In this document: one piece after another, positions 1 through 64,000 of the stretch
How positions within the stretch are numbered: position 1 is the stretch's first letter
Layout of the letters: the number at the start of each line of letters is the position of its first letter
Source of the DNA: Vitis vinifera
Taxonomy: Eukaryota; Streptophyta; Magnoliopsida; Vitales; Vitaceae
Direction: 5' to 3'
Assembly (NCBI RefSeq): GCF_030704535.1
Contig: NC_081807.1
Span: 4,753,001 to 4,817,000, forward strand
Length of the DNA stretch: 64,000 nt
Translations under genes and position numbers: made by a program
The notes under the pieces: generated by a model
Database searches by the model: none
What the model saw: only the letters and a program-made list of their open reading frames with translations
Told to the model about the DNA's origin: nothing

Positions 1-1315
1 TGGCTTAACCACCAAGGTTTATTGATCCTCAGTTTCCAAGCCATGTGTGTCATCTTAAGAAAGATATTTATAGCCTCAAACAGGCACCACGTGCCTAGTA
101 TCAAGAATTGAATCAATTTCTACTCTATCAAGGGTTTGTGAACTCCAAGTCTGACACTTCATTGTTCATCCATAAGAAGTCTATTTACCATTTTCCTACT
201 TGTGTATGTTGATGATATTATTATTACTGACAATGATGATGGTACTCTTAATCGTTTTGTTCACACACTTGCTACTTGGTTCTCCATTAAAGATTTAGGT
301 GTTCCATCTTATTTTTTAAGGGTTGAAGTTATTCCAAGCTCATCTGGTCTCTTTCTTTCTCAACACAAATATGTTTTAGATCTTTTGGAGCGCACAAAAA
401 TGATGGATTCCAAGTCAGTCACAACTCCTATGTCAACTTCTCAGATACCTAGCCTTATGGATGGCACATCCTTGACCGATTCGATTGAGTATCAATTTAT
501 TGTTGGTGGTCTTCAGTACCTCTCCTTCGCTCAACCAAACATTGTTTTGTGGATTAATAAACTCTCTCAATTCATGCATAGACCGACTACCACTCACTGG
601 TTGGCACTCAAACATCTTCTATGTTATCTTAAAGATACAACGCATCATGACTTGTTTCTTCAGAAATGATCCCCTCTTAGCCTTCATGTCTTCTCCGATG
701 TAGATTAGGCTAGGTTCCTCAACTGAGGCAGAGTATCGTGTTGTAGCTGCAACTTCTTCCAAACTTCCTTGGTTTGATTCCCTGTTACTTGAGTTGGGTG
801 TTTCAGTTCCCAAACCCATGCCAATCTATTGTGATAATGTTGGTACCACCTACTTATGCGCCAACCCAATTTTCCATTTTGGATGAAGTATACTGCTATT
901 GATTTTCATTTCATGCGTGACAAAGTTCAAGACGGCACTCTTCGCGTGTCTCATGTTGCTTCCGCCGATCAACTTGTTGATGCCTTAACAAAGCCACAAT
1001 CCTTAGCTCGTCTACAACACTTGTGCATCAAGCTAGGCATTCAATCGAAGTCTATCTTGAGGGGTCATGATCAGGAAAATGGTTCATTTGAAAGTCAACT
1101 TCAATCTCTATCAAATCCTCCGTGATCAGATCTCTATATTTCAGTAATATGTACAACTAATCTCCTATATTTGCTTTGGTAACCAACCATGTATAATTCC
1201 CTTTATTGTGGAATTAATTTGGTAAGTTTGTAATGGCAACTAGGTTGTATATTGTATGTATACTTATCGCCTTGATTTATAGAAAGAACAATCTTTAACT
1301 CTCAAAGCATGTATC
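1..1315 (+). mobile_element. Ty1/copia retrotransposon, 3' part, degenerate
   Basis: The window opens inside the reverse transcriptase domain of a copia polyprotein. The conserved LKQAPRAW-type segment is visible at about 50-100 but its Trp codon is TAG (96-98). The YVDD catalytic box lies at about 205-216. RNase H follows at about 720-1120, with a TEAEYR-like motif, a broken SKHTAIDFHF-like motif and ADQLVDALTKP. The frame is interrupted near 669 and near 880, so the element is dead. A polypurine-rich stretch (about 1056-1067) precedes the 3' LTR. To the right the sequence changes abruptly into intron 2 of a dioxygenase copy, which the element interrupts. Confidence 0.88.
1068..1315 (+). repeat. 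Probable 3' LTR of the left-edge copia element
   Basis: It starts TGATCA just after the polypurine stretch and ends near TATCA at 1315. The host dioxygenase intron resumes at about 1321. The 5' LTR is outside the window, so the ends cannot be confirmed by comparison. Confidence 0.5.
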
Positions 1316-1321
1316 ATCTCT

Positions 1322-1594
1322 AGTACCTGCTTATCAGTACAGTTTGGCTCAAGGAATTTTACACACCCATTTGTCTAATTATATTGATATTAAATCAAGT
1401 CTGGAGCAACGATACTTATGAGAGTGTGGAGCATAGGGTGATGGTGAATTCAGAGAAGGAAAGGTTTTTTATTCTGTTCTTTTTCAATCCTAGGCACTGT
1501 GTTTAGGTGTAGCCCTTAGAGGAGAAAGCGCAATAATTTCAAGAAGCTTGATGTGGAAAACATCCAAATTTCTCATTTCAAGGCATCAGAGTAA
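1322..1594 (+). pseudogene. 2OG-Fe(II) dioxygenase fragment (end of intron 2 plus exon 3), broken
   Basis: Homologous to 33740-34076 of the intact dioxygenase; only the tail of intron 2 and exon 3 are present. Exons 1-2 have been replaced by the copia element. Four lesions are visible. The intron 2 acceptor CAG is CAA (about 1398), moving the usable AG by one base. A Trp codon near the end of the conserved block is TAG. About 64 bp are missing relative to the intact gene (offset changes from 32,420 to 32,482). The RFSIP segment carrying the 2-oxoglutarate-binding Arg-x-Ser reads RFFIL. It cannot encode an enzyme. The VEHRV histidine segment is still readable. Confidence 0.85.
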
Positions 1595-2893
1595 AAGAGT
1601 CAGTAGGACATTATCTATCTTTAATCAAGAAGAGCTTGTTTTAGCTCTTTGTAGTTCACCATGCAGTATATAGGATAAGTACATGGTGAATTTAGAGGTT
1701 TGGTGTGAAAATAATAATGTAATTTGTTGGATAAATATGCAGCAATGCCTGCTACATTAATGGAATAGTCATTTTCTTCAATACTAGGAAGAGAATTATT
1801 AAGATCAAAGGATCCTAAAGAAGCATATAGCACCATTAATTTATGAGGAAATTATTACAATCACCAATAATTTATGAGGAATTTGACAGTCATGGGAAAG
1901 GTTAATCCGACATTCATCAAACACTCAAAACAGAGGCCAAACTCATGCTACCACCAAAACTTAAAGCGATGGATACAGTTAATGTTGGTGGTTAGTGTTC
2001 ATGTCATATCAAATTAAATTTAGATACTCTGACTAAATAAGTCAACACAAATATAACATGAATAATAATTGAGTTAACAGTTTAAACCCAAATACGGCTT
2101 AATTATTAAACATATAACAAGTTGAATAATTTATTTAATAGTCTGGTTGAGTTAGATCTTATTTAAGTCGATATAATTAACTTTTTAATTTAATTGTTTT
2201 AGACTCAATTGATTATGATTATGTTAATACATAATTATTAAATAGATGTATTTAAGTCAAATTTGTGTTGCAGGCCTTAATCCAAAAACAACTTCTTTAT
2301 TAGAGGAATCATGCCAGTCAACACAGCTTTGACCAATTCAAATGAGTGAAAACATCATGTTTTAGTCAGATTGAGGTATCAAGCGTGACCAAGCCTACCC
2401 CAAAGTACCTTCAACCCGCCATGGGAAAGGTTTGGCTAACATTTACTGCATAACTTATATTAATTGAAAGATACATACCAAGATTTGCAGTAGCAAAACC
2501 AAAAATGGCAAAAACAAATTGAGATCAGAACTCAGTCCACAGATCACTTTGGGAAAAGAAAATGTTTGCAGTTACAAACCAATCCGGGCAACAGAAGAAT
2601 TCAAGGGGAGGAGTTAACTACTTCAGTCTGTATATTTCATTCTTTCTTCCTTTGCATAACTTCTTTATCATTGAAAAAGAGTGTGACGCAGGTGCATGTG
2701 TCATCTTTGAAAAGACATAAACGCTGGCAGTCAATGTGTACATGTTCTTGAATACTTAATCCTTATTTTATTTCTAGAGTCAATTTCACAGGAAAATTTT
2801 TAATCCATTAGATTAGTAGTTGTAGTGAAAGCCTACCCAATTGTGCCCTTTAAAATGCTTGAGTGCTGACCATCTCTGTAACAGGAAAGGAGT
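1595..2893. other. Dioxygenase-methylesterase spacer, older diverged copy
   Basis: No gene seen. The stretch aligns with 34077-35378 with scattered substitutions and small indels, so it belongs to an older dioxygenase-plus-methylesterase duplication. Short frames here (for example 2566-2751) have counterparts in the other copy but are not conserved in length. Confidence 0.7.
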
Positions 2894-2962
2894 ACGCAGG
2901 AAAGGAAGAAGCATACGATTTTAGTTTCCTTTCTGATTTTTCTTGTTTCTTCAGTGTATTCA

Positions 2963-3956
2963 ATGGCATCAGAGGGGAGACAGGCTAATCCCGTCAAGCA
3001 CTATGTTCTAGTTCATGGGTCTTGCCATGGTGCCTGGTCTTGGTACAAGATTGTGGCACTACTAAAATCATCTGGCCACAAAGTCACTGCTCTGGACTTG
3101 GCTGCTTCTGGAATTAACCCAAAACAAGTGGGTGATCTGCGATCTATTTCTGAGTATTTCCAGCCACTGAGGGACTTCATGGAGTCGCTCCCTGCAGATG
3201 AGAGGGTGGTTCTCGTTGGACACAGCTTGGGTGGGTTGGCCATTTCTCAGGCCATGGAGAAGTTCCCAGAAAAGGTTTCTGTAGCTGTTTTTGTTACTGC
3301 CTCAATGCCTGGTCCCACTCTCAACATTTCCACACTCAATCAAGAGGTACTTCATACATACTATTTTTCTTTTACAGAAATTTACTTGTTGATTAAGAGG
3401 GGAAGGCTTCCCCTGTTTCTGACTTTTAGCCTGGTTTCTACTTCTTATTGAAGTCACTCAGGAGACAAGGTCCTCTACTAGACAGCCAGTTCACATATGA
3501 TAATGGCCCCAACAATCCTCCCACCACTTTCACCTTTGGCCCCTTGTTCTCATCACTGAATGTGTATCAGTTGAGCCCAACTGAGGTGAGAACTCCATTA
3601 ATTCAGGCCTTACAGCCAAAATCATGAGACTTTTCATTGTTGTTGTTATATCATTTTGGGCACAAATTTTCCAGGACTTGGCACTAGGGACTATGTTGAT
3701 GAGACCCTTACGCTTGTTCAGTGAAGAAGACATGTCAAACGATCTCATGTTGTCGAAGAAATATGCCTCGGTTAAACGTGTCTTTATTATTTCTGAGGAA
3801 GACAAGCTGGCGAAAAAGGATTTTCAACTCTGGATGATCGAAGAAAACCCACCTGATGCTGTTAAAGAGATTAAAGGATCTGATCACATGGTCATGATGT
3901 CTAAGCCAAAAGAGCTTTGGGTTCACCTGCAGGCAATTGCTGAGAAGTATTCTTGA
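2963..3956 (+). CDS. Methylesterase A (MES/SABP2-type alpha/beta hydrolase), three exons
   Basis: Predicted esterase of the plant MES family, which hydrolyses methyl esters of small hormones such as methyl salicylate, methyl jasmonate or methyl-IAA; the substrate here is unknown. Exons are 2963-3346, 3454-3585 and 3675-3956, all with GT-AG introns and phase 0 joins, giving 265 aa (family about 260). Visible landmarks: oxyanion-side LVHGSCHGAW (16-25), nucleophile elbow GHSLGG with Ser88, Asp215 in SEED, and His243 in GSDH. I chose ATG 2963 because the paralogue's upstream start is ACG here (2894-2896) and its second Met is also ACG. The N-terminus therefore lacks the hydrophobic leader of the paralogue and the protein should be cytosolic. 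Its neighbours are a dead dioxygenase fragment upstream and a methylesterase relic downstream. The last 113 bp are identical to the hybrid gene at 35379. Confidence 0.85.
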
Positions 3957-4273
3957 TGTTGTCATACCATTATGTGGAAAACGACACAATTGAATAAGCA
4001 GGAAAAGAAAAAAGTTTCAATTGAAATTGGTACTTTGAACTGTGGATTGATTCAAAGAAATTTTTACTAATAGAAACATCATGGTTCAGTTGTATCAATT
4101 ATAAATGTAATGCAATATACAACTATATTTCAGGAGTTTTAAACAGTGTGCAGAAAATCAAACTGAAGTTCAAATCATCCCAAGCTTCATATCTGTCTTT
4201 CTTCTACAGGGTCATAAGCCCTGGATTTCAGATCTAAAATCAAATTTAAAGGGAAAAGAAAGAAAGTGAAGAT

Positions 4274-4407
4274 AAGGTGTTTTATCTTGGGAAAGTCAAG
4301 GAGGGCATCAAGGCTTTTCAGCTATGGATGATTGAAAAAGGAACAAAGAAAAACAGCCAGTGGGTGTGGAAGAGATCAAAGGACCTGATCATCCTACGTT
4401 GAAAAAA
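4274..4407 (+). pseudogene. Methylesterase exon 3 fragment, frameshifted
   Basis: About 320 bp downstream of methylesterase A there is a second, more diverged match to part of exon 3. A FQLWMIEK segment reads in one frame, and VEEIKGPDH, matching the catalytic-His region VKEIKGSDH of the gene, reads in another. No exons 1-2 are visible near it. It is a relic of another tandem methylesterase. Confidence 0.7.
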
Positions 4408-5037
4408 GAAAGGGACCGGAGCAATTAGTATTCTTCCATTGCCAGTTCATCAAAGGAATCCAATGATTGGTTCTAAGTCCAAATATGACATGTGGATCAC
4501 ATGTATCACCTCTATGATTAGCATACAAAAAAATTATAACCCCCATAGAAATCAAAGCTAATATAAATATGATCATGATAGCAACGTGTAACAGTTCATA
4601 ATTGACCAAGACTAATGTTTCCCAGGAAAAGGAAGAGATCCTGGATACGATTTCTTTCTTCAAATCCACACTATGACATTCAAAATTATCAAAATTTCAG
4701 TGTTAGGTATTTTAAATGATATTACTACATTTTTAATCACAGACCCAATGCTTCTAAGGCATGTCTAATAATGGGGGCCTTAAAATAACTTGACTTTATT
4801 AAAATAAGGGGTTGCATTTTATATGGCAGATAAATAATCATGGCCATGGAGAACCCAAGATTTGCTTTGTTCTTATCATCCATCATATATAGAAGCTTTT
4901 GCCCCAAAAGATTCATATTAAGATTTTGTGGGTCTTCATACTCTGCAACCGCGCAGATGCACCAAATTAATGAAAATCAGGTCATCTTCCATTTTTGACA
5001 AAAGAATGATGGAAACAGACTTTTATTTCATCTGATT
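4408..5037. other. Intergenic, no gene supported
   Basis: AT-rich. A 91-codon minus frame (4394-4669) has a hydrophobic stretch but no ATG start, no recognised homology and no neighbouring exon that I can see. Confidence 0.5.
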
Positions 5038-5608
5038 TCAATTAATAATCACCATTATAGCTTTTCTTTCTCCCGACTTTATTTTCCCTCTGATCATCGC
5101 TCTTCTCCTTGATCCATCCAACAAGATTATTACCAAAGGAACAACACATAAAATCGTGTGAAGCAAGCAAATAATCACCACCCAAACAACTGAAGATTCA
5201 TTTCCAAAGCTACCAGCAAATGAATTTGCAGAAGATGAAGCTCACCCAGAACCAAAATTAATCGAAGTTTACAAAGATGTTATATGTACTCTCTCCTATC
5301 AAACATTCACATCTTTTAGCTGGTAGTACGACACTTTCCAAGGCAAAATCTATCAAGACAAAAAAGAAACCTCAACATATACAATGGCCAATGGGTATTC
5401 TGGTAAGGAAGGAAACTACAAGACGAAGAGTTCAAAGAAGAAAACCGATAAAAGGGACAGAAACATCATTGCCAACTGAGGCTGAATTTGCCAAAAGCGG
5501 CGTGGCATTGTGGTTGATGACTAGCCCGACTGCCTCCGCGAAAACAAGCACAAACTCTACTGCCATTTTCAGCAGTGATATACACATTTCCAGTCTCTGA
5601 ATCACCAT
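5038..5608 (-). CDS. Candidate small single-pass membrane protein, two exons, function unknown
   Basis: Not recognised with certainty. On the minus strand an ATG at 5608 opens 54 sense codons (exon 1, 5446-5608) beginning MVIQRLEMCISLLKMAVEFV. A second open stretch (exon 2, 5038-5240) ends at TGA 5040-5038. Joining G at 5446 (donor GT 5445-5444) to 5240 (acceptor AG) keeps frame and gives 121 aa. Exon 2 carries a strong hydrophobic segment (VVWVVIICLLHTILCVVPLV) followed by a basic stop-transfer-like patch (DGSRRRAMIRGK). The N-terminal part is amphipathic. A TATA-like tract lies about 100 bp upstream. Exon lengths are short, the donor is weak and the splice is my inference. It could instead be chance, but two adjacent open frames with a membrane segment and basic flank look coding. 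Confidence 0.42.
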
Positions 5609-5702
5609 TACAGCAAGAGAAATGCTTATATACTCTTGGCTATACTGTTCTCTCTTTATCGCATCCCCGCGTCTCTCTCTCTATTTGAGTCTTGGTCTCC
5701 AT

Positions 5703-5718
5703 TAATATATATATACTA
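5703..5718 (-). promoter_or_regulatory. TATA-like tract for the minus-strand candidate gene
   Basis: Read on the minus strand this is TAGTATATATATATTA, followed by a GA-rich leader and the ATG at 5608. A closer TATATAAG (5632-5625) lies only 16 bp from the ATG, too near to serve this start. Confidence 0.3.
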
Positions 5719-7920
5719 CAAGCTGTTGATTTGCCATGGCGATAATCAAAGGCAGGTTCAAAAATGGCCTTTGGACTCCTCCAAGGGACACCCCACCTTT
5801 CTCTCTCAAACAGTCAAACCCATATACAAATAATATCGGCCCACGCTTTTCTTACACTCAAGTTGGCGATTGGTGATTAGGCATATGAGTGAGTAATCCG
5901 ATCTGAACACAGGACAAGCTTCAAGATATGAAATCTGCGTGTATTTTTATATGACTGCTCGATGGATTTGAAGGTTGAGTTATCATTGGAAACAGTCACA
6001 TGGAAACAAGAATGATAGACCCAGCTGATTTTCACCTTAAATAGTATTACCCTGACAATGAAACCATTACCCAAGTGGGTTTATAATTATTCCACAGCTT
6101 GTCTCAGGACCCTTATCCACCCCTTCGAAAAAAAAAAAAAATCTTTTTGAAAAAAGTGTTACAACCCTAGATAAGGAGTGGATAAGGATGTGAATTATTG
6201 AGATGGCAGCAGATTTATGGTTAGGAATAAGGGAAATAGTGCCACAGAAATGCAGATCAGACTGTATGGGAGGTGTCAATTTCAGGGGTGGTTCAGAAAA
6301 TAAATAAATAAATTTTTTTTGTCTGTGAACACTTAATTGGTTCTGGCTTTCTTGTGTTATTCCATTTTGTCATTTTGCTTCAAAGAAACATTATCAATCT
6401 CTAGGCTGGGACCTTTGCCTAAAGAATCTGAGCAATATTGTTAATCGACATGCATTATTTAATGCTGAAATCGTAACATTTCTTTCAAATCTTGAAAGAA
6501 AATGGTATATGCTTGGAACATCTCGACTCTAATTGCCTAGAATAAGTATGAAAAGTTCTGCTATTTTTGGAATTATAGTTTAGCAATGAGTATAGCAACT
6601 TACAAAGAGAGGTCGATTTTTTTGATGGGTTGAAGTGAATTTTGAGTCTACAAAGGATTATAGGTAGCTATTTAGAAAAATAGTAAGATATCGAATTTCA
6701 AATTAAAATATTTAAAAATATGTAATGAAATCTAAACTATTGAATAAAGATATAAATAATTAAGATTGAGATATAAATAAATATGATGAACATATAAAGA
6801 AATGAAATCAATGTATGAACAAATAAGATCAAAGTACAATGTAATAAGAGTAAGGTATAAAATAATAGGCCTCATATGTGATACAAATGAATGAGACTTG
6901 ATTACAAAATAATGAGATATAAATATTACCACTTGATTAGTAATGTGTTTTAGTAAGTCTAAAAACTTTCTTATATATATAATTTTTGCAAAATTAAAAA
7001 TAATTTTCTCATGAATTCAGTCTATTTATCCCAGACAACACCTATATATATATCAATATGTGTCACATGATTTTATTTTATTTTTCTAATATGAAATTAG
7101 TGTTAACACCTTTAATTTGTTGAAAAATTCATTGAAGTCCATCTATGGAGATAAAATTTATTGACTCATTGAAGAATTCATATGTTAAAGTCCTAGAGTT
7201 TATAAAATGTTCATTCTAATTCTAGTGGGACTTTGAAAGCAACCAACAAAAGAAATCTTGATATGGTTCTCAATGATATAAAGAGACTTTAACTTGATGA
7301 AAATTTTACTCAAAGGTTGATTTCCTTGATTAGAACTCAAGATGCATCCAGATTGGGATAAATGTGTTTAAAGGATCCAAGTATAAAGAAAATGCGCAAA
7401 GTGAGTATGATTTAGATACTTTTAAGTTTGGTAATACTTGGTTTTTGTAATTGATCATTATACAATGGATTGTTTAATAGTGAGGATGACTTGTGGTTTT
7501 TCCTTTGAATATAGTTTACATGTAACACGTGATTATTTTTATTTTATTTATTTGTCACATACTCATATTACTATAGTATTTTGTTTTAATTATATTTGTG
7601 TAATGGATTGAAATATATTTTATTTAAAAGTATATTAATTGATAGGTAGGTGAATCAATTAATTGGACATCAAATAATTTTATGTATAGAATGTTGAATT
7701 ACTAATTTTCCTAAAAGCTTAAACTTACAAGATTTAGGTTCAATATACATATCATGCTTTTTAACACCCTCTCTTATGTGTGGTCCCATATTTACATGTG
7801 AAGAGACAAACAAACAAACAAATGCAAATAGCCTTTTCTAGACTTCCAAACATGCAAATAAGGAACAAACATGCGAATTGTGAAGAGGTGGCTCGAACCC
7901 ACAACCCCCAGTCAAACCAA
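5719..7920. other. AT-rich intergenic sequence
   Basis: No gene, RNA or complete transposon recognised. A run of loosely repeated GATATAAAT-like words occupies about 6740-6930 and produces a long minus frame without coding character. Confidence 0.5.
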
Positions 7921-8056
7921 GCTCTGATACCATGTTAAATGGGTTTGAATAGAATTCATTCGCAAAAGCTAGCTTGGAGAGGGTGCCCAATCCACATATA
8001 TAAACAACATAATAACCCAGTAACTTGGCGATGTGAAACAAATTCAACTTCTAACA
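7921..8056 (-). mobile_element. Short LTR with tRNA-Met primer-binding site (TRIM-like)
   Basis: On the minus strand a 124 bp LTR (8056 down to 7933) starts TGTTAGAAG and ends TTTAACA. It is followed directly by TGGTATCAGAGC (7932-7921), the classic initiator-tRNA-Met primer-binding site of plant LTR elements. The LTR is far shorter than usual copia or gypsy LTRs, as in terminal-repeat retrotransposons in miniature. I did not find the second LTR on the low-coordinate side, so this is a truncated element. Confidence 0.72.
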
Positions 8057-10408
8057 TAGAAGATTAAAATTATAAATACAAAGTTAGAAAATTTTCATTT
8101 ATAAGAATATGGTATTACAATTTGTGTAACTCCATCTTTATGAGATTTCATTTGTACATAAAGTTTATGACTAATAGAGGAAGATGAAAAAGTGTAATCT
8201 ATACAATTACATGAATGAATTCAAGTTGGTAGTTTACCATTGTCCATTAATCTGTGTATAATGTTTATAAATAATGAGTATAACTCTCATATAATCTTTT
8301 ATGAGAATATTAAGAGTTAAAAATCTTTTTTATAAAGTTAAGGTCCTAAGTCGTATTGCATTCTTATGTTTTTAGTTGTTTTACTTATAACAACATATAC
8401 CACACAATTGACTCATCTACTAAATGAGAATGGTGAGTTGAAGACCTTGACTCAACAATTCACAAAATGACTCAAATTCACATTACAAGTGTTATCAGTA
8501 TTATGGATTAAGACAAGAATATAATTATTATTTTTTCATTTCTTTATTTCTTATACCTATTATGCATTATGCATCCAGATTGATTTTCCAAAATAATTAT
8601 TTCACATAAAGTTTATTTAACAAATGATATTAGTGTCAATCAATTTTGGATCATAAAACATATTTTTTGAATTTTGGTTATTATTTGATCTTATGGACTA
8701 CTAAAGGATATATATGATATGATGAATCTGAATAATGAATCAATATACATTTCCGATGTTTCGTAATTTTAATCATATCTATTGCATAATTTTACGAAAG
8801 TTGCAAAAATATGATTTGTAATTTAAACATGTAATAATAGAAATCTTAAGAGATAGTTTTATCTAGTATGATGTTTACTTGTTTGTTTATGGTTGATCAT
8901 GTTATATGTTGTTCAATTTATGAAACAAGTGTTGATTAATCCAACCGATGATCATCACTATGTTTGATTATATAATAGAAGTTCAATAATAAAATATTGA
9001 TGAAGTTTTTACCCAACAGGATTAAACTTTTTTACGTTTAATACTTTCATTTTAATAGTTATTATCATATTTATATAATTAATAAATTATTATAATAGTT
9101 AATATAACCTTAATTGTTGTTTTTAAATTAATATTCTAAGACATCAAAGTTTCCTTTCAAATAAGATTAGAAATGCTTCCCTTTAAGGAAATCACATTTC
9201 TAAATCATGGTTATTAGCTTGTTGTAGGAACCCTGGTTAGTGTACGTTGTGGTTCTCCCAACGGGATAAAATCTATGTCCTAGTTAAGCTCATCAATTTT
9301 CAACTCTTTGGACCCAAAATCTATGTCCTATTCAACAAGGCAAATATCCCGAGATCAAAACAAACTCAACTACTGTTAGCAATCAAGCTCATATATCTAA
9401 TTTATCCTTCCAAAACAGATTAGTCAATTCAAAACCAAAAATGATACTACAAGTTACTCAAGATTCATTCCACTGATAACTAATATAGTTGTTATTGAGG
9501 AAATTGGCAAATGCTAACAAAGATCTATATATGATAACAAGAATTACAAACAAGAGATCACTAGTAAATTAAACAACATACCCTTAAATTTGATTTAACT
9601 AAAAATCCAATAATCAATTCACTTAAACAAAGTACATGTGTATAACTACTACACAATAATAAATATTTAGAAGAGTCAGACAACATCTACAAAGTCCACA
9701 TAAGTAGAAGCTAGAACTCCTAGTCCAAAGATGCCTTGGCTTTGGGTGGTGTCAATCTGCTTGTTGGACATGGGAAGCATATTCCTAACAATGCCTGTAT
9801 GCCCGCTTTAGGCACTACATCTAGAGACCCTATTGCTTCCATTCCTTGAGCGGTGACGATCAATAAAATAATCAACCTAAAAAAACACAAATACAATAGG
9901 AAAAGCTAAGGTGCATTCACTTGTAAAATCTAGAAAATCTTACATAAATTACCTTGAATGAATTCACATGTTAACAATAAGTTCTTCACAAAAACTCAAG
10001 GAACCAGCCCCAAAAACTAGGAAAAGGCTCTTTGCTTCTGACCTTGTCCACCTCAAGAAACCTCTCCTACAATCTTTTTTGCAAATTCACTATTGATCAA
10101 ATGTAGCTCAATCCAACATTTTTTTTTCCAGTTTCTCACCCTTAGTTCCCACCATTTTGTGAATCCAGAACCTTTAGGCTTAAATGAACAGAAAAATTCA
10201 CCTTGATGTGATGTTGCTTCCTCTACATCTTCTGCATAGGGATGAAAAAAAATAAAATAAAATAAAACACACACACACAAAGATTAAAAGAAACAAACAC
10301 ATAAATAAAAACCAAACCAAAGACCCAAAAAAAATCAAAAAAAAAAAAAGAAAGAAAATATATGCAATTTTATTATTTATCATTAATCATATTTGTACCT
10401 ATATGGAA
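8057..10408. other. AT-rich intergenic sequence
   Basis: No gene or complete transposon seen. Minus frames at about 10053-10383 are mostly low-complexity translations of A-rich and CA-repeat sequence. Confidence 0.5.
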
Positions 10409-10473
10409 GGTAAAGGTAGTACCTAAAAAAGGTAAAGGTAGTACCTACAGAATGTAAAGGTAGTACCTATAAG
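10409..10473 (+). repeat. Short tandem repeat, about 22 bp, three units
   Basis: Three consecutive units share the core GTAAAGGTAGTACCTA (starting about 10410, 10432 and 10454). Looser copies of the GTACC-containing core occur up to about 10620. Confidence 0.8.
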
Positions 10474-10979
10474 ACATGTAGCACACATGTACATAAGTTC
10501 CTGACTTACTAGAAGTGGCCATGAAACAATGGATTCGATCGTGCACCCAAGGTTGCAAAGGTAGTATATAAGGAAAGAAAAAGCAGTACCTAAGGAAGAG
10601 AATATAGTACCTTATAAGGGTATGTCATCAATCAACTCCAATGTAAAATCTAGAGAGAAACTTATTGATCATCTTGTGGGCTTGGAACATAACGAAATAC
10701 AAGCGTATAAACCATATTCTCTAGCCTTGGTACTGATAGAAAAGAAGTTAGGGTTGAGTTGTGGAGAAAAATCCAAGTTTGAGAAAAGATTTTAGTGAAT
10801 TCTGAATCCCAACTTCAAAAATAGTCATAAAAAACTGTCATATGCCTGGGAGCATAAAGAAAGCATCCAAAAAGAAAAAAAATGTGAAATGAGCAAGTGA
10901 GTTTAGATAGAGCATTGAGAGAGGATGCTTTATAGAGTATTTATCCAAGAAAAAAAAATGAGGGAAGGAGAGCATGGAG

Positions 10980-11796
10980 CTCCATCGCAAGAAAGCAAAA
11001 GAACAAGAGAGTGATCCGCCAGCTTAGGCTGGAGGTGCTGGTGGTGTAGATGATCCAGGAAGCTGTGCACCAAACTACCTTAACAATGGAAAACTAATGG
11101 GGCAGACCCAGTAGTATCTTCTCCAACCTTACCACTCACAGCCATCAAGTCGGAAGTTCCTTCGGAATCTACATACAAAGCGCCCACCACCATTGGCAAA
11201 GGAAAAACCAGATCAATTTCAATGTCAAATCTTTATGTGACTGCTGCGGAACAGTGCGGGTTAAGGAGTCGGCCAACTTCATAAAATTGAGAACTCCGGG
11301 AAATTTCAGTGAAGTATGAAGCGCTTTGTTGGGGGACCGTCCAGAGAATCCAGTCGTTGAGCCTCACCAGCTTGTGATGCCCCAAGTGTCACATTACAAA
11401 GGACCTGTGTACCTCCACGTGAAAAGAGTGACGATCCATGCAGTATAGGTAATTTGCCAGATTCACAATACAAAAGCCCAACTTCGTTGAGATGCCTTCC
11501 CTCTAACTCTATAAGTCTTTCTACAAGCTTCGTTATATAATTTTTACACCTTCACTGGGTCTTATCAAACACTCATTTGGCTCTAGTAGACAACACATTA
11601 AGAACATCCACATCGCGCTACTCACAGTACCATGTAGGTCAATCTTTAAGGATTTCTGCGACCCTTGTTGGCTCTAGACTGACAATGGAGAACTTGGAAA
11701 GAGGAGAGCGATGGGGGTTGAAGGAGCTGAGCAGACCATCGGAGATAGAACAAGGCAGTGGCTTCACTCGGATAACAGGCTTAATTTGACTGGCTC
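10980..11796. other. GC-richer, gene-like decayed stretch
   Basis: Base composition rises well above the flanks. On the plus strand, protein-like stretches in different frames follow one another (about 11010-11280), as in a frameshifted gene remnant. I cannot name the family. The stretch is cut at 11796 by a transposon insertion; its right-hand continuation starts at 14177. Confidence 0.35.
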
Positions 11797-12740
11797 TATA
11801 ACAACCGGGGTTTTAATGACATGTCAGGATCAGAAAAGTTATCATAAAATTATTAGTCACATAGTAAAAAAAGAATGGCAAAATTCACATGTTAATATTT
11901 AATTGAAAGAAATTTTGAAAAAGTTAATAAAAAGTCAATAGTATAAAATTTTCGTCACATCATATGCAAATAGTAGGAATTTCAAAAATTAAATTTAAAT
12001 TTGGAGAAAAATTCAACCATCAAATAATTATTGATATTATTTTTGAAAAATTAAATATTAAGTATATTATGAGCATTAATTTAATTATAGAGAATTATAG
12101 TGAGAAAAACTTGGTAAAAATTTATATTATATCACATTGTTATAATGGATAATTAAAAAAATTGAATTTAATTTTATAACAAATCAATAATTTTTATAAT
12201 TAGAATTAAACCTTATAGAATTAAAAAAACATCAAATAAAATTGAATTGAAATTAAATTAAGAGTAAATTATGATATATAAATTTAGGGAATATAAAAGG
12301 CTAGATTAATTAAATACGAATTTAGTGAATTTAACTTTTGAAATTTTGATTCAATTCAGAAATTTGACAAATGAAGTAAATTAAATAAAAGTTATACCAA
12401 AGGTTGAGAATATGATTTTTATAAATTGAATGACTAAATAACTAATGGAATTAAGTTTCAGAATATTGCTTAAATTTTATTGATAAATAAATATTGGTAA
12501 AATTAAAGGATTAAATATTATTATGAATTTCAGCTTCTTGATGTTGAAGCATTATTTTATGTTTCAGATTTTTTCTAAAATTGATTTTTTTTAATACATA
12601 ATTAATGAAATCATGTCCTAAATGAATTTCATAATAAAAATGTTTCAAGTAATTAAAGTCAAATTATTTTTTTTGAAAAGTAGACTTATAGTAAATTTAA
12701 TTAAGAATATAGTAGTATTTTTCGTAAGATAGTAAATCAT

Positions 12741-13062
12741 ATGTTGAGTATAAGTTATAATTGTAGAATATGAAATAAAGAATAATAATTTGATTTATTA
12801 AGAAAAATATGAAATTATATTTAAGTAGATTTTTGGATTAAAATAAATAAATTTCTTAACATGGTGTGGTTGATAAAGAATATTAATAAAAAAAGAGGGG
12901 GGTATGTTGAGTATAAGTTATAATTGTAGAATATGAAATAAAGAATAATAATTTAATTTATTAAGAAAAGTATGAAATTATATTTAAGTAGATTTTTGGA
13001 TTAAAATAAATAAATTTCTTAACATGGTGTGGTTGATAAAGAATAATAAAAAAGAAAAGGGG
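12741..13062. repeat. Tandem duplication, 163 bp unit, two copies
   Basis: The words ATGTTGAGTATAAGTTAT start at 12741 and again at 12904, and the similarity continues through AACATGGTGTGGTTGATAAAG in both. Only a few differences are seen. It lies inside the 2.4 kb solo LTR. Confidence 0.9.
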
Positions 13063-13114
13063 GAGGGGGGAACAGTGGCTTAAAGTTGAAAAGAGAAAGA
13101 AAAGAGAAAATGAA

Positions 13115-13141
13115 AATAATAATAATAATAATAATAATAAT
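13115..13141 (+). repeat. (AAT)n microsatellite
   Basis: About nine AAT units. Its length is identical in the second segmental copy (45600-45626). Confidence 0.9.
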
Positions 13142-13951
13142 AGGAATGTCTTGCGGAGAAGAAAGAAGAATATAAAAGATAGAAGAACGCGAACGGAAAC
13201 ACAAAGGAAAAGAAGAAACAAGGAAGGTGCAGCAGATATTTGGGTTGTCGTCCGACAAGCCAAATGAGTTCCGTTTTGCATGAGATTTTAGGAGAACACT
13301 CTATTTAACGTAAAGAACATTTTTATGGAGTCCAATTTTGGTTTTAATAGTTAGATTTTCATATTTGATGTAAGATGGTTTAACCCTAAAACTTTTATTT
13401 AATATTTTTCTTTGGAAACAAAATTACATATTATGTTTTTGGGAGATAATAAATGTTATTTGTATTATTTGGAGTCTGATTATGGTCAATGATAATTTTG
13501 ATTAGTTTAAATGTGTATAGTTGTAGTACATTATATAATTACACTTTGATATATAATTGTGTTTTATTGACTTAGAATTTTTAATCTGTGTAGGTGTAAA
13601 ACACCTTACTAAGCAATGTGGAAATACTCATCCATTTATTTTCTAAAATTTTTAAATGCAAATATAGTTTCTAAGGAGCCATAGGAAAATTAGGAAGTGT
13701 TTCAAAAAGCAAAAGAATCATAATAATGGTTGTTTTTTAGTTATATTATATTTTAGCACATACTAATTTGATTTATAAGAACTTTCATAACTTAAACTAT
13801 ATTTTATTAATTTGTAAAACTTTTTTTGTAAATATTTGGGTTATCATTTTGGGTAATAAGATGTTTGACAGATTTATTATACTTGTGAATAAGTGATAGT
13901 GTAGTGGTTGATTTTTGAAAAATAAAATAAAATAATATGATGTAGTAAATC

Positions 13952-14073
13952 TTAGCTTAATAAATTTATTTGGGATTAGATGTTGTTTTATAAATATAAA
14001 AAAATCAAGTTATTAGCTTAATAAATTGATTTGGGATTAGATATTGTTTTATCGAGAAAAAAAAAATCAAGTT
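13952..14073. repeat. Tandem duplication, 61 bp unit, two copies
   Basis: TTAGCTTAATAAATT starts at 13952 and 14013. Each copy continues through GGGATTAGAT and ends near ATCAAGTTAT. Confidence 0.85.
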
Positions 14074-14332
14074 ATCAAGATTGACAGCTAGAATGAATAG
14101 GTGTAACCCTTAATGCCAAACCTTTGACCTAGAGTCATAGGATAAGTTCACCCAGAATTTGGGTCGTGACAGGCTCTGCTTGCACTATTGTGATCACTCC
14201 TCTTGTCCGGCCATGAAAAAGCCCAACTTCGAAGGTCAAACTTTCTACTGTGAGAAGGATTGTGCAACTCATCTTTCTGATGCCACTGGGAGTCCTCATA
14301 CCCAAATTTCAGCATCTAACATAGTGGGTAAC

Positions 14333-16052
14333 TGTCAGCTCCTTAGTCTCTTGACTTAACCATGGAGGAAAAGGCCTCATGGGTAGGCCTTGCACCCATG
14401 AGAGCCTAGGCTGAAAACAAGGAAAGCCTAGAGGTTTGGTAGTTCAAACTCCAAGGGCTATGTGAGGAGGTCGCGGGTGAGCCAGACATGCACCGCACGC
14501 GCACCGTGGGCGAGCAAGACACGCACCGCGTGCGCACAGTGGGCGAGCCAGACGTGCACCGTGCACGTACCACGGGTGAGCCAGACGCGCACCATGAGTG
14601 GGCTAAACGCGCATCGCATGCTAGCCAGACACGCACCACGCGCGCACTGTGGGCAAGCCAGACATGCATCGCGTGGGCACCAGATGGGCATCGCGTGCGC
14701 ACCTGACTTAGGCAGTGTAGATGAAGGCTGAGGGACATTAGGAATTTTAATTTATAATTATTTATTATTCCATTATGCCTCCTCAGACCTATTGATGTCT
14801 CCTCCAGAAACAATGAAAACGGCTTGTATTGCTCTTTAAGGGGGGATTAGGTGACTCAAAGGAGGGAGCACCAAGGGAAGCCTTGACCGCACCAAGGGGG
14901 CACCATGGCACAGCCTTGGGCGTGCCTAGGACACACGAACGCGACTCGAGCACGCACACATGGGCTCCACGACATGTGTGGTGTGCACCCCGTGGCCGCA
15001 ATGGCACGGGGCCTGATGCGGCCTACCTCCTCCCCACGCAAGCACGAGGCCGCCTAAGCCTTGTGCGATGAGCCAGCTGATGAAACCATGAGCACAATGT
15101 CATGGTCTAATGGGGCACCAAACAATAGCTGACTCACACCATGATGCCTACGCACAGTACGGGGGCGTAATGCCCTGTGCACCAAGAGGGATCAGTCATG
15201 GGCGCAATGTCATGGCTCGTTGCTATAAAGTTGGACCTGACAGGGGAAGCAAGCAACAAGCCCAAGCCATAGGCACCTAGACATGGCACGGGCTCACACA
15301 TTAGTATGGGGAAGGCACACTGATGCACCAGACACCTGGTCAGTTGGTTGGTGCATGCTGCCTAGATCAGAAGGCCTTGATCAAAGACACGCTGGTGAGC
15401 ACTAGATCACAAGAGGCACCTTGCGGGGAAAGAGGCAGCTTGTTAGGGGGACTCTCCAACATCTTGGTGAGCAAGGCTTGAGGAGATGGTAGTGCAGCTA
15501 GCTAGTGGCAGTGTAACTAGTCAATGGCAGCTAGCTAGGACATCAGGTGATCAAGTTAAGCAGCCAATTGACTTGTAGTTGGCTGAGGAGATGATGGCTG
15601 GTGAAAGTGGGTGGCATGTGCAGGCCACTATCTGGGTGGTGGGTGGTTATGCAAGGCAGTTATGGGCAGTTCTGGCCAGTTGTAAAACCATCATGTTGGC
15701 TCCAACTTTTGAATTTGAAAATTCAAATGTGTAACTGCAGGCTAGGTCTTTTAAAAAGGCTCCTGCAGCCTTGAAACACAGAGAGAGAGAGAGAGAAAGT
15801 TTGGGATAGGGTTCCTTCTCGTAATGCTTGGGTGTGAGCATTGTACTCTGTTTCAAAAAAACAATTTTGTCTTGTAGAGTGAATTAATACAAGTTAGGAA
15901 AGGTTTCCTATAAACGTTTGTGTCCCTGTTGATTTACTGTTGCTGTGCTTTTACTAGGTTTTTCTAAATGCTGGGAATGAAGGTTGGCTAAGGAAGGGTC
16001 CTTAGCACCGCGCACTTGTGAAAAATTTAGTGTGATCTTCAGGGGTGTGACA
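14333..16052 (+). mobile_element. Solo LTR, 1,720 bp, TG...CA with perfect GTAAC target duplication
   Basis: Starts TGTCAGCTCC and ends GTGTGACA, flanked by the direct repeat GTAAC (14328-14332 and 16053-16057). No coding domain or primer-binding site is inside. It is GC-richer than its surroundings. A TATA box (CTATAAAG, 15223-15230) and a GA-rich tract (about 15779-15797) suggest plus orientation, with U3 holding a 33 bp minisatellite. It is a recombination-derived solo LTR, probably gypsy class. Confidence 0.82.
14479..14707 (+). repeat. GC-rich minisatellite, about 33 bp unit, about 7 units
   Basis: Units begin GAGCCAGAC and contain GCACCG and CGCGCAC words, separated by GTGGGC. Since 33 is a multiple of three, all frames on both strands stay open and generate overlapping false reading frames. 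Confidence 0.88.
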
Positions 16053-16388
16053 GTAACCATCATTTAATACAAGTTCCTTTCTAGACAAACTATCTTGGGC
16101 AGATTCATCATTTCTCTTCCAGTCCCCACCCTCGGATGTCCATCATGCAAAAGTCAATAAAATCACCAAAGGCAAAGGTATACTCCTTATCAAATGATGT
16201 GTTTGACCTAAACTCCGAGGCTTCTTTTGATGTGAGTTCTGGGTATTTGAAAAAATCATATGTTCTTCGATCAAGTCATTCCTTAACGCGAGGTCGATGC
16301 CAGGATAAGCCTTCAGTTTCCCATTTCTTCCACTATGTATTTCTCAAACGACACCCCTCAAAGAAGATAAGGCAACGAGAAAAGAAAA

Positions 16389-19300
16389 CACTACAAGGAA
16401 AAAGGTATATGGTGACATTTATAACGAGCCACCATAAACATAAGGTGTCACTACAACATAGCGTCACCTTCTCCACTGACACCATAGAGGGTACCAATTG
16501 GTGACGTATTTGGAAGTGACACCAAAGTAGATAAATGGTGACTCATTCAGAAGTGACACCATATATTTCTAGTGATGATAGGGTGTCACATTAAATACAT
16601 CATCTTTGAGTTATGATGTCACATTAAATACATCACCTTTGAGTTATGGTATCACATCATTGTAAATTATTGTGGAATATATGATTGGTTTTAGTTGTTG
16701 ATTTTTGTAATGCTTATGAATTAATAAGATTAACCTGTTTATATTTTGTCCATAAATATAACAATCATATTATATTTAACTCATTTTTCTGTAATGTTTC
16801 TGAAATAACTCATAATACATTGATCATCTAATAATATTTGTATATCAAATGTTCACAAAAGGATAGTACGTCCAACATATCAAACCCATCAAAACTAAAA
16901 AAGAAGAGTGAATACATACCAAAACATGATTTAGAAATGTTAAAGATCCCAAGATTCATGTATACCTCCATTTCATAAGCATAAAACCGGCTAACCATAA
17001 AATGACATAGAAGTCCCATCTAAAAATCTAAATTTCTCAGTTGCAATTAAAGTAACGTTTATGTCCTACAATGTATGACATAAGAGTTGCATTTAAAAAC
17101 CCAAAATCTTGTTGTCTTCTTCTTTCTTTTTATTCTCCATTTCACCCTCCCAAGAGTGTATACCTGCATTTCAAAATTTAATGAGTTTTAGAGATTTTTA
17201 TTGAAGAAAATAAACATGGATCTATGTTATCATAAATGAACAAATCTAAGAATTAATTTTTTTTTCAAATAGAAACATTATTCAAAGAATAAGCATTACT
17301 ATACAATACCTATGAAAAAATTCATGTAGTAGCTAAGGGACTCACCATGCATGGTGATCATGATGCATCAACATGATTCATGATTAGTTGTAGCACAAAA
17401 GTAGCCCATTCTCCTCTAATTTCATCGAATTCTACTTGAGAATATGTTTTTTTTTATTACCAAATTGAAATCAAATAAGAAAATAACATTAAAATGCATA
17501 ACATTTGGAAGCCTAAAACTATGTACAATTCATTTAATAAGTAATACCTTTGAAGCAATAATTGTAGGATCAAAAATTATCTCTTTAATGAATCTCATAA
17601 CAAAGTAGCCACATTCGAACCCTCCTTCTTGTCTTGGACACTAATCGATCAATTATAAAATAACATTAGTACTCACATATATAAATGGTGCAAATGCATA
17701 AGCTAATGTGTAAAGAAAAATTTTTGGATGTCACCTGCACTAGTTGCTAAGATGGCTCCCTCTTAGATGTTTTCTTTGCAAATATTCGAAGAGCCCTATG
17801 TAAATAAGTTCAATGGGTGCATTTTTAAAATAGGTAAATGTTATATGTTTTAATATATATAAATAATAATAAAAATGTGTTTGAGGTGAATGTATTTTTT
17901 TTATTTAAAAATAATACTATGAAAAATAATAGGAAGAACTTACATGTTTACGATATCCTTTAAGTCCTCACATGGTTTGTGATGCATAGGGTCAAGATAG
18001 TGGACTATCATTTTCCTTGGCTCAAGCACTACCTAAATATAAACCCTTTAAGTCCTCATATCTATTTCTATTAACAAAATATAAAAACTTTCCAAAACTC
18101 AACTACTTAAATATAAAAACAAAATCAAATAAAATATCTAGCTAATTGGATTTTAGAAACTAAATAAACTAAATATAAAAACTAAATAAAATATCTGTGC
18201 CCATGAATTAATTGAAGAGGATAGAAAGACACAAAGAGAACATGGTTATGGTTATGATTTCCATCTTATCATTTCCTGTCAATACCACACGTGCCCATTT
18301 TAAGGTTGGACACTACTTTTGTTGCTGGACTTGGAAAGGGAACTTCAAAATTGAAAACATAAATAAACCCTTATGTAAAAAAAAATAACATTAAAATATA
18401 ATTGAGCATTAAAATATTTACTCTCTTTCATCACTTTCATTTGAATATTAATAATCTCTTATTGAGATAGATACTTACAATTTAACAAAATAGAAATTCC
18501 TAATAATAAAAAATATAAAATTTTTATTTCTATTAACAAAATATAAAAACTTTCCAAAACTCAACTACTTAAATATAAAAATAAAATCAAATAAAATATC
18601 TAACTAATTGGATTTTAGAAACTAAATAAACTAAATATAAAAACTAAATAAAATATCTATGCCCATGAATTAATTGAAGATGATAGAAAGACATAGAGAG
18701 AACATGGCTATGGTTATGATTTCCATCTTATCATCTCCCGTCAATACCACACATGCCCATTTTAAGGTTGGACACTACTTTTGTTGGTGGACTTGGAAAG
18801 GGAACTTCAAAATTGAAAACATAAATAAACCCTTATGTAAAAAAAAAAAATAACATTAAAATATAATTGAGCATTAAAATATTTACTCTCTTTCATCACT
18901 TTCATTTGAATATTAATAATCTCTTATTGAGATAGATACTTACAATTTAACAAAATAGAAATTCCTAATAATAAAAAATATAAAAATTTCTATTTCTATT
19001 AACAAAATATAAAAACTTTCCAAAACTCAAATACTTAAATATAAAAACAAAATCAAATAAAATATCTAACTAATTGGATTTTAGAAACTAAATAAAATAT
19101 CTATGCCCATGAATTAATTGAAGAGGATAGAAAGACACAGAGAGAACATGGTTATGGTTTTGATTTCCATCTTATCATCTCTCGTCAATACCACACATGC
19201 CTTCCCAGATTGGTCCTTTTGGGGTTGGATACTCTCAACGAAATTCTATATCTCATTCCCACTTAGATACAAACAGAAAAATCATTCTTTTTTTTTTTTC

Positions 19301-20039
19301 CTCTTCTCGTTTTTTAGAAATGATGAAGATTATGTGATAGTATATCTTAAAAAAAATTTGTACCTGTTATTCTCACACAAATACATATTAAAAATCATTC
19401 ATTTTTTCCTGTTTTTCACTTTTTTTTAAGGACTTGATCATGTGTTTGGTTTAGATTAAAAAAATCAATTAATCTATAGTTTTTTGTTCCATGCTAGAAG
19501 ATTAAACCTAATTTTTTCTTCCCTACAACTCAAGAAAACACAATTCACAAAAACCATAATACAAAGATGTTGAAACAATTAATATAATGGCATTAATAAA
19601 AGAAAAAAAATTTGATAGATCCAAGAGATTTTGGGTTACCTGGGAGTCCACAAAGTGAAGAATGTCGGTTTTGAGCATGTTGACTATGGATGGGTGAGAG
19701 AAAAGGTTGAAGAAGATCATGATTTTATATATAGGATTTATATATTGAGATTTTTTGGATTGTGGGTGAGATATGGAAACAATGGGATTTTTATATAGTA
19801 TCCATCATTATTAATTCTAAAAGTGAGCTCATTAAGTTATAATACTTAAAAAAATTTATTTTATATGATGTCACTTCCCAAAAAATGACACTATAAATAT
19901 AAAATTAATATCATCTAACTACCTCAATTGAAGATTTTTTATATGATGTGTCACCTTTATTAATTATAAACCCTATGATGTTATTATTTTAAAAGTGACA
20001 CCGTAAATAGTGACACCATAAACTATTTTTGTAGTAGTG
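16389..20039. mobile_element. Non-autonomous CACTA (En/Spm) DNA transposon, 3,651 bp
   Basis: The left terminus is CACTACAAGGAAAAAGG; the right terminus read inward is CACTACTACAAAAATAG. Both are flanked by AAA, the expected 3 bp target duplication (16386-16388 and 20040-20042). Subterminal regions carry many copies of GGTGTCAC/GTGACACC in both orientations (about 16410-16660 and 19870-20025), the arrangement of transposase-binding repeats in this superfamily. No TNPD/TNPA-like coding region is visible. The interior is AT-rich and holds a large tandem repeat. It must be mobilised in trans if at all. Confidence 0.88.
18063..19192. repeat. Large tandem repeat inside the CACTA element, 462-466 bp unit, about 2.4 copies
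   Basis: TATTTCTATTAACAAAATAT starts at 18063, 18525 and 18991, each followed by the same roughly 460 bp with few changes. The third copy stops near 19192, where the right part of the element begins. Confidence 0.9.
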
Positions 20040-20042
20040 AAA

Positions 20043-21089
20043 TATGCAAAACTTAAAGATAACCAAACAGAGAGCCAACCCAGTAACAAATATATAAAGC
20101 TCCATTTCATTATTGTATCAATGAGCTTGAAGCAACCGAACATGCCAAAATGAATTTTAAACAACTAAAATATGATTCTCTAAACATCAAGCTTCAAATA
20201 CCAGTCTAGCTATATTCAGATTCATTTCCAAAGTTAACTCGAAACAGAAAAGTAAAGCAGTAACAAGTCCATAGCTAACCAATGTTCAACAAGATAAAAT
20301 GTGGCATCTGGTATCCATATCAAGGCATCAATCAACGTGCTCTCCTAGCTGACCCTAGAAGCCTCTAGAAAATCCCTTTAAAAAGGGACAAAAAAAAAAG
20401 GCCAAGATGAGAACAGTGTCCTCACCCTAGAAGCCTCTAGAAAACCCCTCTAAAAAATGGAAAAAACCTACCCAATGAGGATGCATGTCCTCATATGAAC
20501 CAGCTACTAAGGGTCTCTAAAAAATAAGCTTGGACTCAAAATTCCTCCTACATGGCCTCTAAAATGCAGTTAAAAAATGAATAATGAGTCAAGTAAACAT
20601 GGACCAGTAAGGGACCATGAATGATTAAGCAAGAAGGATCCAAAACGAGCACCAAAAATGAGTATGGGGCGAGAGGAAAATAAAAAATGTGAAAATATGT
20701 GTTATATGAAAAATAAAGGGCCTACAAATATGCCTCTCTTCAATGTAGATCACGAATGAAATGACCACGAATAGTAAAACATGAGTGATGAATGGTATGA
20801 AGTGAATTGCATTGAAGAACAAAATAGCACTCAAAATTGTCTTAGCACATGGCATGCTAAGCTTAAAGATCGAGGTCACATATTGGGGAAGAAAATCATC
20901 AGGATAAAGATATAGACAATGTGGGAAGTATAGATGCAATAAAAAACACCAAATCATGACACAATGAACAATTCAAGGACGACCAAGATAAAGAGTGATC
21001 AACTCAAAGAAAAATGATCTCGAATGAAAGGGAATGCCCTAATAAACTCGAGAAAGGAGAAAACCCTAAATGAACTCAAAAAGAAAGGA
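20043..21089. other. Intergenic, no gene supported
   Basis: Noncoding. The phrase CCTAGAAGCCTCTAGAAAA occurs twice (about 20354 and 20427), suggesting a degenerate duplication. The sequence grades into the minisatellite array. Confidence 0.5.
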
Positions 21090-22713
21090 AGGTGTGGCTC
21101 GAGGACAAACAACTTCAAAACTAGGATGTGGCTCGAAGTCGAACTGACTTAACAAGGACAAATGCATGGCTTGAAGCTGAATAAACTTAAAACTAAGGAT
21201 ATGGGTGAGGGTACAACTAAACTCAAACAAACTTAATAAGGCTAAAGATGCGGCTCGAAATTGAATAAACTTGAAAACATAAGCACGACTCAAAGTTGAA
21301 CAAACTCAAGTGGAAATGTAAAGGCGTAGAACGAAGCCAAATATGACTCAACAAGAGATGTAAAGGTGTGGCTCGAAGCTTAACAGACTAAACTCAAAAC
21401 TCAAAGGTGTGACTCAAAGTTGAACAGACTCAACTGGATATATAAAGGTGTAGTTCAAATTTGAAGAGACTCAAGTCCAAACATAAAGGTGTGACTTGAA
21501 GCCAAACAGACTCAACTCAAAACATAAAGACACAAGTCGAAACCGAATAAACTCAACTTGAAACGTAAAGGCGTAGCTTGAAGTCAAACAAACTCAACTA
21601 AAGATGTAAAGACACAGCTCAAAGTCGAACAATCTTAACTCGAAATGTAAAGACGCAACTTAAAGCCAAATAGACTTAACTTGAAACGTAAGGACATGTC
21701 TCAAAACTGAATAGACTAAACTCTAAACAGAAAGGCATGGCTTGAAGCCATACAAACTCTACTAGAGATGTAAAGGTGTGGCTTGAAGTCAAATAGGCTC
21801 AACTTCAAACATAAAGGTGTTGCTCGAAGCTGAACAAACTTAACTAAAGACATAAAAGTGCGACTCGAAGCTGAATAGACTTAATTTGAAACATAGATGT
21901 GGTTCAAAGCCAAACAAACTCAACTCAAAATGGAAAGATGCGGCTCGAAGTTGAACAAACTTAACTAGAGACGTAAAGGCTTAGCTCAAAGCCGAACAAA
22001 CTCAACTTGAAACGTAAAAGCGTTGCTCAAAGCCGAACAAACTCAATTCAAAAAGTAAAGGTGCAGCTTGAAGCCGAATAGACTCAACTAGAAACATAAA
22101 GGCACAACTCGAAGTCAAATAAACACAATTTGAAACATAAGATGTGATACGAAGCCAAACAAACTCAACTAGAGATGTAGAGGCGCAGCTCGAAGCTAAA
22201 CAAACTCAACTAGAGACTTAAAGGCATGACTTGAAGTTGAACAAACTCAACTAGAAATGTAAAGGCACGACTTGAAGATGAATAGATTCAACTCGAAACA
22301 TAAAGATGCAGCTCAATGCCAAATAGTCTCAACTCAAAACGTAAAGACGAGACTCAAAGCCGAACAAACTCAATTAAAGGCATAAAGGTGAAACTTAAAG
22401 CCAAACAAACTTAATTAGAGACATAAAGGTGCAGCTTGAAGCCAAACAAATTCAACAAGAAATGTGAAGATGCAATTTGAAGCTGAATAGACTCAATTAG
22501 AGACGTGAATGTGCAACTTGAAATCGAACAAATTCAACTAAAATGTAAAGGTGTGGCTCAAAGCCGAATAGACTCAACTCAAAACGTAAAGGCATGGCTC
22601 AAAGTCAACATATTCAACTAGAGGTGTAAAGGTGCGACTTAAAGCCTATCAAACTCAACTGGAGACATAAATGCACAGCTCGAAGCCAAACAGACTCAAC
22701 TAGAGACATAAAG
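21090..22713 (+). repeat. Minisatellite array, 41 bp unit, about 40 copies
   Basis: The repeated consensus is roughly AACTCAACTNGAAACGTAAAGG followed by CGNGGCTCGAAGCCGAACA. I counted 41 bp between successive GCCGAAC words at about 21990-22080. Units differ at many positions, mostly transitions, so the array is old. It ends abruptly, with the dioxygenase relic starting about 65 bp further on. Confidence 0.93.
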
Positions 22714-22779
22714 CTAAGACAAGATTTTATTAAATTTATTTTGAGTATTGATATATTTTATATAATGATTTATTTTCAG

Positions 22780-23045
22780 GAAAATTTGGAAAAAAAATAT
22801 ACTAGAGAAATAGAAAAATTAGCTTACAAGTTCTTGGAACTCATCTCCTTAAGCTTAGGCTTGGTGGGGGATCGGTTGAATGAATTCTTCGAAGGCTAAT
22901 GCTTCATCCGACTCAATCACCATCCGCCATGCTCGTGGCTGGAACTCGCTCTCGGTGTGGGTTGGCACAAGAAGGAAAGGGTTTCACTTCCATTCTTCTT
23001 CTTACCGGCGCACCATGTGAATGTGAAGCCTTCGAGCTGACCAGT
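22780..23045 (+). pseudogene. 2OG-Fe(II) dioxygenase relic, exon 2 start fused to exon 3
   Basis: After an intact-looking TTTTCAG acceptor (22779) the frame reads like the start of dioxygenase exon 2: a YTREIEKLAYKFLELISLSLGL stretch (conserved in the intact gene as YAREMEKLAFKLLGLISLSL). It then passes a TAA, an FIRLNHHPPC-like segment and an ALGVGWHK segment where the iron-binding HxD should be. There it jumps straight to exon 3 (RVSLPFFF, matching RFSIPFFF), deleting the rest of exon 2, intron 2 and the third iron ligand. It is more diverged from the intact gene than the pseudogene at 24123, so it represents an older paralogue. Confidence 0.82.
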
Positions 23046-24020
23046 GAGGAAAAATACAAGTATATTTAAGCGTTTTCTGCCAAACATTATTAGCTTTAAG
23101 ACGGTTAGACTATTTTTATTCAACTTTGTTATTTTCTAATTCATTTGGATACATTTTTTATTTTTTATGTTTAAAATAAGAGAATATTAGTAACTTGTAT
23201 ATAAAATACAAAGACTCTTAAAATTTTATATTGAAAAAATAATAATTTTAAAAATTATTTAAAAGAACTAAAATATTATAAAAAAATTTATTATCTTAAA
23301 TTTTAAAAAAAATTAAAGTGATTTTTATTTTTATATAGATGTTTCTAATTTTTTTTAAAAAAGTATCCAATTGAAAAATAGAGAATTTAATAATCTATTA
23401 TTTAGATATGGTAGAATGCTTTTTGCTTTTAAAATTTATTGTAGTTAGTTTTCTTATGAAAAAATATTAGATATAGCAATTATTATTATTATTTTTTGTG
23501 CATCATTTTTTTCCCTTATATAATTTTTGGTGCAAAAGCGTAGATGTTATTGAACATCTTGTGATTTGTCTTTGTGGAAGAATTCTTTAGAATTTTGTAG
23601 CAATCAGCGATCAACAATTGTGGATAAGAATAAGATGAAATGGGTGATTAACGATTCAATTAATTTATATTATTATAATGCAATTTTAATTTTACCTATT
23701 TCTCATCAAAACTCTACCTTCTTAAAACTTTGGCATTTTTTCTTCAACGTTATCAACTCTTCTATTTTTCTTATCTCCACCGTTAAATATAAAGCATTGA
23801 ATTCAAAAATAGACATTACACCATCAGATTTACTAATCAACCTTCCAAATCAAGTACGGATGAAATATTTGAATATTGAGGGTGCCGTGGAAATAGCTAG
23901 GTATCACTTGACCAAATCTCATTAACATATGCGCAACCCATGAGCTCACACCCCGAACTAGAACTTAACACGTAACCCATATTACGTACAGGTTCAAGGT
24001 ATTAAACCAACACCCCTATG
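23046..24020. other. Upstream region of the dioxygenase pseudogene
   Basis: Very AT-rich to about 23560. From about 23630 it aligns with the upstream region of the intact dioxygenase (31690-32760), showing that the two genes were duplicated with their promoters. The open frame 23566-23925 falls in this aligned noncoding DNA and is not conserved. Confidence 0.65.
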
Positions 24021-24030
24021 CTATAAAAAC
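24021..24030 (+). promoter_or_regulatory. TATA box of the dioxygenase pseudogene
   Basis: CTATAAAAAC, about 100 bp before the ATG. The aligned position of the intact gene reads CTACAAAAAC. Confidence 0.6.
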
Positions 24031-24122
24031 CACCTGCCGAGTTGCCCAAGTCCTCTAACCATCTTCACCTGCAGCTACCAGTGCATAATTGCCATTTCTA
24101 AGTTCTAATCACTACCACAGCC

Positions 24123-25331
24123 ATGGGAGAGGTCGATCCAGCCTTCGTCCAAGACGCCCAACATAGGCCTAAGCTCGCTGTTATCGAAGCTGAAGGCATC
24201 CCCCTCATTGATCTCTCTTCCGCCAATGCTTCCAATCATGTTTCTCAAATAGCTGATGCATGCAAGAACTAGGGCTTTTTTCAAGTCATCAACCATGGGG
24301 TGCCCTCGGAGTCTCGCCGGAAAATTTGGGATGCCGCGAGGAAGTTCTTCGCTCTGCCAGTGGAGGAGAAGAGGAAGGTGAGTAGAGATGAGGTGAATCC
24401 TTTTGGGTACTTTGATACTGAGCATACCAAGAACGTTAGGGACTGGAAAGAAGTCTTTGATTTCGTGGTGAGAACCCCCGCCTTCGGCCCTGCTTCGGAT
24501 GATCCTGACGACAAGGAGCTCATAGAGCTGACCAATCGGTGGCCTCAGTACCCTCCTGAATTAAGGTACAAATTTCACCAGCTAAGGCACAGTCACTACA
24601 GTGAATTACTTAGTTTTTTTTGTTCTAATTGAACTGATTTATACAGGGAGGTCTGTGAAGAATATGCGAGAGAAACGGAAAAACTAGCTTTCAAGCTGAT
24701 GGGACTCATCTCTCTGAGCTTAGGTTTGCCAGAAAACAGATTCAATCTTTTCTTTGAAGAATCAACGAGCTCCGTCCGCTTCAATCACTACCCACCTTGC
24801 CCTGTCCCTCACCTAGCTCTGGGCGTTGGTCACCACAAGGATGTCGGAGCCTTAACCATCCTTGCCCAGGATGATGTCGGAGGGTTGGAAGTAAAGCGAA
24901 AAACCGATGGAGAATGGGTTCGAGTGAAGCCCACCCCAGATGCTTATATCATCAATGTTGGGGATATAATTCAGGTACCACCCAAGAACTTTGAATTATA
25001 AGCACCTGCTTATCAGTTATTTGGCTCACCGAATTTTGCACCTATTTGGCTAATTATACTGATATTAAACCAGGCTTGGAGCAACGACACTTATGAGAGT
25101 GTGGAGCACAGAGTGATACTGAATTCAGAGAGGGAAAGGTTCTCGATTCCGTTCTTTTTCAATCCCGCGCACCATCTTTGGGTGCAGCCCTTGGAGGAGC
25201 TGACGAAAGGGGAAAAACCAAAGTATAGAGCATACAACTTGGGAAAGTTCTTGGCTACGAAAAAGCGCAGTAATCTTAAGAAGCTTGGTGTGGAAAACCT
25301 CCAAATTTCTCATTTCAAGGTATCAGAGTAA
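24123..25331 (+). pseudogene. 2OG-Fe(II) dioxygenase pseudogene, nonsense codon 50
   Basis: Same three-exon structure as the intact gene at 32868: exons 24123-24565, 24647-24974 and 25074-25331, all GT-AG, with identical exon lengths (443, 328, 258). Codon 50, the Trp of the conserved WGFFQVINHG block, is TAG (24270-24272). The rest of the frame is intact. The HxD iron ligands (HKD), the distal His (VEHRV) and the 2OG-binding RFS are preserved, though the first residue before HKD is His instead of Arg and Gly after it is Val. A downstream Met is available, but it would skip the conserved N-terminal core. The canonical TATA box is retained. It is either a young pseudogene or an allele requiring readthrough. 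Confidence 0.9.
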
Positions 25332-25549
25332 AAAGGTCGGTGGGACATTATCTATCCGTAATCAATAAGCGCTTGTTTTAGCTCTCTAAAGCTTACCATG
25401 TGGTATATACGATACGTACGTGGTGAATTTGGAGGTTTGGTGTGAAAATAATAATGTAATTTGCTTGATAAATAAGCAGCAATGCATGCTGCATTAATGG
25501 AATCATCATTTTCTTCCTATTCTAGGAAGAGAATTATTAAGATAAATGA

Positions 25550-25933
25550 TGTTAACCAAATCACACACACATGTATAAGCAGAGAGAAAAAAAAAAAAAA
25601 TTTAGCATGGTTTGACGATCAATTTGATCCCTACATCAATGGAGTACACCAACACTCAACAATCCACTACAAAAGGAATGAGAAGGAGTGCAATGGCAAA
25701 GCTCTCAAAAAACTTCTCAATTGCTACTTCACTCATTAAAAAATAAAACCCTAAAACATAAAAGGGTTAAAATATATAATAAGATTAAACTCGTCAATTA
25801 TTACATAAAAACAAATAAATAAATTCTCTAGAGAGCATTGCGCCCTTCAACCCCTATGAGCTAATCGGCTAGCTTGACCCTTACCATCCTAAGTGAAGCA
25901 TAACAAAACTAATTCAAGCTTCACAATCCAACA
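25550..25933 (-). repeat. 3' LTR of the minus-strand copia element
   Basis: Read on minus it starts TGTTGGATTGTGAAGC directly after the polypurine tract and ends GGTTAACA, 384 bp. The host 3' flank of the dioxygenase pseudogene continues at 25549, where AATGA would be the target-site copy. Confidence 0.75.
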
Positions 25934-27980
25934 ATCTTCCACTTGAAGACTAAAACACAAGTAAACATTCTCCTTCAATGATTAATGGGTATGAGGGTGC
26001 ACTCAAACAACCTATTTTCACGATCTTGACCAATTGAAGTTGCACACAACTCCAGTTTTTCTGTTATCACTATTTTGGTTAACATGTTAACTAGATTCTT
26101 CCTATCTTGTATCTTCACAAGTGTTAACACCCTATCTTCAAGCAAAAACCTGATGAAGTGATAACAAAGTGTAATATAATTAGTTCTTGAATGAAATGCT
26201 GAATACTTAGCCAAATGTATTGCACTTTGGCTATTACTATGCAAAACATTCATATCTTGTTTGAATCCCAACTTTGCTAACAAACTCTACAACCAAATCA
26301 TTTCTTTACTAACTTTTGTGATAGTCACATATTTTACTTTAATTGTACATAAAATAACAATCTTCTACAATTGAGAAATCCAATTAATAGCAGTAGTACC
26401 CAAAGTGAACACATACCCTATAGTACTTTTCCAATTATCTATCTCATTGGCAAAATCAACATCCACATATCCTTCCAATTTTAACTCACTCCTTCTGAAA
26501 TGTAGACACTTTTTTGTAGTACCATATAAGTACCTAAGCATCCATTTCACTGCTTCGTAATGCTACTTACTTGGATTTGGCATAAATATGCTCACAACTT
26601 CCATTGCATAGGCAATGTCTAGTGTCGTGCATATCATAACATACATCAAACTTCCAATGGCTAAGGCATATGTGACCTTTGCCATGAAGTCTCTTTCCTC
26701 ATATGCCCATGGGCAATGTTTAATTAGACAACTTGAAATGATTTGCTAATGATGTTCTAACTACCTTAACATTACTCATGTCAAATATTTGCAATACTTT
26801 ATGAATATATATACTTAGCCTAAGATAACCACAAGATGCCTGTTTATTTGTCTCTACTAATCTTCATCCTAAGTACCTACTTTGTTGCGCCCAAGTCCTT
26901 CATTTCAAATTTAATAGACAACTATTTCTTCAACTTGTTAATTTCATCTAAATTTGTGTCAACTACTAATATGTCATCAACATACAGTAACAAAATAATA
27001 TAGATAGAACCAACCTTTATGAAGTAACAACAATGGCCTGCATTGCAGTTGAGATACCCATTCTTTTACAGAAAGTGCCAAATATTCTATACCATTGTTT
27101 GGGGCTTGTCTTAAACCATACAGACTCTTAGTTAATTTGCACACCACATTCTCTTTACCCTTCACTACAAAACCCTCTAGTTGTTGCATATATATTAATT
27201 TCCCCCTCCAAATCACCATAGAGGAAAGATATCTTCACATCTAATTGCTTTATATGTAGACTCCCTATCGCTACAATACTCAAAACAGATCGAATAATAG
27301 TTAGTTTCACAACTAGAGAGAAAATGATTGTATAGTTAATCATTTTTCTTCTGCTAAAACCCGTTTACCACCAATCTAGCCTCATATCTCTTAGAACCAT
27401 CATGTTCCTACTTAATTTAATACACCCACTTATTATGAAGAACTTTCTTACCCACTAGTAACTCGACTAGCTTCCAAGTCTGGTTAAGAATAAGAGACTT
27501 CATTTTGTCTTTCATTGTAAGTTCCCACTTGCTATTATCTTCCATATGATATGCTTCATCATAACATTTTGGTTCACCTCCATCTATTAATAGCAAATAA
27601 TTTAAATACTTCCTATTTGGTACATGTGGCCTGTTAGATCTCCTCAAAGTAGGAATTGAAACTAGATCTTGTGATATATTAACATCCTATGTAGTATTTT
27701 CCTCAATCTAATGATTCTGACCTGTCTTATTTGTCATGTTATTCTATGGGACATCATCTAGCTCAAAGTAAATAGGTTCAGGTTGTACCAAACTATTGAA
27801 ATGTATTGCATCTCTCTACTTATACAAAACTTTATCATTAAATATGACATCCCTACTTCTAATCACTTTCCTATTCTGGTCATCCTAAAACTGATAATCA
27901 AAATCATTAACACCATAGCTAATGAAAGTACATTTTAGTGATTTAGCATCAAGTATGTTTATGTCATGATCACTAATATG

Positions 27981-28005
27981 TATATATATATATATATATA
28001 TATAT
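27981..28005 (+). repeat. (TA)n microsatellite
   Basis: A 25-base TA run. Exactly the same length is found at 60466-60490, which bears on the age of the segmental duplication. Confidence 0.9.
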
Positions 28006-29174
28006 GATACACAACCAAATACCCTTAAATGAGAAAACTTTACCTTTTTTCTAGTTCACACTTTTTTCGATATTTTGTGATCCAAGTAAGTTGACGGTCC
28101 TCAATTGATCAAGTAAGTTGTTGTGTTGATTGCTTCTACCTAGAACTCCTTTGAAAACCTTGCTTGTATACACATGTTTTTTTCTCTTTCAATGAATGTC
28201 TTGTTCATTCATTCTACTATACCATTCTGGTAAGGTGTCCTTGGCACGGTCTTCTCCAATTTAATTCCATTTTCATAATAGAACTTCTTGAACTCAAAGT
28301 CTTCATACTCCCTACCATTATCAAACTGCAACTTCTTGACTCTCATACCTGTCTTATTCTCCATCATTATTTCCATCTCTTGAATACATCAAACACTTCT
28401 CATTTGTGTATCATAAAGTATACTCACACTTTCCTCAAATGATCATCAATGAGGGTCACAAAATAGGATCTTCCACCGATAGATGAAACTGAAGCAAGTC
28501 CCTAAACATTTGTATGAACTAACTTTAGTTTTGCTTCTTTTGGAGTTCTTCCAACTTTCTTAAAGCTAACCCTTTTTTGTTTCCCAAGTATGCAACTTTC
28601 ACACATGTTAATGTCAACTTACTTCAAACCTAACAACTTCCCATTCAAGTGTATAATTTTCAGCCCATCATTACTCATGTGACCAAGCCTCTAATGCCAT
28701 AAATTCGAATCTTCTTTGCTCTCAACAAGGGCAATAAACTCACAACCATCCATTGTCATGTAAAGAGTATCATTCTTCTTACCATGGCAAATAGCTATCT
28801 TTCGCTAACTACCCAATGGAAATAAAATTCTCTCTCGGGTTTGAAATGTGCCTCACATTATCCAAATTTCATACAAATCCATTCAATTTGATCTACACTT
28901 CACCTATGCCAATAACAACACATGCTTGGTCATCACCTAGATACTTCATCCCTAGATTACCTGAGACATAATTCTCAAATAATTCTCCATTTGAGGTAGC
29001 ATGGAATGATGTCCCTGAATCTAATACCCACTATTCTGTTGTTCTCTCCAAATAGCAAATAAGAGCATCATCTAATTCTTTTGACACAACATTCGCATTG
29101 GTCTTGTTGTCACCATTCTTATCCTTCTTGGCAGCCTTGCACTCATTTTTATAATGTTCCTTCTTTCCACAATT

Positions 29175-31179
29175 TGACTAATCTTCTCTATTATCTAAAA
29201 TACTAAGCCTTTTTATGTAACAACTTTGGTCAAGAAAAAAACTAGAGAAAGGGTCACTACGACTTTTATAATACTCTGGATATTATCCTTAGGGACTAAC
29301 TTATGGAATTTGTCAATACTAGGATAAATGAATCGTTTTTATTTAAATCCTAAAGTGAAAAACAATATGTGAATTAACTTTTATGAAGTGAAACTAAGTA
29401 AAAGAAGCTAAATTAATAACAAAACGAATATTGATTTTTAATTTAATTGATTTAAATTTGAGGTTTTCCACAATCTAACTTAAAATGTAGAAATAGAGAT
29501 AACAAAGGTTTCTTAACTAGAGTGATCTTAAGGTTTTGGAATTCTTGGTCGCTTACGATCAACTTGAGTCGTACCCTATAACTCAAAATTACATCTAAAA
29601 CCTTTTCTTTTTTTTTTAACAAAAAACAAATTCTGAAAACCATCAAATGAATGAGATTATTATCAATTTAAGGTTTGGCTTTTTAACATTTCCTACTTCT
29701 TATAGCTTTGTTTTGGGGCAGATAACTATAAGGAAAATCAGGATAACTAATGATCAAGAGTTACCAAGAATCACTAGTATTGAATAATAACCTACTATAT
29801 TATTCTCTAAACTAACTCACAATGATAGGATAAAAAATTAATAAATTGTAACTCAACCATTAATTAATCTTATTGTTATAATAATTTACCTAATGTCCCT
29901 ATAAGTTTTCTAACCATTAAGTTTTTATGTTTCAAGTCCCAAGATAGCTTTTTATCCTTTGTTGGGGGTAATGTCACATTCACAATCCATAATAGGCTAA
30001 AAATTCATAATTTGAATCAAAGAAAACTAAAAACAATATATTCAATAAAGAACGAAAGAAATAAACCAAAGTTCTTGTATTCTTCCCCACAAAATGCCTA
30101 ACTCTTGGAAAATCACCTAAACTCTAGAACTAAAAGAGTTTATATAGTAACTTTAATGACCTAACATGTGGTACACTCTCATTGACCACTTATTATAATG
30201 AAAATTCATAAATAACCTTAAAAAAAAAACCCAAAAATTACGAGTTCTAAATGAGTATGATGCATTTTGAATTGGATAGAGACATTTGAAACTCGTTTTG
30301 ACATGTCTTGGAGCTCAAAATCGGTCACTAGTGGTTGAGTTCGATATTTGGGTGAGTTCCAAATCAATTTTGAACTCATAAGTGGGAAATAAATGGTCCA
30401 ATTTGAAGTCAACAAGGTGAATTCAAAATTCACAATGAATTTTGAACTCACTCATTGCCCATGCATGTTTGTTTGGCTTTGAAATGTATGCCTCTTGTTT
30501 GAAACAAGTAGAGAGATTCAAACTTAGCCTATTCCAAAAGTTTTATTTCATTCCTTTGAGTTTTAAATGGACAAAAATCATTTCAAATCCAAGTTACCAA
30601 TTTTGAACTTAGTTTTCCTCTCCAACCAATTTGCTTTAAATGTGCATAACTTCCTTATTTACCTCTAATTTGCACATCTTTTGAAGTTTTGAATTCTTAA
30701 CTTCTCAAGTTTCAAAACAATATATAGCTTGCCTAAAATGGACTTTGGGAAATGCTCCAAATTTCATCTTAAAGTCAAAGTACATGTTACCACCAGATTT
30801 TGAATCCCAATTTCCATACAAACTTGATGAATTTGGCTTCATGTCTCATTTTCTATGTTTGTATGCCTTATTTCTTACTTCATAATGGTCATTCCTTATT
30901 TCTCAAACTCGTGATATCCTCATCTTGCTTTTCCTTATATTTCATGAGTCTTGACTTGTTAATTTTCTCATTTAACCCCATCTCATTCTTTCAAAATCTA
31001 AACTGATTCAATTTGTACTCTTTTCTTCCCTTAAACCTAAGATAAATCTTCAAATACAAGTTAAACTCATGGTTAAGGCCATAGCATCGATTTGGGTAGA
31101 GTCGGATGATTTGAATGTCTTATGGTGCATGAATCATATCAAATATGTGTTATTGGAGCACATATTTTAGCTCTAATCA
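29175..31179 (-). mobile_element. Solo LTR nested in the copia zinc knuckle, 2,005 bp
   Basis: Flanked by the direct repeat CAATT (29170-29174 and 31180-31184). Termini are TGACTAATC on the left and TAATCA on the right, so the ends are TG...CA. Removing the insertion and one CAATT rejoins the two halves of the copia CCHC knuckle coding sequence. No domain or primer site is inside. Orientation is inferred from the minus-strand start TGATTAGAGC. Confidence 0.8.
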
Positions 31180-31690
31180 CAATTCCAACATTTGATATCT
31201 TTCTTACTCGTCTAATGTTAGGAATTTTTGGAATTTCTAGATTTCAACCTATCATTCCTCTATTTGGATTTATCACGCCTATTACCTTTATTTTGATTTC
31301 TACCTTTGCTCTCCATGTTTAATGTTGATCATGAATTGGAAAAACCTTCTTCATGCTTCCTAATCTCCTCAGTTATAATCATGTATACTACTTTCAAAAA
31401 CACCAATTTTGATTTTCTTAATGAACTACTGATTGAAGTGATTGTGTTTTTCCAACTCTTAAACAATTAACCGAGGTTTAATAAGGCTTGAATCTTATCA
31501 TCAAATTTAATAACAATCAAATTTAATTAATTTGTGATCTCATTAAATTCGTTCAAATGCTGCTTGAAATTCTCATTCTCGAACATCTTTAAATTAAACA
31601 ACTTTTTAATTAAGTGTACCTTATTTGTTGTAGAAAGTTGTTCATACATATTGGGCAGCCATGAGATCTAGAGAAGTCCTTGTGTGAGGA

Positions 31691-32764
31691 TGAGAGCAAA
31701 TGGCTAACTAATGATTTAATTAATTTATATTGTTATAAGACATTTTTAATCCTACCTTTTTCTTGCTAAAAATTCTACTTTTTTTAAACTCTTGCATTTT
31801 TCTTGAACATTTTGGACTCTTCTATTTTCTTTTTTATTTTTTTTTTAAGATCTTTTTTGTTTCTTCTTACTTGTCATGAAACTTCCACATTAATTCAAGA
31901 GAAAAGAAAAATTCTAACAAATTTCAAATCAATCTAACTATTATTTTCTTCTTTTTAACAAATTATAATTTCACCATTCTTGTGTTTGTTTTTTCCACAT
32001 TTCATGTATAATAAGATAACCAAATGAAGGATACATTTGGAACCGTTACCCAGAATAATTTTTTGTTTCTGGGAATAAAGCAATATGAAAATACTTTGAT
32101 TTTCAATTGTTTCTAAAACATGTTTTTGAAAATTGTCATGACAATAAGGCATTGTTGATAACTTATTTTTAGTTGTCGTTTTACCTTTTTTATAAAAAAA
32201 AATTGTTTAAAAAAAAGAATAAATACAAAAAATGATTGAAAATAAAATATTATATATAAAAATTATTTTAAAAATATTAAAAAAAAAAAAAAGTTTATAA
32301 TAATATAAGTTTTTAAATAAACCTTTATTGTAAAAACATTATAAAAGCGTTTTAAAAATGGTTTTTAAACTTAAAAAAAAAATATTTTTTAAGAATCATT
32401 TTTAAAAGTGTTTGTAAACAATTTATCTTATCATATCAAATTGATAACCTTTACACTCGTTGACTTTGACCTAGAATTCAAAAATATTTGTGACACCATC
32501 TTATTTAGTAATCAAACACTGATCGACTAAGCGAAAGGTGTCTTTGATCAGAGCATTAGACTCCAATTCAAATACGGATCAAACATTTGAACGTGGAGGG
32601 AGCTGTCGGTAAAATCATTGAGAGAGATTCCCTTTGGGACTGCAGTATCACTTGACCAATTATCATTAATATATGCGCAATCCATGAGGTCACACCCTCA
32701 ACCAAACCTTAAAACGTAACCCAAATTATGTCCAGGTTCAATGTACTAAACCAACCCCACCACA
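31691..32764. other. Upstream region of the intact dioxygenase gene
   Basis: AT-rich, no gene. From 31691 it aligns with 23630-24020 upstream of the pseudogene, with extra A/T-rich sequence at about 31850-32450 that has no counterpart there. Confidence 0.6.
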
Positions 32765-32774
32765 CTACAAAAAC
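32765..32774 (+). promoter_or_regulatory. Degenerate TATA box of the intact dioxygenase
   Basis: CTACAAAAAC at the position where the two pseudogene copies have CTATAAAAAC, 103 bp before the ATG. The T-to-C change weakens the TATA consensus. Confidence 0.45.
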
Positions 32775-32867
32775 TACCTGCCAAGTGGCCCAAGTTCTCG
32801 TCACCATCTTCACCTGCAGCCACCAGTGCTTAACCCCCATTTCTAACTTCTAACCACTACCACAGCC

Positions 32868-34076
32868 ATGGGAGAGGTCGATCCAGCCTTCATCCAAGAC
32901 GCCCAACATAGGCCTAAGCTCGCTGTTATCGAAGCTGAAGGCATCCCCCTCATTGATCTCTCTTCCGCCAATGCTTCCAACCATGTTTCTCAAATAGCTG
33001 ATGCATCCAAGAATTGGGGCTTCTTTCAAGTCATCAACCATGGGGTGCCCTCGGAGTCTCGCCGGAAAATTGAGGATGCGGCGGGGAAATTCTTCGCTCT
33101 GCCATTGGAGGAGAAGAGGAAGGTGAATAGAGATGAGGTGAATCCTTTGGGGTATTATGATTCCGAGCTTACCAAGAACGTTAGGGACTGGAAGGAAGTT
33201 TTTGATTTCGTGGTGTCAACCCCCACCGTGATCCCTGTTTCGCCTGATCCTGACGACAAGGAGCTCAAAGAGCTGACCAATCAGTGGCCTCAGTACCCTC
33301 CTGAATTAAGGTACAAATTTCACCAGCTAAGGCAGAGTCACTACAGTGATTTACTTAGCTTTTTTGTTCTAATTGAACTGATTTATATAGGGAGGTATGT
33401 GAAGAATATGCTAGAGAAATGGAAAAATTAGCCTTCAAGCTGTTGGGACTCATCTCGTTGAGCTTAGGTTTGCCGGAAAACAGATTCAATCTTTTCTTTG
33501 AAGAATCAACGAACTTCATCCGCCTCAATCACTACCCACCTTGCCCCATCCCTCACCTAGCTCTGGGCGTTGGTCGCCACAAGGATGGCGGAGCCTTAAC
33601 CATCCTTGCCCAGGATGATGTTGGAGGATTGGAAGTAAAGCGAAAAACCGATGGAGAATGGATTCGAGTTAAGCCCACCCCAGATGCTTATATTATCAAT
33701 GTTGGGGATATAATTCAGGTACCACCCAAGAACTTTGAATTAGTACATGCTTATCAGTACAGTTTGGCTCAAGGAATTTTTCACACCCATTTATCTAATT
33801 ATACTGATGTTAAATCAGGTCTGGAGCAACGATACTTATGAGAGTGTGGAGCACAGGGTGATGGTGAATTCAGAGAGGGAAAGGTTTTCGATTCCGTTCT
33901 TTTTCAATCCCGGGCACCGTGTTTGGGTGCAGCCCTTGGAGGAGCTGACGAAGGGGGAAAAGCCAAAGTACAGAGCATACAACTGGGGAAAGTTCTTTGC
34001 TACGAGAAAGCACAGTAATTTCAAGAAGCTTGATGTGGAAAACATCCAAATTTCTCATTTCAAGGCATCAGAGTAA
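32868..34076 (+). CDS. 2-oxoglutarate/Fe(II)-dependent dioxygenase (DOXC type), intact, three exons
   Basis: Soluble plant oxygenase expected to couple 2-oxoglutarate decarboxylation to hydroxylation or another oxidation of a small metabolite; the substrate is unknown. Exons 32868-33310, 33391-33718 and 33819-34076 (GT-AG introns of 80 and 100 bp) give 342 aa, normal for the family. The N-terminal DIOX_N region contains IPLIDL and NWGFFQVINHGVP (49-61). The C-terminal 2OG-FeII domain has NHYPPC (194-199), iron ligands His211-x-Asp213 and His269 (VEHRV), and 2OG-binding Arg279-x-Ser281 (RFS). From memory it resembles the Arabidopsis At3g19000/At3g19010 group. It is the only undamaged member of four dioxygenase copies in the first unit. 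A methylesterase follows 1.3 kb downstream on the same strand. The TATA box looks weakened. Confidence 0.9.
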
Positions 34077-35378
34077 AAGGGTCAGTAGGACATTATCTAT
34101 CTTTAATCAAGAAGAGCTTGTTTTAGCTCTCTGAAGTTCACCATGCGGTATATAGGATAAGTACATGGTGTGAAAATAATAATGTAATTTGCTTGATAAA
34201 TAAGCAGCAATGCCTGCTGCCTTAATGGAATAGTCATTTTCTTCCTATACCAGGAAGAGATTTATTAAGATCAATGGATCCTAAAGAAGCATATAGCACC
34301 ATTAATTTATGAGGAAATTATTACAATCACCAATAATTTATGAGGAATTTGACAGCCATGGGAAAGGTTAATCCGACATTCATCCAACACTCAAAACAGA
34401 GGCCAAACTCATGCTGCCACCGGAACTTAAAGCGAGGGATACAATTAATGTTGGTGGGTAGTGTTCATGTCATATCAAATTAAATTTATGGATGGATACT
34501 CTGACTAAATAAGTCAACTCAAATATAACATAAATAATAATTAAGTTAAAAGTATAAACCCAAATATAATTTAATTATTAAACATGTAACAAGTTGAGTA
34601 ATTTATTTAATAATCCGGTTGAGTCAGGTTTTATTTAAGTCAATATAATTAACTTTTTAATTTAATTGTTTTCAACTCAATTAATCATAATTATTTTAAT
34701 ACATAATTATTAAATAGATGTACTTAAGTCAAATTTGTGTTGTAGGTCTTAATCCAAAAACAACTTCTTTATTAAAGGAATCATGCTAGTCTACACAGCT
34801 TTGACCAATTCAAATGGGTGAAAACATCATGTTTCAGTCAGATTGAGGTATCAAGCTTGACCAAGCCTACCCCAAAGTACCTTCAACCCGCCATGGGAAA
34901 GGTTTGGCTAACATTTTATATGTCCAAAAACCTTTACTGCATAACTTACTTATATTAATTGAAAGATACATCTCAAGATTTGCAGAAGCAAAACCAAAAA
35001 TGCCAAAAACAAATTGAGATCAGAACTCAATCCACAGATCACATTGGGAAAAGAAAATGTCTGCAGTTACAAACCAATCCGGACAAGAGAAGAATTCAAG
35101 GGGAGGAGTTAACTACTTCACTCTGTATATTTCATTCTTTCTTCCTTTGCATAACTTCTGTATCATTGAAAAAGAGTGTGACGCAGGTGCATGTGTCATC
35201 TTTTAAACCCTGGCAATCAATGTGTACATGTTCTTGAATCCTTAATCCTTATTTTATTTCTAGAGTCAATTTCACAGGAAAATTTTTAATCCATTAGATT
35301 AGTAGTTGTAGTGAAAACCTACCCAGTTGTGCCCTTTAAAATGATGGGTGCTGACCATCTCTGTAACAGGAAAGGAGT
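34077..35378. other. Dioxygenase-methylesterase spacer
   Basis: No gene supported. It aligns throughout with 1595-2893. The first 200 bp also align with the 3' flank of the dioxygenase pseudogene (25332-25545). AATAATAATGTAATTTG at about 34172 is a plausible polyadenylation region. An open frame at 34959-35237 is shifted or shortened in the other copy. Confidence 0.6.
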
Positions 35379-36441
35379 ATGGAGGCAGGGAAGAAGCATA
35401 TGATTTTGGTTTCCTTTCTGATTTTTCTTGTTTCTTCAGTGTATCCAATGGCATCAGAGGGGAGACAGGCTAATCCCGTCAAGCACTTTGTTCTAGTTCA
35501 TGGGTCTTGCCATGGTGCCTGGTCTTGGTACAAGATTGTGGCACTACTAAAATCATCTGGCCACAAAGTCACTGCTCTGGATTTGGCTGCTTCTGGAATT
35601 AACACAAAACAAGTGGGTGATCTGCGATTAATTTCTGAGTATTTCCAGCCACTGAGGGACTTCATGGAGTCACTCCCTGCAGATGAGAGGGTGGTTCTTG
35701 TTGGACACAGCTCGGGTGGGTTGGCCATTTCTCAGGCCATGGAGAAGTTCCCAGAAAAGGTTTCTGTAGCTGTTTTTGTCACTGCCTCAATGCCTGGTCC
35801 CACTCTCAACATTTCCACACTCAATCAAGAGGTACTTCATACATTCTATTTTTCTTTTACAGAAATTTACTTGTTGATTAAGAGGGGAAGGCTTCCCCTG
35901 TTTCTGACTTTTAGCCTGGTTTCTACTTCTTATTGAAGACATCCAGGAGACAAGGTCCTCTACTAGACAGCCAGTTCACATATGATAATGGCCCCAACAA
36001 TCCTCCCACCACTTTCACCTTTGGCCCCTTGTTCTTATCACTGAATTTGTATCAGTTGAGCCCAACTGAGGTGAGAACTCCATTAATTAAGGCCTTACAA
36101 CCAAAATTATGAGACCTTTCATTGTCGTTGTTATATCATTTTGGGCATAAATTTTCCAGGACTTGGCACTAGGGACTATGTTGATGAGACCCGTACGCTT
36201 GTTCAGTGAAGAAGACACGTCAAATGAGCTCATGTTGTGGAAAAAATATGCCTCGGTTAAACGTGTCTTTATTATTTCTGAGGAAGACAAGGTGATGAAA
36301 AAGGATTTTCAACTCTGGATGATCCAAAAAAACCCACCTGATGCTGTTAAAGAGATTAAAGGATCTGATCACATGGTCATGATGTCTAAGCCAAAAGAGC
36401 TTTGGGTTCACCTGCAGGCAATTGCTGAGAAGTATTCTTGA
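35379..36441 (+). CDS. Methylesterase B/A hybrid (MES/SABP2-type), with hydrophobic N-terminal extension
   Basis: Exons 35379-35831, 35939-36070 and 36160-36441 give 288 aa. The catalytic triad is Ser111 (GHSSGG), Asp238 and His266. Predicted to hydrolyse methyl esters of plant hormones; substrate unknown. ATG 35379 adds 23 residues (MEAGKKHMILVSFLIFLVSS...) before the Met equivalent to the start of methylesterase A. This is a basic then hydrophobic leader, like a signal peptide, unusual for this mostly cytosolic family. Starting at Met24 would give a normal 265 aa enzyme. The nucleophile elbow has Ser where methylesterase A has Leu. Up to 36328 the gene differs from A at scattered sites; from 36329 to the stop and beyond it is identical, so the gene looks like a crossover product. 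The exon 2 acceptor region reads TSRRQ against SLRRQ in A. Confidence 0.86.
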
Positions 36442-36758
36442 TGTTGTCATACCATTATGTGGAAAACGACACAATTGAATAAGCAGGAAAAGAAAAAAGT
36501 TTCAATTGAAATTGGTACTTTGAACTGTGGATTGATTCAAAGAAATTTTTACTAATAGAAACATCATGGTTCAGTTGTATCAATTATAAATGTAATGCAA
36601 TATACAACTATATTTCAGGAGTTTTAAACAGTGTGCAGAAAATCAAACTGAAGTTCAAATCATCCCAAGCTTCATATCTGTCTTTCTTCTACAGGGTCAT
36701 AAGCCCTGGATTTCAGATCTAAAATCAAATTTAAAGGGAAAAGAAAGAAAGTGAAGAT

Positions 36759-36892
36759 AAGGTGTTTTATCTTGGGAAAGTCAAGGAGGGCATCAAGGCT
36801 TTTCAGCTATGGATGATTGAAAAAGGAACAAAGAAAAACAGCCAGTGGGTGTGGAAGAGATCAAAGGACCTGATCATCCTACGTTGAAAAAA
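36759..36892 (+). pseudogene. Methylesterase exon 3 fragment, copy 2
   Basis: Identical to 4274-4407: frameshifted FQLWMIEK and VEEIKGPDH segments downstream of the hybrid methylesterase. Confidence 0.7.
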
Positions 36893-37522
36893 GAAAGGGA
36901 CCGGAGCAATTAGTATTCTTCCATTGCCAGTTCATCAAAGGAATCCAATGATTGGTTCTAAGTCCAAATATGACATGTGGATCACATGTATCACCTCTAT
37001 GATTAGCATACAAAAAAATTATAACCCCCATAGAAATCAAAGCTAATATAAATATGATCATGATAGCAACGTGTAACAGTTCATAATTGACCAAGACTAA
37101 TGTTTCCCAGGAAAAGGAAGAGATCCTGGATACGATTTCTTTCTTCAAATCCACACTATGACATTCAAAATTATCAAAATTTCAGTGTTAGGTATTTTAA
37201 ATGATATTACTACATTTTTAATCACAGACCCAATGCTTCTAAGGCATGTCTAATAATGGGGGCCTTAAAATAACTTGACTTTATTAAAATAAGGGGTTGC
37301 ATTTTATATGGCAGATAAATAATCATGGCCATGGAGAACCCAAGATTTGCTTTGTTCTTATCATCCATCATATATAGAAGCTTTTGCCCCAAAAGATTCA
37401 TATTAAGATTTTGTGGGTCTTCATACTCTGCAACCGCGCAGATGCACCAAATTAATGAAAATCAGGTCATCTTCCATTTTTGACAAAAGAATGATGGAAA
37501 CAGACTTTTATTTCATCTGATT
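36893..37522. other. Intergenic, copy 2
   Basis: Same sequence as 4408-5037; no gene supported. Confidence 0.5.
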
Positions 37523-38093
37523 TCAATTAATAATCACCATTATAGCTTTTCTTTCTCCCGACTTTATTTTCCCTCTGATCATCGCTCTTCTCCTTGATCC
37601 ATCCAACAAGATTATTACCAAAGGAACAACACATAAAATCGTGTGAAGCAAGCAAATAATCACCACCCAAACAACTGAAGATTCATTTCCAAAGCTACCA
37701 GCAAATGAATTTGCAGAAGATGAAGCTCACCCAGAACCAAAATTAATCGAAGTTTACAAAGATGTTATATGTACTCTCTCCTATCAAACATTCACATCTT
37801 TTAGCTGGTAGTACGACACTTTCCAAGGCAAAATCTATCAAGACAAAAAAGAAACCTCAACATATACAATGGCCAATGGGTATTCTGGTAAGGAAGGAAA
37901 CTACAAGACGAAGAGTTCAAAGAAGAAAACCGATAAAAGGGACAGAAACATCATTGCCAACTGAGGCTGAATTTGCCAAAAGCGGCGTGGCATTGTGGTT
38001 GATGACTAGCCCGACTGCCTCCGCGAAAACAAGCACAAACTCTACTGCCATTTTCAGCAGTGATATACACATTTCCAGTCTCTGAATCACCAT
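37523..38093 (-). CDS. Candidate small single-pass membrane protein, copy 2
   Basis: Identical to 5038-5608. Inferred exons are 37931-38093 and 37523-37725 on the minus strand, 121 aa. It has an N-terminal amphipathic part and a C-terminal hydrophobic segment followed by a basic patch. The identity gives no independent evidence that it is coding, because the whole block is identical. Function unknown. Confidence 0.42.
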
Positions 38094-38187
38094 TACAGCA
38101 AGAGAAATGCTTATATACTCTTGGCTATACTGTTCTCTCTTTATCGCATCCCCGCGTCTCTCTCTCTATTTGAGTCTTGGTCTCCAT

Positions 38188-38203
38188 TAATATATATATA
38201 CTA
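38188..38203 (-). promoter_or_regulatory. TATA-like tract, copy 2
   Basis: Same TAGTATATATATATTA as at 5703-5718, about 100 bp before the ATG at 38093. Confidence 0.3.
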
Positions 38204-40405
38204 CAAGCTGTTGATTTGCCATGGCGATAATCAAAGGCAGGTTCAAAAATGGCCTTTGGACTCCTCCAAGGGACACCCCACCTTTCTCTCTCAAACAGTC
38301 AAACCCATATACAAATAATATCGGCCCACGCTTTTCTTACACTCAAGTTGGCGATTGGTGATTAGGCATATGAGTGAGTAATCCGATCTGAACACAGGAC
38401 AAGCTTCAAGATATGAAATCTGCGTGTATTTTTATATGACTGCTCGATGGATTTGAAGGTTGAGTTATCATTGGAAACAGTCACATGGAAACAAGAATGA
38501 TAGACCCAGCTGATTTTCACCTTAAATAGTATTACCCTGACAATGAAACCATTACCCAAGTGGGTTTATAATTATTCCACAGCTTGTCTCAGGACCCTTA
38601 TCCACCCCTTCGAAAAAAAAAAAAAATCTTTTTGAAAAAAGTGTTACAACCCTAGATAAGGAGTGGATAAGGATGTGAATTATTGAGATGGCAGCAGATT
38701 TATGGTTAGGAATAAGGGAAATAGTGCCACAGAAATGCAGATCAGACTGTATGGGAGGTGTCAATTTCAGGGGTGGTTCAGAAAATAAATAAATAAATTT
38801 TTTTTGTCTGTGAACACTTAATTGGTTCTGGCTTTCTTGTGTTATTCCATTTTGTCATTTTGCTTCAAAGAAACATTATCAATCTCTAGGCTGGGACCTT
38901 TGCCTAAAGAATCTGAGCAATATTGTTAATCGACATGCATTATTTAATGCTGAAATCGTAACATTTCTTTCAAATCTTGAAAGAAAATGGTATATGCTTG
39001 GAACATCTCGACTCTAATTGCCTAGAATAAGTATGAAAAGTTCTGCTATTTTTGGAATTATAGTTTAGCAATGAGTATAGCAACTTACAAAGAGAGGTCG
39101 ATTTTTTTGATGGGTTGAAGTGAATTTTGAGTCTACAAAGGATTATAGGTAGCTATTTAGAAAAATAGTAAGATATCGAATTTCAAATTAAAATATTTAA
39201 AAATATGTAATGAAATCTAAACTATTGAATAAAGATATAAATAATTAAGATTGAGATATAAATAAATATGATGAACATATAAAGAAATGAAATCAATGTA
39301 TGAACAAATAAGATCAAAGTACAATGTAATAAGAGTAAGGTATAAAATAATAGGCCTCATATGTGATACAAATGAATGAGACTTGATTACAAAATAATGA
39401 GATATAAATATTACCACTTGATTAGTAATGTGTTTTAGTAAGTCTAAAAACTTTCTTATATATATAATTTTTGCAAAATTAAAAATAATTTTCTCATGAA
39501 TTCAGTCTATTTATCCCAGACAACACCTATATATATATCAATATGTGTCACATGATTTTATTTTATTTTTCTAATATGAAATTAGTGTTAACACCTTTAA
39601 TTTGTTGAAAAATTCATTGAAGTCCATCTATGGAGATAAAATTTATTGACTCATTGAAGAATTCATATGTTAAAGTCCTAGAGTTTATAAAATGTTCATT
39701 CTAATTCTAGTGGGACTTTGAAAGCAACCAACAAAAGAAATCTTGATATGGTTCTCAATGATATAAAGAGACTTTAACTTGATGAAAATTTTACTCAAAG
39801 GTTGATTTCCTTGATTAGAACTCAAGATGCATCCAGATTGGGATAAATGTGTTTAAAGGATCCAAGTATAAAGAAAATGCGCAAAGTGAGTATGATTTAG
39901 ATACTTTTAAGTTTGGTAATACTTGGTTTTTGTAATTGATCATTATACAATGGATTGTTTAATAGTGAGGATGACTTGTGGTTTTTCCTTTGAATATAGT
40001 TTACATGTAACACGTGATTATTTTTATTTTATTTATTTGTCACATACTCATATTACTATAGTATTTTGTTTTAATTATATTTGTGTAATGGATTGAAATA
40101 TATTTTATTTAAAAGTATATTAATTGATAGGTAGGTGAATCAATTAATTGGACATCAAATAATTTTATGTATAGAATGTTGAATTACTAATTTTCCTAAA
40201 AGCTTAAACTTACAAGATTTAGGTTCAATATACATATCATGCTTTTTAACACCCTCTCTTATGTGTGGTCCCATATTTACATGTGAAGAGACAAACAAAC
40301 AAACAAATGCAAATAGCCTTTTCTAGACTTCCAAACATGCAAATAAGGAACAAACATGCGAATTGTGAAGAGGTGGCTCGAACCCACAACCCCCAGTCAA
40401 ACCAA
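38204..40405. other. AT-rich intergenic sequence, copy 2
   Basis: Same as 5719-7920; no gene or complete transposon recognised. Confidence 0.5.
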
Positions 40406-40541
40406 GCTCTGATACCATGTTAAATGGGTTTGAATAGAATTCATTCGCAAAAGCTAGCTTGGAGAGGGTGCCCAATCCACATATATAAACAACATAATAA
40501 CCCAGTAACTTGGCGATGTGAAACAAATTCAACTTCTAACA
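40406..40541 (-). mobile_element. TRIM-like LTR with tRNA-Met primer-binding site, copy 2
   Basis: LTR 40418-40541 and primer-binding site 40406-40417, identical to 7921-8056. Confidence 0.72.
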
Positions 40542-42893
40542 TAGAAGATTAAAATTATAAATACAAAGTTAGAAAATTTTCATTTATAAGAATATGGTAT
40601 TACAATTTGTGTAACTCCATCTTTATGAGATTTCATTTGTACATAAAGTTTATGACTAATAGAGGAAGATGAAAAAGTGTAATCTATACAATTACATGAA
40701 TGAATTCAAGTTGGTAGTTTACCATTGTCCATTAATCTGTGTATAATGTTTATAAATAATGAGTATAACTCTCATATAATCTTTTATGAGAATATTAAGA
40801 GTTAAAAATCTTTTTTATAAAGTTAAGGTCCTAAGTCGTATTGCATTCTTATGTTTTTAGTTGTTTTACTTATAACAACATATACCACACAATTGACTCA
40901 TCTACTAAATGAGAATGGTGAGTTGAAGACCTTGACTCAACAATTCACAAAATGACTCAAATTCACATTACAAGTGTTATCAGTATTATGGATTAAGACA
41001 AGAATATAATTATTATTTTTTCATTTCTTTATTTCTTATACCTATTATGCATTATGCATCCAGATTGATTTTCCAAAATAATTATTTCACATAAAGTTTA
41101 TTTAACAAATGATATTAGTGTCAATCAATTTTGGATCATAAAACATATTTTTTGAATTTTGGTTATTATTTGATCTTATGGACTACTAAAGGATATATAT
41201 GATATGATGAATCTGAATAATGAATCAATATACATTTCCGATGTTTCGTAATTTTAATCATATCTATTGCATAATTTTACGAAAGTTGCAAAAATATGAT
41301 TTGTAATTTAAACATGTAATAATAGAAATCTTAAGAGATAGTTTTATCTAGTATGATGTTTACTTGTTTGTTTATGGTTGATCATGTTATATGTTGTTCA
41401 ATTTATGAAACAAGTGTTGATTAATCCAACCGATGATCATCACTATGTTTGATTATATAATAGAAGTTCAATAATAAAATATTGATGAAGTTTTTACCCA
41501 ACAGGATTAAACTTTTTTACGTTTAATACTTTCATTTTAATAGTTATTATCATATTTATATAATTAATAAATTATTATAATAGTTAATATAACCTTAATT
41601 GTTGTTTTTAAATTAATATTCTAAGACATCAAAGTTTCCTTTCAAATAAGATTAGAAATGCTTCCCTTTAAGGAAATCACATTTCTAAATCATGGTTATT
41701 AGCTTGTTGTAGGAACCCTGGTTAGTGTACGTTGTGGTTCTCCCAACGGGATAAAATCTATGTCCTAGTTAAGCTCATCAATTTTCAACTCTTTGGACCC
41801 AAAATCTATGTCCTATTCAACAAGGCAAATATCCCGAGATCAAAACAAACTCAACTACTGTTAGCAATCAAGCTCATATATCTAATTTATCCTTCCAAAA
41901 CAGATTAGTCAATTCAAAACCAAAAATGATACTACAAGTTACTCAAGATTCATTCCACTGATAACTAATATAGTTGTTATTGAGGAAATTGGCAAATGCT
42001 AACAAAGATCTATATATGATAACAAGAATTACAAACAAGAGATCACTAGTAAATTAAACAACATACCCTTAAATTTGATTTAACTAAAAATCCAATAATC
42101 AATTCACTTAAACAAAGTACATGTGTATAACTACTACACAATAATAAATATTTAGAAGAGTCAGACAACATCTACAAAGTCCACATAAGTAGAAGCTAGA
42201 ACTCCTAGTCCAAAGATGCCTTGGCTTTGGGTGGTGTCAATCTGCTTGTTGGACATGGGAAGCATATTCCTAACAATGCCTGTATGCCCGCTTTAGGCAC
42301 TACATCTAGAGACCCTATTGCTTCCATTCCTTGAGCGGTGACGATCAATAAAATAATCAACCTAAAAAAACACAAATACAATAGGAAAAGCTAAGGTGCA
42401 TTCACTTGTAAAATCTAGAAAATCTTACATAAATTACCTTGAATGAATTCACATGTTAACAATAAGTTCTTCACAAAAACTCAAGGAACCAGCCCCAAAA
42501 ACTAGGAAAAGGCTCTTTGCTTCTGACCTTGTCCACCTCAAGAAACCTCTCCTACAATCTTTTTTGCAAATTCACTATTGATCAAATGTAGCTCAATCCA
42601 ACATTTTTTTTTCCAGTTTCTCACCCTTAGTTCCCACCATTTTGTGAATCCAGAACCTTTAGGCTTAAATGAACAGAAAAATTCACCTTGATGTGATGTT
42701 GCTTCCTCTACATCTTCTGCATAGGGATGAAAAAAAATAAAATAAAATAAAACACACACACACAAAGATTAAAAGAAACAAACACATAAATAAAAACCAA
42801 ACCAAAGACCCAAAAAAAATCAAAAAAAAAAAAAGAAAGAAAATATATGCAATTTTATTATTTATCATTAATCATATTTGTACCTATATGGAA
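40542..42893. other. AT-rich intergenic sequence, copy 2
   Basis: Same as 8057-10408; nothing recognised. Confidence 0.5.
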
Positions 42894-42958
42894 GGTAAAG
42901 GTAGTACCTAAAAAAGGTAAAGGTAGTACCTACAGAATGTAAAGGTAGTACCTATAAG
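42894..42958 (+). repeat. Short tandem repeat, about 22 bp, copy 2
   Basis: Three GTAAAGGTAGTACCTA units, identical to 10409-10473. Confidence 0.8.
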
Positions 42959-43464
42959 ACATGTAGCACACATGTACATAAGTTCCTGACTTACTAGAAG
43001 TGGCCATGAAACAATGGATTCGATCGTGCACCCAAGGTTGCAAAGGTAGTATATAAGGAAAGAAAAAGCAGTACCTAAGGAAGAGAATATAGTACCTTAT
43101 AAGGGTATGTCATCAATCAACTCCAATGTAAAATCTAGAGAGAAACTTATTGATCATCTTGTGGGCTTGGAACATAACGAAATACAAGCGTATAAACCAT
43201 ATTCTCTAGCCTTGGTACTGATAGAAAAGAAGTTAGGGTTGAGTTGTGGAGAAAAATCCAAGTTTGAGAAAAGATTTTAGTGAATTCTGAATCCCAACTT
43301 CAAAAATAGTCATAAAAAACTGTCATATGCCTGGGAGCATAAAGAAAGCATCCAAAAAGAAAAAAAATGTGAAATGAGCAAGTGAGTTTAGATAGAGCAT
43401 TGAGAGAGGATGCTTTATAGAGTATTTATCCAAGAAAAAAAAATGAGGGAAGGAGAGCATGGAG

Positions 43465-44281
43465 CTCCATCGCAAGAAAGCAAAAGAACAAGAGAGTGAT
43501 CCGCCAGCTTAGGCTGGAGGTGCTGGTGGTGTAGATGATCCAGGAAGCTGTGCACCAAACTACCTTAACAATGGAAAACTAATGGGGCAGACCCAGTAGT
43601 ATCTTCTCCAACCTTACCACTCACAGCCATCAAGTCGGAAGTTCCTTCGGAATCTACATACAAAGCGCCCACCACCATTGGCAAAGGAAAAACCAGATCA
43701 ATTTCAATGTCAAATCTTTATGTGACTGCTGCGGAACAGTGCGGGTTAAGGAGTCGGCCAACTTCATAAAATTGAGAACTCCGGGAAATTTCAGTGAAGT
43801 ATGAAGCGCTTTGTTGGGGGACCGTCCAGAGAATCCAGTCGTTGAGCCTCACCAGCTTGTGATGCCCCAAGTGTCACATTACAAAGGACCTGTGTACCTC
43901 CACGTGAAAAGAGTGACGATCCATGCAGTATAGGTAATTTGCCAGATTCACAATACAAAAGCCCAACTTCGTTGAGATGCCTTCCCTCTAACTCTATAAG
44001 TCTTTCTACAAGCTTCGTTATATAATTTTTACACCTTCACTGGGTCTTATCAAACACTCATTTGGCTCTAGTAGACAACACATTAAGAACATCCACATCG
44101 CGCTACTCACAGTACCATGTAGGTCAATCTTTAAGGATTTCTGCGACCCTTGTTGGCTCTAGACTGACAATGGAGAACTTGGAAAGAGGAGAGCGATGGG
44201 GGTTGAAGGAGCTGAGCAGACCATCGGAGATAGAACAAGGCAGTGGCTTCACTCGGATAACAGGCTTAATTTGACTGGCTC
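43465..44281. other. GC-richer, gene-like decayed stretch, copy 2
   Basis: Identical to 10980-11796, with protein-like stretches in shifting frames; family not recognised. Confidence 0.35.
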
Positions 44282-45225
44282 TATAACAACCGGGGTTTTA
44301 ATGACATGTCAGGATCAGAAAAGTTATCATAAAATTATTAGTCACATAGTAAAAAAAGAATGGCAAAATTCACATGTTAATATTTAATTGAAAGAAATTT
44401 TGAAAAAGTTAATAAAAAGTCAATAGTATAAAATTTTCGTCACATCATATGCAAATAGTAGGAATTTCAAAAATTAAATTTAAATTTGGAGAAAAATTCA
44501 ACCATCAAATAATTATTGATATTATTTTTGAAAAATTAAATATTAAGTATATTATGAGCATTAATTTAATTATAGAGAATTATAGTGAGAAAAACTTGGT
44601 AAAAATTTATATTATATCACATTGTTATAATGGATAATTAAAAAAATTGAATTTAATTTTATAACAAATCAATAATTTTTATAATTAGAATTAAACCTTA
44701 TAGAATTAAAAAAACATCAAATAAAATTGAATTGAAATTAAATTAAGAGTAAATTATGATATATAAATTTAGGGAATATAAAAGGCTAGATTAATTAAAT
44801 ACGAATTTAGTGAATTTAACTTTTGAAATTTTGATTCAATTCAGAAATTTGACAAATGAAGTAAATTAAATAAAAGTTATACCAAAGGTTGAGAATATGA
44901 TTTTTATAAATTGAATGACTAAATAACTAATGGAATTAAGTTTCAGAATATTGCTTAAATTTTATTGATAAATAAATATTGGTAAAATTAAAGGATTAAA
45001 TATTATTATGAATTTCAGCTTCTTGATGTTGAAGCATTATTTTATGTTTCAGATTTTTTCTAAAATTGATTTTTTTTAATACATAATTAATGAAATCATG
45101 TCCTAAATGAATTTCATAATAAAAATGTTTCAAGTAATTAAAGTCAAATTATTTTTTTTGAAAAGTAGACTTATAGTAAATTTAATTAAGAATATAGTAG
45201 TATTTTTCGTAAGATAGTAAATCAT

Positions 45226-45547
45226 ATGTTGAGTATAAGTTATAATTGTAGAATATGAAATAAAGAATAATAATTTGATTTATTAAGAAAAATATGAAAT
45301 TATATTTAAGTAGATTTTTGGATTAAAATAAATAAATTTCTTAACATGGTGTGGTTGATAAAGAATATTAATAAAAAAAGAGGGGGGTATGTTGAGTATA
45401 AGTTATAATTGTAGAATATGAAATAAAGAATAATAATTTAATTTATTAAGAAAAGTATGAAATTATATTTAAGTAGATTTTTGGATTAAAATAAATAAAT
45501 TTCTTAACATGGTGTGGTTGATAAAGAATAATAAAAAAGAAAAGGGG
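45226..45547. repeat. 163 bp tandem duplication, copy 2
   Basis: Units start at 45226 and 45389, as at 12741-13062. Confidence 0.9.
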
Positions 45548-45599
45548 GAGGGGGGAACAGTGGCTTAAAGTTGAAAAGAGAAAGAAAAGAGAAAATGAA

Positions 45600-45626
45600 A
45601 ATAATAATAATAATAATAATAATAAT
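45600..45626 (+). repeat. (AAT)n microsatellite, copy 2
   Basis: Same length as 13115-13141. Confidence 0.9.
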
Positions 45627-46436
45627 AGGAATGTCTTGCGGAGAAGAAAGAAGAATATAAAAGATAGAAGAACGCGAACGGAAACACAAAGGAAAAGAAG
45701 AAACAAGGAAGGTGCAGCAGATATTTGGGTTGTCGTCCGACAAGCCAAATGAGTTCCGTTTTGCATGAGATTTTAGGAGAACACTCTATTTAACGTAAAG
45801 AACATTTTTATGGAGTCCAATTTTGGTTTTAATAGTTAGATTTTCATATTTGATGTAAGATGGTTTAACCCTAAAACTTTTATTTAATATTTTTCTTTGG
45901 AAACAAAATTACATATTATGTTTTTGGGAGATAATAAATGTTATTTGTATTATTTGGAGTCTGATTATGGTCAATGATAATTTTGATTAGTTTAAATGTG
46001 TATAGTTGTAGTACATTATATAATTACACTTTGATATATAATTGTGTTTTATTGACTTAGAATTTTTAATCTGTGTAGGTGTAAAACACCTTACTAAGCA
46101 ATGTGGAAATACTCATCCATTTATTTTCTAAAATTTTTAAATGCAAATATAGTTTCTAAGGAGCCATAGGAAAATTAGGAAGTGTTTCAAAAAGCAAAAG
46201 AATCATAATAATGGTTGTTTTTTAGTTATATTATATTTTAGCACATACTAATTTGATTTATAAGAACTTTCATAACTTAAACTATATTTTATTAATTTGT
46301 AAAACTTTTTTTGTAAATATTTGGGTTATCATTTTGGGTAATAAGATGTTTGACAGATTTATTATACTTGTGAATAAGTGATAGTGTAGTGGTTGATTTT
46401 TGAAAAATAAAATAAAATAATATGATGTAGTAAATC

Positions 46437-46558
46437 TTAGCTTAATAAATTTATTTGGGATTAGATGTTGTTTTATAAATATAAAAAAATCAAGTTATTA
46501 GCTTAATAAATTGATTTGGGATTAGATATTGTTTTATCGAGAAAAAAAAAATCAAGTT
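46437..46558. repeat. 61 bp tandem duplication, copy 2
   Basis: Units start at 46437 and 46498, as at 13952-14073. Confidence 0.85.
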
Positions 46559-46817
46559 ATCAAGATTGACAGCTAGAATGAATAGGTGTAACCCTTAATG
46601 CCAAACCTTTGACCTAGAGTCATAGGATAAGTTCACCCAGAATTTGGGTCGTGACAGGCTCTGCTTGCACTATTGTGATCACTCCTCTTGTCCGGCCATG
46701 AAAAAGCCCAACTTCGAAGGTCAAACTTTCTACTGTGAGAAGGATTGTGCAACTCATCTTTCTGATGCCACTGGGAGTCCTCATACCCAAATTTCAGCAT
46801 CTAACATAGTGGGTAAC

Positions 46818-48537
46818 TGTCAGCTCCTTAGTCTCTTGACTTAACCATGGAGGAAAAGGCCTCATGGGTAGGCCTTGCACCCATGAGAGCCTAGGCTGAA
46901 AACAAGGAAAGCCTAGAGGTTTGGTAGTTCAAACTCCAAGGGCTATGTGAGGAGGTCGCGGGTGAGCCAGACATGCACCGCACGCGCACCGTGGGCGAGC
47001 AAGACACGCACCGCGTGCGCACAGTGGGCGAGCCAGACGTGCACCGTGCACGTACCACGGGTGAGCCAGACGCGCACCATGAGTGGGCTAAACGCGCATC
47101 GCATGCTAGCCAGACACGCACCACGCGCGCACTGTGGGCAAGCCAGACATGCATCGCGTGGGCACCAGATGGGCATCGCGTGCGCACCTGACTTAGGCAG
47201 TGTAGATGAAGGCTGAGGGACATTAGGAATTTTAATTTATAATTATTTATTATTCCATTATGCCTCCTCAGACCTATTGATGTCTCCTCCAGAAACAATG
47301 AAAACGGCTTGTATTGCTCTTTAAGGGGGGATTAGGTGACTCAAAGGAGGGAGCACCAAGGGAAGCCTTGACCGCACCAAGGGGGCACCATGGCACAGCC
47401 TTGGGCGTGCCTAGGACACACGAACGCGACTCGAGCACGCACACATGGGCTCCACGACATGTGTGGTGTGCACCCCGTGGCCGCAATGGCACGGGGCCTG
47501 ATGCGGCCTACCTCCTCCCCACGCAAGCACGAGGCCGCCTAAGCCTTGTGCGATGAGCCAGCTGATGAAACCATGAGCACAATGTCATGGTCTAATGGGG
47601 CACCAAACAATAGCTGACTCACACCATGATGCCTACGCACAGTACGGGGGCGTAATGCCCTGTGCACCAAGAGGGATCAGTCATGGGCGCAATGTCATGG
47701 CTCGTTGCTATAAAGTTGGACCTGACAGGGGAAGCAAGCAACAAGCCCAAGCCATAGGCACCTAGACATGGCACGGGCTCACACATTAGTATGGGGAAGG
47801 CACACTGATGCACCAGACACCTGGTCAGTTGGTTGGTGCATGCTGCCTAGATCAGAAGGCCTTGATCAAAGACACGCTGGTGAGCACTAGATCACAAGAG
47901 GCACCTTGCGGGGAAAGAGGCAGCTTGTTAGGGGGACTCTCCAACATCTTGGTGAGCAAGGCTTGAGGAGATGGTAGTGCAGCTAGCTAGTGGCAGTGTA
48001 ACTAGTCAATGGCAGCTAGCTAGGACATCAGGTGATCAAGTTAAGCAGCCAATTGACTTGTAGTTGGCTGAGGAGATGATGGCTGGTGAAAGTGGGTGGC
48101 ATGTGCAGGCCACTATCTGGGTGGTGGGTGGTTATGCAAGGCAGTTATGGGCAGTTCTGGCCAGTTGTAAAACCATCATGTTGGCTCCAACTTTTGAATT
48201 TGAAAATTCAAATGTGTAACTGCAGGCTAGGTCTTTTAAAAAGGCTCCTGCAGCCTTGAAACACAGAGAGAGAGAGAGAGAAAGTTTGGGATAGGGTTCC
48301 TTCTCGTAATGCTTGGGTGTGAGCATTGTACTCTGTTTCAAAAAAACAATTTTGTCTTGTAGAGTGAATTAATACAAGTTAGGAAAGGTTTCCTATAAAC
48401 GTTTGTGTCCCTGTTGATTTACTGTTGCTGTGCTTTTACTAGGTTTTTCTAAATGCTGGGAATGAAGGTTGGCTAAGGAAGGGTCCTTAGCACCGCGCAC
48501 TTGTGAAAAATTTAGTGTGATCTTCAGGGGTGTGACA
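46818..48537 (+). mobile_element. Solo LTR, 1,720 bp, copy 2
   Basis: Same as 14333-16052; GTAAC target copies at 46813-46817 and 48538-48542. Confidence 0.82.
46964..47192 (+). repeat. 33 bp GC-rich minisatellite, copy 2
   Basis: About seven units, identical to 14479-14707, inside the solo LTR. Confidence 0.88.
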
Positions 48538-48873
48538 GTAACCATCATTTAATACAAGTTCCTTTCTAGACAAACTATCTTGGGCAGATTCATCATTTCT
48601 CTTCCAGTCCCCACCCTCGGATGTCCATCATGCAAAAGTCAATAAAATCACCAAAGGCAAAGGTATACTCCTTATCAAATGATGTGTTTGACCTAAACTC
48701 CGAGGCTTCTTTTGATGTGAGTTCTGGGTATTTGAAAAAATCATATGTTCTTCGATCAAGTCATTCCTTAACGCGAGGTCGATGCCAGGATAAGCCTTCA
48801 GTTTCCCATTTCTTCCACTATGTATTTCTCAAACGACACCCCTCAAAGAAGATAAGGCAACGAGAAAAGAAAA

Positions 48874-51800
48874 CACTACAAGGAAAAAGGTATATGGTGA
48901 CATTTATAACGAGCCACCATAAACATAAGGTGTCACTACAACATAGCGTCACCTTCTCCACTGACACCATAGAGGGTACCAATTGGTGACGTATTTGGAA
49001 GTGACACCAAAGTAGATAAATGGTGACTCATTCAGAAGTGACACCATATATTTCTAGTGATGATAGGGTGTCACATTAAATACATCATCTTTGAGTTATG
49101 ATGTCACATTAAATACATCACCTTTGAGTTATGGTATCACATCATTGTAAATTATTGTGGAATATATGATTGGTTTTAGTTGTTGATTTTTGTAATGCTT
49201 ATGAATTAATAAGATTAACCTGTTTATATTTTGTCCATAAATATAACAATCATATTATATTTAACTCATTTTTCTGTAATGTTTCTGAAATAACTCATAA
49301 TACATTGATCATCTAATAATATTTGTATATCAAATGTTCACAAAAGGATAGTACGTCCAACATATCAAACCCATCAAAACTAAAAAAGAAGAGTGAATAC
49401 ATACCAAAACATGATTTAGAAATGTTAAAGATCCCAAGATTCATGTATACCTCCATTTCATAAGCATAAAACCGGCTAACCATAAAATGACATAGAAGTC
49501 CCATCTAAAAATCTAAATTTCTCAGTTGCAATTAAAGTAACGTTTATGTCCTACAATGTATGACATAAGAGTTGCATTTAAAAACCCAAAATCTTGTTGT
49601 CTTCTTCTTTCTTTTTATTCTCCATTTCACCCTCCCAAGAGTGTATACCTGCATTTCAAAATTTAATGAGTTTTAGAGATTTTTATTGAAGAAAATAAAC
49701 ATGGATCTATGTTATCATAAATGAACAAATCTAAGAATTAATTTTTTTTTCAAATAGAAACATTATTCAAAGAATAAGCATTACTATACAATACCTATGA
49801 AAAAATTCATGTAGTAGCTAAGGGACTCACCATGCATGGTGATCATGATGCATCAACATGATTCATGATTAGTTGTAGCACAAAAGTAGCCCATTCTCCT
49901 CTAATTTCATCGAATTCTACTTGAGAATATGTTTTTTTTTATTACCAAATTGAAATCAAATAAGAAAATAACATTAAAATGCATAACATTTGGAAGCCTA
50001 AAACTATGTACAATTCATTTAATAAGTAATACCTTTGAAGCAATAATTGTAGGATCAAAAATTATCTCTTTAATGAATCTCATAACAAAGTAGCCACATT
50101 CGAACCCTCCTTCTTGTCTTGGACACTAATCGATCAATTATAAAATAACATTAGTACTCACATATATAAATGGTGCAAATGCATAAGCTAATGTGTAAAG
50201 AAAAATTTTTGGATGTCACCTGCACTAGTTGCTAAGATGGCTCCCTCTTAGATGTTTTCTTTGCAAATATTCGAAGAGCCCTATGTAAATAAGTTCAATG
50301 GGTGCATTTTTAAAATAGGTAAATGTTATATGTTTTAATATATATAAATAATAATAAAAATGTGTTTGAGGTGAATGTATTTTTTTTATTTAAAAATAAT
50401 ACTATGAAAAATAATAGGAAGAACTTACATGTTTACGATATCCTTTAAGTCCTCACATGGTTTGTGATGCATAGGGTCAAGATAGTGGACTATCATTTTC
50501 CTTGGCTCAAGCACTACCTAAATATAAACCCTTTAAGTCCTCATATCTATTTCTATTAACAAAATATAAAAACTTTCCAAAACTCAACTACTTAAATATA
50601 AAAACAAAATCAAATAAAATATCTAGCTAATTGGATTTTAGAAACTAAATAAACTAAATATAAAAACTAAATAAAATATCTGTGCCCATGAATTAATTGA
50701 AGAGGATAGAAAGACACAAAGAGAACATGGTTATGGTTATGATTTCCATCTTATCATTTCCTGTCAATACCACACGTGCCCATTTTAAGGTTGGACACTA
50801 CTTTTGTTGCTGGACTTGGAAAGGGAACTTCAAAATTGAAAACATAAATAAACCCTTATGTAAAAAAAAATAACATTAAAATATAATTGAGCATTAAAAT
50901 ATTTACTCTCTTTCATCACTTTCATTTGAATATTAATAATCTCTTATTGAGATAGATACTTACAATTTAACAAAATAGAAATTCCTAATAATAAAAAATA
51001 TAAAATTTTTATTTCTATTAACAAAATATAAAAACTTTCCAAAACTCAACTACTTAAATATAAAAATAAAATCAAATAAAATATCTAACTAATTGGATTT
51101 TAGAAACTAAATAAACTAAATATAAAAACTAAATAAAATATCTATGCCCATGAATTAATTGAAGATGATAGAAAGACATAGAGAGAACATGGCTATGGTT
51201 ATGATTTCCATCTTATCATCTCCCGTCAATACCACACATGCCCATTTTAAGGTTGGACACTACTTTTGTTGGTGGACTTGGAAAGGGAACTTCAAAATTG
51301 AAAACATAAATAAACCCTTATGTAAAAAAAAAAAATAACATTAAAATATAATTGAGCATTAAAATATTTACTCTCTTTCATCACTTTCATTTGAATATTA
51401 ATAATCTCTTATTGAGATAGATACTTACAATTTAACAAAATAGAAATTCCTAATAATAAAAAATATAAAAATTTCTATTTCTATTAACAAAATATAAAAA
51501 CTTTCCAAAACTCAAATACTTAAATATAAAAACAAAATCAAATAAAATATCTAACTAATTGGATTTTAGAAACTAAATAAAATATCTATGCCCATGAATT
51601 AATTGAAGAGGATAGAAAGACACAGAGAGAACATGGTTATGGTTTTGATTTCCATCTTATCATCTCTCGTCAATACCACACATGCCTTCCCAGATTGGTC
51701 CTTTTGGGGTTGGATACTCTCAACGAAATTCTATATCTCATTCCCACTTAGATACAAACAGAAAAATCATTCTTTTTTTTTTTTCCTCTTCTCGTTTTTT

Positions 51801-52524
51801 AGAAATGATGAAGATTATGTGATAGTATATCTTAAAAAAAATTTGTACCTGTTATTCTCACACAAATACATATTAAAAATCATTCATTTTTTCCTGTTTT
51901 TCACTTTTTTTTAAGGACTTGATCATGTGTTTGGTTTAGATTAAAAAAATCAATTAATCTATAGTTTTTTGTTCCATGCTAGAAGATTAAACCTAATTTT
52001 TTCTTCCCTACAACTCAAGAAAACACAATTCACAAAAACCATAATACAAAGATGTTGAAACAATTAATATAATGGCATTAATAAAAGAAAAAAAATTTGA
52101 TAGATCCAAGAGATTTTGGGTTACCTGGGAGTCCACAAAGTGAAGAATGTCGGTTTTGAGCATGTTGACTATGGATGGGTGAGAGAAAAGGTTGAAGAAG
52201 ATCATGATTTTATATATAGGATTTATATATTGAGATTTTTTGGATTGTGGGTGAGATATGGAAACAATGGGATTTTTATATAGTATCCATCATTATTAAT
52301 TCTAAAAGTGAGCTCATTAAGTTATAATACTTAAAAAAATTTATTTTATATGATGTCACTTCCCAAAAAATGACACTATAAATATAAAATTAATATCATC
52401 TAACTACCTCAATTGAAGATTTTTTATATGATGTGTCACCTTTATTAATTATAAACCCTATGATGTTATTATTTTAAAAGTGACACCGTAAATAGTGACA
52501 CCATAAACTATTTTTGTAGTAGTG
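48874..52524. mobile_element. Non-autonomous CACTA transposon, copy 2
   Basis: Identical to 16389-20039, with AAA target duplications and CACTAC termini. It was copied with the segment rather than by a new transposition, since the flanks are also identical. Confidence 0.88.
50548..51677. repeat. 462-466 bp tandem repeat in CACTA, copy 2
   Basis: Units start at 50548, 51010 and 51476, as at 18063-19192. Confidence 0.9.
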
Positions 52525-52527
52525 AAA

Positions 52528-53574
52528 TATGCAAAACTTAAAGATAACCAAACAGAGAGCCAACCCAGTAACAAATATATAAAGCTCCATTTCATTATTG
52601 TATCAATGAGCTTGAAGCAACCGAACATGCCAAAATGAATTTTAAACAACTAAAATATGATTCTCTAAACATCAAGCTTCAAATACCAGTCTAGCTATAT
52701 TCAGATTCATTTCCAAAGTTAACTCGAAACAGAAAAGTAAAGCAGTAACAAGTCCATAGCTAACCAATGTTCAACAAGATAAAATGTGGCATCTGGTATC
52801 CATATCAAGGCATCAATCAACGTGCTCTCCTAGCTGACCCTAGAAGCCTCTAGAAAATCCCTTTAAAAAGGGACAAAAAAAAAAGGCCAAGATGAGAACA
52901 GTGTCCTCACCCTAGAAGCCTCTAGAAAACCCCTCTAAAAAATGGAAAAAACCTACCCAATGAGGATGCATGTCCTCATATGAACCAGCTACTAAGGGTC
53001 TCTAAAAAATAAGCTTGGACTCAAAATTCCTCCTACATGGCCTCTAAAATGCAGTTAAAAAATGAATAATGAGTCAAGTAAACATGGACCAGTAAGGGAC
53101 CATGAATGATTAAGCAAGAAGGATCCAAAACGAGCACCAAAAATGAGTATGGGGCGAGAGGAAAATAAAAAATGTGAAAATATGTGTTATATGAAAAATA
53201 AAGGGCCTACAAATATGCCTCTCTTCAATGTAGATCACGAATGAAATGACCACGAATAGTAAAACATGAGTGATGAATGGTATGAAGTGAATTGCATTGA
53301 AGAACAAAATAGCACTCAAAATTGTCTTAGCACATGGCATGCTAAGCTTAAAGATCGAGGTCACATATTGGGGAAGAAAATCATCAGGATAAAGATATAG
53401 ACAATGTGGGAAGTATAGATGCAATAAAAAACACCAAATCATGACACAATGAACAATTCAAGGACGACCAAGATAAAGAGTGATCAACTCAAAGAAAAAT
53501 GATCTCGAATGAAAGGGAATGCCCTAATAAACTCGAGAAAGGAGAAAACCCTAAATGAACTCAAAAAGAAAGGA
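52528..53574. other. Intergenic, copy 2
   Basis: Same as 20043-21089; no gene supported. Confidence 0.5.
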
Positions 53575-55198
53575 AGGTGTGGCTCGAGGACAAACAACTT
53601 CAAAACTAGGATGTGGCTCGAAGTCGAACTGACTTAACAAGGACAAATGCATGGCTTGAAGCTGAATAAACTTAAAACTAAGGATATGGGTGAGGGTACA
53701 ACTAAACTCAAACAAACTTAATAAGGCTAAAGATGCGGCTCGAAATTGAATAAACTTGAAAACATAAGCACGACTCAAAGTTGAACAAACTCAAGTGGAA
53801 ATGTAAAGGCGTAGAACGAAGCCAAATATGACTCAACAAGAGATGTAAAGGTGTGGCTCGAAGCTTAACAGACTAAACTCAAAACTCAAAGGTGTGACTC
53901 AAAGTTGAACAGACTCAACTGGATATATAAAGGTGTAGTTCAAATTTGAAGAGACTCAAGTCCAAACATAAAGGTGTGACTTGAAGCCAAACAGACTCAA
54001 CTCAAAACATAAAGACACAAGTCGAAACCGAATAAACTCAACTTGAAACGTAAAGGCGTAGCTTGAAGTCAAACAAACTCAACTAAAGATGTAAAGACAC
54101 AGCTCAAAGTCGAACAATCTTAACTCGAAATGTAAAGACGCAACTTAAAGCCAAATAGACTTAACTTGAAACGTAAGGACATGTCTCAAAACTGAATAGA
54201 CTAAACTCTAAACAGAAAGGCATGGCTTGAAGCCATACAAACTCTACTAGAGATGTAAAGGTGTGGCTTGAAGTCAAATAGGCTCAACTTCAAACATAAA
54301 GGTGTTGCTCGAAGCTGAACAAACTTAACTAAAGACATAAAAGTGCGACTCGAAGCTGAATAGACTTAATTTGAAACATAGATGTGGTTCAAAGCCAAAC
54401 AAACTCAACTCAAAATGGAAAGATGCGGCTCGAAGTTGAACAAACTTAACTAGAGACGTAAAGGCTTAGCTCAAAGCCGAACAAACTCAACTTGAAACGT
54501 AAAAGCGTTGCTCAAAGCCGAACAAACTCAATTCAAAAAGTAAAGGTGCAGCTTGAAGCCGAATAGACTCAACTAGAAACATAAAGGCACAACTCGAAGT
54601 CAAATAAACACAATTTGAAACATAAGATGTGATACGAAGCCAAACAAACTCAACTAGAGATGTAGAGGCGCAGCTCGAAGCTAAACAAACTCAACTAGAG
54701 ACTTAAAGGCATGACTTGAAGTTGAACAAACTCAACTAGAAATGTAAAGGCACGACTTGAAGATGAATAGATTCAACTCGAAACATAAAGATGCAGCTCA
54801 ATGCCAAATAGTCTCAACTCAAAACGTAAAGACGAGACTCAAAGCCGAACAAACTCAATTAAAGGCATAAAGGTGAAACTTAAAGCCAAACAAACTTAAT
54901 TAGAGACATAAAGGTGCAGCTTGAAGCCAAACAAATTCAACAAGAAATGTGAAGATGCAATTTGAAGCTGAATAGACTCAATTAGAGACGTGAATGTGCA
55001 ACTTGAAATCGAACAAATTCAACTAAAATGTAAAGGTGTGGCTCAAAGCCGAATAGACTCAACTCAAAACGTAAAGGCATGGCTCAAAGTCAACATATTC
55101 AACTAGAGGTGTAAAGGTGCGACTTAAAGCCTATCAAACTCAACTGGAGACATAAATGCACAGCTCGAAGCCAAACAGACTCAACTAGAGACATAAAG
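53575..55198 (+). repeat. 41 bp minisatellite array, copy 2
   Basis: Same array as 21090-22713, about 40 units. Preservation of unit number and order in both copies is notable for such an array. Confidence 0.93.
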
Positions 55199-55264
55199 CT
55201 AAGACAAGATTTTATTAAATTTATTTTGAGTATTGATATATTTTATATAATGATTTATTTTCAG

Positions 55265-55530
55265 GAAAATTTGGAAAAAAAATATACTAGAGAAATAGAA
55301 AAATTAGCTTACAAGTTCTTGGAACTCATCTCCTTAAGCTTAGGCTTGGTGGGGGATCGGTTGAATGAATTCTTCGAAGGCTAATGCTTCATCCGACTCA
55401 ATCACCATCCGCCATGCTCGTGGCTGGAACTCGCTCTCGGTGTGGGTTGGCACAAGAAGGAAAGGGTTTCACTTCCATTCTTCTTCTTACCGGCGCACCA
55501 TGTGAATGTGAAGCCTTCGAGCTGACCAGT
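55265..55530 (+). pseudogene. 2OG-Fe(II) dioxygenase relic, copy 2
   Basis: Identical to 22780-23045: exon 2 start joined to exon 3 with the iron-binding region deleted. Confidence 0.82.
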
Positions 55531-56505
55531 GAGGAAAAATACAAGTATATTTAAGCGTTTTCTGCCAAACATTATTAGCTTTAAGACGGTTAGACTATTT
55601 TTATTCAACTTTGTTATTTTCTAATTCATTTGGATACATTTTTTATTTTTTATGTTTAAAATAAGAGAATATTAGTAACTTGTATATAAAATACAAAGAC
55701 TCTTAAAATTTTATATTGAAAAAATAATAATTTTAAAAATTATTTAAAAGAACTAAAATATTATAAAAAAATTTATTATCTTAAATTTTAAAAAAAATTA
55801 AAGTGATTTTTATTTTTATATAGATGTTTCTAATTTTTTTTAAAAAAGTATCCAATTGAAAAATAGAGAATTTAATAATCTATTATTTAGATATGGTAGA
55901 ATGCTTTTTGCTTTTAAAATTTATTGTAGTTAGTTTTCTTATGAAAAAATATTAGATATAGCAATTATTATTATTATTTTTTGTGCATCATTTTTTTCCC
56001 TTATATAATTTTTGGTGCAAAAGCGTAGATGTTATTGAACATCTTGTGATTTGTCTTTGTGGAAGAATTCTTTAGAATTTTGTAGCAATCAGCGATCAAC
56101 AATTGTGGATAAGAATAAGATGAAATGGGTGATTAACGATTCAATTAATTTATATTATTATAATGCAATTTTAATTTTACCTATTTCTCATCAAAACTCT
56201 ACCTTCTTAAAACTTTGGCATTTTTTCTTCAACGTTATCAACTCTTCTATTTTTCTTATCTCCACCGTTAAATATAAAGCATTGAATTCAAAAATAGACA
56301 TTACACCATCAGATTTACTAATCAACCTTCCAAATCAAGTACGGATGAAATATTTGAATATTGAGGGTGCCGTGGAAATAGCTAGGTATCACTTGACCAA
56401 ATCTCATTAACATATGCGCAACCCATGAGCTCACACCCCGAACTAGAACTTAACACGTAACCCATATTACGTACAGGTTCAAGGTATTAAACCAACACCC
56501 CTATG
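55531..56505. other. Upstream region of the dioxygenase pseudogene, copy 2
   Basis: Same as 23046-24020; AT-rich, no gene supported. Confidence 0.6.
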
Positions 56506-56515
56506 CTATAAAAAC
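56506..56515 (+). promoter_or_regulatory. TATA box of the dioxygenase pseudogene, copy 2
   Basis: CTATAAAAAC, as at 24021-24030. Confidence 0.6.
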
Positions 56516-56607
56516 CACCTGCCGAGTTGCCCAAGTCCTCTAACCATCTTCACCTGCAGCTACCAGTGCATAATTGCCATTTCTAAGTTCTAATCACTAC
56601 CACAGCC

Positions 56608-57816
56608 ATGGGAGAGGTCGATCCAGCCTTCGTCCAAGACGCCCAACATAGGCCTAAGCTCGCTGTTATCGAAGCTGAAGGCATCCCCCTCATTGATCTC
56701 TCTTCCGCCAATGCTTCCAATCATGTTTCTCAAATAGCTGATGCATGCAAGAACTAGGGCTTTTTTCAAGTCATCAACCATGGGGTGCCCTCGGAGTCTC
56801 GCCGGAAAATTTGGGATGCCGCGAGGAAGTTCTTCGCTCTGCCAGTGGAGGAGAAGAGGAAGGTGAGTAGAGATGAGGTGAATCCTTTTGGGTACTTTGA
56901 TACTGAGCATACCAAGAACGTTAGGGACTGGAAAGAAGTCTTTGATTTCGTGGTGAGAACCCCCGCCTTCGGCCCTGCTTCGGATGATCCTGACGACAAG
57001 GAGCTCATAGAGCTGACCAATCGGTGGCCTCAGTACCCTCCTGAATTAAGGTACAAATTTCACCAGCTAAGGCACAGTCACTACAGTGAATTACTTAGTT
57101 TTTTTTGTTCTAATTGAACTGATTTATACAGGGAGGTCTGTGAAGAATATGCGAGAGAAACGGAAAAACTAGCTTTCAAGCTGATGGGACTCATCTCTCT
57201 GAGCTTAGGTTTGCCAGAAAACAGATTCAATCTTTTCTTTGAAGAATCAACGAGCTCCGTCCGCTTCAATCACTACCCACCTTGCCCTGTCCCTCACCTA
57301 GCTCTGGGCGTTGGTCACCACAAGGATGTCGGAGCCTTAACCATCCTTGCCCAGGATGATGTCGGAGGGTTGGAAGTAAAGCGAAAAACCGATGGAGAAT
57401 GGGTTCGAGTGAAGCCCACCCCAGATGCTTATATCATCAATGTTGGGGATATAATTCAGGTACCACCCAAGAACTTTGAATTATAAGCACCTGCTTATCA
57501 GTTATTTGGCTCACCGAATTTTGCACCTATTTGGCTAATTATACTGATATTAAACCAGGCTTGGAGCAACGACACTTATGAGAGTGTGGAGCACAGAGTG
57601 ATACTGAATTCAGAGAGGGAAAGGTTCTCGATTCCGTTCTTTTTCAATCCCGCGCACCATCTTTGGGTGCAGCCCTTGGAGGAGCTGACGAAAGGGGAAA
57701 AACCAAAGTATAGAGCATACAACTTGGGAAAGTTCTTGGCTACGAAAAAGCGCAGTAATCTTAAGAAGCTTGGTGTGGAAAACCTCCAAATTTCTCATTT
57801 CAAGGTATCAGAGTAA
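56608..57816 (+). pseudogene. 2OG-Fe(II) dioxygenase pseudogene, copy 2
   Basis: Identical to 24123-25331. Exons are 56608-57050, 57132-57459 and 57559-57816. The same TAG replaces Trp50 (56755-56757), so the lesion predates the segmental duplication. All splice sites and the three iron ligands are preserved. Confidence 0.9.
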
Positions 57817-58034
57817 AAAGGTCGGTGGGACATTATCTATCCGTAATCAATAAGCGCTTGTTTTAGCTCTCTAAAGCTTACCATGTGGTATATACGATAC
57901 GTACGTGGTGAATTTGGAGGTTTGGTGTGAAAATAATAATGTAATTTGCTTGATAAATAAGCAGCAATGCATGCTGCATTAATGGAATCATCATTTTCTT
58001 CCTATTCTAGGAAGAGAATTATTAAGATAAATGA

Positions 58035-58418
58035 TGTTAACCAAATCACACACACATGTATAAGCAGAGAGAAAAAAAAAAAAAATTTAGCATGGTTTGA
58101 CGATCAATTTGATCCCTACATCAATGGAGTACACCAACACTCAACAATCCACTACAAAAGGAATGAGAAGGAGTGCAATGGCAAAGCTCTCAAAAAACTT
58201 CTCAATTGCTACTTCACTCATTAAAAAATAAAACCCTAAAACATAAAAGGGTTAAAATATATAATAAGATTAAACTCGTCAATTATTACATAAAAACAAA
58301 TAAATAAATTCTCTAGAGAGCATTGCGCCCTTCAACCCCTATGAGCTAATCGGCTAGCTTGACCCTTACCATCCTAAGTGAAGCATAACAAAACTAATTC
58401 AAGCTTCACAATCCAACA
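58035..58418 (-). repeat. 3' LTR of copia, copy 2
   Basis: Same 384 bp LTR as 25550-25933. Confidence 0.75.
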
Positions 58419-60465
58419 ATCTTCCACTTGAAGACTAAAACACAAGTAAACATTCTCCTTCAATGATTAATGGGTATGAGGGTGCACTCAAACAACCTAT
58501 TTTCACGATCTTGACCAATTGAAGTTGCACACAACTCCAGTTTTTCTGTTATCACTATTTTGGTTAACATGTTAACTAGATTCTTCCTATCTTGTATCTT
58601 CACAAGTGTTAACACCCTATCTTCAAGCAAAAACCTGATGAAGTGATAACAAAGTGTAATATAATTAGTTCTTGAATGAAATGCTGAATACTTAGCCAAA
58701 TGTATTGCACTTTGGCTATTACTATGCAAAACATTCATATCTTGTTTGAATCCCAACTTTGCTAACAAACTCTACAACCAAATCATTTCTTTACTAACTT
58801 TTGTGATAGTCACATATTTTACTTTAATTGTACATAAAATAACAATCTTCTACAATTGAGAAATCCAATTAATAGCAGTAGTACCCAAAGTGAACACATA
58901 CCCTATAGTACTTTTCCAATTATCTATCTCATTGGCAAAATCAACATCCACATATCCTTCCAATTTTAACTCACTCCTTCTGAAATGTAGACACTTTTTT
59001 GTAGTACCATATAAGTACCTAAGCATCCATTTCACTGCTTCGTAATGCTACTTACTTGGATTTGGCATAAATATGCTCACAACTTCCATTGCATAGGCAA
59101 TGTCTAGTGTCGTGCATATCATAACATACATCAAACTTCCAATGGCTAAGGCATATGTGACCTTTGCCATGAAGTCTCTTTCCTCATATGCCCATGGGCA
59201 ATGTTTAATTAGACAACTTGAAATGATTTGCTAATGATGTTCTAACTACCTTAACATTACTCATGTCAAATATTTGCAATACTTTATGAATATATATACT
59301 TAGCCTAAGATAACCACAAGATGCCTGTTTATTTGTCTCTACTAATCTTCATCCTAAGTACCTACTTTGTTGCGCCCAAGTCCTTCATTTCAAATTTAAT
59401 AGACAACTATTTCTTCAACTTGTTAATTTCATCTAAATTTGTGTCAACTACTAATATGTCATCAACATACAGTAACAAAATAATATAGATAGAACCAACC
59501 TTTATGAAGTAACAACAATGGCCTGCATTGCAGTTGAGATACCCATTCTTTTACAGAAAGTGCCAAATATTCTATACCATTGTTTGGGGCTTGTCTTAAA
59601 CCATACAGACTCTTAGTTAATTTGCACACCACATTCTCTTTACCCTTCACTACAAAACCCTCTAGTTGTTGCATATATATTAATTTCCCCCTCCAAATCA
59701 CCATAGAGGAAAGATATCTTCACATCTAATTGCTTTATATGTAGACTCCCTATCGCTACAATACTCAAAACAGATCGAATAATAGTTAGTTTCACAACTA
59801 GAGAGAAAATGATTGTATAGTTAATCATTTTTCTTCTGCTAAAACCCGTTTACCACCAATCTAGCCTCATATCTCTTAGAACCATCATGTTCCTACTTAA
59901 TTTAATACACCCACTTATTATGAAGAACTTTCTTACCCACTAGTAACTCGACTAGCTTCCAAGTCTGGTTAAGAATAAGAGACTTCATTTTGTCTTTCAT
60001 TGTAAGTTCCCACTTGCTATTATCTTCCATATGATATGCTTCATCATAACATTTTGGTTCACCTCCATCTATTAATAGCAAATAATTTAAATACTTCCTA
60101 TTTGGTACATGTGGCCTGTTAGATCTCCTCAAAGTAGGAATTGAAACTAGATCTTGTGATATATTAACATCCTATGTAGTATTTTCCTCAATCTAATGAT
60201 TCTGACCTGTCTTATTTGTCATGTTATTCTATGGGACATCATCTAGCTCAAAGTAAATAGGTTCAGGTTGTACCAAACTATTGAAATGTATTGCATCTCT
60301 CTACTTATACAAAACTTTATCATTAAATATGACATCCCTACTTCTAATCACTTTCCTATTCTGGTCATCCTAAAACTGATAATCAAAATCATTAACACCA
60401 TAGCTAATGAAAGTACATTTTAGTGATTTAGCATCAAGTATGTTTATGTCATGATCACTAATATG

Positions 60466-60490
60466 TATATATATATATATATATATATAT
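60466..60490 (+). repeat. (TA)n microsatellite, copy 2
   Basis: 25-base TA run, the same length as at 27981-28005. Confidence 0.9.
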
Positions 60491-61659
60491 GATACACAAC
60501 CAAATACCCTTAAATGAGAAAACTTTACCTTTTTTCTAGTTCACACTTTTTTCGATATTTTGTGATCCAAGTAAGTTGACGGTCCTCAATTGATCAAGTA
60601 AGTTGTTGTGTTGATTGCTTCTACCTAGAACTCCTTTGAAAACCTTGCTTGTATACACATGTTTTTTTCTCTTTCAATGAATGTCTTGTTCATTCATTCT
60701 ACTATACCATTCTGGTAAGGTGTCCTTGGCACGGTCTTCTCCAATTTAATTCCATTTTCATAATAGAACTTCTTGAACTCAAAGTCTTCATACTCCCTAC
60801 CATTATCAAACTGCAACTTCTTGACTCTCATACCTGTCTTATTCTCCATCATTATTTCCATCTCTTGAATACATCAAACACTTCTCATTTGTGTATCATA
60901 AAGTATACTCACACTTTCCTCAAATGATCATCAATGAGGGTCACAAAATAGGATCTTCCACCGATAGATGAAACTGAAGCAAGTCCCTAAACATTTGTAT
61001 GAACTAACTTTAGTTTTGCTTCTTTTGGAGTTCTTCCAACTTTCTTAAAGCTAACCCTTTTTTGTTTCCCAAGTATGCAACTTTCACACATGTTAATGTC
61101 AACTTACTTCAAACCTAACAACTTCCCATTCAAGTGTATAATTTTCAGCCCATCATTACTCATGTGACCAAGCCTCTAATGCCATAAATTCGAATCTTCT
61201 TTGCTCTCAACAAGGGCAATAAACTCACAACCATCCATTGTCATGTAAAGAGTATCATTCTTCTTACCATGGCAAATAGCTATCTTTCGCTAACTACCCA
61301 ATGGAAATAAAATTCTCTCTCGGGTTTGAAATGTGCCTCACATTATCCAAATTTCATACAAATCCATTCAATTTGATCTACACTTCACCTATGCCAATAA
61401 CAACACATGCTTGGTCATCACCTAGATACTTCATCCCTAGATTACCTGAGACATAATTCTCAAATAATTCTCCATTTGAGGTAGCATGGAATGATGTCCC
61501 TGAATCTAATACCCACTATTCTGTTGTTCTCTCCAAATAGCAAATAAGAGCATCATCTAATTCTTTTGACACAACATTCGCATTGGTCTTGTTGTCACCA
61601 TTCTTATCCTTCTTGGCAGCCTTGCACTCATTTTTATAATGTTCCTTCTTTCCACAATT

Positions 61660-63664
61660 TGACTAATCTTCTCTATTATCTAAAATACTAAGCCTTTTTA
61701 TGTAACAACTTTGGTCAAGAAAAAAACTAGAGAAAGGGTCACTACGACTTTTATAATACTCTGGATATTATCCTTAGGGACTAACTTATGGAATTTGTCA
61801 ATACTAGGATAAATGAATCGTTTTTATTTAAATCCTAAAGTGAAAAACAATATGTGAATTAACTTTTATGAAGTGAAACTAAGTAAAAGAAGCTAAATTA
61901 ATAACAAAACGAATATTGATTTTTAATTTAATTGATTTAAATTTGAGGTTTTCCACAATCTAACTTAAAATGTAGAAATAGAGATAACAAAGGTTTCTTA
62001 ACTAGAGTGATCTTAAGGTTTTGGAATTCTTGGTCGCTTACGATCAACTTGAGTCGTACCCTATAACTCAAAATTACATCTAAAACCTTTTCTTTTTTTT
62101 TTAACAAAAAACAAATTCTGAAAACCATCAAATGAATGAGATTATTATCAATTTAAGGTTTGGCTTTTTAACATTTCCTACTTCTTATAGCTTTGTTTTG
62201 GGGCAGATAACTATAAGGAAAATCAGGATAACTAATGATCAAGAGTTACCAAGAATCACTAGTATTGAATAATAACCTACTATATTATTCTCTAAACTAA
62301 CTCACAATGATAGGATAAAAAATTAATAAATTGTAACTCAACCATTAATTAATCTTATTGTTATAATAATTTACCTAATGTCCCTATAAGTTTTCTAACC
62401 ATTAAGTTTTTATGTTTCAAGTCCCAAGATAGCTTTTTATCCTTTGTTGGGGGTAATGTCACATTCACAATCCATAATAGGCTAAAAATTCATAATTTGA
62501 ATCAAAGAAAACTAAAAACAATATATTCAATAAAGAACGAAAGAAATAAACCAAAGTTCTTGTATTCTTCCCCACAAAATGCCTAACTCTTGGAAAATCA
62601 CCTAAACTCTAGAACTAAAAGAGTTTATATAGTAACTTTAATGACCTAACATGTGGTACACTCTCATTGACCACTTATTATAATGAAAATTCATAAATAA
62701 CCTTAAAAAAAAAACCCAAAAATTACGAGTTCTAAATGAGTATGATGCATTTTGAATTGGATAGAGACATTTGAAACTCGTTTTGACATGTCTTGGAGCT
62801 CAAAATCGGTCACTAGTGGTTGAGTTCGATATTTGGGTGAGTTCCAAATCAATTTTGAACTCATAAGTGGGAAATAAATGGTCCAATTTGAAGTCAACAA
62901 GGTGAATTCAAAATTCACAATGAATTTTGAACTCACTCATTGCCCATGCATGTTTGTTTGGCTTTGAAATGTATGCCTCTTGTTTGAAACAAGTAGAGAG
63001 ATTCAAACTTAGCCTATTCCAAAAGTTTTATTTCATTCCTTTGAGTTTTAAATGGACAAAAATCATTTCAAATCCAAGTTACCAATTTTGAACTTAGTTT
63101 TCCTCTCCAACCAATTTGCTTTAAATGTGCATAACTTCCTTATTTACCTCTAATTTGCACATCTTTTGAAGTTTTGAATTCTTAACTTCTCAAGTTTCAA
63201 AACAATATATAGCTTGCCTAAAATGGACTTTGGGAAATGCTCCAAATTTCATCTTAAAGTCAAAGTACATGTTACCACCAGATTTTGAATCCCAATTTCC
63301 ATACAAACTTGATGAATTTGGCTTCATGTCTCATTTTCTATGTTTGTATGCCTTATTTCTTACTTCATAATGGTCATTCCTTATTTCTCAAACTCGTGAT
63401 ATCCTCATCTTGCTTTTCCTTATATTTCATGAGTCTTGACTTGTTAATTTTCTCATTTAACCCCATCTCATTCTTTCAAAATCTAAACTGATTCAATTTG
63501 TACTCTTTTCTTCCCTTAAACCTAAGATAAATCTTCAAATACAAGTTAAACTCATGGTTAAGGCCATAGCATCGATTTGGGTAGAGTCGGATGATTTGAA
63601 TGTCTTATGGTGCATGAATCATATCAAATATGTGTTATTGGAGCACATATTTTAGCTCTAATCA
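61660..63664 (-). mobile_element. Nested solo LTR in copia, copy 2
   Basis: Same as 29175-31179; CAATT target copies at 61655-61659 and 63665-63669. Confidence 0.8.
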
Positions 63665-64000
63665 CAATTCCAACATTTGATATCTTTCTTACTCGTCTAA
63701 TGTTAGGAATTTTTGGAATTTCTAGATTTCAACCTATCATTCCTCTATTTGGATTTATCACGCCTATTACCTTTATTTTGATTTCTACCTTTGCTCTCCA
63801 TGTTTAATGTTGATCATGAATTGGAAAAACCTTCTTCATGCTTCCTAATCTCCTCAGTTATAATCATGTATACTACTTTCAAAAACACCAATTTTGATTT
63901 TCTTAATGAACTACTGATTGAAGTGATTGTGTTTTTCCAACTCTTAAACAATTAACCGAGGTTTAATAAGGCTTGAATCTTATCATCAAATTTAATAACA

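What the first reader, a model, noticed from the sequence alone, without database searches (positions are those of the whole stretch)
35379..36441. Hybrid methylesterase formed by crossover inside exon 3
Differences between the two methylesterases are scattered through exons 1-2 and the first half of exon 3, then stop dead at 3843/36328, where the perfect 32.5 kb repeat begins. Non-allelic recombination between paralogue A and paralogue B predicts exactly this: a B-type 5' part joined to an A-type 3' part, followed by a second copy of the spacer.
Basis: inference. Interest (0 to 1): 0.75.

Follow-up and report, generated by a model that had tools for sequence, protein, structure and literature searches.

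The report
Grape gene duplicated by unequal crossover
In a grapevine chromosome, two neighbouring copies of an enzyme gene appear to have mispaired and recombined near the end of the gene, doubling a 32.5-kb block and leaving a hybrid gene between its two parents; it is a clean and young example of a familiar process, and the hybrid enzyme differs from one parent by a single amino acid.

Summary
The window lies on contig C3 of a 495.6-Mb genome, inferred to be the grapevine PN40024 T2T reference. Copies at offset 32,485 are identical from 3844/36329 to the window's end (27,672 bp); outside it the identity runs to 36424/68909, 32,581 bp in all. A dioxygenase and a methylesterase (B) follow at 65353 and 67864, exactly one period on.

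Aligned with A and B, the middle gene H is B-type at 80 of 80 diagnostic sites left of 36329 and A-type at 42 of 42 from 36425 on. The switch lies in 36329-36424, the longest A/B-identical tract (96 bp) of the aligned region. Trees of the two sides conflict. Best explanation: one recent non-allelic (unequal) crossover between A and B.

Two corrections. H is almost purely B: one residue differs (Ala284 against Asp284), plus A's 3' flank. And a HiFi-only assembly cannot count perfect 32.6-kb repeats, so copy number, and less likely the duplication itself, needs read support. The kind is known: similar grape chromosome 6 blocks are attributed to unequal crossing-over.

The parts
35379..36441 (+). 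Gene H, the hybrid methylesterase: exons 35379-35831, 35939-36070, 36160-36441; B-type up to 36328, A-type from 36425
36329..36424 (+). Crossover interval in H: 96 bp identical in A, H and B, the longest A/B-identical run of the alignment
3844..3939 (+). The same 96-bp tract in parent A (parent B has it at 68814-68909, outside the window)
2963..3956 (+). Parent gene A, methylesterase; the start codon used by H, B and E reads ACG here, so the frame begins at an internal ATG
3844..36424 (+). First copy of the duplicated block, 32,581 bp counting the shared 96 bp at its end
36329..64000 (+). Second copy of the block as far as the window shows it; it ends at 68909, outside the window
32868..34073 (+). 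Open 2-oxoglutarate/Fe(II) dioxygenase gene upstream of H (exon matches 32868-33311, 33404-33721, 33822-34073); identical copy at 65353-66558 upstream of B
24123..25328 (+). Second dioxygenase copy in the block, with a stop inside exon 1
56608..57813 (+). Duplicate of that broken dioxygenase, with the same stop
1402..1591 (+). Broken last-exon remnant of a dioxygenase upstream of A; shows that A and B descend from an older dioxygenase-methylesterase unit

Best explanation
An ancestral chromosome carried A - spacer - dioxygenase - B. B on one chromatid mispaired with A on another, and a single reciprocal crossover inside a 96-bp identical tract near the end of exon 3 joined B's 5' part to A's 3' part. 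The gain-of-copy product is A - spacer - dioxygenase - B/A hybrid - spacer - dioxygenase - B. Shown here: the order, the exact period, the single clean switch, the B-type third gene. Inferred: that it is a real chromosomal event and not an assembler walk; that it is very young (no difference in 32,581 bp); and that it took place between sister chromatids or homologues already identical at this place, because two random grape haplotypes would be expected to differ over such a length (recalled). H should act as a second dose of B, with B's upstream region and A's 3' flank.
For: Exact period and 32,581 bp identity. Parent B found where predicted, with the dioxygenase before it. H is B-type at 80 of 80 and A-type at 42 of 42 diagnostic substitutions, with no back-switch. 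The switch lies in the longest A/B-identical run, 96 bp; the next are 93, 93 and 92. Left trees give H+B (100) and A+D (100); right trees give H+A (100) with D (90); AU rejects H with A on the left (3.4e-131) and H with B on the right (4.7e-6, 6.2e-6). D and E are homologous on both sides, so A and B both existed before. A grape precedent of 33-55 kb blocks is attributed to unequal crossing-over (PMC3091711).
Against: The same sequence would come from an assembler walking the block twice; HiFi reads alone do not resolve duplications identical over tens of kb (PMC10462168), and the inferred source assembly was made from HiFi reads. No reads could be examined. That the switch falls in the longest tract is only consistent: three other tracts are nearly as long.
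Confidence: 0.8

Rival explanations
1. Assembly artefact: the real chromosome has only A - spacer - dioxygenase - B, and the assembler or a later join went through the block twice, switching from B to A in their shared tract.
For: The two copies are letter-identical over 32,581 bp. The inferred source assembly used about 42x HiFi reads and hifiasm v0.13, then reference-guided ordering and manual joining; repeats of this length and identity are not resolved by HiFi reads. False duplications in assemblies are a known problem (PMC9516828, search listing and start of abstract only).
Against: The A/B identity at the switch is only 96 bp between stretches that differ by 4.6% and 5.5%, too short for long exact read overlaps (inference), so junction reads probably existed. 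The line is about 99.8% homozygous and the nine heterozygous regions listed include chromosome 3 only at 9.4-9.9 Mb, not 4.75-4.82 Mb, which speaks against allelic copies laid end to end. One other close tandem pair that I looked at is 98.95% identical over 2 kb, not perfect (1 of 1).
Confidence: 0.14
2. Replicative template switch: a replication or repair fork that had copied through B resumed at A in the same register (break-induced or template-switching replication).
For: It would give the same product, and the junction is in register inside a homologous tract.
Against: No microhomology scar, inserted base or second junction; the whole exchange is a single switch inside longer homology, the usual substrate for crossing over.
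Confidence: 0.05
3. Gene conversion of the 3' end of a B copy by A, with an independent origin of the repeat.
For: Conversion is common in tandem arrays (general knowledge).
Against: A-type sequence after the switch does not end after a tract but goes on as a perfect copy of the whole spacer, and B-type sequence before it goes on through the whole block.
Confidence: 0.01

Closest known systems
Grapevine F3'5'H array on chromosome 6 (PMC3091711, passages read)
   Different: There the blocks have since been reorganised; here the last event is unmutated and its crossover can be placed within 96 bp, with both parents present.
Anti-Lepore haemoglobin and the CYP11B1/CYP11B2 chimaera of human genetics (recalled, no call)
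   Same: Gain-of-copy product of unequal crossover with the hybrid gene between its two intact parents.
   Different: Those hybrids change expression or protein; here the hybrid protein differs from parent B by one residue.
Unequal crossing over among Arabidopsis RBCSB genes on sister chromatids (recalled; the search found no held paper)
   Same: Paralogue-to-paralogue exchange in a plant gene array that makes chimaeric genes.
   Different: That was an experimental system; this is inferred from one assembled sequence.
Plant MES methylesterases (SABP2, PNAE, VvMJE1) and methylketone synthase 1
   Same: H matches methylketone synthase 1 (3sty, E 1.1e-94), SABP2 and PNAE in the PDB, and keeps the Ser-Asp-His triad that MKS1 has replaced by Ala and Asn (PMC11644291 passages).
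   Different: H, B and E carry an extra hydrophobic N-terminus of about 23 residues; A and D lack that start codon. Substrate unknown.

Membership tests
Unequal (non-allelic homologous) crossover product | Hybrid lies between its two intact parents | tested here: met
   A at 2963, H at 35379, B at 67864 in one orientation
Unequal (non-allelic homologous) crossover product | One switch from B-type to A-type inside shared homology | tested here: met
   80 of 80 and 42 of 42 diagnostic sites, switch within 96 bp
Unequal (non-allelic homologous) crossover product | Duplication of exactly the stretch between the parental crossover points | tested here: met
   32,581-bp copies identical and bounded by the A/B tract on both sides
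Unequal (non-allelic homologous) crossover product | Sequence trees of the two sides conflict in the predicted way | tested here: met
   the 113-bp right part of exon 3 taken alone is unresolved
Unequal (non-allelic homologous) crossover product | Junction present in DNA molecules (reads or PCR) | not testable with these tools
   no reads available
False duplication in assembly | Block k-mers more frequent in the assembly than in the reads; no junction reads | not testable with these tools
   no reads available
False duplication in assembly | Lies in a heterozygous region where two alleles could be laid end to end | tested here: not met
   Nine listed regions do not include chromosome 3 at 4.75-4.82 Mb; depends on my inference of the assembly
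MES methylesterase family | Alpha/beta hydrolase fold with Ser-Asp-His triad | tested here: met
   Pfam Abhydrolase_6 4.3e-20; Ser111, Asp238 and His266 aligned; by sequence only
MES methylesterase family | Hydrolysis of a carboxyl methyl ester | not testable with these tools
   needs an enzyme assay

The most novel reading that the evidence does not exclude
The duplication arose within recent cultivation or even within the PN40024 selfing pedigree, by unequal exchange between sister chromatids or already identical homologues, so that this dioxygenase-methylesterase array is a live copy-number polymorphism in grape whose crossover is placed within 96 bp of coding sequence; the true number of blocks may exceed the two that the assembly shows.
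Probability: 0.3. Interest if true: 0.5.

Novelty: new member of a known kind. Interest (0 to 1): 0.32.

Why it matters
It is a nearly ideal snapshot of one unequal crossover: both parents and the hybrid are present, the exchange is placed within 96 bp, and no later mutation blurs it. It shows how a tandem enzyme array in grapevine grows, and it is a good test case for whether long-read assemblies count perfect tandem copies correctly. In function it most likely adds one more dose of a dioxygenase and of a methylesterase, not a new enzyme.

Tried and rejected
Chance identity was rejected. Mismatches continuing past 36328 were rejected. Gene conversion as the cause of the breakpoint was rejected, because identity goes on through the whole block on both sides. 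A functionally new chimaeric enzyme was rejected: H and B proteins differ at one residue. A first gene model with exon 1 one base too short gave false frameshifts, corrected. A first DFR comparison pointed at a file that gave nothing; repeated.

Literature: ten searches. Of these, 18, 33, 46 and 51 were meant to find a report of this array or duplication; I recognised none in the rows listed, which are only the best-ranked rows (15 of 97). I read passages of five papers (PMC10199708, of it section 14 in full; PMC10462168; PMC11644291; PMC3091711; PMC10061021). The grape methylesterase family paper (VvMJE1, Zhao et al. 2016) was seen only as a reference. I do not claim that the duplication is unreported.

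Species and assembly are inferred; no tool names them. Lengths were read for 20 of 21 contigs (C17 left out): 18 long ones plus C20 of 770 kb and C21 of 132.5 kb. The total less those two is about 494.71 Mb against 494.87 Mb published; the longest read is 36.67 Mb against 36.68 Mb published. The Vitis vinifera DFR protein (2c29) matches on C18 with differences only at exon edges. HiFi read lengths are recalled; the term 'read length' does not occur in that paper's main text.

Full report
WHERE IT IS. The window is C3:4753001-4817000 of a 495,616,077-bp genome in 21 contigs. Contig sizes, total length and the Vitis vinifera dihydroflavonol reductase on C18, which differs from PDB 2c29 only at exon edges, fit the published PN40024 T2T grapevine assembly (494.87 Mb, longest chromosome 36.68 Mb; PMC10199708, passages and section 14). 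That name is my inference.

THE OBSERVATION. At offset 32,485 the window is identical from 3844/36329 to its end, 27,672 bp without a mismatch; the last mismatch is at 3843/36328, and 32 of 843 sites differ just before it. The neighbouring DNA shows that identity continues to 36424/68909, so the copies are 32,581 bp long and letter-identical. They include 18 homopolymers of 9 or more bases and three microsatellites of equal length, as found by my pattern.

THE PREDICTION. It is at 67864-68926 (C3:4820864-4821926), with a dioxygenase before it at 65353-66558. It equals the middle gene up to 36424/68909 and then differs, 16 substitutions in the next 405 bases compared without gaps. A whole-genome search with 401 bases across the junction found 5 matches, the five loci on C3; only H matched at 100% along the whole query (such counts are lower bounds).

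THE MOSAIC. The five methylesterase loci of the array are E (-98379), D (-39950), A, H and B in window coordinates. Left of the switch A and B differ at 80 of 1,726 compared sites and H is B-type at 80 of 80; right of it they differ at 42 of 770 and H is A-type at 42 of 42 (columns with gaps left out). The 96-bp interval 36329-36424 is identical in A, H and B and is the longest A/B-identical run of the alignment; the next are 93, 93 and 92 bp. Trees: left, H+B (100) and A+D (100); right, H+A (100) joined by D (90). AU tests reject H with A on the left (3.4e-131) and H with B on the right (4.7e-6 and 6.2e-6). A left tree that only moves D next to H+B is rejected by AU (0.00024) but not by the SH test (0.095); two of the four test trees are the same when unrooted and tie. 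The left part of exon 3 alone (169 bp) gives the same pairs (100 and 100); the right part alone (113 bp) is unresolved (48 and 34).

MECHANISM. Parents outside, a B-to-A hybrid between them, and duplication of exactly the stretch between the parents are the expected product of one unequal crossover between A and B. Both parents pre-date it, since D and E are homologous on both sides of the switch. No second switch or scar is seen. The exchange lies within the last 113 bases of the coding sequence. With no change in 32,581 bp, divergence is at most 9.2e-5 per site (95% bound), about 8,500 or 18,400 years at 5.4e-9 or 2.5e-9 per site per year (rates recalled). Two random grape haplotypes would be expected to differ over 32 kb (recalled), so both blocks probably came from one haplotype, by sister-chromatid exchange or from homologues already identical. 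That step is inference.

CONSEQUENCE. All five genes have open frames and GT/AG introns in the alignment, but A and D read ACG where H, B and E start, so they would begin at an internal ATG. H and B proteins differ only at residue 284, Ala in H, A, D and E and Asp in B. H keeps Ser111, Asp238 and His266 at the triad positions. The block adds one open dioxygenase (Pfam 2OG-FeII_Oxy 2.4e-34 and DIOX_N 7e-30) and one with a stop in exon 1. The likely effect is dosage.

THE MAIN RIVAL. An assembler that walked the block twice would give the same sequence. The inferred source assembly used about 42x HiFi reads with hifiasm, and a review says that duplications of the last thousands of years, identical over tens of kb, are not resolved by HiFi reads (PMC10462168, passages). 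So the copy number is not fixed by reads. Against a wholly false duplication: the shared tract at the switch is only 96 bp between stretches 4.6% and 5.5% diverged, too short for long exact overlaps, so reads with the junction probably existed (inference); and the locus is outside the nine listed heterozygous regions. One other close tandem pair, on C13, is 98.95% identical over 2 kb with 13 mismatches and one gap (1 of 1 looked at). I put the artefact at 0.14.

COMPARISON. Grapevine F3'5'H genes on chromosome 6 sit in 33-55 kb blocks attributed to unequal crossing-over (PMC3091711, passages), and terpene synthase copies are unequally spread over grape haplotypes (PMC10061021, passages). This case is a younger and sharper member of that kind.

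Noticed in passing
C3:4623001-4825000 around the window (window coordinates about -130000 to 72000): An array of five methylesterases and many dioxygenase copies and fragments, all in one orientation, in blocks about 90-95% alike: older rounds of the same kind of duplication.
   Followed up: partly
2890-2963 (gene A) and D at C3:4713050: A and D share ACG in place of the upstream start codon of H, B and E and so would lack the hydrophobic N-terminus.
   Followed up: partly
24123-24566 and 56608-57051: A dioxygenase exon 1 with an in-frame stop, carried unchanged in both copies of the block.
   Followed up: no
C3:4736370-4738378 and 4742768-4744776 (outside the window): Two 2,009-bp direct repeats, 1 mismatch, about 4.4 kb apart: looks like the two LTRs of a young retrotransposon.
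   Followed up: no
202-669: Reading frame that looks like a Copia-type reverse transcriptase fragment (by eye; no family search was run).
   Followed up: no
21284-22713 and 53769-55198: Minisatellite with a 41-base unit and higher-order units of 82, 123 and 245 bases.
   Followed up: no
C3 about 4748211-4748807 (outside the window): A dioxygenase copy whose first exon matches with an in-frame insertion of about 50 codons unlike its relatives.
   Followed up: no
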